A stretch of DNA of 64,000 bases from Gemmatimonadaceae bacterium (lineage in GTDB: Bacteria > Gemmatimonadota > Gemmatimonadetes > Gemmatimonadales > Gemmatimonadaceae). The notes under the pieces are model-generated. The model ran no database searches and had not been told where the DNA came from. It was given only the letters and a program-made list of their open reading frames with translations. The position numbers and the translations under genes were made by a program. Shown here piece by piece: positions 1-64,000 of this stretch (positions within the stretch are counted from its first letter, which is position 1; each line of letters starts with the position of its first letter). The DNA lies in assembly GCA_036504815.1 (NCBI GenBank), contig DASXUN010000015.1:62001-126000 (forward strand). The letters run 5' to 3'.

Positions 1-297
1 CTCCTTGATCAGGTTGGCGTTGAACCCGCCGCACAGGCCGCGATTGGCCGTGATGAGCAGGACCACCGCGCGCCGCTCGGCGACGGGCTGCCGCAGGAGC
101 GGAAAACGCTCCGCCAACTCGGCATTGAAAAGGTTCGAGATGACGTCGCCGAGCGCCCGCGCGTACGGGCGCGTCGCCGCCACGCGGTCGGAGGACCGCT
201 TCAGCTTCGACGTCGCCACCATTTCCATGGTACGCGTGATCTTCCGCGTATTCTCCGTGGTCTTGATGCGCCCTACGAGTTCGCGTCCCTTGGCCAT
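1..297 (-). CDS. atpG: ATP synthase F1 gamma subunit, N-terminal part (cut by window edge)
   Basis: This is the N-terminal 99 residues of the central-stalk gamma subunit of F1Fo ATP synthase, which rotates inside the alpha/beta hexamer. It starts MAKGRELVGRIKTTENTRK, and the KITRTMEMVATSKLKR and ANRGLCGGFNANL stretches are hallmarks of the family. The ATG lies at 295-297 and the gene continues beyond base 1. It follows atpA on the same strand after a 47-base gap that holds a 7-bp tandem repeat, so it is probably co-transcribed with atpA. No atpH (delta) gene lies upstream of atpA; a SusD gene is there instead. Confidence 0.95.
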   Translation of the reverse strand, partial: MAKGRELVGRIKTTENTRKITRTMEMVATSKLKRSSDRVAATRPYARALGDVISNLFNAELAERFPLLRQPVAERRAVVLLITANRGLCGGFNANLIKE

Positions 298-303
298 GGA
301 TCA

Positions 304-338
304 GATGGTTGATGGCAGATGGCGGATGGCAGATGAAC
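304..338. repeat. 7-bp tandem repeat (GATGGCR) between atpA and atpG
   Basis: Five consecutive 7-bp units fill most of the atpA-atpG gap: GATGGTT, GATGGCA, GATGGCG, GATGGCA and GATGAAC. The same unit recurs as an inverted pair of arrays at 2082-2116 and 2142-2169. Its function is unknown. Confidence 0.8.
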
Positions 339-344
339 GGGTCA

Positions 345-1907
345 TCAGGCCAGGGACTTCTTGTACGCGTCGATCGCCTGCTTGAGCTGCGCCTCGATTT
401 CCTTCGACAGCACCTTCTCCTTGCGCAGCGCGTCGCCGACCTGCGGGAACTTCGCCGCCATGTAGGCGAGGAAGCCCGCCTCCCATTCGCGGACCTTGGC
501 CACCGGCACGTCGTCGATGTAGCCGTTGGTCACCGCGTAGATGATCATCACCTGCTGCTCGGCGGGCATCGGCCGGTACTGTCCCTGCTTGAGCACTTCC
601 ACCGTGCGGGCGCCGCGGTCGAGCTGGCGCTTGGTGGCGGCGTCGAGGTCCGACGCGAAGGCGGCGAACGCCTCGAGCTCACGGTACTGGGCCAGGTCGA
701 GGCGCAGGCGGCCGGCGACCGACCGCATCGCCTTGATCTGCGCCGAGCCGCCCACGCGCGACACCGAGATGCCGACGTTGATGGCGGGACGCACGCCCGA
801 GAAGAACAGGTCGGACTCGAGGAAGATCTGGCCGTCGGTGATGGAGATGACGTTCGTCGGGATGTACGCCGACACGTCGCCGGCCTGCGTCTCGATGATC
901 GGCAGCGCCGTCAGCGATCCGCCCGGGGCGAGGATGTGCACGCCGTCCACGACCTTCGGGTCGTTGGAAATCTTCGCGGCGCGCTCGAGCAGGCGGCTAT
1001 GGAGATAGAAGACGTCGCCCGGGTAGGCTTCACGGCCCGGCGGGCGGCGCAGCACGAGGGAGATCTGGCGGTAGGCCGCGGCCTGCTTCGACAGGTCGTC
1101 GTAGACCGCGAGCGTCGCCTTCCCCTCGTTGTACATGAAGTACTCGGCCATCGCCACGCCCGAGTAGGGGGCGATGTACTGCATCGGGGCCGGGTCGGAG
1201 GCCGTGGCCGCGACGACGATGGTGAACTCCATCGCGCCCGACTCCTTCAGCTTCTCCACCACGGAGGCGACGGTCGACGCCTTCTGGCCGATGGCCACGT
1301 AGACGCAGATGACGCCCTGCCCCTTCTGGTTGATGATCGTGTCGACCGCGACGGCGGTCTTGCCCGTGCCGCGGTCGCCGATGATGAGCTCGCGCTGGCC
1401 GCGGCCGATCGGGATCATCGAGTCGACGGCCTTGATGCCCGTCTGCAGCGGCTCCTTCACCGGCTGGCGGACGATGATGCCCGGGGCGATGGACTCGACC
1501 TTGCGCGTGTGCTTGGCATGGATCGGGCCGAGGCCGTCGATCGGACGGCCGAGCGGGTCGACGACGCGGCCGACGAGTTCGTGGCCGACCGGCACCTCGA
1601 GCACGCGGCCGGTCAGGCGCACTTCGTCGCCTTCCTTGATCTGCAGGTAGTCGCCGAGGACGACGGCGCCGATGTTGTCCTCTTCGAGGTTGAGCGCGAG
1701 GGCCGTGATGCGCTCGCCGGTGGCGACGGCGGTGATCTCGAGCATTTCGCCCGCCATCGCCTTCTTGAGGCCGTAGATGCGGGCGATGCCGTCCTTCACC
1801 TCGAGCACCGTGCCGATCTCTTCGACGTCGAGCTTGTTCAGGTCGGCGGCTTCGATTTCGCGAAGCAGGATGTCCTTGATCTCACCGGGGCGCAGCGACG
1901 TAGACAT
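345..1907 (-). CDS. atpA: ATP synthase F1 alpha subunit
   Basis: This is the non-catalytic nucleotide-binding alpha subunit of the F1 head of ATP synthase, 520 residues, a normal length. The Walker A motif GDRGTGKT lies at about residues 177-184, and the alpha-type stretch [19 protein letters not shown] follows. The frame is open further upstream, but the start [12 protein letters not shown] at 1905-1907 matches family N-termini and the added residues do not. The gene is followed by atpG on the same strand. Upstream lie about 170 non-coding bases and then the repeat and terminator behind the SusD gene, so the ATP synthase genes are split differently from the classical atpHAGDC order. Confidence 0.97.
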
Positions 1908-2079
1908 ATCGAGTGCAGGGTGCAGGGGAAGAGTACAGGGTGTGGTGCGGGGTGCGGGAGAACCGGGGAGCCGGGGGCACACCCACTCGGCGTCGCCGCG
2001 AAGCGGGGCGCCGTTTTGGTACAGCTTGTGAAATTAGTCACATGCCCCCCATGACTTCAAGGAGTCATTTGGGGAGAAA

Positions 2080-2171
2080 GTGATGGCGGATGGCGGAAGG
2101 CGGAGGGCAGATGTGGCCCGAGGGACCCCAGCGCCCCCATCGGCCATCTGCCATCAGCCTTCCGCCATCAC
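2080..2171. repeat. Inverted pair of GATGGCR heptad arrays
   Basis: The segment 2082-2116 contains five 7-bp units (GATGGCG, GATGGCG, GAAGGCG, GAGGGCA, GATGTGG). The segment 2142-2169 contains four units of the same kind on the opposite strand. Together they could fold into a long imperfect hairpin in the gap between the SusD and atpA genes. The unit is shared with the array between atpA and atpG. Confidence 0.75.
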
Positions 2172-2180
2172 CGTCCCCCA

Positions 2181-2219
2181 CAAAAGACTTGCGGGGCACC
2201 CTTTCGGATGCCCCGCAAG
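2181..2219 (-). terminator. Rho-independent terminator behind the SusD gene
   Basis: An 11-bp perfect stem (CTTGCGGGGCA at 2188-2198 pairing with TGCCCCGCAAG at 2209-2219) is followed on the minus strand by TCTTTTG. It begins 23 bases after the SusD stop codon, so it should end the SusC-SusD transcript. Confidence 0.8.
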
Positions 2220-2241
2220 CGACGCGAACGAGCCGTCAGAA

Positions 2242-3741
2242 CTACTTATCCCACCACACGCGCGTGTTGAATGCGTCGGCGCCCTGGCGGGCGATGGCGG
2301 CGGCGAGCGCATCAGCGTTCACCGTCTGCTCGGTGGTGGCGTACATCATGCGGCGCGGAATGTAGCTGAGCGTCGACTTCGGCCCCGGCACGATGTTCGC
2401 CGGGATGCCCGTGCGGCGCCAGTCACTCCACGCTTCCTGACCCTGCGTGAAGAACGCGATCCACTTCTGCGTCAGGATCTGCGTCAGTCCCGCCGCGCCG
2501 CCCTGATAGGCGATCGCCGGCTGGGCGAGGTACGCCGCGGCCGCGGCCGCGCTGCCACCCCACTGCGTGATCGACGCCGTGACGCCGGCGTTGTAGTACG
2601 CCGCCGCCTGCCCGGCATTCAAGCCGCCGATGCCGCGGTTGGCCGCTTCGGCGAGGATGAAATTCTGCTCGGCAAACGTGACGAGGTACGTCGGCGTCGC
2701 CTTGCCCGCCGACGTGCCGTACGTGCCGTAAACCGTCTTGCCAGGATAGAAGATGGCGCCAATGCGCGAGGCGGCCGTCATGTAGCTGCTCGCCGACGCA
2801 TTGTCGAGCCCGTTCGGCTCACCAGCATACTTCGTCGGATCGGCCACCGTCGGCTGGGCGAAGATGGGGGTGCGCGGATCGTTGTTGGCGACCAGCACAT
2901 CCATCAGCGTCTTGCTCATCCGGTAGTCGTCACGCCCGGCGAAGTTGTTCGCCCACGGGTTGTTGAACTGATCGTCGCCCGGCCACGACAGCTTCGCGTT
3001 GTCGTCGTTCGACGTCATCAGCCCGCCCGATCCCGCGATGGCCGCCGCGATTTCCGCGGAGGCCTTCGCCGCATCCGCCTTCTGCAGGCGCATGGCAAGG
3101 CGCAGACGCAGCGCATTGGCGAACTTCTTCCACTTCGCCGCGCTCCCGCCGTAGATCGGGTCGCCGTTGCCGAGCCCAGTGCCGGCACCCATCGCCGCGC
3201 TGGCTTCGGTCAGCGTCTTCAGCATCCCATAGTAGATGTCCTTCTGGGCATCGTACTTGGGCTTGAGCGTCGTGCCGGCCGTCCCCTGCAGCGCCTCGCT
3301 GTAGGGGATGTCGCCGAACATGTCCGTCAGGGTCGCGAACATGAGCGACTGCATGACCCGGGCCGGACCCCAGATGTTCGGATCCTTCTTCGCCTGGCCC
3401 ACGGCGTAGACCTGCTGGTAGTCCATCAGGTCGCCGGTGTACGGGCCATTGAACCAGCCGTCCACCGTCGTGGAGCGATAGGCGTACCGGTCCTCGTCGA
3501 CGTACTGCGCCTGCGCGGTGTGCTGCGCCAGGAGCGAGACGCCCGAGTTCTGGTAGCCGGCGCCGCCGACGTAGCCGGTCGAGTTCGCGACTGCCTGGGT
3601 GAAGATCGTCCCCGCCGGCGGCGGGGTGTCGATCGAGGGGCTGTTCGGGTTCTTGTTCAGCCCCGTAAGGTCGGTCGAGCAGGCCGTGGTCGCGAAGGCG
3701 ACCGTGGCAAGCAGCGCGACCGAAAGCCGAGTGTTTTTCAT
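2242..3741 (-). CDS. SusD/RagB-family outer-membrane lipoprotein
   Basis: This is the surface lipoprotein partner of the SusC-like receptor that follows; such proteins lie over the TonB-dependent channel and help capture a ligand. It has 499 residues, typical of the family. The N-terminus MKNTRLSVALLATVAFA leads to a lipobox ending in Cys21 (TTACS), followed by LTGLNKNPNSP, a common start for mature SusD proteins. The start at 3739-3741 is preceded by GGGAGAA. It is 23 bases downstream of the SusC gene, with a strong terminator behind it, so the two form a two-gene operon. No glycosidase, peptidase or anti-sigma gene is adjacent, so the substrate cannot be inferred. Confidence 0.93.
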   Translation of the reverse strand: MKNTRLSVALLATVAFATTACSTDLTGLNKNPNSPSIDTPPPAGTIFTQAVANSTGYVGGAGYQNSGVSLLAQHTAQAQYVDEDRYAYRSTTVDGWFNGPYTGDLMDYQQVYAVGQAKKDPNIWGPARVMQSLMFATLTDMFGDIPYSEALQGTAGTTLKPKYDAQKDIYYGMLKTLTEASAAMGAGTGLGNGDPIYGGSAAKWKKFANALRLRLAMRLQKADAAKASAEIAAAIAGSGGLMTSNDDNAKLSWPGDDQFNNPWANNFAGRDDYRMSKTLMDVLVANNDPRTPIFAQPTVADPTKYAGEPNGLDNASASSYMTAASRIGAIFYPGKTVYGTYGTSAGKATPTYLVTFAEQNFILAEAANRGIGGLNAGQAAAYYNAGVTASITQWGGSAAAAAAYLAQPAIAYQGGAAGLTQILTQKWIAFFTQGQEAWSDWRRTGIPANIVPGPKSTLSYIPRRMMYATTEQTVNADALAAAIARQGADAFNTRVWWDK

Positions 3742-3764
3742 GATTCGGTTCTCCCGGTTGACGG

Positions 3765-6700
3765 TCACGGAGTGATGGTGACGTTGATGCCGATCGACTT
3801 GGTGGTCGGCAGCGCACCCATGTCAAAGCCCTGACCCGTGTTTCCAGAGCTCGTGGAGTTCTCCGGATCGTAGTTCGGGAACTTCGTCCACGTGTGCAGG
3901 TTGCGGCCCACGAGGGACAGGTTCAGCGCGGAAATCTTGAGGTTGGTCAGGTACTTGGCCGGAACGTCCCAGCCGAGGCGGGCGTCACGCAGCTTGACGA
4001 AGCCGGTGTTGTAGATGCCGTCCTCGATCGAGTAGAACCAGTTGTGGAAGTAGTCTTCCGACGTGACGTTGTCGGTGTTCGGCTTGCCCGACGCCTTGTC
4101 GATGCCGTCCACCACGATGCCCGGCTTGTTCCAGTCCTGCTCGCGGCCGCGCAGCGTCGAGGCCAGCACGCCCGCGTAGTTGCCGAACCAGTTGCCGGAC
4201 GAGAAGTTCTGGCCGCCCTGACGGATGTCGAGCAGGAAGCTGAACGTGTAGTTCTTGTAGCGGAACTCGTTGTTCACGCCGCCCGTCCAGTCGGGATTGA
4301 CGTTGCCCAGCTTGGTGTACTTGGACTGGCGAATCGGCAGGCCGCCCGACGTCAGGATCTTGCCCGTCGCCGAGTCGCGCTGCCAGGCACGGCCGTAGAT
4401 GCTGCCGTACGGCTGTCCCTTGCGCGCCTCGATGCGCGCGTTCCACTGGCTGACGAGGATGATGTTGTCCACGCCCTTCGCCAGGTCATCCACCTTGTTG
4501 CGGTTGCGCGTGTAGTTGAACGTCGTGCGCCACGAGAAGCCGTTGCGCAGGTCGAGCGTCTTGAGGGTCACCAGCGCCTCGATGCCCTTGTTGCTCATCT
4601 GGCCCGCGTTGATGAACGCCGAGCTGTAGCCGATCGCCGGCGCCATCGACATGGCGAAGATCTGGTCCTTCGTCTTCTTCTCGTAGTACGTCGCATCCAC
4701 GGTGAGCTTGTCATCGAACAGCGAGACTTCGATGCCGCCCTCGGAGCCGATGGTGCGCTCGGGCTTCAGGTTCGCGTTGGCCGAGGCATTCGGCAGCGTG
4801 AACAGCGTGCGGCCGCCGAACTTGGACGACGAACCCTGGAACGTCGTCTGCAGCTGGTACGCGCCCGCGTCGGCGCCCACCTGCGCGTAACCGCCGCGCA
4901 GCTTGGCGTAGCTGATCCATCCGCCCTTCGTGATGGCCGGGAAGAGGTCCGAGATCACGAGCGAGCCGTTGATCGACGGATAGAAGTACGAACTGTTCTC
5001 CTTCGGCAGCGTCGACGAGTAGTCGTTGCGCCCCGTCACTTCGACGGTGGCCACGCGGTTCCACGTCATGACGGCCGAGCCGTAGACCGAGTTCACGCCC
5101 GAGTGGAACTCGGAGTTGGTCGCGGTCGGCGTGACGCCGGAGTTGGACAGGTTGTAGATCTTCGGCACGACGATGTTGCTGGTGCCGTAATAATTGTTGT
5201 AGCTGTTGTTGCGGCGGATGTTGCCGCCCACGTTCGCCGTGACGTCGAGCCGGCCGAACGACTTGTTGGCCGTCAGCAACCCTTCGACGTTCGACTCCGA
5301 CGCGCGGTTGTTGTTGTTGGTGAACGCGCCGTTGCCGGCCGGGTCGGTGTGGTCGATCTGGCCCGCGGCGTAGTTCTCCGTCGCCGTGTAGCGGAAGAAG
5401 TCCTGGCCCATGCGGACCATGCCCTTCAGCCACGACGCCGCCTGGTAGTTCAGCGTCGTCTGCGCGATGACGCGGTCACGCGTGTCGAAGTTGTCGTTCT
5501 CGTACGCCTGCCAGAACGGATTGTTGTGGTAGTTCGTGTTCCAGTTGAACAGGCTGCCATCGGCGTTGTAGTACTTGCGGCGCAACGCCTCGATGTCGAC
5601 CTGGCGGCCGAACCACGAGAAGCCCATGAACGGATTGCCTTCCGCGTAGCCGACTTCCGGGCGGTTGAACGCCTGGTTCTGCACCACCTGCAGCGAGCCC
5701 GACACGTTGAACTTCTCGGTGACGGCCGCGGTGGCGGAGAGCGACGCGGCGAGCTTGGCGAGCGCCGAGTTCGGCACGATGCCCTTGACGTTGTCCTTCG
5801 TCAGCGACAGGCGGGCCGAGGTCTTGGAGCCGTTCGCGGTGACCGCGACGCTGTTCGAGACCGTCGTCCCCGTCTGGAAGAAGTCCTTCACGTTGTTCGA
5901 GTGCGCGACCCACGGCATCTTCGGACCGGTGAACTGGTCGATGAGCCGGCCGTCGAGCTTGGGACCCCACGACTCGTCCGCGCCGTCATTGACGCCGCTG
6001 CCCGCGCCGTCCACGTACGAGAACTCGCCGCCGAAGCCCTGGCCGTACGCGTTCTGGTACTTGGGCAGCACCGAGAAGACGTCGGCGGTGGCGTAGCTGC
6101 GGATCTGCACCTGCACGCCCTCGGCCGAGCCGCGGCCGGTCTTGGTCGTGATGACGACCGCGCCGTTCGACGCGCGCGAGCCGTACAGCGCCGCGGCGTT
6201 CGGGCCCTTGAGCACCGTGATGCTGGCGATGTCGTCGGGGTTCAGGTCGGAGATGGCGCTGCCGTAGTCACGGCCGCTGTACGCGCCGACGGTCGAGAAG
6301 CCCGCGTTCGAGACCGGGATGCCGTCGACAACGAAGAGCGGCTGGTTGTTGCCGGTGATCGAGCCGGCGCCGCGGATCACGATGCGGGTCGAGCCGCCGA
6401 ATGAACCGGTCGACTGGATCGCGAGACCCGAGGCCTTGCCGGACATCGCCGTGATCAGGTTCTGCTGGCGCGTCGCGGTGAGGCTCGTGTTGTCGAGCGC
6501 CTGCTGCGAAGTGCCAAGCGTCGACTTCTCGCGCTGCACGCTGAGCGCCGTCACCATCATGCCGGTGAGCTGCACGGCCTGCGCCTGCAGCGTGAAGTCC
6601 ACCGTCAGCGTGGTGCCGTTCAGGTCGATGTTGCTCTGCGCGCGCCGATACCCGATGCGGCGGGCGACAAGCACCGCCGGACCGCGGTTGCGGCTCGGAA

Positions 6701-6914
6701 CCGTGATGGTGTAGCGGCCATCTTCGCCCGTCTGGGCGCCGGCCTTGATCGCGTCAATGAAGACGCTGGTGCCGGCGAGGGGCGCGCCGGCTTCTGACAC
6801 CACACGTCCCTTGATGGTGGTGGACGCCTGGGCCTGCGCAACGGTGCTGACACCGAAGAGCATGCCCAGACCGACCACGCCCGCGAACCATGCGCGGGCC
6901 TGTCGGATGTTCAT
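3765..6914 (-). CDS. SusC/RagA-family TonB-dependent outer-membrane receptor
   Basis: This is an outer-membrane beta-barrel receptor of 1049 residues that imports a large substrate using TonB energy. It has a signal peptide ending near VAQAQ, then a carboxypeptidase-regulatory-like domain (about 30-115), then a plug domain with the SusC signature around IVIRGAGSITGNNQPLFVVD and a TVLKGPNAAALYGSRASNG stretch, then a long barrel. The ATG at 6912-6914 follows an ideal AGGAGG site. It ends SIGINVTITP rather than with an aromatic residue. No FecR/sigma signalling pair is next to it. It forms an operon with the SusD gene. The substrate is unknown. Confidence 0.95.
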   Translation of the reverse strand: MNIRQARAWFAGVVGLGMLFGVSTVAQAQASTTIKGRVVSEAGAPLAGTSVFIDAIKAGAQTGEDGRYTITVPSRNRGPAVLVARRIGYRRAQSNIDLNGTTLTVDFTLQAQAVQLTGMMVTALSVQREKSTLGTSQQALDNTSLTATRQQNLITAMSGKASGLAIQSTGSFGGSTRIVIRGAGSITGNNQPLFVVDGIPVSNAGFSTVGAYSGRDYGSAISDLNPDDIASITVLKGPNAAALYGSRASNGAVVITTKTGRGSAEGVQVQIRSYATADVFSVLPKYQNAYGQGFGGEFSYVDGAGSGVNDGADESWGPKLDGRLIDQFTGPKMPWVAHSNNVKDFFQTGTTVSNSVAVTANGSKTSARLSLTKDNVKGIVPNSALAKLAASLSATAAVTEKFNVSGSLQVVQNQAFNRPEVGYAEGNPFMGFSWFGRQVDIEALRRKYYNADGSLFNWNTNYHNNPFWQAYENDNFDTRDRVIAQTTLNYQAASWLKGMVRMGQDFFRYTATENYAAGQIDHTDPAGNGAFTNNNNRASESNVEGLLTANKSFGRLDVTANVGGNIRRNNSYNNYYGTSNIVVPKIYNLSNSGVTPTATNSEFHSGVNSVYGSAVMTWNRVATVEVTGRNDYSSTLPKENSSYFYPSINGSLVISDLFPAITKGGWISYAKLRGGYAQVGADAGAYQLQTTFQGSSSKFGGRTLFTLPNASANANLKPERTIGSEGGIEVSLFDDKLTVDATYYEKKTKDQIFAMSMAPAIGYSSAFINAGQMSNKGIEALVTLKTLDLRNGFSWRTTFNYTRNRNKVDDLAKGVDNIILVSQWNARIEARKGQPYGSIYGRAWQRDSATGKILTSGGLPIRQSKYTKLGNVNPDWTGGVNNEFRYKNYTFSFLLDIRQGGQNFSSGNWFGNYAGVLASTLRGREQDWNKPGIVVDGIDKASGKPNTDNVTSEDYFHNWFYSIEDGIYNTGFVKLRDARLGWDVPAKYLTNLKISALNLSLVGRNLHTWTKFPNYDPENSTSSGNTGQGFDMGALPTTKSIGINVTITP

Positions 6915-7121
6915 TCTGTATCCTCCTAAGAGAGGGGCGGAAAAAGGACGCATTACGCCTACAACCACAACAACCCCGCGAGACGCCACGGCGTCACCGA
7001 AAAGGGCTCCCGGATTTGCCGCAACCTCGTAATGGGTTATGGGTACTGAGTATGCGAACCGGCTCGCATTCCCGGACATCAGGGTACCCACGCCTATTCT
7101 GTAGGGTAGACCCTGACGGCG
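6915..7121. other. Non-coding gap upstream of the SusC gene
   Basis: This gap separates the SusC operon from the AraC-type regulator gene, both on the minus strand. It contains the strong ribosome-binding site of the SusC gene (about 6922-6929) and, near 7105-7132, a short direct repeat, TAGACCCTG, copied twice. No gene is seen. Confidence 0.5.
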
Positions 7122-7922
7122 CTAGACCCTGCTGCGCGACCGGCCCTGACAGAACCGCGTCAGCAGATCCCTCGTCCGGAGGCGGGTGAGCGACGCGGCC
7201 CGGATGCCCGCAACCCGCTGCGCCGTGCTGGCCAGGTGCGACGGCGAGGCGAAGCCGAGCACGGTGGCCACATCAGCCAGGTCATAACCGGGATTCTTCG
7301 CCAACTCGGCGGCGGCAATCAGCCGCACGAGGTCGATGACGCGCTTCAGGTTGGGCGCCCCGGCGGCCGCGAAGGCGCGGCTGAGGTGCTCACGCGTCAC
7401 GCCGAGCGTCTCGGCGATGGCCTCCGTGCGCACCGGACGGCCCCCGCCCGCAACCAGACAGTTCCACGCCGCCTGCTGCAGCGGGGTGTCGAGCCCCAGC
7501 GCGACATGCGCGTCCCGCAGTGCGGCGGCGAACCGCGTCGTGAAGGCCAGCGGCGCCATCAGTTCGCGCAGCGCGCCGTCGTCCACCCCCTCGATGAGCA
7601 GGTCGGCCATCTCGAGCGCGGCGCTGCGGCCCAGCACGCCGGCGTCGGCCAGCCGCGGGGCAACGAGCGCCACGAACGGGATGCTCGGGAACTCGCGGGC
7701 CATCGCGGCCGCGGCCCACGCGTCGTCGCCGCCGACTCCGAGGTCCACCACGACGGCATCCACGAGCGCGCCGCGCAGGGCGCTGTCGACGGCCTCAGCG
7801 GTGCGGACCAGCTGCAGCCGCGCGCGGCGGCGCGTGAAGGCGCGCCGCAGCAAGTCGCGGCTGCGATCGCGTGTGGTGTACGCCAGCACCGTGGGCAGGA
7901 AGACGGGCGCCGCGCCGGTCAT
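7122..7922 (-). CDS. AraC-type transcription regulator with receiver-like N-terminus
   Basis: This 266-residue protein has an N-terminal half that looks like a degenerate response-regulator fold (VLAYTTRDRSRDLLRRAF, VDAVVVDLGVGGDDAW). Its C-terminal half carries two helix-turn-helix units of AraC type: LGVTREHLSRAFAAAG and LADVATVLGFASPSHLA. It should bind DNA; the input signal is unknown. Its ATG overlaps the stop codon of the Nudix gene (ATGA), and the Nudix gene overlaps the MlaF-like gene in the same way, so the three are translationally coupled. A protein of similar layout is encoded at 61896-62789. Confidence 0.75.
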   Translation of the reverse strand: MTGAAPVFLPTVLAYTTRDRSRDLLRRAFTRRRARLQLVRTAEAVDSALRGALVDAVVVDLGVGGDDAWAAAAMAREFPSIPFVALVAPRLADAGVLGRSAALEMADLLIEGVDDGALRELMAPLAFTTRFAAALRDAHVALGLDTPLQQAAWNCLVAGGGRPVRTEAIAETLGVTREHLSRAFAAAGAPNLKRVIDLVRLIAAAELAKNPGYDLADVATVLGFASPSHLASTAQRVAGIRAASLTRLRTRDLLTRFCQGRSRSRV

Positions 7923-8368
7923 GCGTGCGGCTCCGATTCGAGCAGTGCCTTGGCGCGCGCCAGCACCGCCCGCGCATTCTCGTACGACACGAGCGCGACG
8001 GCTTCGTCGAAGCGGAGCCAGCGGCAGGCGGTGATCCCCTCGCGGCGCAACGGACGCGCGCGGTGGCTCTCGGCTTCAATCAGGTAGAAGTGGCAGATCT
8101 TGTGGACGACCCGGCCCCGAAACCGGAAGCTCCAGTCGATCACGTCGATGGGCGCCTTGAGCGCGACCGCCGACAGTCCCGTCTCCTCGCGCACCTCGCG
8201 CACCGCCGCCGCGTCGGGCGACTCGTCGGCCTCCAGGTGCCCCTTGGGAAAGCCCCAGTTCCGGTAGCTGTCGCGGATGAGCAGGAATCGCACGCCGTCG
8301 GGGGAACGGCGAAAGACGACGCCGCCGGCCGAGACTTCCTCTCGCGGCGCCCGCGGCTGGCGCTTCAC
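7919..8368 (-). CDS. Nudix hydrolase
   Basis: This is a small hydrolase (149 residues) of nucleoside-diphosphate-linked compounds. The Nudix box runs over residues 43-65 (GHLEADE, then REVREETGL), matching Gx5Ex7REUxEExGU. The opening SAGGVVFRR and the NWGFPKGH stretch resemble the MutT/Ap4A-hydrolase-like group. The start is a GTG overlapping the upstream gene's stop (GTGA), and its own stop overlaps the next ATG, so it sits in the middle of a tightly coupled three-gene unit. The exact substrate cannot be read from sequence. Confidence 0.9.
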   Translation of the reverse strand: MKRQPRAPREEVSAGGVVFRRSPDGVRFLLIRDSYRNWGFPKGHLEADESPDAAAVREVREETGLSAVALKAPIDVIDWSFRFRGRVVHKICHFYLIEAESHRARPLRREGITACRWLRFDEAVALVSYENARAVLARAKALLESEPHA

Positions 8369-9114
8369 GCGGCGCGTCCGGTGTCGAGGTCCGCGCGCCC
8401 TTCGATGAAGCCGCGAACGACCGGATCGGCGGTCTGCCGAATTTCCTCCACCGTCCCCACCTGTCGCACGCGTCCCTCGTGCAGCATCGCGATGCGCGAC
8501 GCCACCGCGTAGGCCGACTTCATGTCGTGCGTGATGACGATGGACGTGACCCCCAGCGTGCGCTGCGTGCGCAGCATCAGGTCATTGATCACGGCGCTCG
8601 TCACTGGATCGAGGCCGGTGGTCGGCTCGTCGTACAGCAGGTACTTGGGGCGAAGCGCGATGGCGCGCGCGATGCCGACGCGCTTGCGCATGCCGCCCGA
8701 GAGCTCGCTGGGCATGACCTCGGCCGCGTCGGGGAGGTCGACGAGCGCCAGCACCTCGCGCACCCGCGCGGCGATGTCGCGTCCGGTCAGGGCCTCCTGG
8801 CGGCGCAGCCCCATCGCGACGTTCTCCCCGACGGTGAGCGAATCGAAGAGCGCCGCGAATTGAAAGACATATCCGATCCTCGCGCGGAGGCGAAAGAGCG
8901 CCGGCCGGTCGAGGGTGGGAACCTCGAGCCCGTCCACGAAAACGGTCCCCTGGTCCGGCTCGAGCAGCCCCACGATGTGCTTGATCGCCACCGACTTTCC
9001 CGACCCGGAGTACCCGATGATCGCCACGGATTCGCCCTCGGGCACCTCGAGGGTGAAGCCCTTGAGCACTTGCTTGGCGCCGAAGGCCTTGTGGATGCCT
9101 TGGAGGGAGATCAC
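8365..9114 (-). CDS. ABC transporter ATP-binding protein, MlaF/Mkl-like
   Basis: This is the ATPase subunit of a lipid-type ABC transporter of the Mla family, 249 residues. Walker A is GYSGSGKS (34-41), the signature is LSGGM (138-142), followed by RKRVGIARA, and Walker B runs into YDEPTTGLDP. The FQFAALFDSLTVGENV stretch is characteristic of MlaF rather than of general importers. The start is a GTG at 9112-9114 without an obvious Shine-Dalgarno site. The usual permease (MlaE) and substrate-binding (MlaD) genes are not adjacent; it is instead coupled to a Nudix gene and a regulator gene. Confidence 0.85.
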   Translation of the reverse strand: MISLQGIHKAFGAKQVLKGFTLEVPEGESVAIIGYSGSGKSVAIKHIVGLLEPDQGTVFVDGLEVPTLDRPALFRLRARIGYVFQFAALFDSLTVGENVAMGLRRQEALTGRDIAARVREVLALVDLPDAAEVMPSELSGGMRKRVGIARAIALRPKYLLYDEPTTGLDPVTSAVINDLMLRTQRTLGVTSIVITHDMKSAYAVASRIAMLHEGRVRQVGTVEEIRQTADPVVRGFIEGRADLDTGRAA

Positions 9115-9380
9115 AAATAATCGAAGGAGGAGGGCGGGTGCGGGAGAATATGAAGCGCCACCCCATGTGCGGCGAGGGGCATTCGTCCGGTGCCTGACGC
9201 GAACATCGATCGCGGACGGCGATGCGGGATTCCCGTACGAAGCGGCGGACCTTCTCGGTCGCCGCGTCGTCCAGCGGCTGTACGCTTCTCGCTGGACGAC
9301 TGTCAGCGTTTGGCGTTCAAACTCGCCCCGTGCGCCCCCAAGAAAGGAGCGCGGCCGAGGAGCACAAGCTCTCCCGGCCG
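9115..9380. other. Non-coding gap upstream of the MlaF-like gene
   Basis: I see no convincing gene here. It lies between the MlaF-like gene and the repeat behind the sigma factor gene, both on the minus strand, so it probably contains the promoter of the MlaF operon. Confidence 0.5.
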
Positions 9381-9446
9381 CTGTCGTTTCGCTGTTGTCT
9401 CTCTGTTGTTTCTCTGTTGTTTCTCTGTTGTCTCTCTGTTGTCTCT
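9381..9446. repeat. 11-bp tandem repeat (CTGTTGTYTCT), five perfect units plus one degenerate
   Basis: Five head-to-tail copies of CTGTTGTCTCT or CTGTTGTTTCT run from 9392 to 9446, preceded by a degenerate copy (CTGTCGTTTCG, 9381-9391). The array ends one base before the stop codon of the sigma factor gene. The reverse-complement unit recurs at 10817-10860. Confidence 0.9.
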
Positions 9447-9447
9447 C

Positions 9448-10338
9448 TTAAGCGCTGAACGACTGAAGCGCCCGGCCTACGTCGCCCTCACGCAGCCTCT
9501 TAAGCGCCCGGTCTCGTAGTTGCCGCACCCGCTCTCGGGTGACGCCGAGCATCGAGCCGATTTCCTCGAGCGTGTGCTCGCGTCCGCCCTCGAGGCCGAA
9601 GTAGAGGCGCAGCACCTTGGCATCGCGCGGCGGGAGCGTGCCGAGCGCCTGCTCAATCTCGTCGGTGAGGAAGCGGTTCATCGCCTCTTCCTCGGTGTCG
9701 GGCATCTCGTCGGCGACGAAGCGTTCGATGAGGGAGCGGTCGCCGTCGGGATCCATGGGGGCGTCGAGGCGCACGTCGCCGCTGTTGAGCGCGGCGAGTG
9801 ACGAGACGACGTCCACCGAGAGGCCCGTTACCTTGGCCAATTCCTCGGGGGTGGGTTCCCGGCGCATCTTCTGGCGCAGGATCTCCGAGGCCTTGATGAT
9901 GCGCGACAGGTCGGCGGTGCGGTTGAGCGGCACGCGGACGGTGCGTCCCTGCCGCGCGAGCGAGGACAGGATGGCCTGCCGGATCCACCAGACGGCGTAC
10001 GAGATGAACTTCACGCCCTGGTCGGGATCGAACTTTCGCGCGGCGGTCAGGAGGCCGACGTTCCCTTCGCCGATGAGATCGATGAGGGGGAGGCCGCGGT
10101 TCTGGTACTTCTTCGCGACGGAGATGACGAAGCGCAGGTTGCGCTTGACGAGTTCCTGCAATGCATCCTGGTCGCCCGCGCGGATCTTGCGCGCGACCTC
10201 GATCTCCTCGTTGCCCTTGAGCAACGGGTAGGTGCTGACCTCGTACAGGTACTGGTCGAGGATGTCGCGCTCGGGCTCGCTGGGCGCGATCCCTGCGGGG
10301 ACCGCGCGGCGACGGCGGCGCTTGACTTCAGTGGCCAT
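9448..10338 (-). CDS. RNA polymerase sigma-70 factor, short RpoD/SigA-like
   Basis: This is a primary-type or group-2 sigma factor of 296 residues that directs RNA polymerase to promoters. Region 1.2 (residues about 25-55) is followed by region 2 with DLIGEGNVGLLTAARKFDP and YAVWWIRQAI, region 3, and region 4 with TLEEIGSMLGVTRERVRQLR. It lacks region 1.1, so it is much shorter than E. coli RpoD. The start ATG at 10336-10338 is followed by a basic stretch (KRRRRRAV). It may be the housekeeping sigma factor or a stationary-phase-type paralogue; the window does not decide. Confidence 0.92.
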   Translation of the reverse strand: MATEVKRRRRRAVPAGIAPSEPERDILDQYLYEVSTYPLLKGNEEIEVARKIRAGDQDALQELVKRNLRFVISVAKKYQNRGLPLIDLIGEGNVGLLTAARKFDPDQGVKFISYAVWWIRQAILSSLARQGRTVRVPLNRTADLSRIIKASEILRQKMRREPTPEELAKVTGLSVDVVSSLAALNSGDVRLDAPMDPDGDRSLIERFVADEMPDTEEEAMNRFLTDEIEQALGTLPPRDAKVLRLYFGLEGGREHTLEEIGSMLGVTRERVRQLRDRALKRLREGDVGRALQSFSA

Positions 10339-10525
10339 GGACTATGCCTCGACGAGCCAGGGGGCTCGAACGTGAATCGTTAAGGCGGGGGACCCGGAGG
10401 CGGGCCTGACCCGGTGCAACCACGGCGCGCTCGCCACAGAGTAACGCTGGCGGCGCCGCCAATGCTGAGCGATGTGTGAGGGAGCTAAAAATAGCGCGAT
10501 TGGCGATTTACGCTAGAGAGACCGC
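10339..10525. other. Non-coding gap between the sigma factor and tRNA genes
   Basis: No gene is seen. The gap separates the minus-strand sigma factor gene from the plus-strand tRNA cluster and should contain the promoter of the sigma gene. Confidence 0.5.
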
Positions 10526-10554
10526 TTGACCCACGTGATACGTCTGGATAGCTT
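10526..10554 (+). promoter_or_regulatory. Possible promoter of the tRNA-Ala/Gly/Val cluster
   Basis: TTGACC (10526-10531) is separated by 17 bases from TAGCTT (10549-10554). The -35 box is good and the -10 box is poor. The site lies about 50 bases before the tRNA-Ala gene. Confidence 0.4.
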
Positions 10555-10605
10555 TTTTGGTTCCTGACGGAACGCTTGGGAGACCGCGCGGCGCCGGACG
10601 GACGA

Positions 10606-10678
<73 letters not shown>

Positions 10679-10734
10679 CTCGGGGGGCCGTCGGCGCATC
10701 GGCGGGCCCATTGCCGGAACCCGATCCGGGACAT

Positions 10735-10807
10735 GCGGGAATAGCTCAGTTGGTAGAGCACAACCTTGCCAAGGTTGGGGTCGCGGGTTCGAGTCCCGTT
10801 TCCCGCT
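10735..10807 (+). tRNA. tRNA-Gly (anticodon GCC)
   Basis: The acceptor stem GCGGGAA pairs with TTCCCGC. The anticodon stem ACCTT/AAGGT presents GCC, and the T-arm has GGTTCGAGTCC. The discriminator is T, as usual for bacterial tRNA-Gly. CCA is not encoded. Confidence 0.95.
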
Positions 10808-10816
10808 CTGAAGCAG

Positions 10817-10860
10817 AGAGACAACAGCGAAGGAACAGACAGACAACAGAGAGACAACAG
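10817..10860. repeat. 11-bp tandem repeat (AGAGACAACAG), four units
   Basis: Four head-to-tail 11-bp units lie between tRNA-Gly and tRNA-Val: AGAGACAACAG, a degenerate CGAAGGAACAG, ACAGACAACAG and AGAGACAACAG. The unit is the reverse complement of the repeat behind the sigma factor gene. Confidence 0.85.
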
Positions 10861-10964
10861 GCACCGCACCTGCGGCACAGCGGTTCTGCGGCGGGGTACG
10901 TAGGGAAGGCAGCGCCAATGTGGGGACTGGTCTGTGCGCCTTCCGGTGTCATCCCGCTGGTTTC

Positions 10965-11038
10965 GGGCGGTTAGCTCAGTTGGTTAGAGCGCCACGTTGA
11001 CATCGTGGAGGTCACAAGTTCGAGTCTTGTACCGCCCA
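10965..11038 (+). tRNA. tRNA-Val (anticodon GAC)
   Basis: The acceptor stem GGGCGGT pairs with ACCGCCC. The anticodon stem CACGT/ATCGTG region presents GAC, and the T-arm has AGTTCGAGTCT. The discriminator is A and CCA is not encoded. A hairpin terminator begins four bases later. Confidence 0.95.
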
Positions 11039-11041
11039 TTG

Positions 11042-11071
11042 CCTCACGAGTGCGCCTCGTGGGGCTTTTTG
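11042..11071 (+). terminator. Rho-independent terminator of the tRNA cluster
   Basis: A 9-bp stem (CCTCACGAG with CTCGTGGGG, one G-U pair) is followed by CTTTTTG. It lies just after tRNA-Val and before the TPR protein gene. Confidence 0.85.
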
Positions 11072-11121
11072 TTAACTTCCCCGCGTCACCTGCCGGGTCT
11101 CCGGCCATTTCCGAGCGAACA

Positions 11122-12675
11122 ATGACGCTTATTCCTCGTCTTACGCTTCTCGCCGCCCTCGTTGCGGCCCCATTGGCCGCGCAGGAGCCGGCGGCCGCGA
11201 CCTGCCCCGTCGACTTCACGCAGCCGAAGGAACTGGTCACCCTCTACAACATCACCCGCATGCGCGCCCTGCAGCTGGCGCCGGGCGATGAGCGCGCGAA
11301 GGCCATCAAGGACATCATGAAGACGGTGGGCAACCCCAAGGTCGCGTCAGCGAACCCGCAGGGGGCCAACCTCATCGCCGGGCAGATGCTGATCCTGTGG
11401 GCGATGCAGCCGAACGCCACCGCCACCGCCACGCGCGCCGACCTGAACTGGGGCACGCCCAAGGAGCAGGTGGTCGACCTCGCCAAGATGGCCGACTCGC
11501 TGTTCACGACGGTGGAAGCGATGGGCCCGGCGTGCCATTCGGAGACGCGCCCGTTCCGCCAGGCGAAGCCGTGGCAGGACCGCATCAACGCCGCCTTCAA
11601 GTTCATGGCCGCCAATGAAGTCGATTCGGCGGAGTTCTACGCCAAGTCGTCGCAGGTGCTCGACCGCTGGTCGCCGTATGCGCCGCGCGTCTTCGCCGCG
11701 ATCGCGCAGGTGCGCGGGTCGCAGGCCGACATGATGAAGCACCTCGAAGAGGCGCTCAAGCTGACCGAGAACGACACGACGTACGCCGAGGACCGCCGCG
11801 CCGTGCTGTTCCAGATCGGCCAGGTCGGGCTGGAGTACGCCGAGATCCAGCCGGAGCCGAACCGCACGAAGACGCTGAAGCGCGCCGCCGAGGTGCTGCT
11901 GCGCCTCGCCACGGAGATGCCGGACGCCGAGTCGACGCCGTACGCGCTGTCGGGCCTCGGCATGGCCGCGACGTCGCTCAAGGATTCGTCGCTGTTCCAG
12001 ACGTGCTACGAACTGGTCGACAAGCATCTCGACAAGTACAGCGACATGTCGGTGCTGCAGGCGGCCATCTGCGCCAACCGCATGGGCAAGACGACGGAAG
12101 CCGTGAAGCTGTTCGAGGCGACGCTGGCGAAGAACCCGAACTCGCGTGACGCGCTCTACAACGCGGCCGCGCTGATGTACGAGCTGCGCAAGGGCCGCGA
12201 GATGATCCCGGTGGTGAACAAGCTCGTCTCGATCGACCCGGGCAACCCGGACAACGTCGCGCTCTACGCCTACGCGTACAACGTGCTCAACGACCAGTCG
12301 AAGCCGGCCGAGCCGCCGCCGGCGCCGGCCCCGACGAAGCCCGGTGTTCGGCCGGTCGCCCCGCCGCCGCCGCCGCCGAGCCCGTTCGCCGACTCCGTGG
12401 CCAAGTACATGAAGATCAACGACGACATGCCGCAGCGCCTGGTGGTCGTGGAGTTCGTGCGCTACGCCGACCGCGCCGTGGTGAAGGCCGAGATCGAGAA
12501 TCGGACGAAGGCCGCGAAGTCGTTCGAGGTCACGTTCGAGCTGCTGGACCTCGCCGGCGCCGTGGTGGACACGCAGGTGGCGAAGGTGGAGAACGTGGGT
12601 CCCAATGCCACGAGCGCCTTCGAGGTCAAGTCGGACAAGGCGAAGATTGCGGCTTGGCGCTACTCGCTCAAGTAA
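11122..12675 (+). CDS. Secreted tetratricopeptide-repeat protein with C-terminal FxLyD-like domain
   Basis: This 517-residue exported protein begins with a signal peptide (MTLIPRLTLLAALVAAPLAAQ). Its middle part, about residues 170-400, is helical with TPR-like units (for example AVKLFEATLAKNPNSRDALYNAA), which usually mediate protein-protein contacts. A proline-rich linker (about 410-430) leads to a C-terminal beta domain resembling FxLyD/immunoglobulin-like domains (VVVEFVRYADRAVVKAEIEN). The ATG at 11122 is chosen because the frame upstream runs into tRNA-Val. Its partner and function are unknown. It is followed 16 bases later by a CheY-like gene, possibly co-transcribed. Confidence 0.8.
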   Translation: MTLIPRLTLLAALVAAPLAAQEPAAATCPVDFTQPKELVTLYNITRMRALQLAPGDERAKAIKDIMKTVGNPKVASANPQGANLIAGQMLILWAMQPNATATATRADLNWGTPKEQVVDLAKMADSLFTTVEAMGPACHSETRPFRQAKPWQDRINAAFKFMAANEVDSAEFYAKSSQVLDRWSPYAPRVFAAIAQVRGSQADMMKHLEEALKLTENDTTYAEDRRAVLFQIGQVGLEYAEIQPEPNRTKTLKRAAEVLLRLATEMPDAESTPYALSGLGMAATSLKDSSLFQTCYELVDKHLDKYSDMSVLQAAICANRMGKTTEAVKLFEATLAKNPNSRDALYNAAALMYELRKGREMIPVVNKLVSIDPGNPDNVALYAYAYNVLNDQSKPAEPPPAPAPTKPGVRPVAPPPPPPSPFADSVAKYMKINDDMPQRLVVVEFVRYADRAVVKAEIENRTKAAKSFEVTFELLDLAGAVVDTQVAKVENVGPNATSAFEVKSDKAKIAAWRYSLK

Positions 12676-12691
12676 GGGCGACGGCGTCCCG

Positions 12692-13063
12692 ATGAACGCC
12701 CGGATTCTGGTGATCGATGACGACCCGGTGGTGCGCGGCATGCTGGTGGAGATGCTGCAGCGCGCCGGGTACGACGTGGATTCGGCGGAAGACGGGCGTG
12801 CCGGGATGCGGCGGTTTCACGAGCAACCTTCTGCCCTGGTGATCACCGATGTGGTGATGCCGGAGCAGGAGGGGCTCGAGACGCTGATGCAGCTGCGGCA
12901 CAGTGGCCGCCCCGTGAAGGTGATGGCGATTTCGGGGGGCGGGCGGGTGGGACCGGACGCCTATCTCAACTCGGCGCGGACGCTCGGCGCCGACGCGATC
13001 CTGGCCAAGCCGTTCGGGCGGGAAGAGTTGCTGGAAAAGGTCTCGGCGCTGTTGTCGACCTGA
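12692..13063 (+). CDS. Single-domain response regulator (CheY-like)
   Basis: This is a stand-alone receiver domain of 123 residues. It has the acidic cluster VIDDDPVVR (Asp9-11), the phospho-acceptor Asp53 in ALVITDVVMP, and the conserved lysine in ILAKPFGREEL. There is no output domain, so it would signal through protein contact with an unlinked kinase or target. It starts 16 bases after the TPR gene. Its stop codon touches the promoter of the next tRNA genes. Confidence 0.92.
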   Translation: MNARILVIDDDPVVRGMLVEMLQRAGYDVDSAEDGRAGMRRFHEQPSALVITDVVMPEQEGLETLMQLRHSGRPVKVMAISGGGRVGPDAYLNSARTLGADAILAKPFGREELLEKVSALLST

Positions 13064-13092
13064 TTGACCCGCGGCTCTTGGCCGGGTATATT
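13064..13092 (+). promoter_or_regulatory. Promoter for tRNA-Arg and tRNA-Pro
   Basis: TTGACC (13064-13069) is separated by exactly 17 bases from TATATT (13087-13092). The -35 box begins right after the CheY-like stop codon. A 9-bp GC-rich hairpin (13101-13124) follows in the leader before tRNA-Arg. Confidence 0.7.
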
Positions 13093-13143
13093 GTGAGTCT
13101 CGCCGGCGCGTGGTTGCGCCGGCGTCGGTGTCGTGAGGGGCAG

Positions 13144-13173
13144 AGAACGACAGATTAGGACAGAGAACGACAG
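13144..13173. repeat. 10-bp tandem repeat (AGAACGACAG) before tRNA-Arg
   Basis: Three 10-bp units, AGAACGACAG, ATTAGGACAG and AGAACGACAG, lie directly upstream of tRNA-Arg. They share the ACAG ending with the other short arrays beside tRNA genes. Confidence 0.7.
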
Positions 13174-13186
13174 ACGCGATCGGTTT

Positions 13187-13260
13187 GCGCTCGTAGCTCA
13201 ATTGGATAGAGCATCTGACTACGGATCAGAAGGTTGGGAGTTCGAGTCTCTCCGGGCGCA
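13187..13260 (+). tRNA. tRNA-Arg (anticodon ACG)
   Basis: The acceptor stem GCGCTCG pairs with CGGGCGC with one G-U pair. The anticodon loop reads ACG, and the T-arm has AGTTCGAGTCT. The discriminator is A and CCA is not encoded. The ACG anticodon is normally edited to ICG and reads CGN codons. Confidence 0.95.
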
Positions 13261-13270
13261 TGTGGGGCAG

Positions 13271-13290
13271 AGTAAGACAGAGTAAGACAG
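13271..13290. repeat. 10-bp tandem repeat (AGTAAGACAG) between tRNA-Arg and tRNA-Pro
   Basis: Two perfect 10-bp units, AGTAAGACAG, sit between the two tRNA genes, with related degenerate sequence on both sides. Confidence 0.65.
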
Positions 13291-13308
13291 AACGAGACTT
13301 TACCGAAT

Positions 13309-13385
<77 letters not shown>

Positions 13386-13428
13386 GAACGCAACCCCTTA
13401 TGTGATAAGGGGTTGCGTTCTTCATTTT
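13386..13428 (+). terminator. Island-borne terminator after tRNA-Pro
   Basis: A perfect 15-bp stem (13386-13400 with 13406-13420, loop TGTGA) is followed by TTCATTTTC. It begins immediately after the attachment repeat, so the island supplies a new end to the tRNA transcript. Confidence 0.85.
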
Positions 13429-14195
13429 CACCCGAGAAGCTGCAACTTCCGGGGCCACTTCGTGGCCACTTTGAAGGGCTGAAATTGCGTGTCAACGGTG
13501 GCCGGTGCCCTCTGATGACCATGCCGCCAGCTACTCCGACCCGCGTTCCGTTGCCAGCGCCTGATGAACTGAAGATGACGAAGAAGAGAAGTTGGGACCT
13601 CCGCGCTGTTGCCGACGCGAGTCCGCAAGTTGTTGGCCCCCTGACCGACCCGTTTCCGAATCAGCCTCTGTATCAAGCCGCGTGACCTGGTTCGACGGCC
13701 CGGCACGTAAGCGGTGCTGCCCACGATCGACACACCTTCGAGCGAGCGTACGCGGTCCAAGCAGCCACTGGCTGGACAGCGAAGGTCTTCAGCTAGCCCT
13801 CGCCGGTTGGTATCGGCGGGCGTACTTCCCCAAGACCGCCAGATTGTCCATGCTTATTCGGACGGCAGCGGCCGTGCAGGCAGAAGCTAGCCCTCAAAGT
13901 CCGACTGCCACCGAGCGCGTCAGTTTCCTTGTCCACCCGAGGAAATGCACGTTTGACCGGGACGGCACGTCGAGGAGCACACTCTTTCTCCACTCAATCG
14001 AGGTTCTGGTGAGGGAGTTTCGGTGGCCACCCGGCTTGGCGGACCACCGGCTGTACAACCGACAGCGAGTCGAGCTTCGGACGCAACGAAAGGCGATCGG
14101 AGGTCAACGAGGAGAATCCGACACGGCGCGATGCGCCCCTTCACGAGGGATTGGTGCGACTCGTCGGAACTTGGCACTAGCGTGGCCGAGATGAC
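13429..14195. other. Left end of island, no recognisable gene
   Basis: I see no frame here with convincing coding character, protein motif and start site. The integrase gene expected beside the attachment tRNA is absent; it lies at the other end. Decayed sequence is possible. Confidence 0.5.
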
Positions 14196-14207
14196 TATAG
14201 TACTATA
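14196..14207. promoter_or_regulatory. Probable operator of the TetR-type regulator
   Basis: TATAGTACTATA is a perfect 12-bp palindrome ending nine bases before the TetR gene's ATG. TetR proteins usually bind such palindromes in their own promoters, so autoregulation is likely. The AT-rich site also resembles a -10 region. Confidence 0.5.
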
Positions 14208-14215
14208 TTCGGACA

Positions 14216-14818
14216 ATGAGTTCTACTAATCAGCGTGAAGCAATTCTCTCGGCCGCGGCGCAGCTCTTCGCTCGTTTCGGCTACCGGAAGACGTCCATCG
14301 AGGACGTCGCGAAGCGTGTGCGTATTGGAAAGGGCACGATCTACCTCTACTTCGCGAGCAAGGAAGAGCTGTTCGGCGAAATCGCGCACCAGATCTGGGG
14401 AAACGTATTGCGCGAACTAACCGCAGCCGTGAAACGTGCCCGGACGCCGGAGGCGAAGCTCCGAGCGTACATGCGAGGTCGCGCCCATCAGCTGATCCGT
14501 GTGACCAAGGACTTGAAGGTCCAGCATGACCTCGCCCTTGAGTTGCAGGAGGCGGCCGCTCCTTATCTCAAGGAGCTTTGGGAAGCGGAGCGAGCGTTGC
14601 TCGAGGGCATCCTCGTCGAGGGGAACGCGTCCAACACCTTCGTTGTGCGACATCCTCACGCCCTGGCACTCGCCATGCAAACCGTGGTGCGTGGGCTGGA
14701 GCGGTCGATGATCGACCCGCAGAATGGCCCCGAGTTTCGCCGGGCCATCGACGATCTCCTGGACGTGTTGGTCCGCGGAATTACCTCGAGTGCAGGTCTG
14801 ATTCCCGACCGAGCATGA
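14216..14818 (+). CDS. TetR/AcrR-family transcription regulator
   Basis: This 200-residue regulator has an N-terminal TetR helix-turn-helix at about residues 10-55, with FGYRKTSIEDVAKRV and GKGTIYLYFASKEELF. The divergent C-terminal half would bind the inducer. It lies directly upstream of and on the same strand as the efflux genes, the usual place for a repressor of an RND pump. A perfect palindrome overlaps its own start region. Confidence 0.93.
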   Translation: MSSTNQREAILSAAAQLFARFGYRKTSIEDVAKRVRIGKGTIYLYFASKEELFGEIAHQIWGNVLRELTAAVKRARTPEAKLRAYMRGRAHQLIRVTKDLKVQHDLALELQEAAAPYLKELWEAERALLEGILVEGNASNTFVVRHPHALALAMQTVVRGLERSMIDPQNGPEFRRAIDDLLDVLVRGITSSAGLIPDRA

Positions 14819-14949
14819 GGTAAATCACAGGTAGGCGGCGCGAACTCAATATTGCGCCTGAGATTGACCAAAAAACCCGATAGGACCATTCAGTCACCAT
14901 GGTACCTACCCCCCCGCTACCACCCACCCGGGAAGCTGCACAAGGACGA

Positions 14950-16065
14950 ATGATGAAATCCAGAGAGGAAAAGACAGTGCCCGCATGCGTCGGCGACACG
15001 CGAATCCCCTGCCGGAGGCACTTGACCACTCGGTCGGTCTTTCTCGCCGTGGCCGTGGCCGGAGCGGCCGCCTGCCGCGGGGAGCAGTCCGCCGCACCGC
15101 CGCTGCCACTCGTGGAGTTGGCAACGGCGGTGGTTGACGGCTCAGGCGAAGATATTGTCCTGAGCGGTACCATCGAAGCCGAACGGACGACGCCGCTTGA
15201 TTTTGGCGTCATTGGAACCATCGAGGAGCTTGCGGTTCACGAAGGCCAGGTTGTCCAACGCGGTCAGGTGCTGGGACGGCTCAAGACGCGCGCATACGAG
15301 GATGCCCTCGCGATCGCCGTCGCTAAGGCGGATCAGGCTGAGGATGCGCTTCGGCGGCTGGAACCCATGCATCGCAATCGCACGATCGCCGACGTGAAGT
15401 GGGTCGAGGTCCAGACGGGGGTGCAGCAAGCCAGGCACGCTCGCTCACTGGCCCAGAAGAACCTGGATGACTGCGTCTTGCGCGCGCCGGTCGATGGCAC
15501 GGTCACCAGCCGGAGCGCGGAGCCCGGCATGACCACCATGCCTGGGCGACCGGTGCTCGTCCTTGTCTCCACTCGGGTCGTCCGTGCGACCGCGCCGGTG
15601 CCATCAGGGAAAGTCGCCCGCCTCCGGATGGGCCAGGTCGTCTCGGTCCTCGTGGATGCGGTCGGCACGGAGCGATCGGGGGAAATCGTCGAGATCGGAG
15701 TGGTCGCCGATCCGTTGACGAGGACCTACCCCGTGAAGGTACGCCTTCCCAACACTGATGGCGCCTTGCGCGTCGGCATGGTAGCCAAGCTCCGAGTGCG
15801 GATTGCGGGAGCCGCGAGCGCGGTGGTGGTTCCGCGTGAGGCAGTGCGGGTGGACGGCAGTGGAGAGCCCGTCGTCTACGTCGTTCGTGGGGACGTGGTT
15901 CGGTACCAGCCCGTCGAGGTCGCCGGTTACCGCGGCGAGTACATCGCCATCTCGCGGGGGCTCTTCGCTGGCGATCGCGTGGTCACGTCGGGCACGCCGA
16001 TGCTGGCGGACGGCATCAAGATTCGCGTGGCTGCCACGCCAGACAGTGGAGCGCGCGCCCGATGA
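14950..16065 (+). CDS. RND efflux periplasmic adaptor (membrane fusion protein)
   Basis: This 371-residue adaptor bridges the inner-membrane pump and the outer-membrane channel. It has an N-terminal membrane or lipoprotein signal (TTRSVFLAVAVAGAAACRG), a biotinyl-lipoyl-like half domain (TIEELAVHEGQVVQRGQVLG), a coiled hairpin, the second half (DCVLRAPVDGTVTSR), and beta-barrel and membrane-proximal domains. The ATG at 14950 follows AAGGA; an ATG at 14899 is less likely. Its stop overlaps the start of the pump gene (ATGA), so the two are coupled. Confidence 0.93.
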   Translation: MMKSREEKTVPACVGDTRIPCRRHLTTRSVFLAVAVAGAAACRGEQSAAPPLPLVELATAVVDGSGEDIVLSGTIEAERTTPLDFGVIGTIEELAVHEGQVVQRGQVLGRLKTRAYEDALAIAVAKADQAEDALRRLEPMHRNRTIADVKWVEVQTGVQQARHARSLAQKNLDDCVLRAPVDGTVTSRSAEPGMTTMPGRPVLVLVSTRVVRATAPVPSGKVARLRMGQVVSVLVDAVGTERSGEIVEIGVVADPLTRTYPVKVRLPNTDGALRVGMVAKLRVRIAGAASAVVVPREAVRVDGSGEPVVYVVRGDVVRYQPVEVAGYRGEYIAISRGLFAGDRVVTSGTPMLADGIKIRVAATPDSGARAR

Positions 16066-19000
16066 AGGCCCACAACCTCGTCGAGCGCGCCATGATCGAA
16101 TGGCGCATCGTAGTCACGCTCGTCGCCGGTCTGGCGATGTTCGGTACCATCTCGTTCCTGACCATGCCGCGGCAGGAGTTTCCCGAGTTCACCGTCCGAC
16201 AGGGACTCGTGGTGGGGATCATGCCGGGGGCCACCTCCGCCGAGGTCGAGGAACGCCTCGCCAAGCCGGTGGAGGCGTTCCTGTTCAGCTTCGCAGAGGT
16301 GAACAAGCTGAAGACGTACTCGCTGTCCAAGGAAGGGCAGCTCATCGTCTTTGTCGAACTGAATGACCGGGTGGCCGGGCTGGCTGCGGACGCTTTTTGG
16401 GCAAAGCTGCGCCTCGGCCTCACCGAACTGCGGGAGCAGAGCCTGCCGCCCCAGGTCGTGGCGCTCGTGGGTAACAACGACTTCGGAGACACGAGCGCGC
16501 TGCTGCTCACGCTGACCTCGGAGGGGCACAGCGCACGCGACCTGCAGACCCAGCTGGAGGTTGTCGAGGCGCAATTGCGTCGGCTTCCCGGAACCTCGAA
16601 GCTCCGCCGCTTCGGCATGCAGCGCGAGGTGATTCGCGTCACCCTTTCGAGCGAACGCCTTTCACACTACGGCGTGCGCCCAGCGACGGTCTGGCTGGCA
16701 CTACAGGGAACGGCGGGCCAGCCGGCGCCCGCCCGCCTCGACACCAAGACACTCGAACTGTCGGTGCATGTGGGCGCGGTGCTGCGATCCGAGGACAAGC
16801 TTGCACAGACCATCGTATTCTCGTCTCCAACAGGCTCGCACGTGCGACTGGCTGACGTCGCCAGCATTCGCCGCGAATACGGGCACGACGACGCGTTCGT
16901 CCGCTTTGATGGTAAACAGGCGGTGGTCTTGTCGGTCGAGATGCAAAAGGGGCACAACATCGCCACCTTCGGCCGGGAGGTAGACGAGGCGTTGACCGAG
17001 GCGCGCCGAGAGCTTCCGCCGACGGTCAGGATCGCCCGAGTGGTGGATCAGCCACAGGTCGTGGCGGTCGCAGTGGGCCACTTCCTGCGTGATTTTGGCC
17101 TGGCGATCATGGCGGTCATCGCCATGACCATGCTCCTCCTGCCGCTGCGCGTCGCGATGGTGGCGGCCGTCTCGATCCCGATCTCCATCCTGATCACCCT
17201 GGGCGTGCTCAATGCCCTCGGCGTGCAGTTGCAGACGGTGTCGTTGGCGGGCCTCATCGTCGTCCTCGGCATGGTGGTGGACAATGCGATCGTCATCATC
17301 GACGATCATGTCGAACGGCTCGACCATGGCGCCGACGTGTGGACCGCGGCGAGGGAAAGCGCGACCAGCCTGGCCGGCCCTGTCTTCAGTGCCACGTTGG
17401 CCATCATCATGGCGTACGTGCCGCTGGCGTGGTTTCTGAAGGGAATGGGTGGCGAGTTCGTCGGGAGCCTGCCCGTCACCATCGCCGTGGCACTCGGCGC
17501 CAGCCTGCTGGTCTCCGTCTTCCTCCTTCCCATTCTCAACCTCCGGTTCATTCGTCACGGGCTCCACCGGCCTGATGGAGATGAACGCGCAACCGTTCTG
17601 GATCGCCTGAGAGGGATCTACGGTCGGAGTCTCGAGCTGGCCTTCCGCCGGCCACGTCTCGCAATCGGGACCGGCGTTGCCTCGGTGCTCGCCGCGGCGT
17701 TGCTCGGCTTCTTCATGCCGCGGCAACTCTTCCCGAAGGTCGACCGCAACCAGTTCGCGGTCGAGATCTATCTGCCCAGTGGTCGTCCGCTGGCACAGAC
17801 GGATGACGTCGCCCGCCGCGTGGAACGGGAGTTGCTCCGAGACCCGCGCGTGACGCACGTCACGTCGTTTATCGGCACGAGTTCGCCGCGCTTCCATACC
17901 ACGTACATACCCAACATGCCGTCGCGGAATTTCGCCCAGCTCCTGGTGTGCACGGTGAGTGACGAAGCGACGGTCGAAGTTCTGCACGAATACGAACAAC
18001 GCCACCGGAATAGTTTCCCGGAAGGCTGGGTGCGCTGGAAGCAGCTCGACCTCCAGGCCACAAGTGCGCCGATCGAAGTCCGCCTCTCCGGCAGCGACAT
18101 TCCGCAGTTGCGGCAGCTGGCGCTGCGCCTCGAAACAGCAGCCCGCGCGATCCCCGGCGTCACGTGGATCCGCAACGACTTCGGCGAGCCGCGACAGGGA
18201 GTGAGCGTGCTGCCAGACGCGGACAACGCCGCGCGCCTCGGAGTGTCGTCCGCCAGCCTCCAGGCCTCGCTCATGGCAGGAAGCAGTCTCGGCCTGCCGA
18301 TCGCCACCCTCTGGGAGCACGCGGATCCGATACGGGTCATCCTCGGCGAGGATCCGCGCGAGTCCCAGACCATGCAGGGGTTCCGCCGGCAGTACGTTTC
18401 GTCGCTGCTGCTCGGCGCCGCCGTGCCCATCGAAGAGGTGGCTCACATTCGGCCGGATTGGAACGAGGAGGCGATCGTGCACCGCAACGGGGTGCGCACG
18501 CTGACCGTGCGTGTCGATGTCGGACCCGGGATCCTGGCGTCGGACGTCGAGCGCAAGCTGGACCGTGCCCTCAAGCTGATGGAGCCGACGCCCGGTATCC
18601 GGATCGGCTGGGGCGGCGAACGGGAGGGCACCGTGGAGAACTACACACCCATGTCAGTCTCAATGGCCGCGAGCGTGGCCATCATCTACCTGATCCTGCT
18701 CTTCGAGTTCGGACGGCATCGGCTGGTTCTGCTCGTGATGGTCACGATGCCACTCGCGCTGTTCGGCGCCGTACTTGGACTGATGCTCACGGGAAACGCC
18801 TTCGGATTCACGTCGTTTCTGGGCGTCATCGGCCTCATGGGCATCGTCGTCCGAAACGGAATCATCCTCGTGGGATTCGCCGAGGAGCTTCGCGCGCAGG
18901 GAATGTCTAGTCGGGACGCTGCCCTGGCCGCTGGTATGCGTCGTATGCGGCCCATCGTGCTGACGGCGGCAGCGGCCGCCGTCGGCGTGGTGCCGATGAT

Positions 19001-20519
19001 CCTGAGTGGTTCCACGCTCTGGGGTCCGCTCGGCGCCGTGACCTTCTTTGGCCTGATCTTCTCGACGCTCCTGACCTTGATCGTGCTGCCGGTTGCGTAC
19101 TGGTTGATGGCGCGGAGTGTCCCGATCCGGCATGCCTCGACCGCGGCCGCGAGCGGCGTCCTCTTGTTGGTGTCACTGTGCGCATTTCCCATCACGGCGG
19201 GGGCGCAATCGGGAACGCTGACGCTTGACCAGGTGCGACGTTTGGCCGCGCGAAATGCGCCCAAGGTTCGGCAGGCTTTGGAGGAAACGACGGCAGCCGT
19301 TCAGACACGTCGCGCTGCATTTACGAATTTCTTCCCTTCGGTGTCATCCGCCGCCGTGGCTGTGGCGGCGCGCACGCCGCTTGTTGACGTGAACATTCCT
19401 GGCGGCAACTTGCCCGTAAACGATGCCAGGGGTGCATCCACGGGGAACGTTACCGACTTCCCGGGAGTCAGCATGGCGCTGGCTGACCGTGTTCGCGTGC
19501 TCTCGTTGACCGCGGTGCAGCCACTCTACGTCGGCGGGCGAGTCGTCAATGGCAATCGACTGGCCGCGCTGGGCGTGGCGGTGGCCGATGACAAGGCCGC
19601 CCTCGCTCGACGCGACGCGGTCGCCCAGGCGGAGGAGAAATATTGGCGGCTGGTGACGCTGGGCCAGAAAGGCCAGACGCTGCGTGCTTACAAGGCGCTG
19701 CTCACTGATCTGGAACGGCAGGCGAGCGATGCCGTGGCGGCTGGACTGGTGACTTCCAACGACCTCCTCAAGGTGCGGCTGAAGCTGCAGGAAGCCGATG
19801 TCGATCGTTCGCGGCTGGAGAGCGGCCGCCGGTTGGCAACTCGCGATCTTCGATTGCACTTGGGATTGTCGGAGTCGGCGCCGACAGAGGTAACGGATAC
19901 CGTCCCGGAACCCGCGGCCGACGAAGCCTCGCTCGGCGATTCGGGATTGGACATACTGGTGCGACGCCCGGAGCTTCGATTGCTGGGACTGGCTGTTCGC
20001 GCGGAGGCGCTAAAGACTTCGATGGCGATCGGAAGCGCATTGCCTGCGGTCTCGGTGGGAGCGCAGTTGCTGCGCTACGATCTTGGCGGCCTCGGAACAC
20101 GCGGGGATGCGCTGGTCTTTGCCACCGTCAGCGTCCCGCTCAGCGGCGCGTGGAAGACGGCGCATGAGGTGCGTGGGCTTCAGGCGCGAGAGCGCATGGC
20201 CGCGCTGCAATTGTCCGAGGCTCGGGATCTCGTGGCGCTCGAGATTTCGAAGCGACACGACGACGTCATGTCCGCCTGGCTGGCCTCGCGGGTCGCGGAT
20301 CTCGGCGTGCGGCAGGCCACGGTGAACTTGAAGGAGGCATCCGACCGCTCGGCGGGAGGACTCGCTACGCTGTCCGACCTTCTTGAGGCGCAGGTCCTAC
20401 ACCGTCAGGCGCTGGACCGGCAGACCGACGCGCGGGTGGACTACTGGCTGGCTCGGTCTGCTTTCCTCCGCGCAATGGGGGCGGACGAGTTGCCTGCGGC
20501 GGAGGCGAGGGTGAGGTAA
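16062..20519 (+). CDS. RND efflux permease fused to TolC-like outer-membrane factor
   Basis: This 1485-residue protein joins two parts normally made separately. Residues 1 to about 1020 form a complete HAE-type RND proton-driven pump: a first transmembrane segment near the N-terminus, a periplasmic porter domain, the cluster with LAGLIVVLGMVVDNAIVIID, a second porter domain and a final cluster ending near LPVAYWLMARSV. Residues about 1025-1050 look like a signal peptide (ASGVLLLVSLCAFPITAGAQ), and residues 1050-1485 form an outer-membrane efflux protein (TLTLDQVRRLAARNAPKVR onward). An in-frame ATG at codon 1016 has no clear ribosome site. Cleavage after AGAQ would release the two parts. The substrate is unknown. 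Confidence 0.92.
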   Translation: MKAHNLVERAMIEWRIVVTLVAGLAMFGTISFLTMPRQEFPEFTVRQGLVVGIMPGATSAEVEERLAKPVEAFLFSFAEVNKLKTYSLSKEGQLIVFVELNDRVAGLAADAFWAKLRLGLTELREQSLPPQVVALVGNNDFGDTSALLLTLTSEGHSARDLQTQLEVVEAQLRRLPGTSKLRRFGMQREVIRVTLSSERLSHYGVRPATVWLALQGTAGQPAPARLDTKTLELSVHVGAVLRSEDKLAQTIVFSSPTGSHVRLADVASIRREYGHDDAFVRFDGKQAVVLSVEMQKGHNIATFGREVDEALTEARRELPPTVRIARVVDQPQVVAVAVGHFLRDFGLAIMAVIAMTMLLLPLRVAMVAAVSIPISILITLGVLNALGVQLQTVSLAGLIVVLGMVVDNAIVIIDDHVERLDHGADVWTAARESATSLAGPVFSATLAIIMAYVPLAWFLKGMGGEFVGSLPVTIAVALGASLLVSVFLLPILNLRFIRHGLHRPDGDERATVLDRLRGIYGRSLELAFRRPRLAIGTGVASVLAAALLGFFMPRQLFPKVDRNQFAVEIYLPSGRPLAQTDDVARRVERELLRDPRVTHVTSFIGTSSPRFHTTYIPNMPSRNFAQLLVCTVSDEATVEVLHEYEQRHRNSFPEGWVRWKQLDLQATSAPIEVRLSGSDIPQLRQLALRLETAARAIPGVTWIRNDFGEPRQGVSVLPDADNAARLGVSSASLQASLMAGSSLGLPIATLWEHADPIRVILGEDPRESQTMQGFRRQYVSSLLLGAAVPIEEVAHIRPDWNEEAIVHRNGVRTLTVRVDVGPGILASDVERKLDRALKLMEPTPGIRIGWGGEREGTVENYTPMSVSMAASVAIIYLILLFEFGRHRLVLLVMVTMPLALFGAVLGLMLTGNAFGFTSFLGVIGLMGIVVRNGIILVGFAEELRAQGMSSRDAALAAGMRRMRPIVLTAAAAAVGVVPMILSGSTLWGPLGAVTFFGLIFSTLLTLIVLPVAYWLMARSVPIRHASTAAASGVLLLVSLCAFPITAGAQSGTLTLDQVRRLAARNAPKVRQALEETTAAVQTRRAAFTNFFPSVSSAAVAVAARTPLVDVNIPGGNLPVNDARGASTGNVTDFPGVSMALADRVRVLSLTAVQPLYVGGRVVNGNRLAALGVAVADDKAALARRDAVAQAEEKYWRLVTLGQKGQTLRAYKALLTDLERQASDAVAAGLVTSNDLLKVRLKLQEADVDRSRLESGRRLATRDLRLHLGLSESAPTEVTDTVPEPAADEASLGDSGLDILVRRPELRLLGLAVRAEALKTSMAIGSALPAVSVGAQLLRYDLGGLGTRGDALVFATVSVPLSGAWKTAHEVRGLQARERMAALQLSEARDLVALEISKRHDDVMSAWLASRVADLGVRQATVNLKEASDRSAGGLATLSDLLEAQVLHRQALDRQTDARVDYWLARSAFLRAMGADELPAAEARVR

Positions 20520-20589
20520 GATCCGGGGCCGCCGTCTCTCACGGTCTTCGCGCAGTTGCTGAGGTTATCCCACTTGGAGAATCACCATC

Positions 20590-21294
20590 ATGCAAGACCA
20601 AACAGGCAACACGACGGGCGACGGCAACGATACCGTCGAGTTCGAAGCTGAAGTGAGCAGCGCTGTCGGAGCGGGTGATGATGTGCAGGAATTGGTGAAG
20701 CGGCTCACCTTGCGCGCGATCAGCGCGCATTCGCTCGATAGCGCCTCCCTTGGGCTGATCATTCGTGCCGTGCTGCGCGGCGCGCGGGCGGGTGCGCAAC
20801 AGGAGTTGCACCAGTCCGCCGCACAGATCGAAATCACGCGAGGACGTCTCACCCAGGCAGTCGCCGGGCTGGACGCGGCGTTGGCGCAGTTCGTCGCAGC
20901 GTCGACACTGGCGCTGAAAGAGGCAGCAGGCCGGGCTCGGCAATTTTCCCATGAGGATCTGACCCGCGCCTATACTGACTTGGGAGCCCTGGAGGCGCTG
21001 TTCCTGGACAGCCTGCAACGCTCGGCATCGAGTGGCAAGGATGTGGCGGAGGAAATTCTCGCCGACCTTGCAGCGCACGCGCGCATCCATGGTTCTGCCG
21101 TCGGAGCGCAGTTGAAGGAAGCCTTGGTCGTAGTCGGGAAGCAGGGCTACGAGGCGGGACGGACGCAGGCAGGGGCGGGTCTGCATCTGGCAGAAGCTAC
21201 TTCCGACCTGTTGCGCCAAATCACTGCCGGCGTGCTCAGCGGACTGGCCGATCGCGTCAAGCCCTCCCACCGGCCTGCGAGCGAGAGCGACTGA
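20590..21294 (+). CDS. DUF6781-like protein, accessory to UbiB-type kinase
   Basis: This 234-residue, alanine-rich and mostly helical protein has no transmembrane segment or signal peptide. It resembles the DUF6781 group, found next to UbiB-family genes. A GGAGA site precedes the ATG. Its stop overlaps the UbiB start (TGATG), so the two are translationally coupled and probably act together. The function is unknown. The family assignment comes from general resemblance and context. Confidence 0.65.
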   Translation: MQDQTGNTTGDGNDTVEFEAEVSSAVGAGDDVQELVKRLTLRAISAHSLDSASLGLIIRAVLRGARAGAQQELHQSAAQIEITRGRLTQAVAGLDAALAQFVAASTLALKEAAGRARQFSHEDLTRAYTDLGALEALFLDSLQRSASSGKDVAEEILADLAAHARIHGSAVGAQLKEALVVVGKQGYEAGRTQAGAGLHLAEATSDLLRQITAGVLSGLADRVKPSHRPASESD

Positions 21295-23054
21295 TGTTCT
21301 GGCAGGCGCTGACGGCGGCACGCGATCTTGGACGACTGCGCGAGATCGCCTCGATTCTGATTCGCTACGGGTTCGGCGACATGGTACGCCGGATGGGACT
21401 CGCCAATGCGCTGGAACGAGCCGGTCAGTCATTACGGTTGAGCAGTTCGTCGGATAGCGCGCACATGCTCCCGCCTGCACGGGCGCGGCGGGCGCTCGAG
21501 GAGATGGGACCGGCCTTCGTCAAGCTCGGGCAAGTGCTCGCTACCCGTGTGGATCTGTTTGAACCCGAGTGGATCGCCGAATTCAGCAAGCTGCAGGACA
21601 GTGCCCCCAGCGCTCCGTACGCCGAGATACGTCAGCAGCTCTCCGATGACCTGGGCGCGCCGCCCGAGGAGATCTTCGTCGCCTTCGATCCCCAGCCGCT
21701 AGCCGCCGCCTCCATCGCGCAGGTGCATCGCGCGCGGCTTGCCGACGGCAGTGAGGTCGTGGTCAAGGTGCGTCGGCCGGGCATCCGGCCGATCATTGAG
21801 GCCGACCTGCGCTGGCTCTCAAGACTGGCGGAACTGGCCGAGACGGGAAGCCCGGAACTGCGCCGCTACCGTCCGCGAGAAGTGGTGCGTCAGTTCACCG
21901 AATCGCTGCTGCGCGAGCTTGATTTCGGCGTCGAATGTCGCAATGCCGAGCGCATCGCTACGAATTTTGCGGAGTATTCCGACGCTGACTCCCCGCGCGA
22001 TGTGCCCACCGGCAGTGCCATCGCTGACACCCCAGTCGAACCACACCCAGCGACTGCGCCCATCGTCATCCCCCGCGTCTACTGGCCATGGACGGGGGAG
22101 CGCGTGTGTGTGCAGGAATTCATCGACGGCATTCCCGGACGCAATCTGGCCGCAGCTGAGGCTGCGGGCCTCGACCGCCAGATACTTGCCCGGCGTGGTG
22201 CGCACGCGGTGTTGAAGATGATGATCGAGGACGGCTTCTTCCATGCCGACCCGCATCCCGGCAACATCTTCTATCTGCCCGGCAGCCGTATCGCCTTTAT
22301 CGACTTCGGCATGATTGGGCGGCTTACGGAGCAACGCCGCGGTCAGCTGATTCGCCTGCTGCTGGGACTGGTGCAGCAGGAACCCGCACGCGTCGTCGAG
22401 GTGTTGCTCGACTGGACCGGCGACGGCGAGGTCAACGAGGACGATCTGACGTTGGAAATCCAGGTCTTCGTCGATCAATACCACGGCGTGCCGTTGAAGC
22501 GGCTCAAGATCGGCACCATGCTCGCCGACCTCGTTGCGATCCTCCGACAGCACCGGCTAGCGCTGCCACCGGACTTGGCGCTCCTGGTCAAGGCGTTCGT
22601 CACACTCGAGGGCATGGGGCGCGAGCTTGATCCGGACTTCGACCTGGTCGGCGAAGCCATGCCTCTGCTGGAACAGGCGATGCGCGCCCGCTATTCCCCG
22701 GCCGCCCTCATCAAGCGCGGCTGGTGGAGCGCGAGCGAGGCGCTCTCGCTGATGGACGGTCTGCCCCAGGATCTTTCCCGGCTACTCCGTGCCGCGCGGC
22801 GCGGTCGGCTCGAAGTTCACGTTGATGTCACGCACTTGAAACGCGTCGGCAATCAACTCGATCGCGCCGCCAGTCGGCTGGTGGTCGGCATCGTCGTTGC
22901 GGCGCTCATCATCGGTTCCTCCATCGTCATGACGGTGCCCGGAGGCCCCAAGATGCTGGGCCTGCCTTCGTTCGGCCTGCTGGGGTTCCTCGGCGCGGTG
23001 GTCGGCGGCATATGGCTTTTGACCTCCATCTGGCGCAGCGGGGGGAGGGAATGA
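21294..23054 (+). CDS. UbiB/ABC1/AarF-family atypical kinase
   Basis: This 586-residue protein belongs to the ABC1 atypical kinases, which support quinone and lipid metabolism as ATPases at the membrane. It has the KxGQ motif (AFVKLGQVLATR), the alanine-rich loop (AAASIAQVHRARL), the invariant lysine in VVVKVRRPG, the catalytic FHADPHPGN, and FIDFGMIG for metal binding. Two C-terminal membrane segments follow (LVVGIVVAALIIGSSIV and the segment after it). Within the island it lies between the DUF6781-like gene and a glycolipid transferase gene, which points to membrane lipid remodelling rather than the core ubiquinone pathway. Confidence 0.93.
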   Translation: MFWQALTAARDLGRLREIASILIRYGFGDMVRRMGLANALERAGQSLRLSSSSDSAHMLPPARARRALEEMGPAFVKLGQVLATRVDLFEPEWIAEFSKLQDSAPSAPYAEIRQQLSDDLGAPPEEIFVAFDPQPLAAASIAQVHRARLADGSEVVVKVRRPGIRPIIEADLRWLSRLAELAETGSPELRRYRPREVVRQFTESLLRELDFGVECRNAERIATNFAEYSDADSPRDVPTGSAIADTPVEPHPATAPIVIPRVYWPWTGERVCVQEFIDGIPGRNLAAAEAAGLDRQILARRGAHAVLKMMIEDGFFHADPHPGNIFYLPGSRIAFIDFGMIGRLTEQRRGQLIRLLLGLVQQEPARVVEVLLDWTGDGEVNEDDLTLEIQVFVDQYHGVPLKRLKIGTMLADLVAILRQHRLALPPDLALLVKAFVTLEGMGRELDPDFDLVGEAMPLLEQAMRARYSPAALIKRGWWSASEALSLMDGLPQDLSRLLRAARRGRLEVHVDVTHLKRVGNQLDRAASRLVVGIVVAALIIGSSIVMTVPGGPKMLGLPSFGLLGFLGAVVGGIWLLTSIWRSGGRE

Positions 23055-23124
23055 TCGCGCCAAACGCGAATCTCCAAACGATCGGCCGATTCTGGTCGGT
23101 CAGCACTTGACCAGCTGGGTACCG

Positions 23125-25719
23125 ATGCATGCGCTGTCCGTTTCCGGCGCAGTCGTGGCGTGCATACTCGTGACCGTCACCGCCATCGTCGTCTTTGCCA
23201 TTGCCGTGTGGAGGCGACGGGGCCGGACTCGGTGCCAGGGGACATGCGCGTCACCGACGCGCGATATTCGATCGCCTCGGTCCACGAAGATCATCGTCTT
23301 CTATTCTTCCATCGGCTACGGACACATCAGCGCCGCGCACGCCATCCAGGAAGAGATCGAGAGGCAGTCCCCGGCCGCCGAGGTGGCCCTGCAGGACATC
23401 CGTGCGTTCATGCATCCGCTGTGGCGCCGAGTCGACGAGAGGTTGTACTGGTTCGTTGCCAACCACCTCCCGGAAAGTTTCGAGAGTCTCTTTCGCTCGA
23501 TGCAAGCGCGCGGCAACCGCACCGCCTTGCTCGCCCTGCTGCCCAACGACTATCCGGAAGACAAAGTGTTCGCGTATCTGGCGTTGCAGGCGCCGGATGC
23601 GGTGCTTGCTACGCATTACGGGGCGGCGCAGGTGCTCGGCACGCTGCGGCAGCGGGGGCTGCTGCCGAAACTGAGGATCGGCTGGCTGCATACGGACTTC
23701 TTTGAGGGGTACTTTCCGCGCATCTCACAGCGGATCGACCGCACCTTTCTCGCCCACGCCGAGCTCGAATCGCGCTGGCTGGCTGCCGGCGTGCCGCGCG
23801 ACCGGATTGTCACCAGCGGCATGCCGGTGCGCATTCCGGCGGACGAACCCGGGGCTCGACAGCTCACGCTCGAGCGGTTCGGTTTGAACCCGGACATTCC
23901 CACGCTGTTGCTCACCGGCGGTCGGGAGGGCGCGGGTGACTATCGCGAAGTGGTGCAGAGCGTCGTCCGCCATTGCCAGCGTTACGTGCAGATCATCGCC
24001 GTCTGCGGGACAAACGCCAGACAGCAGGCCTTGCTTGCAGACTTGCAGGAACACTTATCGCCGCGGGTGGCGCTGAGGGTGCTGGGGCTCCTTCCCCAGC
24101 ACGAAATGGTATCGTGCATGCGCGCCGCCGACCTGCTGATCACCAAGGCCGGCGGCATGACCTTGGCTGAAGCATTCGCCATGGGCACACCGACGATTCT
24201 CCTCGACGTGGTGAGCGGGCACGAACGGGAAAACGCCGCGCTTTTTGTCCGGCTGGGTTTGGCCGAGCTTGCGGCGGACACGTCGTTGGTGGGCGAGCTG
24301 GTGGCGGATTTCCTCGCGAATCCGCAGATCAGGGAGGGCATGCTCAATGCCCAGCGTGAGTTCCGCGACGATGCCCATATCGCCAGCATCGCGCAATTCG
24401 CACTCGACGCATCGTTCACTCCGGCCGACCCGTCCGCCGATTTTGGGATGGAAGACGGCTTGCCTGCCCTCGATATCGATCAGGTCCTGGCGCAGCTCGA
24501 CGTCGACGCTCCGGCCGAGGTCGAACTGCTGCTCTCGTACTCGACCTCTCAGTCGCCGCAGCGCATCGTGCGCGAGAACCCGTTCGGGCATGTGGCCATC
24601 CGTGTCGGCGACACCGTGTATAGCGCCAACCACGTCGCCGACCGCTCCATCGACGCGAAACTCCTGCAGCACCTGAGCCTCGCGGATTACCTCTATGGCG
24701 TTCGGCGTCCGTCGGGCTCGCAGGTGCATGTCAGTACCTACGGTGTGGCGTATGGCCGGGAAACGCTCGCGCTCAGGGTGGCGGATATCCCGGCAGATTG
24801 CACGGCGGCCATGGCTGCCGAAGCGACCCGCATCGAGGAACGGTTCCGGGATGGCTCCGTCCAGTGGGACAGGCGCGAGTTCAACTGTGCGCACGTCGTC
24901 GCGCGGATCCTTGAGGCTGGCGGCTATGGTGTCCACTCGCTGTTTGACCGGCTGGCACTGCCTGCCATGCCGCTGGACCTCTTCGAGCGAGCGCGAGCGC
25001 GGTTCGAGGAAGACGTGTCCTTGCGGGTGGATCTCGTGGCGTACCGACTGGTGCCCGGATCGCGGGCCAGCTATCGGTTCTCCCGGTTTCCACTCTCGCT
25101 CGGGCAACCCTTGCGCTCCATGGCGCGGGTGTTGAGCGAAGCGCCTCGCGATCCGCTCGAAGAAGCGGTGACCAGACAGATCACCGCGTATCTCGGCGAC
25201 CGCCGGCTCGTGGTCGAGGACTTGCGTGCGCGCGGGTCGACCTCCGGACTCGACGATCCGTTCGTCCTTGACCGACCAGACCGAAACTTGGAAAGAGCCC
25301 TTTTGGCAGACCTGCGGCGCCTACTGGCAACCTACGCACGACTGCCGGCCGGAACGATCGGGTGTTTCAGTGATCGCTACTCCGCGCATGAACTCCGCCG
25401 TCTCATCAATCGCGGCCAGGAAATCGCCCGGCTGTTTACCGAGCACGCCGAGGAGAGCCTCCTTTCCCCCCCCGCGCGCCGCCTGCGAACGCTCTTCAAC
25501 CAACTCGTGAGCGAATACGGACGGATCGACGCACGATGGCTGCAAGCGGATCAGGTTGAGGCTTACATGCAGCGGCTGCAAGCCTTCGAGTCCGCAGGTA
25601 GACTAGAATTCTCCCGACTTGGCGCATCGCGAATCAGGCGAGCCTGGACAACATGGCGCTGGCTGCACCGCCGCATGCAGCGCCGGTTCCGCCGCTTACC
25701 AAGTTGGCCGGCCGCTTAG
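23125..25719 (+). CDS. Fusion of MGDG-synthase-like glycosyltransferase and papain-like (LRAT/YiiX-type) domain
   Basis: This is a protein of about 864 residues. It has an N-terminal membrane segment (about 5-27), then a glycosyltransferase of the diacylglycerol glycosyltransferase/MurG type with IVFYSSIGYGHISAAHA and the sugar-nucleotide site LLITKAGGMTLAEAFAMG (to about 415). Residues about 450-610 form a permuted papain-like fold, with the histidine in NPFGHVAIRVG and the cysteine in EFNCAHVVARIL. A helical C-terminal domain of about 230 residues ends it. It probably transfers sugar to a lipid and perhaps hydrolyses or acylates one. TTG at 23107 is an alternative start. Confidence 0.8.
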   Translation: MHALSVSGAVVACILVTVTAIVVFAIAVWRRRGRTRCQGTCASPTRDIRSPRSTKIIVFYSSIGYGHISAAHAIQEEIERQSPAAEVALQDIRAFMHPLWRRVDERLYWFVANHLPESFESLFRSMQARGNRTALLALLPNDYPEDKVFAYLALQAPDAVLATHYGAAQVLGTLRQRGLLPKLRIGWLHTDFFEGYFPRISQRIDRTFLAHAELESRWLAAGVPRDRIVTSGMPVRIPADEPGARQLTLERFGLNPDIPTLLLTGGREGAGDYREVVQSVVRHCQRYVQIIAVCGTNARQQALLADLQEHLSPRVALRVLGLLPQHEMVSCMRAADLLITKAGGMTLAEAFAMGTPTILLDVVSGHERENAALFVRLGLAELAADTSLVGELVADFLANPQIREGMLNAQREFRDDAHIASIAQFALDASFTPADPSADFGMEDGLPALDIDQVLAQLDVDAPAEVELLLSYSTSQSPQRIVRENPFGHVAIRVGDTVYSANHVADRSIDAKLLQHLSLADYLYGVRRPSGSQVHVSTYGVAYGRETLALRVADIPADCTAAMAAEATRIEERFRDGSVQWDRREFNCAHVVARILEAGGYGVHSLFDRLALPAMPLDLFERARARFEEDVSLRVDLVAYRLVPGSRASYRFSRFPLSLGQPLRSMARVLSEAPRDPLEEAVTRQITAYLGDRRLVVEDLRARGSTSGLDDPFVLDRPDRNLERALLADLRRLLATYARLPAGTIGCFSDRYSAHELRRLINRGQEIARLFTEHAEESLLSPPARRLRTLFNQLVSEYGRIDARWLQADQVEAYMQRLQAFESAGRLEFSRLGASRIRRAWTTWRWLHRRMQRRFRRLPSWPAA

Positions 25720-25879
25720 CACGGTGGGGAGACGGCATGAATGTCTCATCGAAAACGGCACGCGGTCGACCGGCCGACGCGCGGGTGGGGCGTGATCGGG
25801 GCAGCAGTCCCAGTCAGCGAGATGAAGCGGGTGCTCGGGGCGCGCCGACTGAACTGCCCATTTTGCGTTCGTTCGCTGT

Positions 25880-26908
25880 TCACTTCCTGGCGGCGCCCCG
25901 TTGCTTGCGATACTCGTCACGATAGCGCAACGCGTCGTCAAACGCGTCCGCGGGCACGACGCCGCCGCGAATCAGCGGGTACGCCGATTCTGCCGCGCGT
26001 CGCCATAGCTCGAGCTTCCTCGCGTCGACCGGCACGACGGTTAAGCCGGCCCTCTTCATGGCTTCAATGTCACGCTGACCGCTGCTACGGATCGACTGCT
26101 GAAGCTTCGCTCCGGCATGACGAGCGACCGCGAGTAGTTGCGGCCGGAGGTCGACGGGGATTCGCTCCCAAGCGTCCTTCTTGATCACCGTGGCACCCAG
26201 AAGCAGCTGCCATTGCAGGTCGGTCATGAACTGTGCATGCTCGTAATAGCGTGTGATGACCGACACCTGCGGCGGCGCGAGAAACGCCTCGAAAAGCCCC
26301 GTCTGCAGCCCGGTGGTCAGTTCCGTCGATGGTGCCGGTCTTGGATCGAACCCGAGTCGCTTCCAGATCTCGGTGGTCTTCTGGTCTCCGGCCCAACTGA
26401 ACAGCTTCAGCTTCTTCAGGTCGTCTGGCTGCGCGACGGGCTGCTTCGCGAAGATCTGGGTCCAGCCGCCGTCGGCCCAGTTGAGGACGACGTAGCCCTT
26501 CGCCTCGAGCGCAGACTCGAGCCTGGGGCGCATTTTCTCGAGCACCGCATAGACCTCATCGTACCCATCGAAGGCCATCGGGATGCCCATGGCGTACACC
26601 GAACGGTCGATTTCCGCGATCCCCACCGACGTCAGCAATCCCGCGTTAAGCGTACCCAACGTCATCTTGCGCACCACATCAGGATCGTCGCCCTGGCGTC
26701 CGCCGGGATACAACAGTACCCGCACCTTGCCGTTCGAGATCCGTCCCCACTGGTCGGCGACGTCTTTCAACACCAGGAACCAGGCCGAATTCTCCGGCAC
26801 CAGCGTGGCCATCTTGATAGTGACAGGCGGCTGCGCTCGCGCCGGCAGCGTGGCGCCAGCCACGAGGAAGGCAGCACAGGTGAGCAGAAACGAATGCGTG
26901 CGATTCAT
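25880..26908 (-). CDS. TRAP-type periplasmic substrate-binding protein (DctP family), orphan
   Basis: This 342-residue periplasmic protein has a signal peptide (FLLTCAAFLVAGATLPARAQ) and the DctP fold (IKMATLVPENSAWFLVLKDV, then GIPMAFDGYDEVYAVLEK). DctP proteins capture organic acids for TRAP permeases, but no DctQ/DctM membrane genes are present here. It follows the GbsR-type regulator by about 100 bases on the same strand and converges with the glycosyltransferase gene. It may work with a permease elsewhere or act as a binding protein only. Confidence 0.88.
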   Translation of the reverse strand: MNRTHSFLLTCAAFLVAGATLPARAQPPVTIKMATLVPENSAWFLVLKDVADQWGRISNGKVRVLLYPGGRQGDDPDVVRKMTLGTLNAGLLTSVGIAEIDRSVYAMGIPMAFDGYDEVYAVLEKMRPRLESALEAKGYVVLNWADGGWTQIFAKQPVAQPDDLKKLKLFSWAGDQKTTEIWKRLGFDPRPAPSTELTTGLQTGLFEAFLAPPQVSVITRYYEHAQFMTDLQWQLLLGATVIKKDAWERIPVDLRPQLLAVARHAGAKLQQSIRSSGQRDIEAMKRAGLTVVPVDARKLELWRRAAESAYPLIRGGVVPADAFDDALRYRDEYRKQRGAARK

Positions 26909-27011
26909 GCCCTATTCGACCCCCAGGGTGACGCCCACATTGCCGCTTCGATCGAAGAGGCGGCGGCAGCCGCGACGCCGGGCATAGGGCGCGACACCCC
27001 GCGAGCACAGG

Positions 27012-27497
27012 CTATGCATATTCCGCCTGCTTCACGGCTGACGTGTGACGCGGCCTACACCGCCACTGCTCCAGCGCATCGGTCATGGAAGCCAGCTGGA
27101 ACCTGTGCGCTGCTTCTAGATTTTCGAGTCGCGCACGGAGCACGTCGCTCTGGCTAGCGACTGTCTCCTTCGTGGCGCTGATGACGTCGAGCAGGCGCTG
27201 CCACCGTGCGATTCGCTGTTCGACGGTCCGCGTCAGGATGTCTGGTGAGATGATGTAATAGTCCTGGCGGTCGCCGGACTGTCCGACGCGCTCGACGATA
27301 CCCTGTTGCTCAAGCAGCCGCGCGTTTACGCTCACGCTCGCTTTGCTGACCGCGAGCTCGTCTGCCAGTTCGCCCAGCGCTCGAGGAGCCTCGCTCAGCA
27401 GGAGCAGGCCGAAGACGCGTCCGGCGACACGCGAATAGCCCTCGAGGTGGAGGATGACGCCGAACTGCTCGATGATACGGCTTGTCGCGGCATTCAC
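27012..27497 (-). CDS. GbsR/MarR-type transcription regulator
   Basis: This winged-helix regulator has EGYSRVAGRVFGLLLLSEAP and LGELADELAVSKASVSVNARL, typical of the GbsR group. I place the start at the GTG at 27495-27497, which has GGGAG eight bases upstream; it gives 161 residues. A longer start at 27554 has its GAGGA directly against the start codon and would put the operator inside the gene. The gene is followed by the DctP gene and is divergent from the inositol-lipid genes, so it probably controls both. Confidence 0.82.
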   Translation of the reverse strand: MNAATSRIIEQFGVILHLEGYSRVAGRVFGLLLLSEAPRALGELADELAVSKASVSVNARLLEQQGIVERVGQSGDRQDYYIISPDILTRTVEQRIARWQRLLDVISATKETVASQSDVLRARLENLEAAHRFQLASMTDALEQWRCRPRHTSAVKQAEYA

Positions 27498-27522
27498 GAA
27501 TCGCGCTCCCGAAGGCTGTTGC

Positions 27523-27547
27523 TTAAGATCGTTTAGAACTATCTTAA
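27523..27547. promoter_or_regulatory. Operator-like inverted repeat of the GbsR-type regulator
   Basis: TTAAGAT (27523-27529) and ATCTTAA (27541-27547) form perfect 7-bp arms. Within the spacer, GTT and AAC also pair. The site lies in the leader of the regulator gene and between it and the divergent phosphatidyltransferase-like gene. Confidence 0.6.
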
Positions 27548-27725
27548 CGTTCACTCCTCAGTGCCGCAATGACGAAGAGGCGCTCCGGAAGCAGTCGCTC
27601 GGCCGTGCTACCGCCAATGGGTTGCATCGAGCTCGACTTGCACCTCGGCATAGAGTCTCTTGGTCGTTTTCCAGTTCATTCCACCTCTGATTCGTTCGTC
27701 ATTGGCGTCCGCAAAACCGGTTCTC

Positions 27726-28403
27726 ATGTTCCTGCCGAAACCCGTGGCCGAGTTCCTGGCGCGGCGTTTGATCGGTGCGCGTCTCATCGCGACGATCCGC
27801 GTCGTGGGCTCATGCGTGGCTGGCGCGCTGTTCGCCGCTGGAACCATCCGCCTTGCGGCGTGGCTGCTCGGGGCTTCGGCGGTCCTTGGCCTGATCGGTC
27901 GCCTGTTGGCGCGCAGCATCAATCCAACGCAGACGGACAGCGGTGTACCCGGCACTGCGATGGTTCACGGCACTGCGATGGACAGCATCGCCGATGGCTT
28001 CCTGTTCGGAGGCCTGACGTTCTTCTTTGCCGCCGATGCATGGCACCGCTATCTGCCCATGGTTGCGGTCGGTCTTGCGGGATTGCTTGCGACGCTGATA
28101 TCGACGTACGCGGGAGCTCGCGCCGAGTTTGTCGGAGTTTCCATGGAAGAAATCGGCGTCCTGGAGCGTCCGGCTCGCTTGCTCCTGTTGGCACTGCCGC
28201 AGGCATTCTTCGGGCTGGCGTTCGACGGGCTGCTGCTTCGCTTCGTCTTCGTGCTGTTCGCGGCCGCAGCTATTGCGAGGTCCGTCAGGCAACTTGCGCA
28301 CGACTACCTGGCCGCGCAGGGGCTGGCGCCGTCCTCCGCCCACACCGTGGACTACGCTTTGCTCGGGCCAGCCCTGTTCTCGCCTCCCGACACCACCAAG
28401 TGA
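27726..28403 (+). CDS. CDP-alcohol phosphatidyltransferase-like membrane protein
   Basis: This integral membrane protein of about 225 residues resembles enzymes that join CDP-diacylglycerol to an alcohol such as inositol phosphate. The second half of the signature is present (GTAMDSIAD, fitting GxxxDxxxD at residues 82-90), as are a later TYAGARAEFVG and LERPARLLLLAL, as in phosphatidylinositol-phosphate synthases. The first half of the signature (DxxDGxxAR) is degenerate: glycines stand where the two metal-binding aspartates are expected, before LLAR. Activity is therefore uncertain. It lies four bases before inositol-3-phosphate synthase, which supports an inositol-lipid role. Confidence 0.7.
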   Translation: MFLPKPVAEFLARRLIGARLIATIRVVGSCVAGALFAAGTIRLAAWLLGASAVLGLIGRLLARSINPTQTDSGVPGTAMVHGTAMDSIADGFLFGGLTFFFAADAWHRYLPMVAVGLAGLLATLISTYAGARAEFVGVSMEEIGVLERPARLLLLALPQAFFGLAFDGLLLRFVFVLFAAAAIARSVRQLAHDYLAAQGLAPSSAHTVDYALLGPALFSPPDTTK

Positions 28404-28407
28404 ACCA

Positions 28408-29727
28408 ATGAGCCAGCCGCCCAAAAAGGCCATTCGCAGCGCCCAAGGGAAGCTGGGCATTCTCACGCCCGGATTGGGCGCTGTCGCCACCACTTTCATC
28501 GCCGGTGTCGAGAGCGTGCGTCGAGGGCTCTCAAAGCCCATCGGGTCGCTGACCCAGATGTCCACGATTCGGCTTGGCAAGCGGACCGAGCATCGGGCGC
28601 CCTTAATTCGCGATTTCGCGCCGCTCGCCAGCCTCGAGGACCTCGTGTTCGGCGCGTGGGATCCGATTCCCGATGACGCGTACACCTCGGCAAAGAAGGC
28701 CGGCGTGCTCGAGGGCAGGCACCTCGAGCCGCTGAAGGATTTCCTACAGGCGATCACGCCGATAACGGCGGTCTTCGATCAGCACTATGTCACGCGCATC
28801 CACGGCACGCACGTCAAGACCGGCAAGACCAAGCGCGACCTCGCCGAGCAGATCCGGCAGGATATCCGCAACTTTCGCGTGGCCAATGGCTGCGACCGGC
28901 TCGTGGCCGTCTGGTGCGGCTCGACCGAGATCTACATCGCCCCGTCGGCGGTGCATGCCAGCATCGAGGCCTTTGAGGCCGGGATGGATGAGAACGCTCC
29001 CGAGATTGCCCCGTCGATGCTGTATGCGTGGGCCTGCATCATGGAGCACGTCCCGTACAACAACGGGGCGCCGAACCTTGCCGTCGACACGCCAGCGCTG
29101 TTGGCCCTCGCCCAGCGCGAGGGTGTGCCGGTCTCCGGCAAGGACTTCAAGACCGGCCAGACGTGGATGAAGACGGTCATCGCCCCTGCGATCAAGGCGC
29201 GCATGCTCGGCCTTGAGGGCTGGTATTCCACCAACATCCTCGGCAATCGCGACGGTGAGGTGCTCGACGACCCCGCGTCCTTCAAGACGAAGGAGGCCTC
29301 GAAGCTCAGCGTGCTGCACACCATCCTGCAACCGGAGCTGTACCCCGACTTGTACGAGGGCTTCTCGCACGTTGTGCGCATCAACTACTACCCGCCGCGC
29401 GGCGACAACAAGGAAGGCTGGGACAACATCGACATCGTCGGATGGATGGGCTATCCGATGCAGATCAAGGTGAACTTCCTCTGCCGTGACTCGATTCTCG
29501 CGGCGCCCATTGTGCTCGACCTCGCGTTGTTCAGCGACCTGGCCTCGCGTGCCGGGATGAATGGGATCCAGGAATGGCTGAGTTTCTATTACAAGTCACC
29601 CATGGCTGCCGCAGGACTTCTCCCCGAGCACGATCTTTTCATTCAGCAGACGAAGCTCAAGAACACGCTCCGCCACCTGATGGGGGAGGAGCAGATCACC
29701 CATCTTGGGTTGGAGTACTATCCATAA
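28408..29727 (+). CDS. ino1: Inositol-3-phosphate synthase
   Basis: This 439-residue NAD-dependent enzyme converts glucose 6-phosphate to inositol 3-phosphate, the first step of inositol lipid synthesis. Diagnostic stretches include GILTPGLGAVATTFIAGV (NAD binding), AVWCGSTEIYI, FKTGQTWMKTVIAPAIK and LGNRDGEVLDDP. The gene starts four bases after the stop of the phosphatidyltransferase-like gene, so the two are an operon. Inositol phospholipids are uncommon in bacteria, and their genes on a mobile island are notable. Confidence 0.95.
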   Translation: MSQPPKKAIRSAQGKLGILTPGLGAVATTFIAGVESVRRGLSKPIGSLTQMSTIRLGKRTEHRAPLIRDFAPLASLEDLVFGAWDPIPDDAYTSAKKAGVLEGRHLEPLKDFLQAITPITAVFDQHYVTRIHGTHVKTGKTKRDLAEQIRQDIRNFRVANGCDRLVAVWCGSTEIYIAPSAVHASIEAFEAGMDENAPEIAPSMLYAWACIMEHVPYNNGAPNLAVDTPALLALAQREGVPVSGKDFKTGQTWMKTVIAPAIKARMLGLEGWYSTNILGNRDGEVLDDPASFKTKEASKLSVLHTILQPELYPDLYEGFSHVVRINYYPPRGDNKEGWDNIDIVGWMGYPMQIKVNFLCRDSILAAPIVLDLALFSDLASRAGMNGIQEWLSFYYKSPMAAAGLLPEHDLFIQQTKLKNTLRHLMGEEQITHLGLEYYP

Positions 29728-29747
29728 GAAGTAACACTGCTCGCCCG

Positions 29748-30143
29748 ATGAGTTCCAATCGAGCCGAAGAATCACCAGGACGCACACCTGCGTCCCACCA
29801 GAACTGGCGCATCATGAAGGACTCCCAGCACCCTATTTCAGTCGAGGAACTGGCCCGCCTGTTCGATCAACACATGCCGCATGTCCGTGACATCGGAATG
29901 GTGCTGGACGAACGAAATTCTTATGAAGGCACACGGAGGCTCCTGCCCACCGGGCCCTTTCTGTCCGGCGGCTCCGGCACGACGTCCCTCTTTAAGGGCG
30001 TGCTGTTCAGTCGGGCGGGCTCGGCCTGTGGCCTAGCGGTGTTTCGTGCGTTGGGACCGACACATGCGTTCGTCGCGCACTCCACATCGGATACGTCGGT
30101 CGTCGCGGACGGGCCGCCAGTGCGCCGAAGTCCGGGATCATGA
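29748..30143 (+). pseudogene. Probable remnant of a hotdog-fold thioesterase
   Basis: The stretch VEELARLFDQHMPHVRDIGMVLDE resembles the opening of PaaI-type thioesterases, but the following residues do not continue the hotdog fold and the frame ends after about 130 residues. I read it as a truncated or frameshifted gene between inositol-3-phosphate synthase and the transglutaminase-like gene. A small genuine gene is possible. Confidence 0.35.
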
Positions 30144-30180
30144 ACTCGCGTACCACGGTTCTTCATCAGGGAGATGTATC

Positions 30181-30900
30181 ATGAGCACAGAAACCGACGA
30201 CGCCCCGCCCCTGCCGCCCGACGCAGGTCCGTCGGAGGGTTCGCTGCTGCCCACCGCGGTGGTGGATTGCGACCATCCGGCCGTGCAGGGCTTTGCGCAT
30301 GAGTACGCGCGGGGGGCGAACGACCGCGAGCGCGCGGTGTCGCTCTTCAACGCCGTGCGTGACGGGTTTCGCTACGACCCGTATCGTGCCGCAGACCTGA
30401 CCGTCCATGGCATGCGCGCCAGTACCGTGCTCGCCGTGGGAGCGGGCTGGTGCGTGACGAAGGCCACGCTGCTGACGGCGGCTTGTCGCGCCGTGGGCAT
30501 CCCGGCTCGGCTAGGATTCGCCGACGTACGCAATCACCTGTCCACCAAACGCTTGCGCCAAGCCATGCAGACGGACGTGTTCGTGTGGCACGGGTTCTCG
30601 GAGATCTGGCTGGACAGTGCGTGGCGCAAGGCCACCCCCGCGTTCAACACCGACCTGTGCGAGAAGTTCGGCTTGGTCCCACTGGAGTTCAACGGCATGA
30701 ATGACTCGCTCTACCATCTGTTCGACCGCAGTGGCCAGCGTCACATGGAGTACCTGCGTCATCATGGCAGTTTCAACGACGTCCCGCTGAAACGGATACT
30801 GGCCGACTTCGTGCGTGTGTACTCCGGCTGGCGTTCGGCGGCCCATCAACTAACGACCGCTGACTTCGAGCGCGACGTTGCTAAGCGAACACTCTCCTGA
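30181..30900 (+). CDS. Transglutaminase-like cysteine protein
   Basis: This 239-residue cytoplasmic protein has the transglutaminase/papain-like core: GWCVTKATLLTAACRAVG with nucleophile Cys91, then the histidine at about 137 in VWHGFSEIWLDSAW, followed by ATPAFN. Such proteins are usually peptidases or amide-bond enzymes. The ATG at 30181 follows GGGAG. No signal peptide is seen. The substrate is unknown. Confidence 0.85.
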   Translation: MSTETDDAPPLPPDAGPSEGSLLPTAVVDCDHPAVQGFAHEYARGANDRERAVSLFNAVRDGFRYDPYRAADLTVHGMRASTVLAVGAGWCVTKATLLTAACRAVGIPARLGFADVRNHLSTKRLRQAMQTDVFVWHGFSEIWLDSAWRKATPAFNTDLCEKFGLVPLEFNGMNDSLYHLFDRSGQRHMEYLRHHGSFNDVPLKRILADFVRVYSGWRSAAHQLTTADFERDVAKRTLS

Positions 30901-31224
30901 CGATTCGGGTGTTGGCGATGTGGCCGGGAACGTTCCTCGGCTGTGGCTACGCAGCGTCGACGAGCGTACGCAAGCGCATATCTCGGGAAGCAAGCAGCTC
31001 CTGGGTGACCCGCCCAGCGATGGCCAACCCAATCCACCCTGCACACCGACGGCCGATGGTCGCGCGTGATTGAGAAGACCGGCGGCACCGCCACGGCATC
31101 ACGCGGCCCGGCAGGCCCATGGACACTCCCCCTATCCTGTCGTTCAATCGCGGAAAACCGATCCACGTGACCACGCGTTCGCACTCACTCGGCGGCTCGC
31201 CCAACGACCTTATGCCAACGGACC
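30901..31224. other. Non-coding gap before the ArsR-type regulator
   Basis: I see no gene in this stretch. It ends at the promoter and operator of the ArsR-type gene. Confidence 0.5.
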
Positions 31225-31260
31225 TTGACAGAGCACTTCGATATACGTAGATATATCGAA
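31225..31260 (+). promoter_or_regulatory. Promoter and operator of the ArsR-type gene
   Basis: A consensus TTGACA (31225-31230) is followed by a perfect 9-bp inverted repeat (TTCGATATA, six bases, TATATCGAA; 31237-31260). The inverted repeat covers the -10 position (TAGATA, 31248-31253). AT-rich dyads of this type are typical ArsR/SmtB operators, so autorepression is likely. Confidence 0.75.
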
Positions 31261-31279
31261 TGCTTTCCGCAAAGTGCTC

Positions 31280-31567
31280 ATGAAGGACGCCGAGTTCAGT
31301 CGGATCGCCAAGGCACTGGCTGATCCGAGGCGGTTTGAGATTCTAAAGGTGATCATCGGTGCCGGCGAGATCTCGTGCGGCCAGGTGGCCGATCGGTTCC
31401 CGGTCAGCCAGTCGACGATATCGCATCATCTCCGGTTGCTGACAGAAGCGGGCCTGGTACGTGTGCGGCGTGAGGGGCAGTTCGGGTACTTCTCGCCCGG
31501 TCAGGCGACATTCGAGAAGTACCTTGAGGCCCTGAGCAGCCGTTTGCTGGAAAAAGTCCTGATCTAG
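31280..31567 (+). CDS. ArsR-family transcription regulator
   Basis: This is a 95-residue winged-helix repressor. The core is ALADPRRFEILKVIIG, then CGQVADRFPVSQSTISHHLRLL and EAGLVRVRREGQFGYFS, matching ArsR/SmtB proteins. It lacks the cysteine-rich metal site of ArsR itself (no CxC in the recognition helix), so its inducer need not be a metal. ATG at 31280 is used; GTG at 31274 is possible. It precedes a quinone-oxidoreductase-like gene on the same strand. Confidence 0.9.
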   Translation: MKDAEFSRIAKALADPRRFEILKVIIGAGEISCGQVADRFPVSQSTISHHLRLLTEAGLVRVRREGQFGYFSPGQATFEKYLEALSSRLLEKVLI

Positions 31568-31699
31568 GAAGAGCAGGCGACGGAGCACGGCAGAAGGATC
31601 GGGTAGGCTGGCCAATCGCATCGATGTATGGATGATGCTCGATGAACCACGCCGCCGTTTGAGCGCAATGCACGAATCCCCAATTCTTGAGGTAGTCCA

Positions 31700-32611
31700 T
31701 TGAGTCGACACGCAAGCCCCACGTTACTCGTGACCGGCGGATCCGGCCGTCTCGGCCGCCGAGTGCTCGAACTTCTACTCGCGCACGGCGATAACGCGAT
31801 CATCGCGACGACCCGCAATCCAGACTCACTGGCCGGCCTTTCTGGTAGCCGGGTGGAGGTGCGTCAGGCCGACTTTGAGCAGGCTCCGCGCCAGTTGGCC
31901 GCAGCCTTCCGGGGCGCCGATCGGATGCTGCTGATCAGCACCGACGCCTTGGATCGGCCCGGTCGCCGTTACGAGCAAGCCAACCGGGCCGTGGAGGCCG
32001 CCGCCCTCGCGGGCGTGCGGCACATCGTCTACACCTCGCTGGCGGGTCATGTGGAGGATTCGCCGGTCCTCATCGCGCCTGATCACGCGAAAACGGAACA
32101 CGCGCTGGCGGCGAGCGGCGTGGGGTACACCGCGCTGCGCAACAACCTGTACACCGACTTTCTGCCCATGAGCTTGTCGGCGGCGATTGCGTCAGGGCGG
32201 CTGTTCGCTGCGGCAGGAGACGGACGTGCGGCCTATGTCACCCGTGAGGATTGCGCGCACGCCGCCGCTGCGGCGCTCCGTTCGCGGTTCGATGGCACGC
32301 GGCAGCTCGAGATCACGGGCCCAGAGGCGGTCAGTTATGCCGAACTCGCCGCGCTCGCAAGCGAGTTGTCCGGCACGGACGTCGTCTTTGTCCCCGTTGA
32401 CACAGACGCACTCATTGCCGGCATGGTCGGGAGCGGACTGCCGGCGCCGGTGGCCCGCCTCATGGCTTCGTTCGACGCCGGCATGCAGCGCGGCCTCTTC
32501 GCGACAGTATCGGGCGCTGTCCAGGAGTTGACCGGCTCGACACCGATGAGCGTGCGATCATTCCTTGCATCGCACACTGACGCTCTCGGACAGCGACAAA
32601 CGAAACCGTAA
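31700..32611 (+). CDS. NAD(P)H-dependent quinone oxidoreductase-like SDR protein (QorB/NmrA type)
   Basis: This 303-residue Rossmann-fold protein starts TLLVTGGSGRLGRRVLELL (the GxxGxxG site). It resembles the E. coli quinone reductase QorB (VEVRQADFEQ, MLLISTDAL, HIVYTSLAG, TALRNNLYTDFL). Such proteins reduce quinones or bind NADPH as redox sensors. It starts with TTG seven bases after GAGG. It probably belongs with the ArsR-type regulator upstream. Confidence 0.85.
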   Translation: MSRHASPTLLVTGGSGRLGRRVLELLLAHGDNAIIATTRNPDSLAGLSGSRVEVRQADFEQAPRQLAAAFRGADRMLLISTDALDRPGRRYEQANRAVEAAALAGVRHIVYTSLAGHVEDSPVLIAPDHAKTEHALAASGVGYTALRNNLYTDFLPMSLSAAIASGRLFAAAGDGRAAYVTREDCAHAAAAALRSRFDGTRQLEITGPEAVSYAELAALASELSGTDVVFVPVDTDALIAGMVGSGLPAPVARLMASFDAGMQRGLFATVSGAVQELTGSTPMSVRSFLASHTDALGQRQTKP

Positions 32612-32676
32612 TTGGCGCGTGCAGTCCCCGGCGCCGCCCACGATGCGGTGAATTCCCCCCCCTCAAGGAGCAGCAT

Positions 32677-33021
32677 ATGGACACGCTCGCGTTGGATCAG
32701 CAATTGAACACGATGATTGTCGATGGCAAATCCGTGGACGCGTTCCAGCGGTTCTACGCCGAGGACGTCATCGCGCAAGAGAACGACGAGCCAGAACGCG
32801 TTGGCCGCGACGCATGGCTGCGCGCCCGCCAGGAGATGGAGAAGAACATCACGTCCTTCGAGGCACGTGTCCTCGCACACGGGTCGAATGGTGACATCTC
32901 CTTTTCCGAGTGGGAGTTCCGCATGGTGATCGAGGGTATGGGTCCGCTCACGATCGCTCAGGTTGCTGTCCGTCGCTGGAAGGATGGGAGGATCATCCGC
33001 GAGCGCTTCTATCACAAGTAG
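32677..33021 (+). CDS. SnoaL-like (NTF2-fold) protein
   Basis: This 114-residue protein fits the SnoaL-like cone-shaped fold (DAFQRFYAEDVIAQEND at the start, WKDGRIIRERFYHK at the end). Family members are small isomerases, hydrolases or stress-linked proteins. AAGGAG lies a suitable distance before the ATG. It closes the ArsR / oxidoreductase cluster, ahead of a terminator. Confidence 0.8.
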   Translation: MDTLALDQQLNTMIVDGKSVDAFQRFYAEDVIAQENDEPERVGRDAWLRARQEMEKNITSFEARVLAHGSNGDISFSEWEFRMVIEGMGPLTIAQVAVRRWKDGRIIRERFYHK

Positions 33022-33178
33022 ACTGGTCTGCCGCTGCGCAGCGTTTGCTGTGCAGCGGTCGACCGGCTGCTCGGGGACGTCTTTCTGCCGGGACATCCCG
33101 TGCCCCGGCGAGATCGTGCTCGACCTGGATGCCCCGGACAATCAATCAGATGCATGGCAATCACTCCTGCCCGATGAA

Positions 33179-33205
33179 GCCGGCGGAGACTGCCGCGGCT
33201 TTTTT
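33179..33205 (+). terminator. Rho-independent terminator
   Basis: A 7-bp GC stem with one bulged base (GCC-G-GCGG with CCGCGGC, loop AGACTG) is followed by six T. It ends the ArsR / oxidoreductase / SnoaL transcript. Confidence 0.7.
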
Positions 33206-33295
33206 GCTCGCGCCGTCCGCTGGTACGCCCGGCGTGGCGTCACGGTGCAGCGCCTGCTCACGCATAATGCGAAAGCGCATCGCAGTCACGCCCGC

Positions 33296-33370
33296 GTTGG
33301 TGACGATGTCCTGCAGCCGCTCGCGCGGCACCTCAGAAGGCAAACACCACCTGCGCCTCGACGCTCGGAC
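33296..33370 (-). pseudogene. Fragment of an MNT-HEPN toxin-antitoxin junction
   Basis: The reverse complement of these 75 bases matches 53498-53572 at 70 positions without gaps. That region is the end of the MNT nucleotidyltransferase gene and the start of the HEPN gene. Both flanks diverge at once, so this is a small remnant of a second copy, not a gene. Confidence 0.8.
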
Positions 33371-33438
33371 GCTCTGGCCACCGCGTCCTCGCCATCGCGT
33401 GGCGCCAACTTCTTGCTGCGCAGGGCTCACTCACGCGC

Positions 33439-35355
33439 TCAGCGGGTCGTTTGAGCCGGGCCCCCTCCCGAGCTGCGTGTCCCTGGTGGCTCCGGAATCG
33501 GATACTCCCCCCGCATCCACGATCTCACCACCGACACATCGACCGACGAGAAGACCTCCGGCGGACAGTAGATCAGCTGGTGTGTGGCGCGACCGTGCCG
33601 CGACAGTCGAGGCGCTCGGCACGGGATGATCAGCAGCCGGCGATCGGTGGCGGATCGCTGCATCAGTGGGCCTCGCAACGTTGGGGTCTGCTTCCGGAAG
33701 TGCTCCACCAAGTCTCGCGCCGAGTGGAAGTGAGGAATCCACGTTGCGGGGAATCCCGCGGCAAGCACGGCATTGGCGAACGCGCGATCCTGTGCCTCCT
33801 GCCGTGACGCCTGTGTAACGGGCACACCCGCCCGTTCCATCTCCTGCGCGACCGTGGGCCAGTTGAGATAGCGGCGCCCGACAAGATCGTAAGCTACGAT
33901 CGGTGTCCGCTGTCGAATCAACCGTTCAATCACGCGCGTTTGCGACGTGCTGAGTACCGGCTGCTGCTCGGCCGCCCGGGTATCCTCATACGCCCATCCC
34001 GCACGTCGCGCCGTCTGCTGTCGCGCATACTCCGGGAACGCCTTCTCGAGACACGCCTCGTCCGGCGCCACGACCAGCGCACCGTCCGCGTCGACTCGGG
34101 CCGGTCCGAGGACGCCCTGCATCACCCGGTGCCACAGTTCCCGCTCGTCAGCGCCCGTGCGATGAGCCAACACACTGATCGTTTCGCCTTGACCGCTGAC
34201 GATCGCTGGCACCTCTTCGAAGTACCTGTGCAAGAGGGCCACCGAGTCGACCTCATCCGGCGTGAACTCGCGGGAACCGATGATCTTGAGTCGGCCCGCC
34301 GCCAACTCTCGGGCGATTGCCTTCCGTTCGCGACCACGTTGCCGCTGCGTGTACGCCCACAAGCGTTGCGGCTGCGTGGTCCAGACGGGTCCCGTGAGGA
34401 TCAGCAGTTCCGTCGTAACGCCGTGCGGGAACGTGATCTCCGCCAGGGCCAATTTCGGCGCGATGCGCCGGAGCGCGATCGTGGTCGTCAACAAGCGAAC
34501 GAGTCGGCGCGTGGCACCAGGCACCGGGGCGGCGAGGACGAAGAGCTGCTCCACACGACCGGCCAAGGAACGTAACGCGTTGAGAACGCGTCGCCGCAAC
34601 ACGGGATCGCCTGTCGACATCTGCGCCTCACGCGCCTCCATGAGTGCCGCACGAAGGGCTTCGCGCTCGTTGAGATCATGTTCCATCGTCAGGACAAGCG
34701 CCTCCCGCAGCCTGTCGCGCGTTTCGAGATTCGCGTGCACCATCAGTCGAATACGTTGCTCCACGTCGGCGAGTTTGTCCTGCAGTCCCGCCAGCTGGCG
34801 GATCTTCTCACGTTCGAGACCCTCGACCAGGTGTCCGAGTTCTTCGAGGGGCACCGCGCGATAGGCCGTGGCGATGGCCGACAGGATCGGTCCTTCGACA
34901 ACGGGAGAGAACCTCGCCGCATGCGGCTCCAGACTCTCAATGCAATGTGTGGACCGATACTCATACGTCGTTCCGGCACGACGTCGCGCGCGCACCGTGA
35001 TCCCGCAACGATGGTGCGACGCGTCCAGCCAGCCACACCGCATGGCCGGCAGTTTCGGATCCAACGGCGCTCTCGCGCGACGCGCGCCGCGGCGCGTCCC
35101 CTGGCTCAGTAGACGCCGCATGAGTTCGTATGACGAGGAAGGCGCAAATGACGGAAAGGCGTCCATCTTCCACACGAGCGCGCGCGGATCCGCCACGCCG
35201 TGCCGGTGCGGATCGCGATCGCGACGACCCAATGGTGTCAGAACGTCAACGGACGTGCCCACGACGCCGCCGTCTCCAGCGCCCGTCTCAGGTTCCTCGT
35301 CGATCTTCGGATTGCCGAGATCCTCCTCGCGCCCGTCAACTCGCACGATTCGCAT
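33439..35355 (-). CDS. Serine recombinase partner protein (zinc-ribbon and coiled-coil part)
   Basis: This 638-residue protein looks like the DNA-binding remainder of a large serine recombinase without its catalytic domain. Residues about 105-145 hold a possible zinc ribbon (CGW, HRC, THC), and residues about 185-270 form a charged coiled coil as in large serine integrases. The C-terminal half has further DNA-binding-like regions (WAYTQRQRGRERKAIARELA). Its ATG overlaps the stop of the catalytic gene by one base (TAATG), so the two proteins are made together. Its role as a DNA-binding partner is an inference. Confidence 0.65.
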   Translation of the reverse strand: MRIVRVDGREEDLGNPKIDEEPETGAGDGGVVGTSVDVLTPLGRRDRDPHRHGVADPRALVWKMDAFPSFAPSSSYELMRRLLSQGTRRGARRARAPLDPKLPAMRCGWLDASHHRCGITVRARRRAGTTYEYRSTHCIESLEPHAARFSPVVEGPILSAIATAYRAVPLEELGHLVEGLEREKIRQLAGLQDKLADVEQRIRLMVHANLETRDRLREALVLTMEHDLNEREALRAALMEAREAQMSTGDPVLRRRVLNALRSLAGRVEQLFVLAAPVPGATRRLVRLLTTTIALRRIAPKLALAEITFPHGVTTELLILTGPVWTTQPQRLWAYTQRQRGRERKAIARELAAGRLKIIGSREFTPDEVDSVALLHRYFEEVPAIVSGQGETISVLAHRTGADERELWHRVMQGVLGPARVDADGALVVAPDEACLEKAFPEYARQQTARRAGWAYEDTRAAEQQPVLSTSQTRVIERLIRQRTPIVAYDLVGRRYLNWPTVAQEMERAGVPVTQASRQEAQDRAFANAVLAAGFPATWIPHFHSARDLVEHFRKQTPTLRGPLMQRSATDRRLLIIPCRAPRLSRHGRATHQLIYCPPEVFSSVDVSVVRSWMRGEYPIPEPPGTRSSGGGPAQTTR

Positions 35356-36488
35356 TACATCATATCCCCAGCAAGCAGATCATCGACGCCCGGCAGAGCA
35401 GGCCTTCCCTGCTCCAGGGCGCGGTTGAGGTGCGCGCCCTTGTGCTGCTCGGCGCGATCGGCGCGTAGAGTCTCGTGCACCAGGCCTTCGGCATAGAAGG
35501 CGTAGATGCCGTATAGGGCGGGCAGCATAAACCAGCGACGAAGGGCCTGCCGGTTGACCTTCCGCCACTGCATCCGCTGACCCGGACGCCAGCGCGCTCC
35601 CGTTGTGCACGGCACAAGCCCTCTCCGTGCCTTCGGCCACCCCAGCTCGCCCGCTCGAATGCGCGCGACGACCGCTTGGACATCCTGAAGCTCCAGGAGC
35701 CACTTCATCCGCAACTCAACGGTCGCACTCACCTCAGCGTCCGGAAACGGCAAGATCCGCAGGGTTCGCGCGTCGAGCACGCTGCCTTCGCGATGCCGGG
35801 ACAAGTCCCGTACCCAGTCGCGGAGTCCGTGCTTCTCCAATGCATGGAGATACTCGCGATTGTGGGGATCGGCCCAGACCAGTCCCGACGGAAGCGGAAT
35901 GCGGGCAGCCAAATTCCGGGCGAGGGTGCGCCGGGACTTCATGCGCCACGACACGGCCACCCGCAGTTCCCGCCGCGCCTCCGCACTGCCAGTCGTCAGT
36001 TCGTACTCATGATCGGGATTGGCCGGATCCAACAGCCGAGCGCCCATCATGAAGATGACGCCGTGCCGCTTGGCCAGGCGAAGGAGCTCCTCCATGTCGC
36101 CAACGTGCCGAGAGAGGCGATGCGTGGCTGACGTCACGATCAGTCCGACCTTGTTGGCCTGGATCTGCTGCAGCAGATAGGTGAAGAGTCGACGTCCCTC
36201 GCTGGCGGAGGCCTGCTCGCCCAACGCTTCGAGCAGCGTCACCACTTCGTGAGAGACACCGAGGTCCAACACTTGGCCAACGCACTGCGATCGTTGCATC
36301 TCCGGACTACCTTTAGACTCGCGAGCTTGCGTCAGGCTGCTCTGGCGGATGACCACGAACGCGCCGCGCTCTGCCGCCGCCCTCAAGCGCACGCGATCAT
36401 CCACGACCGTGGGCTGCGCCCAGTTCATCGATGCACGAGCGGCCTGGAACGGATTGACAGACTGGGACAGGTAGGGATCGAACGTCAT
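35355..36488 (-). CDS. Serine recombinase, catalytic part
   Basis: This 377-residue protein is a resolvase/invertase-type recombinase. The active-site serine lies in FVVIRQSSL (Ser50 or Ser51), followed by an SKGSPEMQRSQ stretch, VGLIVTSATHRLSRHVGDME, and a recombinase domain (about 190-340). It lacks the zinc ribbon and coiled coil of single-chain large serine recombinases; these appear in the overlapping next gene. It probably moved part of this island independently of the tyrosine integrase. Confidence 0.85.
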   Translation of the reverse strand: MTFDPYLSQSVNPFQAARASMNWAQPTVVDDRVRLRAAAERGAFVVIRQSSLTQARESKGSPEMQRSQCVGQVLDLGVSHEVVTLLEALGEQASASEGRRLFTYLLQQIQANKVGLIVTSATHRLSRHVGDMEELLRLAKRHGVIFMMGARLLDPANPDHEYELTTGSAEARRELRVAVSWRMKSRRTLARNLAARIPLPSGLVWADPHNREYLHALEKHGLRDWVRDLSRHREGSVLDARTLRILPFPDAEVSATVELRMKWLLELQDVQAVVARIRAGELGWPKARRGLVPCTTGARWRPGQRMQWRKVNRQALRRWFMLPALYGIYAFYAEGLVHETLRADRAEQHKGAHLNRALEQGRPALPGVDDLLAGDMM

Positions 36489-36647
36489 TGGCTGGTGCTC
36501 TCCTCCGGTTCAAGTGAACTTGACTCATCTCTGCTCGCGAACAGGGACAACGCACCTCGGAGCGCGGTGGACTGCGTGCGGACGAGAAGGCAGTCTGCGA
36601 GAATCGCAATCATCGGAGCTGCTACGCCGCGCGGGACGGGGAGCGTG

Positions 36648-37019
36648 TCACGGGGACCGCTCAGGTGCCGAAATGAGCCCGGACGATGGGGATTGAGCGG
36701 TGGATGTCGCAGGCACCGATGCATCGAAGTCAGTGTCGAGAGCCGGTGGAGTCGTTTCTCCAGTCGTCTGCTTGACACCTTTGGCCTTCGCTTCGAGTTC
36801 GTCCTCCCAGCTCTTGAGAGATCTACTGAGGTCCCGAAACCCACTGAGGTTCCACGGCGGTGTAATCATCACGTTCTCGGGTTTGATTGAGCCGCATACC
36901 CGGAACATCCCGGCCTTGAACTCGGTGCCGAATGCGCTGTGGTCCTTCGGAAAGAGCGTCACGCGGCGACTCCGGCGCCGCTGACCCTTCGAATGTTGGG
37001 ATGAGCCCACTTCAGGCAT
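36648..37019 (-). CDS. Hypothetical protein upstream of the serine recombinase
   Basis: This possible 123-residue protein has a basic N-terminus (KGQRRRSRRVTLFPKD) and a charged helical middle (SRSLKSWEDELEAKAKG). Codon third positions are moderately GC-rich. The start at 37019 sits on a palindrome (TTCGGA, three bases, TCCGAA; 37019-37033). It lies on the same strand as the split recombinase, 159 bases upstream. I do not recognise the family, and the call is uncertain. Confidence 0.4.
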   Translation of the reverse strand: MPEVGSSQHSKGQRRRSRRVTLFPKDHSAFGTEFKAGMFRVCGSIKPENVMITPPWNLSGFRDLSRSLKSWEDELEAKAKGVKQTTGETTPPALDTDFDASVPATSTAQSPSSGLISAPERSP

Positions 37020-37033
37020 TCGGAATATCCGAA

Positions 37034-37647
37034 ATAGTCGGTGCACCGAGAGACATGCTTCTTGAGACGCGTGTTTCTTGGTGAATCGTCGACGTGACTC
37101 CGGTCGACGTGATGCGGAGTTCGCAGCGATTGCTGTTCCTGTTGATAGAGTAGCGTGCCGGAGTTTCTTTTGGTTAAACTCTTGGACCATCAACACTTAC
37201 GCGTTGAGACGCTACTCCACGCCTTGCCTCCGCACGCGGAGCAAGAATGAGGCTATGCGGTGCGCGTCGATACGATTGCCGGCGGCCGTAGAGGCTCCGT
37301 TGTCGTTGCGGGACGGGCCAGACGCGGCGATCCGCCGAAGCATCGCAGCAGCCTGCGATGTCTCGACGGATTGTGGTCGCGCCTCAGCGGCGGGCTGGAG
37401 TCACCGAGTTGTGTGCATGGGTGCGGACATCCTCTCTCGTCGTATCGAGGCGGACGAGCGCGCGTTTCTTACTCTGGCGCGCGGCAGCAGACGAGCTCAC
37501 GATACGAAGGACCGCTGGCGCGCATCCTTCCGTGCGCTCACTCTTCGCCCAGGAACAGACCGATATCCGTTAGCCCCAGTCACGATGACCGTGCAACCGA
37601 TCTTCGATCAGGTAGCGGCCGCGATGTATGTGGACCCAATCCTGTAG
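37034..37647. other. Stretch without a convincing gene
   Basis: No frame here has recognisable protein features. One plus-strand frame (37078-37647) runs in phase into the Ig-like metallopeptidase fragment that begins at 37648, separated by a single TAG, so this may hold the decayed 5' part of that gene. Confidence 0.4.
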
Positions 37648-38343
37648 CTTCTTAATGATTCCATATCCGGCGGGCATACCCACGACCATCCTAACCCGCC
37701 AACGGCGCGCGGCGCGCGACCGAAAGGCCATTTTGCCGGAGCCGGTCCCGTCGTCTCCCTAGTGACCGGCGCGGATGGGAATGCGCGGGCGACGTACGTC
37801 GCCTCTATCGTCGGTGGGACGGAACGCATCCGCGCCAATGCCCAGGGCGCTGATTCAACCGACCTTCGCTTGGTTCTCGCCATGCCGGGAATTGTGCCCG
37901 TCCGACGCAGCGGGAGCAACTACTTGATCGTTCCGACTAGCAACCATTTCCCCGCGGACAGTTTCGCTCAAGCTGGCGTGATCGAGGCAACGATGGATCT
38001 ATTCGCGCGGTACTTGGAGCTCAACCGGCAGTTCGCCACTCAGTATCCCTTCATCGGCGACCGGGGGAGGTTCCTCTTGACTGCGCTCGGATTGCCGCGA
38101 GGCGGTCTGTACGACTACAAGGCGACCTGGGCGCCGCCGCATGCGAGTCATCGCGAGGGTCTCGATGTAGACTTCAATGACGTCACCGATAGCGGCGCGG
38201 AATCAGGGCCCACTGCGGAGCGGCGCATGAAGCGTCTGTGCGAGCAGGTCCGATACAACGGCCGCGCCCTGAGTTGCGTGCTCGAACTCCCAAGGCAGCC
38301 GGGGCAGCATTTTCATATCGACTTCGAACGGAGTTTTCAATGA
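37648..38343 (+). pseudogene. 5'-truncated Ig-like domain / M15-type metallopeptidase
   Basis: The frame opens right after a TAG (37645-37647) without a start codon and reads SGGHTHDHPNPP, VVSLVTGADGNARATYVAS and IRANAQGADSTDLRLVL, the end of a bacterial Ig-like domain. A zinc-peptidase-like part follows, with HREGLDVDFND and GQHFHIDF. These fit the HxxGxxxD and HxH pattern of LAS/M15 murein peptidases. A GTG at 37762 could start a shorter protein but would cut the Ig-like domain in half. It overlaps the next gene by four bases (ATGA), as in an intact operon. Confidence 0.6.
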
Positions 38344-39275
38344 CGCTCGCCAAGCTCTTCGGAGGTACGACTGGGACGGTCCTTGTCGGACTCTTGATGC
38401 CTGCGCTACTGGCCGCCCAGGTCGGATCTCAGCGTCGGGACCCCGTAAACGGCATCGTGTACGTTAGCGTGCTGCTCGACGATGGCTCGTTTGGTGAAGT
38501 GCTGGTCACGCCGGCGGATCGCATCAATGCAGACGTCATCCCTGAGGTGACGAAGCTTGGCGGAGGTGCGTGGAAGTACCGGTTTCTGGTGCGGGTACGC
38601 GCCGGAAGCACGCAGCGTCTGATGTTCTTCGAGGTGCCGTGTCCGGAAAGCGCTGTCATCCACAACATCCAGGGGCTTGGGTTCAGCGCGCGCGAAGGCT
38701 CCTGGAACGCGGTGGCACGGCAGCAACTCACGGGTGACCGATGGATCTGCGAGGCCACCGGACCGGAACTATCGCCCGGGGATTCGCTCGTGGTGACGTT
38801 TGAGAGTGCGAACCTGCCGGGCTTTGACGCGCTACATGCCATCGGCGATGCCCCCGATGCGGTGTGGCCTTGCGGCGAATGTGCGAGTGACCCCAGGAAC
38901 AGGCCGGCACGCGCGGTCATCGATTTACTCGACGGTACCCGTGGCGGCTGGGCCGTGGTCCAGAGTCTGAGCCCACGGCGGCCGCCCAGTGCGGCGTCGA
39001 CGCCGGTCGAGACCTTGCATCTCCTGAACGAAGATCTCGCCTACGCCTGTGGGCCGCTCGCAGCCATCGGACCGTCCGGCATCTGTCAGAGTCTCCAGGC
39101 TAAGCTCAACGCGATGGACGCCTCCCTCACGCGCGGACAGGCATCGGCGACGGCCGGTGCGTTGGGCGCATTCGCGGCCGAACTCGACGCGCTTCGAGGA
39201 GAGCATATCACGGCGTCGGCGTACGCCGTGCTGTCGGTGCTGACCACGCATCTGCGCGACCAGCTGTCGCCGTAG
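38340..39275 (+). CDS. Secreted protein of unknown function
   Basis: This 311-residue protein has a signal peptide (TVLVGLLMPALLAAQ). The mature part has a beta-rich segment (FLVRVRAGSTQRLMFFEVP), a pair of cysteines in WPCGECASD, and a helical C-terminus. It starts inside the stop codon of the metallopeptidase fragment (ATGA). I do not recognise the family. Confidence 0.7.
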   Translation: MTLAKLFGGTTGTVLVGLLMPALLAAQVGSQRRDPVNGIVYVSVLLDDGSFGEVLVTPADRINADVIPEVTKLGGGAWKYRFLVRVRAGSTQRLMFFEVPCPESAVIHNIQGLGFSAREGSWNAVARQQLTGDRWICEATGPELSPGDSLVVTFESANLPGFDALHAIGDAPDAVWPCGECASDPRNRPARAVIDLLDGTRGGWAVVQSLSPRRPPSAASTPVETLHLLNEDLAYACGPLAAIGPSGICQSLQAKLNAMDASLTRGQASATAGALGAFAAELDALRGEHITASAYAVLSVLTTHLRDQLSP

Positions 39276-40078
39276 CGTGGTGCTCGAGAGGCTATGGCGA
39301 CAGGAAGGCCACTCGTTCGATACATGGGGGGCTGCGCGCGACGGCAGCAGCCAAGACGACGCAGCCGGCTTCGTGTGCCCCGGCGCACGTCGTCCAACAG
39401 GCGTCTCCGTCAGGTATTAACGGCGAGCTCGTCGTTCGGTAGCGATCCAGAGTCCTCCTGTCCGTCACCGACCTCGCCGTGCAGCGCGCCGAAGCGACGG
39501 CGCTTAGTACCACAGTTTCAGGTCTGACCAGCCGGGCGCGCGCGGCAGACGCCGCGACAAAGGGGGCTCCGCCCGGCACTACGCACGTCGACCGGAGCGT
39601 GCCAGCGATTCAGCACCTCTTGGCCCGCCTCGTCTTCCAGCAACGCCCGCCGGATCCCCAGCGCGTCATCGCGTGCTCCCGCTGGCAACGCCGCCATCAA
39701 GAAGCCGCCCGTCGGGCGCACTTCCGCCCGCACAGACATGACCCGCAACTGTAGTACTAGGCATCGTGCTGGGGGAAATGGAGGCTCGGGAGAAGACGGC
39801 CTACGAGCGGGTGGACGATCTTCCACTCATCGACGACTAGTGTTCCCTCGGTGAGTATCGGGCGCGCAGCTCTTGCCCGCACCGTCGCGTGGCGTTCGTG
39901 TGGGATGAACCGAACCGTCGTCACCTCGCAGGATGCGGCCCGGATCTGGCCGCCTCTGGACAACCGACCGCGTTTCGTCGAGTCTAGCGCGAGGGCGAAG
40001 GTCTCACCGGTTACTCCCCTGCAGCACACAGCAAGTCGCCACCATCACTCGCGCGTCCGCGCGTGTGGGAGGTTGAGT
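39276..40078. other. Gap before tcmP; possible small minus-strand gene at 39518-39739
   Basis: No clear gene is seen. A minus-strand frame from the ATG at 39739 to 39518 (73 residues, MSVRAEVRPTGGFLMAALP onward) has GC-rich third positions and may be a small gene, but nothing else supports it. The tcmP promoter should lie near 40000. Confidence 0.35.
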
Positions 40079-41188
40079 ATGAGTCAGAAGCCGCGAACCC
40101 TTCGATGGGCTCTCGATGAGCATTCGCACGCGAAGCACGCCGTCCTTCGAGAGTACCTGAAGGCGTGGCTGCCGATATCGGCCTTTTCGGAGGATTCGTT
40201 CCTCTTTGTGGACGGCTTCGCGGGCCCTGGTCGCTACTCGACCGGAGAGGAAGGCTCACCCATCATCGCCTTGCGTGCTTATCTGGAGCATAGGGCACGG
40301 CCGCACTTCACCGGCACTCCGTACTTCGCCTTTATCGAGGGTGACTGCGATCGGGCTGCCGCGCTGGAAGCGGAGGTGAAGCATACGCTCGACGGCGTGG
40401 CCTCTCCTCCGCCGTACGACGTGGAACACGGCACATTCCACGAGGTGCTGGCCTCGCTGCGCGATCACCTCACGGAGCGCCGGCTGCACCTGAAGCCGGC
40501 GTTTGTCATGGTTGATCCGTTCGGCATCGCGGACACGCCGATGTCGGATTTGGTTTGGCTGATATCGAATCCCAAATGCGAACTGTACGTGTCGTTGATG
40601 GCATCGTTCATCACACGCTTCGAAGGAACGGAGAGCTTCGAGCAAGCACTCGACGCGCTCTACGGCACCCACGCCTGGCACGACTTCACCGATCTGCCGC
40701 ACCCGGAGAAGCGAGTGGCGCTGCTGAACCTGTATGAGCGGCAGTTGCGCACGGCGAGGCCGGGTCTGCTGGTCCTGCGCTTTGATCTTTACGACGGCAA
40801 CGTCTACAAGTACACCATCTTTCACGCGTCGCGGCACGAACGGGCGTGCGAACGCATGAAGCAGGCGATCTGGACGCTGGACCCGAGCGGGCGTTTCCAG
40901 TTTCGTGGACGCGGGGATGTGGATCAGCTCAGCCTGTTCGGACCGCGGCCGTGGAGTGAGGCGCTGTGCCGAGAGTTGCTCGAACGGATCCCGCCCTCCC
41001 CTGCGTGGACGATGGTGGCGGAGCTCGAGATCTACCTGCGATCAGATCGCACCCGCTTCCACCCGGGGCAACTGAAGACTGCCCTCAAAGACCTGGAGCG
41101 CGATGGCCAAATCGTGGCCGACCCTTCGACGCGCCGCCGACACGGTGAGTTTCCATCCCGCACGAGGGTACAGCGCGCGTCGCCCTAG
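40079..41188 (+). CDS. tcmP: Three-Cys-motif partner protein TcmP
   Basis: This 369-residue protein matches TcmP, named for its constant pairing with a three-cysteine protein. Recognisable stretches are WALDEHSHAKHAVLREYL, LFVDGFAGPGRY and FVMVDPFGIADTPMSDL, which suggest a Rossmann-like, methyltransferase-related fold. GGGAGG precedes the ATG. The gene converges on its DUF5131 partner, and the two stop codons overlap within CTAG at 41185-41188. The pair is common on mobile and defence islands; its reaction is not known to me. Confidence 0.88.
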   Translation: MSQKPRTLRWALDEHSHAKHAVLREYLKAWLPISAFSEDSFLFVDGFAGPGRYSTGEEGSPIIALRAYLEHRARPHFTGTPYFAFIEGDCDRAAALEAEVKHTLDGVASPPPYDVEHGTFHEVLASLRDHLTERRLHLKPAFVMVDPFGIADTPMSDLVWLISNPKCELYVSLMASFITRFEGTESFEQALDALYGTHAWHDFTDLPHPEKRVALLNLYERQLRTARPGLLVLRFDLYDGNVYKYTIFHASRHERACERMKQAIWTLDPSGRFQFRGRGDVDQLSLFGPRPWSEALCRELLERIPPSPAWTMVAELEIYLRSDRTRFHPGQLKTALKDLERDGQIVADPSTRRRHGEFPSRTRVQRASP

Positions 41189-41931
41189 ATGACCGCGCGT
41201 TCACGCGGGTATTCGTCCCACGTGCGGCCATCGAGTTCACGGCCACCGGCCTTCGGGGTAAAACCGCCCCATTGCTTCCAGAAGAAGCGGATCCTCCGTC
41301 GGCGACACAACGCGCGCAACCCACGCGCCCATCGGATGTCGACCGGGCGATACCCTGGTCCGCTCTCCCCGCCGCCGATGATCCAGTCGATCCCGCTGAC
41401 GTCGAGGTCATCGAGCGGTCCGAGCAGCGGCTCCGCGGAGATGAACCGCACCGCGGCAGGGATCGCGCGCAACGCGTTGGCGCGGTGCGCCACGTCCATG
41501 TTCTCAATCGACGTCCCCATCCAGATATTCGGGCTCCAGTTCAGCCGGTCGGCAAGGCGCACCGCGCGCTCCGGTCGCTTCGTCAGGAGTTGGAACTGAT
41601 GCTGGCCACACTCGTTCATCACCGCGAAGACCCGCTGGATGTGCTCCAGGGAGAAGTGCGCGTGAAAGACGTCGCTCATCGAGTTGACGAAGACGCGACG
41701 GGGCTCCTTCCACTTCCGCGGCAGTTCGAGGCGATCGATCCAGAAGCGTGGAGCGAACGGATCGTCGCGATTCGCGGAGGACTCCCGCACGGGCGGCTGC
41801 TGTAGGTAGAGCTGCCGTGTGCGTCGATAGGCCACGACCTGCGCGTAACAGTGATCGCAACCAGCGGAGATCTTCGTGCACCCCGTCATCGGGTTCCACG
41901 TTTCGTCGGTCCACTCGATCTTGGTCGGCAT
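41185..41931 (-). CDS. Phage Gp37/Gp68-like (DUF5131) three-Cys protein
   Basis: This 248-residue protein opens TKIEWTDETWNPMTGCTKIS, followed by AGCDHCYA, so its N-terminus carries the three cysteines (CX6CX2C) of a radical-SAM-like iron-sulphur site. It continues with RVFVNSMSDVFH and FQLLTKRPERAV, as in phage Gp37/Gp68 proteins. It is the usual partner of TcmP, encoded convergently. The ATG at 41929-41931 fits the family start; the longer open frame upstream does not. Confidence 0.9.
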   Translation of the reverse strand: MPTKIEWTDETWNPMTGCTKISAGCDHCYAQVVAYRRTRQLYLQQPPVRESSANRDDPFAPRFWIDRLELPRKWKEPRRVFVNSMSDVFHAHFSLEHIQRVFAVMNECGQHQFQLLTKRPERAVRLADRLNWSPNIWMGTSIENMDVAHRANALRAIPAAVRFISAEPLLGPLDDLDVSGIDWIIGGGESGPGYRPVDIRWARGLRALCRRRRIRFFWKQWGGFTPKAGGRELDGRTWDEYPRERAVI

Positions 41932-42290
41932 CGAGCGCTCCGGCTCAGGGTGATAGTGCCAAGAATGGCGGCACGGCTCGACCGCCGCAACCGCAACGCG
42001 GACCGGAGTTCGAAGGTCGACGAGTCGATGACCATGATGTATCGACTGCTGGGCCATATCGAGCGACCCATCGGGAAGGTTGCGCCGACGAGCGGTTGCA
42101 CCGCGCAGCGCGAGACCGACACGCGCTCGCAGCGTGTGCCCGTGCGCTGACGCACCTCGTCGACGACCTGGAACAGGTCCCGAGTGCCACGGCCTACGAG
42201 ACAACGCGGGTTCCCTGCGGGATGCCGTGTCCGCCGCTCGCGAAGCTACCACGACCCTCTGCGTGTGCTGTACCACCGCGACTGCCAGCG
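41932..42290. other. Gap between DUF5131 and E1 genes
   Basis: I see no gene. The stretch follows the E1 gene's stop and precedes the DUF5131 gene on the same strand, so it should hold a terminator or a promoter; neither is obvious. Confidence 0.45.
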
Positions 42291-43694
42291 CTAACCCCAG
42301 AGTGACCGATTCACCTGCCGCATGCTGGCGCTGCCGCAGAACACGCAGTTTGCGTCTGCCAATCGTCGCCGACGGCGAGACGCGAGAGGCGGCCGCCAGG
42401 CGCTGACGCTCCAGTAGTTGTCGCTTCTAGGAGGGCCACTCGTCAAGCGCCGCGCCAGCTCCAGGGCGAGCAATGTGCCGGCGAGCGCACTGATGAAGGC
42501 GAAGGGCGCCAACACGCGTTCGTCCGCCGTCGCCGCCAGCGCTCCCGAGGCGCACAACTGCTTGAACAGCGTGTCGTAGGCCGCCCCCTCGATATCGGCG
42601 ATGACAAGGTGCGGGTGACGTTTCGCAATCCGAGCGGCGGCCCGCGAACTGATGCGTGATTCTCGAACATCCGTCACTGTGACATCGAGATGATCCGCGA
42701 TATGTTGTTCAAGCGAATACTCCGCTTCGTCGGCGCGGTAGATACACGCCAAGCAGGCGGCCGTCGTCGGTTGGCGGTGATGATGGATGACCACTTCGTG
42801 AATGCCGGTGGTCGAGGCGTCGAACACCTCGCCTGGACACTCATTCTGCAGCTCGCGTCGCGCGCGACGACTATCAACCGCGACGATGAGACGAGGTAAC
42901 CATGCGCCATTCGTCTTCATTGGGAGGTTCTGGAGCCGCGCCCTGTAGCCCCGAAGCGTCAATTGCGCGAAGTCCGCGCGCGCCTTCTCGGCGAGACACA
43001 GAGCCTTCGCTTGGCCGATATTGGGCGGATTGAAATAGAGCTGTCGATTCAGGTTACCTGACGCCACGACATCGTCGTCCGCGATGACCAAGTCTCCGGA
43101 CACCGGGAGATGCCGAAGCGCCCAGAGAAATCCGTTTCCGATGGCGCCCGCGCCTGCCAGATACGCGGTCCCCACATCAAACGGGGTGGTAAGTTGCACA
43201 TCGTCGAGCCCTACCACGGCGAACGACAGACGAAACGGCAGGCGCAGCGGCACCGGACCCGATTGCGGCATGGTTTGGGGCAGAAGCGCGCGGATGGCGG
43301 CCGCAGCGATGTAACACGCCGCGAGCGCCACGTAGGGTCGCGACACGGGAACGTCGAGAGCCGCGGGGAGCTTCGCGTCGTCGATCGTGAGGCCCGCACG
43401 ATCGAGGACCGCGAATCGGCGTGGTGCCGTGCTCCTCGGTGTGGTCGCTCCCACAACGACCTCAAGCTCCGGCACGAAGCCCTCAGACGTCATGCTGACG
43501 TGGGTCACGGAACGCGCCAATAACTCGATCACGTCCTGCGCGAGGGCGAAGGCGGTCGCGTCGCTCGCTGGAGCGCTGACCAGCACATGGCGGTCCAGCG
43601 TGCGCTCAGCCTCATCGACGCTGAGTCCGGCGGCGCGGGCGAGCGTGCGAGCATTCTCTGATCGGGCCTCCTGCGTCAGGAGAGATCCAGGCAT
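42291..43694 (-). CDS. E1-like (ThiF family) adenylyltransferase of a ubiquitin-like system
   Basis: This 467-residue protein would adenylate the C-terminal glycine of the small Ubl protein. The ATP site is AGAGAIGNGFLWALR (181-186 core), with LVIADDDVVASGNLNRQLYF carrying the acidic and N/R/Q residues typical of E1 enzymes. Two CxxC pairs (CLAC near 314-317 and CVFC near the C-terminus) probably bind zinc. The N-terminal 150 residues are an extra domain I do not recognise. GGGAGG precedes the ATG, which overlaps the JAB gene by 19 bases. Confidence 0.9.
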   Translation of the reverse strand: MPGSLLTQEARSENARTLARAAGLSVDEAERTLDRHVLVSAPASDATAFALAQDVIELLARSVTHVSMTSEGFVPELEVVVGATTPRSTAPRRFAVLDRAGLTIDDAKLPAALDVPVSRPYVALAACYIAAAAIRALLPQTMPQSGPVPLRLPFRLSFAVVGLDDVQLTTPFDVGTAYLAGAGAIGNGFLWALRHLPVSGDLVIADDDVVASGNLNRQLYFNPPNIGQAKALCLAEKARADFAQLTLRGYRARLQNLPMKTNGAWLPRLIVAVDSRRARRELQNECPGEVFDASTTGIHEVVIHHHRQPTTAACLACIYRADEAEYSLEQHIADHLDVTVTDVRESRISSRAAARIAKRHPHLVIADIEGAAYDTLFKQLCASGALAATADERVLAPFAFISALAGTLLALELARRLTSGPPRSDNYWSVSAWRPPLASRRRRRLADANCVFCGSASMRQVNRSLWG

Positions 43695-44137
43695 GTGTCC
43701 ACCTCCCGTGCGGGCACCGCACACCAAACATTGCTGGCGTTCAGGCGGAAGACCCTCACATCGTCCGCGAAAGTCCGGTCCTCGGTGTTGAGGGCGAACT
43801 GGGGCAGGACCAGCGAGAGCGCCCCTTCATGGCGAATGATGGCCCACGTATCATCCGCGACTGAATGGAATGCGTCGCGCGGATGCGTGTGCACCTGGGC
43901 TGCCACCATCAATCGTTCACGTCGAAGATGTGCCTTGAGCTCGCGCATGCTCGCTGGCGGAATCCGGAAGAGATCCGCGCGCGCTTCCTGCATTGGCCGA
44001 TAGCATTCGGTGACCACGATGGAGTCGCCCGCTCGTCGACCAAGCCAAAGCACCACGCACTCCACGCGCGTGCGTCCCGTCTCCTGAAGTACTGAGAGCG
44101 TTGTCGCGCGCAGCGACGCGTTCACCCGGACTCGCAT
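43676..44137 (-). CDS. JAB/MPN-type metallopeptidase (deubiquitinase-like)
   Basis: This 153-residue protein has a JAMM zinc site: VHTHPRDAFHSVADD, with His83, His85, Ser92 and Asp95 and the upstream Glu44 in VVTECYRP. The spacing fits HxHPx5SxxD, one residue shorter than the eukaryotic form. In bacterial ubiquitin-like operons such enzymes trim or remove the Ubl protein. Its ATG overlaps the stop of the CEHH gene (ATGA), so it is coupled within the operon. Confidence 0.88.
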   Translation of the reverse strand: MRVRVNASLRATTLSVLQETGRTRVECVVLWLGRRAGDSIVVTECYRPMQEARADLFRIPPASMRELKAHLRRERLMVAAQVHTHPRDAFHSVADDTWAIIRHEGALSLVLPQFALNTEDRTFADDVRVFRLNASNVWCAVPAREVDTCLDLS

Positions 44138-44574
44138 CAGCCGGCTCCTTTTCGCCAGGCGTGCCAAAGCTTTGTCAGTAATCCGCCAAGCGAGTATTCG
44201 TCCAGTGTTTTCAACGGTTCCCACGGATCATTCAAATGGCTCGGATGGCAGTGGTACTCGCGCGACCCGCGCATGCAAACGAAGGGTCGACCGGTCGTGG
44301 GATGTGGACTGTTGTTGAACACGCCGGTGGGGTTCGGCAGGAGTTGCGATAGCGCCGTCCCCGTCGCGTCGAGGAGTGCGATGGACGCGGGCGTGTCATT
44401 CCAATCGTCGCACGTCAATCGCACGCGGAGCGTCGTGCGCCCAGCGGCCGCAAAGGAACAATCAAGATCAGGGAACTCCTGGGTATGCAAGATCCAGCCG
44501 CGCTGCGCGAGGAGCGACGCTGGAATGCGCGCGACCTCCTCGCGAAAGCGGGCTTTGGCAGCTTCGGGGTGCAC
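44137..44574 (-). CDS. CEHH-type putative metal-binding protein in the E2 position
   Basis: This 145-residue protein carries the motif FVCMRGSREYHCHPSHLNDPW, with Cys100, Glu106, His108, His110 and His113. This is the pattern of the predicted metal-binding (CEHH) proteins known only from bacterial ubiquitin-like operons. The earlier part (TTLRVRLTCDDWNDTPASI) is compatible with an E2-like beta-meander, but no HPN motif is seen. The GTG at 44574 follows GGAGG by six bases. Whether it acts as an E2 carrier through Cys100 or in another way is unknown. Confidence 0.75.
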   Translation of the reverse strand: MHPEAAKARFREEVARIPASLLAQRGWILHTQEFPDLDCSFAAAGRTTLRVRLTCDDWNDTPASIALLDATGTALSQLLPNPTGVFNNSPHPTTGRPFVCMRGSREYHCHPSHLNDPWEPLKTLDEYSLGGLLTKLWHAWRKGAG

Positions 44575-44576
44575 GG

Positions 44577-44888
44577 CTACCCTCCCCCGCCTTCCGGGGG
44601 GCCCCAATCCAGCTCCACCCGTCCCTGGAGGTGGTTCTCGAGGTAACTCCTCGTGGGATCCACCTGACGCAGGCCGCCATCATCGGAGACCGTGACGAGC
44701 CACCCGTCGGTGCTCGTGAGGTGCAGGGCGTGCGCCGCTGCCTTGAGCACCACCGACACTTTCTGGTGCGGCGGAATCTCCTGGTACCCTTCCTCGGGAT
44801 AGAGTCCGGCGGTCGTGGAAACCGAGACCTGCACCTTCTCGGCCCGCTCGACCGCCGCGTTCAGGTGGGACTGCGCAAGATCGCTCAC
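44577..44888 (-). CDS. Ubiquitin-like protein with C-terminal glycines
   Basis: This 103-residue protein ends GPPEGGGG, so an activatable glycine tail is already exposed and no trimming is required. Residues 40-95 (HQKVSVVLKAAAHALHL, WLVTVSDDGGL) fit a beta-grasp fold. Residues 1-30 form a separate helical and polar extension. It starts with GTG after GGAGG and ends two bases before the CEHH start. It is the first gene of the operon and has a consensus promoter. Confidence 0.8.
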   Translation of the reverse strand: MSDLAQSHLNAAVERAEKVQVSVSTTAGLYPEEGYQEIPPHQKVSVVLKAAAHALHLTSTDGWLVTVSDDGGLRQVDPTRSYLENHLQGRVELDWGPPEGGGG

Positions 44889-44918
44889 GGAACCTCCGAC
44901 GCTAAATGATGGTACTGT

Positions 44919-44947
44919 AGTTTATGGCCAGTTTATACATATGTCAA
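44919..44947 (-). promoter_or_regulatory. Promoter of the ubiquitin-like operon
   Basis: On the minus strand a perfect TTGACA (44942-44947) is separated by 17 bases from TAAACT (44919-44924). It is one of the strongest promoter matches in the window. It lies inside the repeated GGCCAGTTT sites, so it is likely repressed. Confidence 0.75.
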
Positions 44948-44957
44948 TGGCCAGTTT
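44924..44957. promoter_or_regulatory. Operator-like direct repeats and palindrome between divergent operons
   Basis: ATGGCCAGTTT occurs at 44924-44934 and 44947-44957 (23-base period), with a related GGGCCATTT at 44981-44989. The palindrome ACATATGT lies between them (44937-44944). The sites cover the ubiquitin-like operon promoter. The RHH and XRE proteins encoded divergently are the obvious candidates to bind here. Confidence 0.6.
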
Positions 44958-45025
44958 TCACACTATTTGTCTTGCGTAATGGGCCATTTGTTGTTACCTT
45001 ACAGGTCGCTCACAGGGGGGGACGT

Positions 45026-45235
45026 ATGGATCGCCGACAGATGACGCTGATGCTAAGCGACCGCGAAATGACGGTGCTCGATGAGCTCTCTGCGCGCCGT
45101 GGGATGTCGAAGACCGCACTCGTTCGTCAGGCGCTGAGGCTTTATCAGTCGATCACCGAGCGCATTGCCTCCGGCGACAAGCTCTTCATGGAACACCCGC
45201 ACACGAAGGAGAAGGCAGAGCTCGTCGTGCTATGA
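45026..45235 (+). CDS. Ribbon-helix-helix DNA-binding protein
   Basis: This 69-residue protein (RQMTLMLSDREMTVLDELS, then RGMSKTALVRQALRLYQS) has the CopG/Arc ribbon-helix-helix fold. It is the first gene of a four-gene operon in which each start overlaps the previous stop. Next to a GNAT gene, it resembles the antitoxin of RHH-GNAT toxin-antitoxin pairs. It is well placed to repress the divergent promoters just upstream. Confidence 0.85.
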   Translation: MDRRQMTLMLSDREMTVLDELSARRGMSKTALVRQALRLYQSITERIASGDKLFMEHPHTKEKAELVVL

Positions 45236-45873
45236 CGGAGTTGATCAACGTCGTCCCGCTCTACAATCGACAGACGGGCGCGTTTGAGGAAGCTCGACTC
45301 TACCAGCCGGTCGATCGCTCACATCTCGATGACTTCGATGCCCGCTGGATGCCGGAGTTCGATCGGCGATTCGAAGCTCATGCGACCCGCGGCGGCCGCG
45401 GCATCCCCGAGCAACTCCAGGATTGTCGCTGGGACTGGCGCGACTTGGTCGAGAAGTACGCCCGACGGCTTGATTACGAGTCGTTTGCCCTTGAGTGCGC
45501 AGGAAGCACCCAAGGGCTGCTCCTGGTGGCCACGGCGGCGTTTGGTCGCGCCCCCGGGAACATGGGCCTTGAGATCATCTATGTTGATCGCCTCGCGACG
45601 GCGCCGTGGAACCGGCTCGGTGGCGCACGACCGCCGGTGTACAAGGGAGTCGGTCGCATCTTGTTGATCGCCGCCATGAGCTTGAGCGATGAATTGGGAT
45701 TCCACCGACGTCTGGGATTGCACGCCTTGCCGCAGGCGGAGTCGTGGTACCGAGAGGTGTGCGGCATGGAAGATCTCGGTCCGGATCGCGCCTATGCGAA
45801 CCTCTGCTACTTCGAAATGACGGAAACCCAAGCCGCGGCCTTCGTGGCCGAGGACGAGGAAGGCACCGCATGA
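45232..45873 (+). CDS. GNAT-like acetyltransferase
   Basis: This 213-residue protein has a GNAT-like acetyl-CoA region (GLEIIYVDRLATAPWN, then GVGRILLIAAMSLSDELG, then LGLHALPQAESWYREVCGM). It is longer than typical RHH-linked GNAT toxins of about 160-170 residues, because of an N-terminal extension. Its ATG overlaps the RHH stop (ATGA). It could be a toxin neutralised by the RHH protein or a protein-modifying enzyme; sequence alone does not decide. Confidence 0.7.
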   Translation: MTELINVVPLYNRQTGAFEEARLYQPVDRSHLDDFDARWMPEFDRRFEAHATRGGRGIPEQLQDCRWDWRDLVEKYARRLDYESFALECAGSTQGLLLVATAAFGRAPGNMGLEIIYVDRLATAPWNRLGGARPPVYKGVGRILLIAAMSLSDELGFHRRLGLHALPQAESWYREVCGMEDLGPDRAYANLCYFEMTETQAAAFVAEDEEGTA

Positions 45874-46391
45874 GACTGATTGTGTCGAAGGAGTGGCTGC
45901 GTCGACGCATCGCGTCGGATCCTGACATGGAAACCGACGCGGGGCTTTCCGTGGCCCGTCTCGACGGCCTGATCGCCGATGCCGTCGCTCCGCAAGGATT
46001 GCCGGGCGTACGCTCCAGTTCCACGGAGGACCCACGGGCCCTTCGCCTTGCGCTCGCCCGTGTGGTGAAAGCGCTGCGCGTCCAATCTCACGCAACCGTG
46101 CAGGCCCTGGCCGAGCGCCTCGATGTGGAACCTGCGGACCTGAAGGGACTCGAGGAGGACCCGGCGTTTATCGTTCCGCCCCGCACGCTCTCTTTGGTGG
46201 CAAAGCACTTTCAACTCCCGGTGAGCGAACTTGCCATGCTCGCAGGTGCGACGCGGGTGACGGATCACACCCTGGCTGACAATGCGCTAAAGTTCGCGGC
46301 GCGATCCGCCACGCTCAGCGACGTCGACGACGAGGGTCGCGAAGCCCTATTCGCCTTCGTCCGGTTTCTCACCGAACGTACCCACCGATGA
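45870..46391 (+). CDS. XRE-type helix-turn-helix regulator
   Basis: This 173-residue protein has a helix-turn-helix around SHATVQALAERLDVEPADLKGLEED and a C-terminal helical part. It is coupled by ATGA overlaps to the GNAT gene before it and the ImmA gene after it. XRE repressors paired with ImmA/IrrE peptidases are typically cut or destabilised on a signal, which derepresses target genes. Confidence 0.8.
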   Translation: MRLIVSKEWLRRRIASDPDMETDAGLSVARLDGLIADAVAPQGLPGVRSSSTEDPRALRLALARVVKALRVQSHATVQALAERLDVEPADLKGLEEDPAFIVPPRTLSLVAKHFQLPVSELAMLAGATRVTDHTLADNALKFAARSATLSDVDDEGREALFAFVRFLTERTHR

Positions 46392-47320
46392 GCCTCGACG
46401 CGCCCGTGGTAGGTGTGCGCGAGCGCCGGTCCATTGCAGATGCCGTGGCGCGCGTCCTTCGGGATCTGGGAACGCCGGAGCCGCCGCTCAAGCTCGAAGA
46501 CGTGCGGCAGCTGCTGGCGCTCGACCTGCAGTACTATGACGGTTCCGACCGGAGCGTCATCAAGGCGTTTACGCACCAGTACCGGCTGTTCGCCAAGAAA
46601 CGGCTTCCGGCCCTCGGCGCCAAACTGCAGCAGACGCTACGACAGTCGAAGCTGTTAGCGTTCTGGGTGCCGGACGGTAAGCGCGTTTTGATCGACGAGA
46701 GCGCGCCGAAGCCGAAGCATCGATGGATCGAAGGGCACGAGATCGCGCACAGCCTGACGGACTGGCATCGTGATTTCCTATTGGGCGACATCGCCGCGAC
46801 ACTCGATCCGCAGTGCCATGCGACCATCGAAGCAGAAGCGAACTATGGTGCGGGTCAGCTCCTCTTCTTGCATGATCGCTTCGGCCGTGAAGCACGAGAC
46901 CTGCCCGCGACGTTCTCCTCCGTCCATCTGTTGGCCGGTCGCTACGCGAACTCCATCACCTCCACCCTGTGGCGATTCGTAGAGCAGCGGAATCCCAGTG
47001 GGGCGTCGTTCGGCATGATCAGTGTGCACCCGAACGTCCCCACGATCGGCGCGCACGATGGCCCTGACCCGTGGCGCTATTTCATCCGGTCGGCTGCCTT
47101 CCAAACTCAGTTCTCGCATGTCACGGCGCACGACGCGTATCGCATTCTCTCGACGCACGCGACCTATCAGCGCCGCGGCCCGATTCTCGAGATCGAGACG
47201 CGACTGCGTGACGTGAACGGGGTTGGGTGGCACTTCACCGTTGAGTCTTTTTGCAACTCGCATGCGGTGCTGACGCTGGGAGTCGCTGTTGCTCCCGTCG
47301 CGTCACGTGTCGCGGGATAA
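46388..47320 (+). CDS. ImmA/IrrE-type zinc metallopeptidase
   Basis: This 310-residue protein has the HExxH zinc site in WIEGHEIAHSL (His117, Glu118, His121), followed by IEAEANYGAGQLL, which supplies the third ligand region, as in ImmA/IrrE (COG2856) peptidases. These cleave XRE-type repressors in phage-like elements and stress switches. It is the last gene of the divergent operon. A candidate target is the XRE protein encoded next to it. Confidence 0.9.
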   Translation: MSLDAPVVGVRERRSIADAVARVLRDLGTPEPPLKLEDVRQLLALDLQYYDGSDRSVIKAFTHQYRLFAKKRLPALGAKLQQTLRQSKLLAFWVPDGKRVLIDESAPKPKHRWIEGHEIAHSLTDWHRDFLLGDIAATLDPQCHATIEAEANYGAGQLLFLHDRFGREARDLPATFSSVHLLAGRYANSITSTLWRFVEQRNPSGASFGMISVHPNVPTIGAHDGPDPWRYFIRSAAFQTQFSHVTAHDAYRILSTHATYQRRGPILEIETRLRDVNGVGWHFTVESFCNSHAVLTLGVAVAPVASRVAG

Positions 47321-47464
47321 GGTCACCTCGTCAGCACTGGCGAACGCCGTGCACCGGTGAAGCGTCGCAGGAAAGGCGGACAGCACCTAGCACGACTTCG
47401 CCACTTCCTTCGGCGAAGCGGCGGCGCGCCGGCATCCCGCGCCGACACTGCCGGAGGGTCCCGC

Positions 47465-47926
47465 TCAACGGCGCGGTTCCCTCAGGCACGCCAGTACGGC
47501 GTCGTAGAGCGGCTGATGTAGAACCGTCCACCGATAGGGCCAGCCGAATGCCTCGCAGATGGCGGCGGCAACGGACCTGCTTCGGCTCACTCCGGCGTGG
47601 CAGTGGAGGAGCATCTGTGGCGCACGTCGGTGTGTTCGCACAAAGGCGGCGATGGCCGCGGCTGGCAGGCGCACATCTACGCCTGGCTCCAAGTTGCCGT
47701 GGAGGTCGACATCCTCGATCTCCAGCGACAGCACCGACTTCCAGCCGGATAGCATCTCCGGCTGTTCCATGCCTGGAGCTCGGATCGAGATCACCACGCC
47801 GCGATGCACTGGCCTCGCATGCGCGGCCTCATCTCTTGAAAGCACGCGGACTAACGGCACGCCTCGAGGGCGACGTCCGTGCCAGAGCGGTCCATCTTCG
47901 CTCAACATCCGTTCTAGTGAACCCAT
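47465..47926 (-). CDS. Dual-specificity / tyrosine phosphatase-like protein
   Basis: This is a small phosphatase of 147-153 residues. The P-loop is LLHCHAGVSRSRSVAAAI, matching HCx5R with the following Ser. The fold begins with VPLVRVLSRDEAA. Starts at 47926 and 47908 are both possible. Such proteins remove phosphate from protein tyrosine or from nucleotides and RNA ends. It lies alone on the minus strand, convergent with the ImmA gene, in the defence-like part of the island. Confidence 0.8.
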   Translation of the reverse strand: MGSLERMLSEDGPLWHGRRPRGVPLVRVLSRDEAAHARPVHRGVVISIRAPGMEQPEMLSGWKSVLSLEIEDVDLHGNLEPGVDVRLPAAAIAAFVRTHRRAPQMLLHCHAGVSRSRSVAAAICEAFGWPYRWTVLHQPLYDAVLACLREPRR

Positions 47927-48161
47927 CGACGAGAAGAAGAGTGGCGCAGTAGTGCTAGGCGATCAGGGTGCCTCCGGCCAGGGGCGGAGACTCCGCAGCG
48001 GCGCCGCAGGCAACGCAAGTAAAGCCGATCGGTGCGAACCTGTGGTGCATACCAACCATCGGCGCCGGGCTCGCCGCGCCGTGGTCGCGCGTCGCTCAGG
48101 ACGAACCATCCCATTGGAGGCGCCGATGAAGGGGCTGGCGTCGGCGTCCGGCAATCGGCGT

Positions 48162-49625
48162 TCATCTCGCTGCGGCGCGGTCTGGCCAACGCCTCGGCAC
48201 GGATGCGACAACCGGTTCCGAAGTCCTCTCATCACTCATCTTCGCCCGCACCGCATTTCGTGCCTCCTTTGCTCGCCCGAGAAGTTCCCGGTTCTCGCGG
48301 TCTCTATAGACGCGATCACGTGTCTCGCGGCTGTTCGCCCCGATCTTCTCGAGGAGCAGGTCATCGTTGTAATGAAGGGCTGCGACGTCTATCATCGTGC
48401 GGCGCACACCGTACCAACCGCGGCCGGGCACCGGAGTGATTCCCACGTGCTTCTCGAGCTCGTGAAAGGCGTCAAGCGCGGATCGCCGATTCCAGCGCGA
48501 CAATCGCTTTCGCGGGGTGATGACGCCCTCGCGCAGCTTTCCGCCGGGAAAGAGCGGGTAGTCCCGCCGGCCAGCCATCTGGTACTCTCGTTCCAACTTG
48601 CACAGATACCCCGACGCGAGAATCGCGCGTATCCGCTCACCCTGGGCGTCGTCGAGCTCGATGTCCGTGCCCGGTTTGCTGCCTTGCTGCGGAATGTGCA
48701 GCGTGATGCGGAAACTCGCACCCCGCCGCTCGGTGTTGAGGTCGGTTCGATTGCACGCCAGCAGCTGCCCCAAGCGAAGTTCAGCACCAACGTCGAACAG
48801 CAACTTGAAGCGTGGGTCGCCGTATTCGTCCGCGGCGCGAAGCAGTTTCGCAATATCGGCAGCTTCGTGACGAGGTCGACGGGGAGTATGCTTCTGTTTG
48901 AATTGCTTTTCCCACGCGCGGCCGAGCTGGGCATGCCAGTCCGCGGGCACGAGCACATGGTCTCTGGACACGCGACCGCTTTCCACGAGCCACCGCGCGA
49001 TCTTCGTCAGCGCGGCCACTGCGATTTCCAGCGACCGTGGGCTCGGTGTCGGAGACGGGACGGACGAGGGTGCCGCGTCAGCGGTCAACCGCGCCTGGTG
49101 CTGTCTGGCGCTCGCTGCAATCCAAGCAGTGACGCCTGCCATCACGTCGTCGGAACGTACAGCGTCCCAAAGGGCATCGCCGGGCAGGAAGTCCTTGGCG
49201 AGGCGGCGCACGAGGCGCGCAGCGTCTGCATGCTGTCGCGCAGCGCCGAGGTAGACACCGCCTGGGTCCGTAGCGAGTGCAATCTCGACGCCTTCGCGGA
49301 GCGTGAGTGCCGCGAATACCTGCCCCCTCCAAGTCCCCGCCCGAACCGCCGCCAATCGCGCGGACTGTGCGTTCGCGATTTCTCGTGCTCGCTCGATCTT
49401 CGCTTCCACCAGTTCACCCTTGGCGTCGCGGATCGTGAGCGCCACTCGGACCTTCACCCGCCGATCTCGACCGCTGCGACGCGGATCGGAGTAGCGAAGC
49501 TGTAGTCTCCCGGATCGATCGGCACGCTCCTCAATGATGACGCGCGCGCCGTGCGCACCGCAGGAATAGCGGAATGGGGCGGCGCGCGCGGCGCGGCGCG
49601 CGCGAACGCCCAAGCGTCGCGTCAC
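48162..49625 (-). CDS. Tyrosine-type integrase of the island
   Basis: This 487-residue site-specific recombinase is divergent but has the family core: GAELRLGQLLACNRTDLN with the first catalytic Arg (about 283), GWYGVRRTMIDVAALHY in place of HxxR (about 406), and the nucleophile Tyr in RDRVYRDRENREL (about 438). The N-terminal part contains the arm-type and core-binding regions. The start is a GTG overlapping the excisionase stop (GTGA). It is the natural candidate for insertion into tRNA-Pro, although it lies about 3.4 kb from attR and far from the tRNA. Confidence 0.82.
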   Translation of the reverse strand: MTRRLGVRARRAARAAPFRYSCGAHGARVIIEERADRSGRLQLRYSDPRRSGRDRRVKVRVALTIRDAKGELVEAKIERAREIANAQSARLAAVRAGTWRGQVFAALTLREGVEIALATDPGGVYLGAARQHADAARLVRRLAKDFLPGDALWDAVRSDDVMAGVTAWIAASARQHQARLTADAAPSSVPSPTPSPRSLEIAVAALTKIARWLVESGRVSRDHVLVPADWHAQLGRAWEKQFKQKHTPRRPRHEAADIAKLLRAADEYGDPRFKLLFDVGAELRLGQLLACNRTDLNTERRGASFRITLHIPQQGSKPGTDIELDDAQGERIRAILASGYLCKLEREYQMAGRRDYPLFPGGKLREGVITPRKRLSRWNRRSALDAFHELEKHVGITPVPGRGWYGVRRTMIDVAALHYNDDLLLEKIGANSRETRDRVYRDRENRELLGRAKEARNAVRAKMSDERTSEPVVASVPRRWPDRAAAR

Positions 49626-49987
49626 GAGGTCCTTCCGCGCTGGGATCGGCTGCTCGTGAGAAAAGCCTGAAGCGCCGGCATGCTGACGCGATATTGCTTC
49701 CCGGCGCGCTCGGCCTCGAGATTCTTCTGGCGAATCTGCCAGCGCACAGCCTCGTCCGATACACCGAGCCTCGCGGCCACCTCCGCGACCGTCAACCAGG
49801 CCTCTTCGGCGGCTGCCTGCTGGAATGCTCGGTCCATCTCGCGACATACTCCCTGCAGCGTCTCTACCATCGGGTTGCTCGGGTTTAGCTCGTTCGCCGC
49901 CTCGGCCAACTGACGAAGTCGGTTTGCGAGATCGCGGATGGGTGCGGCGGCAATGACGGAGGGCCCTGGCGGGCGCGATTGTCTCAT
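49622..49987 (-). CDS. Excisionase-like MerR-type DNA-binding protein
   Basis: This 121-residue protein has a helix-turn-helix of the excisionase/MerR kind (WLTVAEVAARLGVSDEAVRWQI, then QYRVSMPALQAFL). The coupling GTGA to the integrase gene suggests it directs excision. The ATG at 49985-49987 is preceded by AGGGG. The N-terminal 60 residues are helical and unassigned. Confidence 0.82.
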   Translation of the reverse strand: MRQSRPPGPSVIAAAPIRDLANRLRQLAEAANELNPSNPMVETLQGVCREMDRAFQQAAAEEAWLTVAEVAARLGVSDEAVRWQIRQKNLEAERAGKQYRVSMPALQAFLTSSRSQRGRTS

Positions 49988-50277
49988 TGGTCTTTCCCCT
50001 GACACCCGGATGCGGTGCACTGGCCGCAGCCTCGATGGACTGGGAAAGAGCGTACGGGCTCGCGCGTCCGCACCGGCGGTATCCGCCGCGCACGGTCACC
50101 GCAGTTCTCCCGCCGCCTTACTGAGTGGTCACAAGAGACGCGCACGTCGACATGAAGACGGTCCATGTCAATGTTGTAGCGTGCTGACGTGCCGAGTGTC
50201 GGCCAGTCGCAGCTTGGTCGGCGGTGCTTCTGCGGCCGCAGCCTAGGTCGACCCTGCGTTCCCGTCGTCGGGCGATG
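49988..50277. other. Gap upstream of the excisionase gene
   Basis: I see no gene. It should hold the promoter of the excisionase-integrase pair. Confidence 0.45.
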
Positions 50278-50700
50278 TTATCTCGCCTCAGGCCTCGAAC
50301 GACATAAAAGCGCTCGAAGCGGCGCTGGTCGAAGCCGCTGTCTAATGCCTGGCAGCAGCATCTCGTGTCCCATGAAGAAGTCGGCCCACCTTTCGGCGTC
50401 GACGCCGCGTTGGAGACCGTGCACCCACAGGCCGCCGACTTCTTGTTGGATCCGATCGGGATTGTACGGGGACCTCAGTCGACGCGTGTGTAAGTCCCAC
50501 GCGATTCTCCCGTGCCAAGCGACGGAACCGTCTTCCTCGAAGATCGTCAGAACGTCGCCCTCCTCCAGGACGTACAGGTTGTCGTACGAGCGTTCCGTGG
50601 CGCTCCAGTCGGTCACCAACGACCAGTAGACGCCCTCCGTGCCCGTCTCCCACCAAGCCACAAGATGACCATTGAGGCGCTCGGCATCGTGATGGTCCAT
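50278..50700 (-). CDS. Hypothetical protein
   Basis: This protein of about 140 residues is rich in aromatic and acidic residues (LVAWWETGTEGVYWSLVTDW, YVLEEGDVLTIFEEDGSVAW), which suggests a small beta-barrel-like fold. The ATG at 50698-50700 follows GGGGG. It lies behind the ECF-like sigma factor gene on the same strand. I do not recognise the family. Confidence 0.6.
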   Translation of the reverse strand: MDHHDAERLNGHLVAWWETGTEGVYWSLVTDWSATERSYDNLYVLEEGDVLTIFEEDGSVAWHGRIAWDLHTRRLRSPYNPDRIQQEVGGLWVHGLQRGVDAERWADFFMGHEMLLPGIRQRLRPAPLRALLCRSRPEAR

Positions 50701-50755
50701 CGTGACCCCCGTCGGTTCGCGCACACGTCCGGAACGAGGCTGGCGGCCAGGCTGA

Positions 50756-51379
50756 TCAATCTGCGTGCCGGCCGAGCTCGGCCTTCGCCAAAGCGCCGAA
50801 CATGCGCTGGACTTCCGGGTCGAGGACGGCGAGGGCGCGAAGGCGCACGATGGCCCGCTGATATCGTCGGCGCGCAGCCGTCCACGAAATGCCGAGGCTC
50901 GCGCCGACCTCGCACCACTCTTGGCTGAGCACTAGGCGGTGCCACAGGAGTGCGGAGTCTTGTGCGCGCAGCGTCCAAGACAGCCACGCGATGCGTCCCG
51001 CAAGCCCGGGGTCGTCATCCTCGACACCCGCCGACGAGCGCAACGCGTTCTCGATCTCGACGGAGATGGTTGGCATTCGCCTCTCTGGGCGCAGCACGTC
51101 CGCCGCAGTGCAGCGCGCGATTGCCGTGACCCAGCCTACAGCCTGGGCATCGGACTGCGCCCGACACTTCGCCCGGTTGACCCACAGACGCAGAAGGGTC
51201 TCCTGCACAACATCATCCAGTAGGCCCCGACGGAGCAGTACTCCGTCGACCCAGCGCCGCAGCGTGCGTCTGACGATGACTTCGGCAGCCACGATCAGCG
51301 CGCGCTGCTCGAACGCCGATGCTTCCGCGTCGATTGCTGCCGACGCTCGCAGCAACGCGAGAAACGACTCGTCGCTCAC
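50756..51379 (-). CDS. ECF-like sigma-70 factor
   Basis: This 207-residue protein has a sigma region 2 (LLDDVVQETLLRLWVNRAK, then AVGWVTAIARCTAADVLRP) and a region 4 helix-turn-helix (CEVGASLGISWTAARRRYQRA). The GTG at 51379 follows GGGAGGT. No anti-sigma gene is adjacent. It may control genes of the island. Confidence 0.75.
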   Translation of the reverse strand: MSDESFLALLRASAAIDAEASAFEQRALIVAAEVIVRRTLRRWVDGVLLRRGLLDDVVQETLLRLWVNRAKCRAQSDAQAVGWVTAIARCTAADVLRPERRMPTISVEIENALRSSAGVEDDDPGLAGRIAWLSWTLRAQDSALLWHRLVLSQEWCEVGASLGISWTAARRRYQRAIVRLRALAVLDPEVQRMFGALAKAELGRHAD

Positions 51380-51408
51380 GGGACCTCCCTCGGCGGAAGG
51401 TGTCAGAC

Positions 51409-51475
51409 AAGGGACAGACAGCAACGAGACAAGCCGAATTGCTGTGTTTTGTCTGTCGTTCTTTTGTCTGTAGAC
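51409..51475. repeat. ACAG-type short repeats, inverted
   Basis: GGGACAGACAG and CAACGAGACAAG are followed by TTTTGTCTGTCGTT and TTTTGTCTGT in the opposite orientation. The words match the ACAG-ending repeats beside the chromosomal tRNA genes. The site lies between the divergent ECF-like and XRE genes. Confidence 0.45.
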
Positions 51476-51504
51476 GAATTCGCGACACCGTGAGATACAT
51501 CGGC

Positions 51505-51753
51505 ATGACCAGTCGGCGTCCGAGTCGCCTACCCATCGGCCCCTGCCTCCGAGCGCTCCGCGTGGAAGCGGGCCTTTCGCAAGAGGCGCTGGCGGATCTC
51601 GCCGGGGTCCATCGGACTTTCGTGGGTCTCGTCGAACAGAACCGGCGTCATCCTCGTGTGGACTCCGTCGATCGGGTGCTCAGAGCACTCGGGGTCGATT
51701 GGACGGAGTTCGGTCGACGACTTGACGCCGCTCGAAGAGGACCCGGCGGCTGA
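51505..51753 (+). CDS. Small XRE-type regulator
   Basis: This 82-residue protein is a single helix-turn-helix domain: LRALRVEAGLSQEALADLAG, then VHRTFVGLVEQNRRHPRVDS. It is divergent from the ECF-like gene. A GTG at 51490 would add five residues. It probably regulates its neighbours. Confidence 0.85.
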   Translation: MTSRRPSRLPIGPCLRALRVEAGLSQEALADLAGVHRTFVGLVEQNRRHPRVDSVDRVLRALGVDWTEFGRRLDAARRGPGG

Positions 51754-51814
51754 CCTGCGGTCGAGCGATGTGTGATGACTCCCCGCAGTCTGTGGGGTGA
51801 TACTCTGGCGCTCG

Positions 51815-52657
51815 ATGTCAGACTCGCCAGCACGACCACGACGCTTCCATTCAATCCCCATGCATATGCTACCGCGAGCAATCGCAGAGACGACGCAGCC
51901 CGAACGCCAGTCCAACTCCAGGCGATCGCGCCGTCCGATTGGCTCTCACTTGAGCCGAAGTGTCACGACTCTCGGGGGATCTCTCGTGAAGACGAGTATT
52001 CCCTTCGCCGTGCTGTATTTCTGGGGTGCGGCATACTACGACAGCTATCTCACCGGACTTGGGTTCCGGGAGGGCGCGCCGCGACTAGACACGGCCGCTT
52101 ACCTAATTGCCTCATGGCGAGCGCTTGCGAGCGCGAGCATCACCGGTCTCCAGGGGATGCTCCTTGTCGTCTTCGCCGCATTCATCACAAACGTATGGTC
52201 GGCCCTTGACGGCTTCCGTGTCGCCTCGCGCTCACGCAAGGCAGAAACACCAGCAGCAGATCACGGGACGCATTCGTTCGCGCTCACGGTTCTTCGCATA
52301 CAGGTGGAGCGCGTGGGCACGCACGCCTTGCGGCAACTGGCGGCTTTTGCTGGCGTGGCGGTGGCGCTTCTCGTGGCCCTTCATGAGACTGCCGCGATGA
52401 CGAAGTATGGCCACGAAGCCGCCGTCGCCACGCTTGAGACTTGTCGTGACGCCAGCATCACGTTTGAGAGCAGCATTCCCGAACAGTTGAAATACTGCAC
52501 GCGGCTTGGAGACCAGATTGTGTTGAGGGACGACACGGTGTCGATTCTTGTCGACGCGAGCAAGGTCGTGCGGATCGCTCTCCGCGCGAGGACTCAGGCT
52601 GGGCAGGTCGGCGGCGGTAGACACACCATCGTCGACCGAGAGAAGCGCAGGCCGTAG
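51815..52657 (+). CDS. Hypothetical membrane protein
   Basis: This protein of about 280 residues has three likely membrane segments: one near SLVKTSIPFAVLYFWGAAYY, one near SITGLQGMLLVVFAAFI and one near LAAFAGVAVALLVALHET. A soluble tail follows with a DASITFESS stretch. The ATG at 51815 is preferred to the GTG at 51797. I do not recognise it. It is the last gene before attR. Confidence 0.6.
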   Translation: MSDSPARPRRFHSIPMHMLPRAIAETTQPERQSNSRRSRRPIGSHLSRSVTTLGGSLVKTSIPFAVLYFWGAAYYDSYLTGLGFREGAPRLDTAAYLIASWRALASASITGLQGMLLVVFAAFITNVWSALDGFRVASRSRKAETPAADHGTHSFALTVLRIQVERVGTHALRQLAAFAGVAVALLVALHETAAMTKYGHEAAVATLETCRDASITFESSIPEQLKYCTRLGDQIVLRDDTVSILVDASKVVRIALRARTQAGQVGGGRHTIVDREKRRP

Positions 52658-52977
52658 CGGTTTCCGCCGGGCATCGCGCGGAGCGTGGGTCGACGAGCAA
52701 AGCGAGCCGATGTCCCGGATTCCCTCTGCTTGCGGTGGCATAGAAACTCGGGGCAACGCGATCCGGGGCAGAGTGCCCGAGTTACCGTGACGGCATTGCT
52801 TCGCGGCGTAAGGAGGCGCTCGGCACGAGCAGGCGTGATCGCGTAAGACCGGGGCCACACGGCACCCACAAGCGGGACAGATTGCACTCGGTGCCTCTTG
52901 GCAATCTGCGGAAGAAACTGACCAGCCTGCGAGTAACTCACGATGTTACCGGCACTTGCGTACGCGTCCCCTGCTTC
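52658..52977. other. Right end of island, no gene
   Basis: No gene is seen. Ten bases resembling the tRNA-Pro anticodon stem (CCTGCTTCGG) directly precede the exact repeat but with one G missing from the loop. Confidence 0.5.
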
Positions 52978-53018
<41 letters not shown>

Positions 53019-53051
53019 ATGGAAGTGGTTGATTTACATGATGTTATAACA

Positions 53052-53083
53052 AGACGCCCGGCGACTCACTCGCTGGGCGTTTT
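53052..53083 (+). terminator. Terminator after attR, probably the original tRNA-Pro terminator
   Basis: An 11-bp stem (ACGCCCGGCGA at 53054-53064 with TCGCTGGGCGT at 53070-53080, one G-T pair) is followed by TTTTG. It lies 34 bases past the repeat, where the uninterrupted tRNA-Pro would need a terminator. Confidence 0.75.
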
Positions 53084-53235
53084 GCTTGTAGGAAGCACAT
53101 AGGAAGCCTTTGGCGCGACGTCGGATGGCGCGAACGCAGGGCTTTCGCCGCGCACCCGCGCGCCTCCCGCTCGAAGGAACCGAGCTGGCGCGTGGGCGTG
53201 TTGTAGGCCAGCCCCCTCGGGAGTAGGTTCTTCTC

Positions 53236-53535
53236 ATGTCGCTCCTCACGAACATCCTCGCGAAGCTCCGCGCCCACGAAGTAGAACTTCGTGAGCGCGG
53301 CGTTCTGCACGTCGCGGTGTTCGGCTCGGTCGTGCGTTCGGAGCACCGAGCGGACAGTGATGTGGACCTGTTCGTCGACCTCACCCCCGGTGTGGCCGAC
53401 GACTTCTTCGCTTACGCCGGAATAGCGGCTGACCTCGAACAGATCGTGGGGCAGGACGTGGACGTCGCCCGGCGCGACCGCCTCCGTCCTCATGTGCGTC
53501 CCAGCGCCGAGGCGCAGGCGGTGTATGCCTTCTGA
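53236..53535 (+). CDS. MNT-type nucleotidyltransferase (MntA-like antitoxin)
   Basis: This 99-residue minimal nucleotidyltransferase has the catalytic pattern GSx10DxD (Gly30-Ser31, Asp42, Asp44) in AVFGSVVRSEHRADSDVDL. In MNT/HEPN pairs it adenylates and silences the HEPN toxin. Its end overlaps the HEPN start by 11 bases. A 75-bp near-copy of this junction lies inside the island at 33296-33370. Confidence 0.9.
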   Translation: MSLLTNILAKLRAHEVELRERGVLHVAVFGSVVRSEHRADSDVDLFVDLTPGVADDFFAYAGIAADLEQIVGQDVDVARRDRLRPHVRPSAEAQAVYAF

Positions 53536-53884
53536 GGTGCCGCGCGAACGGCTGCAGGACATCGTCACCAACATCGATCGGGTGCGCGCCCACCTGAAGG
53601 GCCTGAAGCCCGGCGCCGAGCTCGACGACAAGACGCGCGACGCGGTGGAGCGGTGCCTCGAACGGATCAGCGAAGCCGCCAAGAAGCTCGGCCCGATGAT
53701 CGAGGAGCGGCAGCCCCAAGTCTCGTGGCGCGGCATTCGCGGTTTGGGCAACGTGCTCCGCCACGAGTACGATGCCGTGGACGATTCGACGATAGAGAGA
53801 ATCGTCGAGGATGAACTGGGGCCGCTGCGGCAGGCGTGCGTGAGCGAGCTGGCGGTGCGCGGGGACGACGAGGGCGCGGCTTGA
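53525..53884 (+). CDS. HEPN-domain ribonuclease toxin (HepT-like)
   Basis: This 119-residue protein of the DUF86/HepT group has the site IRGLGNVLRHEYDAVD, with His80 and Tyr82 and arginines at 72 and 79. The spacing is a variant of Rx4-6H. HepT proteins are RNA-cleaving toxins controlled by MntA. It overlaps the MNT gene and is followed by a strong hairpin. Confidence 0.9.
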   Translation: MPSEVPRERLQDIVTNIDRVRAHLKGLKPGAELDDKTRDAVERCLERISEAAKKLGPMIEERQPQVSWRGIRGLGNVLRHEYDAVDDSTIERIVEDELGPLRQACVSELAVRGDDEGAA

Positions 53885-53969
53885 TCACGCTCCGCTGGTG
53901 CTGCTGACGGGCTCGCTTGTTCGTGACTCGCCGGCTCACGGAGTGAGTGACTGATGTGTTGCTTCTTCA

Positions 53970-53998
53970 AGAACGCCCGGCGAGACGCCGGGCGTTCT
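53970..53998. terminator. Strong hairpin behind the HEPN gene
   Basis: A perfect 13-bp stem with loop AGA (AGAACGCCCGGCG with CGCCGGGCGTTCT) lies here. The sequence following it, CTTGCAGGAAGC, resembles CTTGTAGGAAGC after the hairpin at 53052-53083. The T-tract is weak on the plus strand. Confidence 0.6.
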
Positions 53999-54083
53999 GA
54001 CTTGCAGGAAGCCGCCTGAACGCCATCTTCTGGGCGAGATTGTCGACCGTACACAATTTGTTCACCGCCAACGAGAGGCTAGA

Positions 54084-54509
54084 ATGAACCGCATGACGGA
54101 CGTCATTCCCTCAGTTCTTCCCGTCCTCGCGATAGGCATCCCGTTCTTCAGGAGGAGAGAGAAGTCGCTCTCTGTGGTGACGATAGAGGTGTTGCGACAG
54201 AGTATTGGCAAGCTAAAGCAGTTGGACGCTGTTGAGAGAGAGAAGTACGCGGAGAATGTCCGAGGGATCTTCGCGGCTGAAGTGAAGCTCGCACGTGACC
54301 TAGAGGAGCTCGATCCAACGGAAAGCAGGAAGCTCCACAGACAATCTGAGAAGGACGAAGTTGAGCTGGTACGATTCCTCGCAGACCTGGGGGTCGGTAG
54401 ACACTCACCGGACGTCCAGAGGAAGCTCGACGAACTGGTTTCGCAGGCTCACCAGGCGGTGGAGGACTATGAGAGACACAAGAAAGGCCGGGCAGATCGT
54501 GACGGCTAG
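54084..54509 (+). CDS. Hypothetical coiled-coil protein
   Basis: This 141-residue protein has one N-terminal hydrophobic segment (VIPSVLPVLAIGIPFF) and a long charged helical part. It may be membrane-anchored with a cytoplasmic coiled coil. I do not recognise the family. Confidence 0.6.
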   Translation: MNRMTDVIPSVLPVLAIGIPFFRRREKSLSVVTIEVLRQSIGKLKQLDAVEREKYAENVRGIFAAEVKLARDLEELDPTESRKLHRQSEKDEVELVRFLADLGVGRHSPDVQRKLDELVSQAHQAVEDYERHKKGRADRDG

Positions 54510-54587
54510 TTGCACGTTCGGCGCAGCAGCCTTCAGATGAGCGGAATGGTTCACGGTGCGCCTGCATTTGCCGCGCGAGGAGGGTAG

Positions 54588-55025
54588 ATGGACGAGAATC
54601 AAGTGATCAAGCGAGGCTGCGGATGCATGGTGATTGCTGGCCTCACCGTGTTGGCGTTCAACGTGGGTATGAGAATGCTCACTGCCGGGCACGCATCCGA
54701 TCTTGCGGAAGTAGCGTTTTCAGCCGCTATGCTTGGCGGTCCGGTGCTGCTCACCTCGTTGCTCTGGCATTTCACGCCTCGGGCTCCCGCACCACCTCCG
54801 GCACCGTCCAGATGCCAGAAGTGCGCCAGCACCGCGATAGCTATCGTTAGCTCCGACGTTCACTACATAGAGACTACGGAGACGATTACCAAGCGCATTA
54901 CGCACTACACGTCGTCCGGTGAGGAAAATGGGTATTCAGAGTTCGACGAAGAAGTGCCAGTAACGCGTTCTATCGTCTCCACCAGTCGCCGCTGCGAATC
55001 CTGCGGCTTCCAGTGGAAGACCTGA
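54588..55025 (+). CDS. Hypothetical membrane protein with C-terminal zinc ribbon
   Basis: This 145-residue protein has two membrane segments (CMVIAGLTVLAFNVGM and the one around AAMLGGPVLLTSLLWHF), a proline linker, then a split zinc ribbon with CQKC and CESC about 60 residues apart. I do not recognise the family. AGGAGG lies before the ATG. Confidence 0.65.
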   Translation: MDENQVIKRGCGCMVIAGLTVLAFNVGMRMLTAGHASDLAEVAFSAAMLGGPVLLTSLLWHFTPRAPAPPPAPSRCQKCASTAIAIVSSDVHYIETTETITKRITHYTSSGEENGYSEFDEEVPVTRSIVSTSRRCESCGFQWKT

Positions 55026-55170
55026 CAGGCCTCGGCGGCGAGTCACGCGTTGCGCTGCTTCCTGGCCCCCGGGAGGTTACAGGTTGCATTGCGATTCTTC
55101 GAAGATCAACCGTTGACTGCGGCTTGACCTCGGCATGTGGGTTGCGGGCCGAGGTCGCTGAGTCTCTCGA

Positions 55171-56589
55171 TCATTTTGAAGGCGGCTCCGGTTTGCTCAC
55201 GGCACTCTGAAGATTATCAACCGCCTGCAGGGCAGATCGCCTTGCAACCCGCCGGCTAGGCATCCACGAACCGCCCAGCGCATTCACGTACACGAAGGCC
55301 TGCAGGTGCAGACGCGACGTCGTCGCCGTCAACGAATCGGCATCAATCGAGACGAAGAATTTCTGCTTTGTTCCGGCGAAGCGGCCCTCGTCGGTCTTCT
55401 CCGCGACGATCACTAGCGTCTGCTCATCCGACTGTAGCAGTTGGAACTTGTCGTTAGCAAATGAGCTACGCACCACCTCGAACACGCGCACAGGAGATCC
55501 TGCGATCTCGCGGTCCACACCCGGATCGAATGCGGCGCTGTCTGCCTGCGTGCGCATCAGTCGTGCAAGTGCATAAGCATCGCCCACGTGCGGTGCGCGC
55601 GCCGATGTGCCGGTAACCGACTCGTGCCCATCGTTGGTGAGCGTGCCTCGTGCAGCGCTCGGGGCAGCTCCCACCCCAAACTCCTTCGCGTCCGCGAGCG
55701 TTCCAGTGACAGGGCCGCACTCTAGAAATCGCAGGACCAATCCGAGCTCCTTGAACTCCGGCCGCGGCCAGCAGCTACGCGACTCTTCGCTCATAGAGAG
55801 CGCCGGCGTGTCGAATCGCACCGCATCCTTCTTGCCATTCGCGTCTTCAATCGCTACGAAGCACGTGGACGGCTGGTCGACTCGCACACGATCAAAGTCG
55901 ACTTGCGGTACAACCAAGGATGCACCGTCGGAGTACCTCAAGCCTCTACGCGTGACAGCTGCTTGTTGGCCGCATTGGAGGCTCGCTGACACCGGCAGTA
56001 TTCCGCCGACGAATCCGACTCTGAACAGCATGTTCCGGGAGTAGGTCCATCGCGCGCTTACGATTCTGGGAGCGAGAGTCTGGAAGCCCTCGGTTTTCAA
56101 CACGGCGCTCGAAACGAACTGCATGTTCCGGTCAGTCTCGACCTTGAGCACTACTCGACGTACGACCGTTTGATAATAGATCGGCGCGTGCTGCGGGTCC
56201 GAGTAGTCAAATGTGACAAACGACGAAGCTCCGCCGGACATGAGCGCGTTGTCGAGTCGCGGTTCAATATCCACGATACGATAGGGGAATGCGGTCCACG
56301 TGATCAGACTGCCCATGCCGGACTCACCCGTGTTAGATGCGGACAGTTCCGTCAACCGCTTTGCCCTCGCGGCCTGATCGAGTTGCGCCCACTCATAGCG
56401 TGGATGCGCCGCATGTATGCGCGCAATGTCCGCCGGCAGTTCTCTGTCAAACGCGAGGAAAGCGGCAGAATCCCCACGCGATGCGACGGCGATGAGTTCG
56501 CGCAATCTTGCCTCAATCATTTGAGTCGACTGGGCGGCGGCCAGCCGTGACGCGCAGGCAACCGCCACCACGGCTACGATGATCCTCAT
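55171..56589 (-). CDS. Secreted protein of unknown function
   Basis: This 472-residue protein has a signal peptide (MRIIVAVVAVACASRLAAAQ). The mature part shows helical then beta-rich regions and a few scattered cysteines, and I see no catalytic motif. It lies on the minus strand upstream of nothing obvious and is separated from the ATPase gene by about 180 bases. Confidence 0.65.
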   Translation of the reverse strand: MRIIVAVVAVACASRLAAAQSTQMIEARLRELIAVASRGDSAAFLAFDRELPADIARIHAAHPRYEWAQLDQAARAKRLTELSASNTGESGMGSLITWTAFPYRIVDIEPRLDNALMSGGASSFVTFDYSDPQHAPIYYQTVVRRVVLKVETDRNMQFVSSAVLKTEGFQTLAPRIVSARWTYSRNMLFRVGFVGGILPVSASLQCGQQAAVTRRGLRYSDGASLVVPQVDFDRVRVDQPSTCFVAIEDANGKKDAVRFDTPALSMSEESRSCWPRPEFKELGLVLRFLECGPVTGTLADAKEFGVGAAPSAARGTLTNDGHESVTGTSARAPHVGDAYALARLMRTQADSAAFDPGVDREIAGSPVRVFEVVRSSFANDKFQLLQSDEQTLVIVAEKTDEGRFAGTKQKFFVSIDADSLTATTSRLHLQAFVYVNALGGSWMPSRRVARRSALQAVDNLQSAVSKPEPPSK

Positions 56590-56770
56590 TCCGACCTCAC
56601 GGTTGGTTTCGAGTGTAACAATGCAAACCTGCGGGCAGTCCAGCCATCACACAAGACAGTGCGCCCGGCACGTCTATTCGGCATCAACCACGTACGTCTC
56701 TCGGCTCAGGTTCGTGTGTTCCGAATGAAACTTCTCCGGCTGCTACAACACTTCTGCACGCCTGACACGA

Positions 56771-59700
56771 CTAGCCTTGAACTCCTGTATCGGAAGTCGA
56801 CTTCCTCTTCCTCTGCGCCAACCACGCATCCAGCTCATCCCGCTCATACAGCACCCTCCGCCCCACCTTGAAGAACGGCGGAGAATCCCCACTCCACCGC
56901 AACTTGGCGAGCGTCTGAGTCGCAAGGCCGAGGTACTCGGCCGCATCCTCCGCGATCAGCATGCGCTTGCCCGCCGGGGCATCGTCCGGCCCCTGAGGTT
57001 GCGCCTGTGGCCTTTTCGGCTTCTTGGCTTCGTCTCGCGCAGCGTGTGCCTCGAACTCCTCCAGAAAGGCGATGAACCCGTCCGGCGAGACAAACCGAAC
57101 CCGCTTGTCGTAGTGTCCGAAGAGCGCTCGCGCCTCGACGAGAGTCTCCTCCTCGGGACTGATGAGAACCGCATAGCCGAACCCGGCCGACAAGCACTTG
57201 GAGAGATTCTGCGTCTCGTGCTCGGCGCCGGTGCTCACCGAGATCTCACACCCGATCGACAGGTCGCCCCTCTGAAGGTGAACGTCAATGTGGCCGTGTC
57301 CATCGAGCACGGGCCGCTCCACCGTCACGGTGTACCCGCGGTCCTCGGCGAGCTTTCGAACAAGCTGCTGCAGGTACTTGTGTTGCGGACCTCCTCGGCC
57401 CGGAAGTCGTTCTGCGGCCGGCGCCGGCGCCGGCTGGGACTGAGCCGGAGCCTCCGCCTTCGAGGCTCGCCGTCGTTTCGGCGCAGGCGGCTTCCCCTCG
57501 TCGTCCCCCTGCTCCTCTGCGATGCTCGCTCGCAGAATCGCCTCGACCTCGGCTTTGGGCTTCGCGTAGCGAGCGCGTGAGGCTTCGATCACTGCGGCGC
57601 TGCGCTCACGTGCCGTCTGCTCGGGCACGGGCGGCAACGGAGTCGTCCGGAGGTTGAAGTCGAAGTCCGGGCGCTCGATGCGCGCTATCGCTTCACCGAG
57701 GCCAAGGTTCTGGAGATCCTTCGCCTCGAAGAATGAGAATCCGTCCGCGAGCGTCCGTGCGTCCTGGTCGCCGACACGAAACACGAGACGGGTGTACGCG
57801 TTGCCGAGCACGGCGCCGGCAACTTCCTCGCTCCGACTCTTGAGCTGGCGCATCTCCTGATGCGCGAGCGTGAGGCCGAGTCCGTACTTGCGGGCACCGG
57901 AGAGGATGGCGGCGATGGACGGTGTGATGAAATGATGGAACTCGTCAATGTACAAAAAGAACGGCACGCGCCCCGCGGCGGCCTCGTCCTGCCTGCTCAT
58001 CGCGGCTTGCGCAATCTTCGCGACGACGAGCGAGCCGAGCAGATGTGAGTTCTCCTCTCCGATACCGCCCTGCGACAGCTTGGCCAGGAGGATCTTCCGA
58101 CCGTCCATGATGGCCCGCATGTCGAGGCTTTCCTTCTGGGCGACCATGTGCCGAATGAGCTTCGGGCGCAGGAAGGTGTTGAGACGGGTCAGGAGCGGTG
58201 CATGAGGCAGTCCCTTCAATAGCGCGAACTCTTCCTGCCAGTACGACACCACCTGATCGTCCTGCACTGTCTCGAGGAAGCGGGCGCGGAAGCTCTTGTC
58301 GATAAGGAACCGCCGCAGATCGATGAGCGTCCCGCCCTCGGAGCTTTCGAGGAACGCGAGGATGGCGTTCCCGAGCACAGTCGACATCTGGTCGCCAAAC
58401 GTCGTGGAAAGGCGCTTGAAGACCGCCGCGAGATCTGAGGAGAGCAGCGTGCGTTCGAGTTCCGAGTGGGCGGACAGGATGTTGAAGCCCACTGGAAAGG
58501 CTTCATCGGCCGGATCGAACACAATGACGTCGCCGGCACGCTCGGCAGGAATGCGAGCGAGCACGTCGTCGATCAGGTCGCCGTGCGGGTCGAGCACCGC
58601 GAAGCCGTTACCGGCGGCGATGTCCTGCGCGATCATCGACAAGAGCAGCGTGCTCTTGCCGGTGCCGCTGGCGCCGATGACATACGTGTGACGTAGCCGT
58701 TCTTCGGCGGACAACGAGACCTTGCGCGTCTCGCCGTCGTGTTCGTTGGTGCCAATGAGCAACGCCTTCCCGAGCGCAGAAGCGGGCGCTGCCTTTGTGC
58801 GAGAGCCCTGCCGCAGCAGCCGCTCTGAGCGCACCGAGGCCGACGGCGGATGTACCAGCGTCAGCACTTCTGAGAGCGATAGTAACATGCCGCTCCGGTG
58901 CGTGGCGCGATCCAGCAAGTCTTCCATCTCGACGTCGAAGCCGTGATCGCCTGAGTCCGCGGGGGCGAGTTCGTTCGACTCGGAGCGTGTGGCCCCAGCG
59001 ACGGCGTACGCCAACCGCTGCCCGACGTCCACGGCTCCGTCTTCATCGGCCGCAATGGCCGCGATCCGGAGCACTGCTGCATAGGTTGGTTCGGAGAACT
59101 TGGTGCGAATGAGGGACATCACCTTGTCGACGTCGTCGATGCTCGCCGCGAAGTCCTCGAACTCCTTCTTCCACTTCGGGCTGGCCGGAGCCAGAATCAC
59201 CTGGACGACGCCGAGTTCCCCAGCGGTCAACTGATCGAGCACTCCGACGATGCCGATCAATGGGTCAGCGTCGAGCCGGTCATCCGAGCGGAGCTGCCGG
59301 AAGACACGCTCCTGCAGGCCCATTCCGACGACGATGGCGTGGCCTTTGTCGCGCGTCCACGCCGTGCGCAGAACGTCCGTTCCTTGCCGGAGTTTGGCTT
59401 CGGGGAAATGGGCACGCGTCGCCCCTACGACCGAGATTCGGTCCGCTGCGCTGCATGAGATGACGAAGGTCACCCGCTCGGGTGACCCGATGATCTCCAT
59501 ACTGAGCGGTTCGGCAACGCTGTGGAGCGACGCAAGCCAGCTTCTCGCCGCACCCGCCTTGACGACGAAATCACGCGGCAGGAGCAGTTCGAACTCAACG
59601 AGGTCGCTCGGACCATCGTATCGCGCGGTCTCCGGTTCCTCCGGATCTTCCGCTACTGGCGCCGGCCCGCGCGCTGCTTCCTTCACGCGCTCGAACAAGC

Positions 59701-59860
59701 CGGGCCGGCGCCCGTCATCAAGCACCGGCTTCCGCGCGCGCTTGTTCGCGAAGAGCGGAGTGAACGCCGGCTCCACGGCCACGCGACCCGGTGACGGACG
59801 CACGCCCCGGGTCTGGGACTCCCAGTCGTCAAAGAGGCGCTGGAGGTCGTGCGGATGCAT
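56771..59860 (-). CDS. VirD4/TraG-like ATPase fused to nuclease-like and MerR-type HTH domains
   Basis: This is a 1029-residue protein. Residues 80-330 form an N-terminal domain I do not recognise. Residues about 385-760 are a FtsK/HerA/VirD4-type ATPase with Walker A YVIGASGTGKSTLLLSM and Walker B FFLYIDEFHHF. After a Pro/Ala linker, residues about 840-920 resemble a PD-(D/E)XK nuclease (GHGHIDVHLQRGD, then IGCEISVSTG), although the expected lysine is a serine. The last 55 residues form a MerR/excisionase helix-turn-helix (LIAEDAAEYLGLATQTLAK). It leads into a membrane protein gene and a second ATPase gene upstream in the same operon. Confidence 0.85.
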   Translation of the reverse strand: MHPHDLQRLFDDWESQTRGVRPSPGRVAVEPAFTPLFANKRARKPVLDDGRRPGLFERVKEAARGPAPVAEDPEEPETARYDGPSDLVEFELLLPRDFVVKAGAARSWLASLHSVAEPLSMEIIGSPERVTFVISCSAADRISVVGATRAHFPEAKLRQGTDVLRTAWTRDKGHAIVVGMGLQERVFRQLRSDDRLDADPLIGIVGVLDQLTAGELGVVQVILAPASPKWKKEFEDFAASIDDVDKVMSLIRTKFSEPTYAAVLRIAAIAADEDGAVDVGQRLAYAVAGATRSESNELAPADSGDHGFDVEMEDLLDRATHRSGMLLSLSEVLTLVHPPSASVRSERLLRQGSRTKAAPASALGKALLIGTNEHDGETRKVSLSAEERLRHTYVIGASGTGKSTLLLSMIAQDIAAGNGFAVLDPHGDLIDDVLARIPAERAGDVIVFDPADEAFPVGFNILSAHSELERTLLSSDLAAVFKRLSTTFGDQMSTVLGNAILAFLESSEGGTLIDLRRFLIDKSFRARFLETVQDDQVVSYWQEEFALLKGLPHAPLLTRLNTFLRPKLIRHMVAQKESLDMRAIMDGRKILLAKLSQGGIGEENSHLLGSLVVAKIAQAAMSRQDEAAAGRVPFFLYIDEFHHFITPSIAAILSGARKYGLGLTLAHQEMRQLKSRSEEVAGAVLGNAYTRLVFRVGDQDARTLADGFSFFEAKDLQNLGLGEAIARIERPDFDFNLRTTPLPPVPEQTARERSAAVIEASRARYAKPKAEVEAILRASIAEEQGDDEGKPPAPKRRRASKAEAPAQSQPAPAPAAERLPGRGGPQHKYLQQLVRKLAEDRGYTVTVERPVLDGHGHIDVHLQRGDLSIGCEISVSTGAEHETQNLSKCLSAGFGYAVLISPEEETLVEARALFGHYDKRVRFVSPDGFIAFLEEFEAHAARDEAKKPKRPQAQPQGPDDAPAGKRMLIAEDAAEYLGLATQTLAKLRWSGDSPPFFKVGRRVLYERDELDAWLAQRKRKSTSDTGVQG

Positions 59861-59861
59861 G

Positions 59862-60518
59862 CTACGCGAGCGCCTTCTTGGACTGCGGCTTCAACTTGTC
59901 GGCCGGAATCTCGGGCAGCTTGTTGAGCGTGAGGATTCCTCCAACCACCTGCACGACTATCCGGTGTACGGTTTCCTCGAACATCAGGCGTGTGTCCTCG
60001 GAGAAGTACGTCACCGGCTTGACGAACTTGGCGTACAGAACGCCGGTGACGGGCATAGCAAGAATCACATCCTCGATCGCGTTCCATCCATCGGAGGCGC
60101 TGCTCCTCAGAATGGCGAAACCGATCACGACGGCCAGCAGTGCGAAGATGATGCCCTTGAAGAAGCCCATGACACTGATGAATCCGAGAATGATGATCGG
60201 CAGCCCGATGAGCGTAGCGCACCCCCAGAGGGCGGCGAAACCGGGCGTCCGCTTCACCAGCCACCACGAGAAGAAGAAGTCCTTGCCGAACGGGGCGCCG
60301 CAGATGTCAAACCGCAGGCGACCATAACTCACACCGAGGTACACTCGCTTCGCGGAGAGCAGCCCGTGCTCCGGCACCTCGATCCGTTCGATACGAATGT
60401 CAGCCACCTCCTTTGCCAGAATCGCCTTTTCAACGGCCGCGTAGAAATCGAGCGTCGAGGTGCTGAGTCCGTCGACGGATTGATGCCAATGCGAAATGAC
60501 CTCTGCCGACTGCGCCAC
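59862..60518 (-). CDS. Membrane protein between two VirD4-like ATPases
   Basis: This 218-residue protein has two or three close membrane segments (ALWGCATLIGLPIIILGF, VMGFFKGIIFALLAVVIGF) flanked by soluble parts. It starts with GTG five bases after GGAGG and ends two bases before the large ATPase gene. It may be the membrane subunit of a DNA-pumping or sensing complex with the two ATPases. Confidence 0.7.
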   Translation of the reverse strand: MAQSAEVISHWHQSVDGLSTSTLDFYAAVEKAILAKEVADIRIERIEVPEHGLLSAKRVYLGVSYGRLRFDICGAPFGKDFFFSWWLVKRTPGFAALWGCATLIGLPIIILGFISVMGFFKGIIFALLAVVIGFAILRSSASDGWNAIEDVILAMPVTGVLYAKFVKPVTYFSEDTRLMFEETVHRIVVQVVGGILTLNKLPEIPADKLKPQSKKALA

Positions 60519-60562
60519 TCTGCCTCCATTCAAAGGGATCGAACCACAAGAAGAGAGCGCCG

Positions 60563-61756
60563 TCAGTCGCTCAGCGATAGGGGCGGAAGCGTGGTGGCCG
60601 AAAAGGGGCGTGAGGGTTCGCCGTCGATGAGAAGCCGGATGTAGATGTGATAGAGGGGCAAGGAGATGAAATCCTCCGCGGCGAAAGTGGGCGCGAACTC
60701 GCGCGCCAGGAAGGCCCCGTCGGCAGCGCCGACGCGAAACGCAATGAGGGTACCGGCGTTTCCAAAGACGGCGTCGCGAATGGCAGGGTCGACTTGCGAG
60801 AGGTGCTGATTGGCGAGAACCATCCCGACCCGGAACTTTCGAAGTTCGGCGAGCATGGTGGCAACGGAGAGCGTGGTGAAGGTCTGGAACTCGTCGAGAA
60901 CGATGGAAAAGTCCCGGCGTTCGCTCTCAAGAACGTTGCTTCGTGAGATCGCCGCGAGTGCAATGTGCGAGAGGAGGAACGAACCGAGCGTTGCCGCCGG
61001 CCCTTCGCCGATGAGTCCCTTGTCGACGTTCACGAGGAGGATCTTCCCCTCGTCCATGATGCGGCGGAGATCGAGTGGCTCGCCGGGTTCGACGAGGATG
61101 CGCCGGAGCGTCGGGTCGGTGAGGAGGGCGCCGATCTTGTTCTGCAGCGGTGCCACGACGACGGACCGGAAGCCCGGCGAGTACTTCTCAAACTCGTTGG
61201 TCCAGAAATCCCGAACGATTGGATCGTCAATGGACTCGACCACTTGCGAACGAAAGGTGCGGTCGGCGATGAGTCGCGGAATGTCGGCGAGCGTTGAATC
61301 GGGCCGTTCGAGGAGAGTGAAGACGACGTTGCGAAGCAGGTGCTCCAGACGAGGTCCCCAGTCGTCCGACCAGATCTTCTTGAACACCTCGACCAAGCCG
61401 GCTGCCGCCAATGCGCGCTGGCTCTCGGGGACGTTTGCTAACGGGTTGAATCGGAGTTGAAGTGTCGGATTTGTCGCGTCGAGGAAGACGATCGCGGCAC
61501 GCTGGTTCAGCGGTATGCGAGCTGCGACAGCTCGCACGAGATCGCCGTGCGGATCGAACAGTGCACTTCCCTTCCCAGCCGCGATGTCCTGAAGGACAAT
61601 CGACTGCAAGAGCGCGGACTTGCCGGTGCCGGTCTTTCCGAGGATCGCGATGTGACTGCGGCGGTCGACCTGACGAATGCCGAAGACCCGCTCATTGCGG
61701 GTGGTGTTCGTGCGCGCCAACAGTGTGACGGTATTGCCATCAGGGCGTTCGTTCAT
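60563..61756 (-). CDS. VirD4/TraG-like AAA ATPase, smaller paralogue
   Basis: This 397-residue protein has Walker A AILGKTGTGKSALLQSIV (about 39-46) and Walker B FSIVLDEFQTF (about 284), with the same ATPase architecture as the large protein downstream (DPHGDLVRAVAARIP compares with its DPHGDLIDDVLARIP). It lacks the nuclease-like and HTH domains. ATG at 61756 is used. It is the first gene of the three-gene unit. Confidence 0.88.
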   Translation of the reverse strand: MNERPDGNTVTLLARTNTTRNERVFGIRQVDRRSHIAILGKTGTGKSALLQSIVLQDIAAGKGSALFDPHGDLVRAVAARIPLNQRAAIVFLDATNPTLQLRFNPLANVPESQRALAAAGLVEVFKKIWSDDWGPRLEHLLRNVVFTLLERPDSTLADIPRLIADRTFRSQVVESIDDPIVRDFWTNEFEKYSPGFRSVVVAPLQNKIGALLTDPTLRRILVEPGEPLDLRRIMDEGKILLVNVDKGLIGEGPAATLGSFLLSHIALAAISRSNVLESERRDFSIVLDEFQTFTTLSVATMLAELRKFRVGMVLANQHLSQVDPAIRDAVFGNAGTLIAFRVGAADGAFLAREFAPTFAAEDFISLPLYHIYIRLLIDGEPSRPFSATTLPPLSLSD

Positions 61757-61895
61757 CCCCAGATTGTCTCCGAACGCTTGTGCCGATGACAGAGGGAACG
61801 GCATGCGTTCGGCACACTCTGATACCGCTCAAATAGAAAAGACCAGCGACGACGTCGCTGGTCTGGGTGGGTGCCCATGTTTCCCTGTGGATCGG

Positions 61896-62789
61896 TTATC
61901 CGTCTCCGGCGCGATCCTCCCCCTCGGGGACGACCGTACCGAGCGGTCTGAACCATCTGATCGTCGCTCCGTGTTTTGAAAGCGTATGAAATGAAACGTG
62001 ATGTGCCAGCGCATCGAAGGTGTAGTGCTGCCGGAATTCGCTCACCGACACGCCGAGTTGATCTCGTACGTGACGCATGAAGCTCTGGGGTGACGAGTAG
62101 TTCAGGCGGCGCGCAGCCTGAGCCGCCGAGACGATCGGCTGCTCAAGGAGCGCGGCGGCGAACAACAGCCGGATGTAGGCCAGGTACTTCTTGGGCGACG
62201 GAAGCCCTGCCCGAAAGAACCGGGAGTTGAGCGAGCTCTGCCGCACCCGGAGCCCAGCGGCGAGGACGGTGGCCGATCCGACGAACGGCGCTGCCCGGAC
62301 GAGGTAGTTCACGAAGAACTGCATCTCTTCGGACGCCTCCTGCAGGCTGGGCTCCAGCGCCCGCGCTACGCGGTTGGCCAGCTCCCATTCGGCGCGGGTG
62401 ATGAGGTCCCTCAACCGGGACAGGCCGTCCCGACTGGACACGTCGACCGCGTCGCGGACGCCGTAGCGGCCGAACGCGAGCAGGGTGTCCGAGAGGCTCG
62501 GGGTCCAGCCGCCCACCACCGCGATGAGAGTGCCGCCGCAGGTCACGGCGAGCTTGCCGACCTCGGGCGCGGAACGGGTGGTCATGGAGTCCTGGCCCAG
62601 GAGGACGGCCCGGACGGGCCGTTCACGAACGACTGACAGGGCTGCCGACACCGAGGCCAGATGCACCGGCCGGGCGACCTCGCCAAGGGCCAGCGTCAGC
62701 CGGTCCTGTAGGGTGGAGTCCACGACGGTGACGACGTCGGCCGTGGGTCGACTGTCAGAGCCGGGCTCCTTCTTGCAGGGTGCGTACAT
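61896..62789 (-). CDS. AraC-type transcription regulator with receiver-like N-terminus
   Basis: This 297-residue regulator has an N-terminal receiver-like half (TVVDSTLQDRLTLALGEV, VRAVLLGQDS) and a C-terminal AraC-type DNA-binding half (AAQAARRLNYSSPQSFMRHVRD). GGAGG lies eight bases before the ATG. Its layout matches the regulator at 7122-7922. It lies between the ATPase operon and the helicase gene and may control one or both. Confidence 0.8.
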   Translation of the reverse strand: MYAPCKKEPGSDSRPTADVVTVVDSTLQDRLTLALGEVARPVHLASVSAALSVVRERPVRAVLLGQDSMTTRSAPEVGKLAVTCGGTLIAVVGGWTPSLSDTLLAFGRYGVRDAVDVSSRDGLSRLRDLITRAEWELANRVARALEPSLQEASEEMQFFVNYLVRAAPFVGSATVLAAGLRVRQSSLNSRFFRAGLPSPKKYLAYIRLLFAAALLEQPIVSAAQAARRLNYSSPQSFMRHVRDQLGVSVSEFRQHYTFDALAHHVSFHTLSKHGATIRWFRPLGTVVPEGEDRAGDG

Positions 62790-63142
62790 GGGTAGGTCCT
62801 CCGCTATCGAGCGTGGAAATACGAGACGCCGCCCTCCCGCCGAGGCTATCGGCAGGAGGGCGGCGCCCATGGGATGAAAGAACGGATCGCTGGCGGCCTA
62901 AGCCGCTACGATTCCACGCTCGATGGTACGGTCAATCGGTGGGGGTGTGCAGAGGGAGGATTGTGCGCGGGGTGCACACGGAAGGGCATCGCATCGAGGC
63001 CCTTTTCAAGCCACTCGCAACTCCCTCTGGGATGCGAAGTTAGCCGGGGTTGTGGGTCACTCGCCCGAGCGCGACCTTAGAGGGAACCACGGCCGGTAGG
63101 CAGCGATGTGGTGTTGGGGAGCGCGCAGCCACGAGGAGCTGG
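62790..63142. other. Gap between regulator and helicase genes
   Basis: No gene is seen. Divergent transcription starts here, so it should contain promoters for the AraC-type regulator and the helicase. Confidence 0.5.
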
Positions 63143-64000
63143 ATGGACGTCTTTGATCTAAGATCGCGCCTGGTCGCCGACTACCAGAGCTACACCCGAA
63201 GCTTCATCAAGATTCGGGACCCTCGAATCGCGGCCCACGTCGATGACGCACTCAATGCGGGCGCTTTTTGGCCGGAACCTCTACTGCAGCTTAATCCGAC
63301 GTTCCTGGCCGGCGGCACGGTCGACGATCTAGTCGCAACGGGCGTCCTCCATTCGGAATGCTCGAAGATCTTCCGAATCGACAAGTCCGACAGCGATCTG
63401 ACCGGCAAGCAACTTCAACTGCACACGCACCAGCGCGATGCGATCCTCAAGGCAAAAGAGGGCAAGTCCTACGTCCTGACCAGCGGCACCGGCTCAGGCA
63501 AGAGCATGACGTACATCGTGCCGATCGTCGACCACGTCCTCCGTAACGGAACTGGCCGAGGCATACAGGCGATCGTGGTCTATCCGATGAACGCGCTGGC
63601 TAACAGTCAGGCGGAGGAACTGAAGAAGTTCCTTGAAAAGGGATACGCTGAGGGCCAGTCGCCGGTACGGTTTGCCAGATACACCGGACAAGAGAAGGGC
63701 GACGTGCGAGAGGAGATCCGCCGGAATCCGCCGGACATCCTGCTCACGAACTACATGATGCTGGAACTGCTCCTAACGCGGACAGAAGATCGCGAGTTGG
63801 TGCGGGCCGCGCAGGGGCTTCGCTTCCTCGTCTTCGACGAGTTGCACACCTATCGGGGCCGGCAAGGAGCCGATGTAGCCTTGCTCGTCCGGCGTTGCCG
63901 ACAGGCCTTCGGAGGCCACGATGCGATTTGCATCGGCACGTCGGCGACGATGGCCAGTGGCGGGTCGACTCATGATCAGCGTCGTGAAGTCGCGGCCGTC
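63143..64000 (+). CDS. Large DEAD/DEAH-box helicase, N-terminal part (cut by window edge)
   Basis: The first 286 residues of a superfamily-2 helicase are present. Walker A is LTSGTGSGKSMTYIVP (114-121), the Q-like LQLHTHQRDAI precedes it, VVYPMNALANSQ and NPPDILLTNYMMLELLLT follow, then FDELHTYRGRQGADV (DEAH-like box) and GTSATMAS (motif III). The sequence resembles the DUF1998-associated helicases of Druantia (DruE) and DISARM-type defence loci, which are 1000-2000 residues long. The ATG at 63143 follows GAGGAG. The assignment needs the rest of the gene. Confidence 0.85.
   Translation, partial: MDVFDLRSRLVADYQSYTRSFIKIRDPRIAAHVDDALNAGAFWPEPLLQLNPTFLAGGTVDDLVATGVLHSECSKIFRIDKSDSDLTGKQLQLHTHQRDAILKAKEGKSYVLTSGTGSGKSMTYIVPIVDHVLRNGTGRGIQAIVVYPMNALANSQAEELKKFLEKGYAEGQSPVRFARYTGQEKGDVREEIRRNPPDILLTNYMMLELLLTRTEDRELVRAAQGLRFLVFDELHTYRGRQGADVALLVRRCRQAFGGHDAICIGTSATMASGGSTHDQRREVAAV

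Follow-up and report, generated by a model that had tools for sequence, protein, structure and literature searches.

A predicted MGD1-like glycosyltransferase fused to a permuted papain-like domain in a mobile operon, and its possible role in glycolipid synthesis and acylation

What a protein that joins a glycolipid-type glycosyltransferase (GT) to a papain-like domain in one chain might do is the question raised by a gene at positions 23125-25719, on the forward strand, of a 64,000-nucleotide stretch from a Gemmatimonadaceae bacterium (contig DASXUN010000015.1; this whole stretch is hereafter the window). From the ATG at 23125, which agrees with the alignment of a relative (L006), the gene encodes 864 residues; the open frame containing it spans 23107-25719 (+), and an alternative TTG start is possible at 23107. 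An earlier reading made from the letters alone (the sequence-only reading) had seen here an MGDG-synthase-like GT, a papain-like domain and a third, C-terminal domain in one protein, and had named structure prediction as a check. Both the fusion and the three-part layout were borne out by the single frame, the Pfam, PDB profile and fold matches and the permuted topology, and the prediction returned an MGD1 fold for the GT, a permuted papain-like topology and a helical C-terminus. Along the forward strand, a membrane helix predicted by model and hydropathy (residues 9-35, 23149..23229) and an Arg-rich stretch are followed by the GT-B domain (residues 53-432, 23281..24420), the papain-like domain (residues ~465-645, 24517..25059) and a C-terminal part (~646-864) that consists mostly of long helices in the model (residues 718-856, 25276..25692, with an Arg-rich end) and is poorly conserved (13/210 columns invariant). 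RefSeq labels the whole protein LPS N-acetylglucosamine transferase, so half of the fusion is invisible in the current annotation, and a literature search judged by titles and abstract openings found no description of it. The GT family and the fold class were already known; the papain-like part is taken as a new family, and its combination with the GT is new.

The GT half matched both Pfam families MGDG_synth (48.4 bits, cut-off 25) and Glyco_tran_28_C (53.9 bits, cut-off 22), and a family profile searched against the PDB found a processive diacylglycerol glucosyltransferase at 1.8e-32 and MGD1 at 1.7e-29. Supportively, the predicted fold matched Arabidopsis MGD1 with a Z of 30.7 over 322 residues (rmsd 3.2, 24% identity). 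The NCBIfam equivalog for diglucosyl diacylglycerol synthase (NF010135) reached 133.8 bits, below its cut-off of 500. The MGDG-synthase-like assignment was therefore right in view of the Pfam scores, PDB profile matches and MGD1 fold, and homology makes it highly probable that this half is a glycosyltransferase acting on a lipid. The fusion GT has both Pfam halves and the MGD1 fold in common with the MGD1/UgtP-type diacylglycerol glycosyltransferases; unlike them, it carries the papain-like domain and the helical C-terminus in addition.

For the papain-like half, an alignment of 29 sequences was used, which contains two identical pairs (L010/L011 and L016/L017) and leaves out L028, split in two frames; in the sequence set L021 is partial. 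His489 (24589..24591), Asn502 (24628..24630) and Cys588 (24886..24888) are invariant in 29/29, as are Asn587 and Ala589. Cys588 is the proposed nucleophile, His489 the proposed catalytic base, and Asn502, 13 residues after the His, a candidate third catalytic residue; the Cys that the sequence-only reading had placed at about residue 585 is residue 588. In the model (mean pLDDT 71.7), a strand begins with His489, more strands and a long helix come after it, and Cys588 opens the helix that follows; this order, with the His first, is that of the circularly permuted NlpC/P60 enzymes (PPNEs). As in PPNEs, the His precedes the Cys in the sequence, the Cys in the model comes after the sheet and begins a helix, and the sequence holds a Cys/His dyad with a polar third residue within 12-15 residues after the His. 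The PPNE signature tyrosine, reported seven residues before the Cys in LRAT (Tyr154/Cys161) and PPPDE1 (Tyr101/Cys108), is Trp in 28/29 members and Tyr in one, at a position assigned from spacing alone, a spacing that differs in other PPNEs.

No Pfam family matched the papain-like half in 25/25 members at E up to 0.01, and the weaker rows (E > 0.01) were a few single-member chance matches; searched against the sequences of the PDB, the C-terminal half drew chance-like rows only, and Foldseek with the same half returned helical-bundle rows, none under E 0.5. In a second-look structure list, where almost every other row falls on the helical bundle of the C-terminus, the papain-like row spanning the domain was TseH (6v98), with a Z of 9.2 over 152 residues (rmsd 4.2) at rank 42, which is below the tool's safe Z. 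Because the helical bundle occupies these lists, the absence of LRAT and YiiX from them is no evidence either way. With moderate confidence, the domain is placed in the permuted NlpC/P60 group as a family of its own, and the description as permuted papain-like is supported by the residue order, the model topology, the invariant His, Asn and Cys and the middling TseH match.

The sequence-only reading had gone further and called the domain LRAT/YiiX type, of which the permuted class held and the specific type proved too narrow. Neither LRAT (PF04970) nor Peptidase_C92 (PF05708) matched any of 25 members in Pfam at E up to 1, and the same was true of Lnb_N (PF13387, DUF4105). In profile-profile comparison, which covered Lnb_N and C92 and excluded LRAT (its matches being short, weak and partly canonical-looking), C92 gave a P of 0.1, and the best though weak match was Lnb_N: P was 0.0081 for the whole set, 0.0026 for its FGH type and 0.027 for its second type, a split into types that was made after the first profile result was known; one Lnb_N-type protein (L043) was left out for a stop codon. 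The FGH-type comparison scored 26.65, above 200/200 column-shuffled profiles (maximum 23.5) and the reversed profile (13.65), and it paired the His and Cys motifs in register, at an hhalign probability of only 11%. Lnb_N-type proteins are themselves common in the window's phylum (63/101 sampled genomes, its own included), where they (L033-L062) fall into two types by His motif. On these modest statistics, the domain comes closest to permuted NlpC/P60 lipid enzymes among known proteins, to TseH by fold and to Lnb_N by profile. In the profile alignment, the FGH and NC motifs of the Lnb/DUF4105 lipoprotein N-acyltransferases lie in register and at similar spacing in the fusion domain; unlike them, it has no Lnb_N Pfam match, is fused to a GT and is apparently cytoplasmic. 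TseH and Tox-Act1, permuted NlpC/P60 phospholipases of which the first provides the fold match, are described as secreted T6SS effectors (PMC12994826), whereas the fusion lies in a lipid-related operon and shows no secretion signals. With LRAT/HRASLS and the YaeF/YiiX (C92) proteins the domain has in common the His-first, Cys-second order and a polar residue that follows the His, by 13 positions here and by 15 in the YiiX and BcPPNE numbering; unlike them, it lacks their Pfam match in all 25 members and has Trp for Tyr in 28/29.

Whether the fusion is more than an accident was addressed by its distribution. A genome scan with the C-terminal half as query, over 84,980 species with one genome apiece and relying on two conserved 8-residue patterns (which would pass over distant or unfused relatives), found 27 genome loci. 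The GT was present in 27/27 and the whole fusion lies in one frame in 25/27, the remaining two being truncated by a contig end (L021) and split over two frames (L028). Two conjugative Polaromonas plasmids also carry the fusion, annotated only as LPS GlcNAc transferase. Besides the window genome, carriers belong to Pseudomonadota, Myxococcota, Thermodesulfobacteriota, Acidobacteriota and Elusimicrobiota, many of the non-proteobacterial ones being metagenome-assembled genomes. Nearer to the window, the full protein was found in its own genome only among 288 of its order, and the C-terminal half in its own genome only among 395 of its phylum; a second weak match to that half among 99 family genomes (E 7.9e-4), which spans query residues 236-349 and so lies mostly outside the papain-like core, was treated as chance. 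Viral contigs yielded nothing. An enrichment among hydrocarbon degraders, an idea that came from names such as Zoogloea oleivorans, Aromatoleum toluolicum and Hydrogenophaga aromaticivorans, is not claimed: PF02332 occurred in 7/28 carrier genomes and in 26/150 control genomes (Fisher P 0.43; 0.29 with the shared genome removed from the control), the control being a single carrier's family and a poor fit for the other phyla.

The selection estimates indicated that both enzymatic parts are held. The dN/dS of the GT was 0.12-0.35 in 12/12 pairs and that of the papain-like part 0.10-0.54 in 10/12 (undefined in the other two), and the C-terminal part was looser (0.13-1.29). GT and papain-like parts are both under purifying selection, and the papain-like part is constrained to the same degree as the GT (52/181 against 106/380 invariant columns). 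This selection on the two enzymatic parts, together with the persistence of the fusion across several phyla, shows it to be more than chance. These results bear on the idea that the papain-like part is a dead domain which binds a lipid or a partner and regulates the GT, to which the Trp at the signature Tyr position would lend itself; the invariance of His, Asn and Cys in 29/29 and a constraint equal to that of the GT make it very unlikely. An active, lipid-directed thiol enzyme is the probable nature of this domain.

The side of the membrane on which this enzyme would act was assessed by hydropathy, with start codons chosen by the analyst, in the 28 members with a readable N-terminus. A single N-terminal helix followed by arginines was found in 11/28 and no hydrophobic N-terminal segment in 17/28, and because of these two counts the papain-like domain appears to lie on the cytoplasmic side. 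Hydropathy gave no sign that the domain is sent to the periplasm or the cell surface, as secreted NlpC/P60 wall peptidases are. A periplasmic wall peptidase of that kind had been named beforehand as the case that would speak against the sequence-only reading, and it is disfavoured by the members without a hydrophobic N-terminus and by the fusion to a UDP-sugar-type GT. That the domain is a secreted standard NlpC/P60 wall peptidase joined to the GT by chance or assembly error is also hard to square with the permuted order, the cytoplasmic side and a one-frame fusion that recurs across several phyla; the papain-like fold class is all that the two have in common, and this explanation is extremely improbable.

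The genes around the cytoplasmic fusion enzyme were then considered. On the forward strand of the window, it is preceded by genes for a TetR-type regulator (14216..14818), a HlyD-type adaptor (14899..16065), an RND efflux permease and a TolC-type outer membrane factor in one frame (16062..20519), a DUF6781 protein assigned by Pfam (20590..21294) and, just upstream, a UbiB/ABC1-type kinase (21294..23054). Over 29 loci (the 27 genome loci and the two plasmids, counting matches of at least 80 bits, with some flanks short), the UbiB kinase and the RND permease each occurred in 20, the HlyD adaptor in 19, TetR in 16, a patatin in 15, a polyprenyl-synthase-like gene in 12, TolC in 11, and DUF883, DUF6781 and a repeat protein in 9 each. 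In four of the 20 UbiB loci (L010, L011, L023, L025) no more than a fragment of the kinase stands beside an intact fusion. We propose that the operon is a mobile one for envelope lipids, with TetR, RND efflux, a UbiB-type kinase and often a patatin lipase, and that the fusion gene is the part of it that persists. A VTT/DedA gene directly follows the fusion in two deltaproteobacterial loci, and one of these proteins resembles an undecaprenyl-phosphate transporter in NCBIfam, below cut-off.

Several further observations concern these neighbours. The RND permease and TolC factor form a single 1485-residue frame in the window, and on the Polaromonas plasmids they are encoded by two genes that overlap; the single frame may reflect either a natural fusion or a sequencing error. 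The repeat protein, of 195 residues, has by eye the look of an exported protein of amphipathic helices. The polyprenyl-synthetase-like protein (L004:18463-19269) seems by eye to carry neither of the two Asp-rich motifs; it is possibly a lipid-binding pseudo-enzyme, and since the motifs seem missing the gene cannot be used as support for an isoprenoid substrate. Downstream of the operon in two loci (L004:26476-28734, L029:15199-17460) lies a gene for a ferredoxin-reductase-fatty acid desaturase-type fusion (AlkB-like), and likewise a GMC oxidoreductase gene. In the window, a phosphatidylinositol-phosphate-synthase-like gene adjoins one for myo-inositol-phosphate synthase (27660-29727), hinting at inositol lipids in this bacterium; as partners of the fusion these genes were rejected as local, as no 80-bit match was found in the flanks of the 29 related loci.

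Location and neighbourhood also bear on whether the halves are fused merely for co-localisation, the GT making a glycolipid and the thiol domain acting on a protein as a protease or in acylation. Lnb and LnsA are reported to acylate lipoproteins, and the permuted PPPDE enzymes to target protein conjugates (PMC10318531), so that a protein substrate has precedent; lipoprotein acylation, however, takes place outside, whereas the fusion domain appears cytoplasmic, and no lipoprotein gene is constant across the 29 loci. We consider a protein substrate improbable, and a lipid remains the favoured target.

The operon itself is mobile. The loci of Zoogloea dura and Aromatoleum tolulyticum (L016, L017) are identical over 21,224 bases, which reflects either recent transfer or a contaminated assembly or sample mix-up, and the Pseudomonas and Halomonas loci have 92% identity over 21 kb; the sequences indicate that the fusion gene has moved between classes and lineages. 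In the window, the operon lies between the 3' end of a tRNA-Pro (13354..13383, +), a putative left attachment repeat, and an exact 30-base copy of it about 40 kb away (52987..53016, +), a putative right one. Third-position GC drops after ~13.4 kb, and a resolvase/integrase-like gene is found inside the region; neither end has a clear integrase gene next to it. The region 13354-53016 is likely an integrated island of ~40 kb that holds the operon. The putative island also contains a DUF5131 gene adjoining a ThiF gene with an E1-N domain (41185-43727), and beyond the putative right repeat lie genes for a TrwB/TraG-like coupling protein and HerA-like proteins (56771-61804). One of the two Polaromonas plasmids, pPNAP01, bears a Tn4371-like element (PMC2789088), and in the relevant passages of that survey the roles of the element's pump and metabolism genes were left unassigned.

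The best reading of the fusion is a glycolipid synthase of the cytoplasmic face with a built-in thiol enzyme for acyl chains. In a first step, well supported by homology, the GT-B domain would take the hexose of a UDP-sugar and attach it to a hydroxyl group of a lipid, in all likelihood diacylglycerol or one similar to it. Cys588, His489 and Asn502 would then likely lift an acyl chain from a phospholipid or glycolipid as a thioester and, as we infer, this chain would be passed to the glycolipid just made, with the outcome that one polypeptide sets both head group and acylation. The thiol half should handle acyl chains, because members of the permuted group (LRAT, Lnb, LnsA, YiiX and Tox-Act1) are reported to be tied to lipids or acyl groups (PMC12994826, PMC10318531, PMC3142127, PMC7387801, PMC12419801), and acyl handling is likely in view of the invariant triad, the permuted topology, the TseH fold and the Lnb_N profile. 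The patatin and VTT/DedA neighbours support the lipid reading, and the UbiB fragments beside a whole fusion support the explanation as a whole. Against it weigh the low hhalign probability, the empty Foldseek result, the rank of TseH, the Trp at the Tyr position and the pLDDT of the model, and also that the most conserved neighbours, the RND pump and the UbiB kinase, give no pointer to acylation themselves.

What the thiol half does with the acyl chain has a second answer, namely that it is a phospholipase which releases acyl chains to water, supplying or trimming the lipid of the GT or editing membrane lipids under stress. Its fold match, TseH, showed phospholipase activity, and Tox-Act1 cleaves PG and PE (PMC12994826); on the other hand, hydrolysis and transfer cannot be separated by sequence alone, a patatin lipase is already present in the operon at about half of the loci, and the profile match, Lnb, is an acyltransferase according to the same source. 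We hold hydrolysis to be unlikely, with a weight that is still appreciable. That both halves act on the same lipid with acyl transfer, the reading that we prefer, falls somewhat short of an even chance. The claim in full, that this is the first single-chain enzyme to glycosylate a membrane lipid and also, by way of an LRAT/Lnb-like thioester, to shift an acyl chain on that lipid, that it founds a new permuted-papain family, and that integrative and conjugative elements have spread it, with a UbiB-type kinase and an RND exporter, as a module for envelope remodelling, is put forward tentatively, as a proposition that we would sooner doubt than assert.

If it is true, two lipid chemistries would be joined in one polypeptide, and the fusion would hint at a bacterial glycolipid that nobody has yet sought. 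The permuted NlpC/P60 lipid enzymes would gain a cytoplasmic branch, and a role would be at hand for accessory genes of a mobile element whose function the earlier survey, in the passages concerned, had left unassigned (PMC2789088).

Follow-up and report, generated by a model that had tools for sequence, protein, structure and literature searches.

How does a bacterial operon for ubiquitin-like conjugation hand its modifier on to target proteins when no canonical E2 enzyme is visible, and how is a potentially toxic immune system of this kind kept silent? Both questions are raised by four genes on the minus strand of the window, the whole 64,000-nucleotide stretch of DNA analysed here, which at positions 42291-44888 encode, in this order, a ubiquitin-like protein (Ubl), a CEHH protein, a JAB peptidase and an E1 enzyme. 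The earlier note on this DNA had described these as four coupled genes behind a consensus promoter on a mobile island, without a canonical E2 and with the transfer step left open. The comparisons of sequences and predicted structures reported below point to a compact conjugation operon of the Bil type that a divergent switch of four genes would control, a reading to which we give a probability of about 0.8.

Gene organization and the E1 and JAB enzymes

With the start codons of the operon picked by homologue support, the CEHH gene begins 2 bases past the Ubl stop codon, the JAB start and the CEHH stop overlap by one base (TGATG), and E1 overlaps the JAB gene by 19 bases. These touching or overlapping frames bear out the coupling of the four genes. 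The consensus promoter was likewise found on the minus strand (44919-44947), with a -35 element TTGACA (44942-44947), a 17-bp spacer and a -10 element TAAACT (44919-44924), and the Ubl-operon promoters of relatives have the same layout. The TcmP and DUF5131 genes located downstream were absent from every relative locus examined and were ruled out as components of the system for this reason.

The E1 (42291-43694, minus strand, ATG start, 467 aa) contains E1-N (PF14463) and ThiF (PF00899) domains according to Pfam, is assigned to BilD by PADLOC and matches the E1(BilD) chain 8tyz_A in the PDB with an E value of 1.2e-18, and a profile built from 27 relatives matched BilD at 6.6e-34. Its predicted catalytic cysteine C381, which pairs with C417 of BilD, is unchanged in 27 sequences, and 2 further cysteine pairs are present (C314/C317 and C450/C453). 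Close relatives of this E1 were not found in viral contigs. The JAB/JAMM peptidase (43676-44137, minus strand, ATG start, 153 aa) reaches 24.5 bits with Prok-JAB (PF14464), for which the Pfam cut-off is 25, and is BilC-like both by PADLOC (E 2.4e-14) and by its match to BilC in the PDB (8tyx_B, E 1.1e-13). The residues of its motif (E, HxH, S, D) are invariant among relatives.

The CEHH protein is the predicted E2

The CEHH protein (44137-44574, minus strand, GTG start, 145 aa), whose start MHP... agrees with homologues, matches the Metal_CEHH family (PF14455) at 46.6 bits. Its top match in the PDB is E2(BilB) (8tyz_C, E 2.5e-7), and a profile built from 27 relatives matched BilB with an E value of 7.2e-11. 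BilB is an E2 with its catalytic Cys138 in the CEHH motif C138/E144/H146/H151 (review PMC11354881, citing Chambers et al.). Residues C100, E106, H108 and H113 of the window protein have spacing identical to that of this motif, and the alignment pairs C100 with C138. The predicted structure (pLDDT 90.6) aligned with the BilB chain 8tz0_C across 133 residues at Z 16.3, and with eukaryotic E2s at Z 9-10. Because the agreement with BilB extends to sequence, motif spacing and fold, we conclude that the CEHH protein is the predicted E2 that was supposedly missing. The earlier note's view that no canonical E2 was visible, so that the transfer step was open, is thereby overturned: in the Bil E2 the CEHH residues are themselves the catalytic signature, and the E2 fold for which that note had proposed to search was found in the CEHH protein itself.

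It could be argued that this protein is an accessory metal-binding factor and that conjugation is carried out by a separate, unseen E2 or by direct transfer from the E1, since public records still call it a 'putative metal-binding protein' and a predicted metal-binding protein was described in such operons by Iyer 2006. This is extremely improbable in view of the fact that BilB was solved as the E2 inside an E1-E2-Ubl complex (8tyz, 8tz0) and is matched here at every level, down to the exact CEHH spacing. The 'putative metal-binding protein' of public records would thus be the E2, which closes the apparent gap in the conjugation pathway.

The Ubl protein has a predicted single beta-grasp domain with a mature C-terminus

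Searching the PDB with the Ubl sequence (44577-44888, minus strand, GTG start, 103 aa), or with a profile, gave no meaningful match, and the protein was therefore identified through its structure. The model shows a beta-grasp fold with a pLDDT of 82 overall and about 90 across the domain, and structurally it comes closest to two Bil Ubl chains, 8tyz_B (Z 10.8) and 8tyx_A. SUMO-like proteins rank close behind these chains, so the beta-grasp fold alone does not point specifically to Bil. The structure prediction, which had been named as a possible refutation, and the C-terminal sequence WGPPEGGGG agree with the claim that the Ubl has a single beta-grasp domain and terminates in glycines as encoded. 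The N-terminal extension attributed to it is there, but it is short (about 17 residues) and modelled with low confidence.

The GGG end is invariant in the 27 aligned Ubls; 7 of these, the window copy included, terminate exactly at GGGG, and the rest run a few residues further. Since the window Ubl already ends at GGGG, its group would need no C-terminal trimming, and from this we infer that the JAB of the group would act only as a deconjugase. The open frames of related Ubls range from 90 to about 270 aa and take short or tandem forms, or forms in which a charged, coiled-coil-like N-terminus precedes the same C-terminal domain. Because the number of beta-grasp domains varies from one to three within the same branch, with one in the window Ubl, possession of two domains was not counted as defining Bil.

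The operon belongs to a compact branch of Bil-type systems

A single scan with the E1 alignment produced 41 relative loci. The Ubl-E2-JAB-E1 order was present in about 34 of them, from Pseudomonadota, Acidobacteriota, Bacteroidota, Myxococcota, Verrucomicrobiota and others, and an arrangement kept in so many loci of several phyla is more than chance. This order and the matches to solved Bil proteins support the Bil-type gene order that had been assigned to the operon. In the E1 tree, which has long branches and an unsure deep order, a compact branch separate from canonical Bil and Bub had 96% bootstrap support. Judged by sequence and predicted structure, the operon is a member of this compact branch of the Bil kind, beside canonical Bil.

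The E1 and Ubl folds are also common to ThiF/ThiS and MoeB/MoaD, which would allow a metabolic sulfur-carrier or housekeeping role instead of a role in defence. We consider such a role very unlikely: the operon includes an E2 and a JAB and matches Bil specifically, its occurrence is patchy and on mobile elements and plasmids, and the neighbouring cassette described below is also found with CBASS.

The operon lies in an element integrated at tRNA-Pro

Ten congeneric genomes share synteny with the window as far as the tRNA-Pro 3' end (about position 13385; tRNA at 13309-13383), beyond which it is lost. The 3' end of the tRNA forms an attachment repeat at the left end of the element (13336-13386, plus strand), and its last 50 bp are repeated at 52970-53019 (plus strand), at the right end of the operon-bearing segment, and again at contig position 147565-147615; synteny returns further on. 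The operon is thus located in a tRNA-Pro-integrated element, within its first tandem segment (13386-52970), in agreement with the mobile island of the earlier note. Also encoded there, on the minus strand, are a probable tyrosine recombinase/integrase (48162-49505), of uncertain start and with a weak match to phrog_216 integrase (E 0.006), and an excisionase-like HTH_17 protein (49622-50020).

A four-gene cassette is divergently oriented from the Ubl gene

A divergent regulatory cassette beside the operon had gone unreported in the earlier description. It consists of 4 plus-strand genes coupled by ATGA overlaps, which encode a ribbon-helix-helix (RHH), a GNAT-like, a helix-turn-helix (HTH) and an ImmA/IrrE peptidase protein. 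The RHH protein (45026-45235, 69 aa; RHH_1 at 7.4e-6) is of the CopG family and is the presumed reader of the boxes described below. The gene for the GNAT-like protein (45232-45873) has an ATGA overlap with the RHH gene, and its product has a weak family match. The HTH protein (45870-46391) gives generic HTH matches and is CapH-like by position, and the peptidase (46388-47320) is CapP-like with an intact HEIAH motif. The peptidases of the cassette were recognised as capP by PADLOC in 11 of 11 members, and they match IrrE in the PDB (3dte, 0.0005). The similarity to capP is moderate (E 6.5e-11).

The protein owes its GNAT label to weak matches that some members have in Pfam and to the names given in public records. 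The best of these matches is a weak one to Acetyltransf_10 in one member (2.2e-5); the window copy has no match to that family, and the protein has no match in the PDB. The motif R/K-x-x-G-x-G is present in most relatives, with a V in the window copy. Viral contigs gave only distant matches to the GNAT-like protein, and phage records gave none.

The cassette accompanies Bil, Bub and CBASS operons

Eight compact Bil loci, spread over different phyla, have the full cassette at the same place and in the same orientation (the window, L015, L021, L022, L023, which is the same as L012, and L025-L027). A tblastn with the GNAT-like protein detected it divergent from Bub operons (L062, L065, L069-L072, L090, L091) and CBASS operons (L067, L068, L073) on plasmids, and a genome search added one cassette beside each kind (L080 and L079, respectively). 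At L066 the adjoining divergent operon encodes ThiF and JAB, with no E2 recognised. Three cassettes (L063, L064, L092) have no immune operon on the divergent side; L064 occurs with Cas9, and L092 has a Bub operon downstream. Two cyanobacterial relatives of the GNAT-like protein that were examined are not beside immune operons and lack a matching RHH protein. The plasmid examples were taken from hits sorted by their identity to the query, and therefore only the survey of the phylum (298 genomes) is free of that choice; in this survey the GNAT-like protein was found in 4 genomes, in all 4 beside an immune operon (2 Bil, 1 Bub, 1 CBASS). The L015 locus has a Bil E1, but its cassette nests among Bub cassettes (100/99). 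A Bil operon bearing a Bub-type cassette suggests that the cassette has been exchanged between systems.

Putative operator boxes lie over the immune promoter and follow the RHH type

Intergenic regions with the cassette share T(A/G)GC(C/T)A boxes over the immune-operon promoter, often 11 or 22-23 bp apart. In the window, 2 candidate operator boxes TGGCCA are located within the promoter spacer (44925-44930) and adjoining the -35 element (44948-44953), and an imperfect third box, GGGCCA, was read from the sequence at 44981-44986. Counting 21 loci, some of them close relatives, we found 47 boxes, compared with 4.4 +/- 2.1 (maximum 11) in 300 dinucleotide shuffles. The sequence ATGGCCAGTTTW occurs twice in the 3.5-Mb genome of the window, both times at this locus, and, for the other box type, a pattern of 26 bases was restricted to the cassette in 5 of 8 plasmids tested and occurred nowhere in the remaining 3.

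Across Bil, Bub and CBASS, RHH proteins with the strand DR(R/K)QMTL accompany TGGCCA boxes, and those with K(K/R)TMTLNL accompany TAGCTA-type boxes. L022 and L023 also carry boxes. The cassette of L066 separates the components: its GNAT-like protein and peptidase group with those of Bil cassettes (96/91), but its RHH strand and its boxes are both of the other type. At L040, where the contig is cut 169 bp upstream of Ubl, 2 boxes are present 11 bp apart, and the sequence at the very beginning of the contig reads as the start of an RHH gene whose type matches. Nine Bil loci have no RHH or GNAT match yet encode an HExxH peptidase on the divergent side, and 8 of these are boxless (L020, L024, L028, L030, L034, L054, L055, L056); the exception, L037, has 2 boxes 9 bp apart beside its peptidase gene. 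The agreement of strand and box at L066, the L040 locus and the 8 boxless loci favour the RHH protein as the putative reader of the boxes. A spacing of 11 bp suits RHH dimers.

If instead the CapH-like HTH protein read the boxes and the RHH-GNAT pair had another role, this would be in keeping with CapH being the repressor in known CapH/CapP pairs (PMC13373217). The 8 boxless loci, the exchanged strand and box type at L066 and the box spacing all speak against it, which leaves this explanation rather unlikely. The boxes also provide a marker for finding further immune operons, as at L040, where they pointed to the regulator.

The correspondence between boxes and RHH strand also bears on whether the cassette controls the operon at all. 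Mobile elements commonly carry toxin-antitoxin pairs, RHH-GNAT is a known kind of such pairs, and other Bil loci have other neighbours, all of which would fit 2 independent units, an RHH-GNAT toxin-antitoxin pair and a CapH/CapP-like pair, that collect in defence islands and exert no control over the Bil operon. The same 4 genes, however, stand in the same order and orientation beside 3 kinds of immune operon, and the boxes lie over the immune promoter itself and change type with the RHH strand. We therefore regard independent neighbours as a rather unlikely explanation.

A model for the conjugation pathway and its control

In the proposed pathway, based on homology to the solved Bil proteins, the E1 would adenylate the C-terminal glycine of the Ubl and load the Ubl on C381, from where it would move to C100 of the CEHH protein and onward to target proteins. 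The published target of Bil is reportedly a phage structural protein. The JAB would remove the Ubl from conjugates.

Expression of the operon would be held low by the RHH protein bound to the T(A/G)GC(C/T)A boxes over the immune promoter. In CapH/CapP systems, CapP is activated by ssDNA and cleaves the repressor CapH. By analogy, once DNA damage or infection occurs, the HTH and ImmA/IrrE proteins of the cassette would allow the operon to be expressed. The genes for the GNAT-like and RHH proteins are coupled in the manner of RHH-GNAT toxin-antitoxin pairs, and the putative action of the GNAT-like protein is the least certain step. The cassette is best read as a portable switch that would keep immune operons silenced until a signal of stress or infection. 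More tentatively, and with slightly less than even chances, it may be an undescribed portable cassette which has an operator code of its own, travels among Bil, Bub and CBASS operons, and whose GNAT-like toxin or modifier is released together with the immune operon; if so, one switch would arm immunity and growth arrest together. These observations point to a control layer common to 3 kinds of immune operon, with an operator that is legible from the sequence, and provide a testable statement on how potentially toxic immune systems stay silent.

Comparison with known systems

The operon shares with Bil (bacterial ISG15-like, BilABCD) the gene order, an E1 with a catalytic cysteine, a CEHH E2, a JAMM peptidase and a Ubl with a C-terminal glycine, as well as sequence matches to solved BilB, BilC and BilD and a structural match to the Bil Ubl. 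It differs in its shorter E2 (145 versus about 200 aa) and E1 (467 versus 535 aa), and in its Ubl, which is already mature at GGGG and has one beta-grasp domain where the type BilA has 2. Single-domain Ubls are reportedly known. Bub systems (bacterial ubiquitination-like; multiubiquitin-ThiF) are also Ubl-E1 conjugation operons and can bear the same divergent cassette and boxes, but they have a multiubiquitin Ubl, a Prok-E2_E or DUF6527 partner and no CEHH E2, and their E1 is on another branch.

That such operons can have CapH/CapP-like regulator pairs beside them is already known: CapW or CapH and CapP accompany 219 of 544 Bub operons, and CapK and CapS accompany five Bil operons (PMC13373217, 2026). 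The words GNAT and ribbon-helix-helix are absent from the text of that paper, and the searchable literature, which does not include the primary Bil, Bub, CapH and CapP papers, describes neither the four-gene form nor its boxes nor its occurrence on Bil. As in the CapH/CapP pairs of CBASS and other immune operons, the cassette places an HTH gene and an ImmA/IrrE (CapP-like) peptidase gene next to an immune promoter; it differs from these in 2 extra genes in front (RHH and GNAT-like), in a longer peptidase of about 310 aa and in the T(A/G)GC(C/T)A boxes that accompany the RHH gene. With RHH-GNAT toxin-antitoxin pairs of the TacAT and KacAT type it has in common a small RHH gene that overlaps the acetyltransferase-like gene behind it, but its GNAT-like protein exceeds theirs in size (about 210 aa) and matches GNAT families only weakly, and the 2 genes form one unit with the HTH and peptidase genes beside immune operons. 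Immune control of this kind is known, and the four-gene form is a variant of it whose operator can be read from the sequence.

Public records name the Bil E2 of three relatives' loci (L012, L013 and L014) 'putative metal-binding protein', a label that is outdated. Divergent neighbours differ in other Bil relatives, being an Xre/MbcA - RES toxin-antitoxin pair at L013:1207-2296 and a WYL-domain protein at L014:1297-2238. Upstream of the Bacteroidota Bil operon of L037, two boxes, TAGCTA/TGGCTA, occur with a spacing of only 9 bp (L037:8643-8657); a peptidase gene adjoins this operon, but no RHH match was found there.

The second tandem segment, bounded by tRNA-Pro, spans 53020-64000 of the window and continues to contig position 147565. 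It contains coupling-protein-like genes (TrwB/TraG-D; 56774-59860 and 60566-61804), and part of it has a 90% match in one congener (G007). At about 9375-9450 of the window lies a repeat, roughly 57-77 bp long and possibly REP-like, that is dispersed in dozens of copies, 86-100% identical, over the genus's genomes.

Directly downstream of the E1 gene of the Bil operon, and adjoining it, lies a DUF5131 (Gp37/68-like) gene (41185-42276, minus strand), whose true start is probably near 41930 and which is faced by a TcmP-like gene (39851-41188, plus strand). Conservation of this pair alongside Bil was sought in the relatives' loci and none was found. Together, the 2 genes (39851-42276) match the candidate pair PDC-M30A/B in PADLOC.
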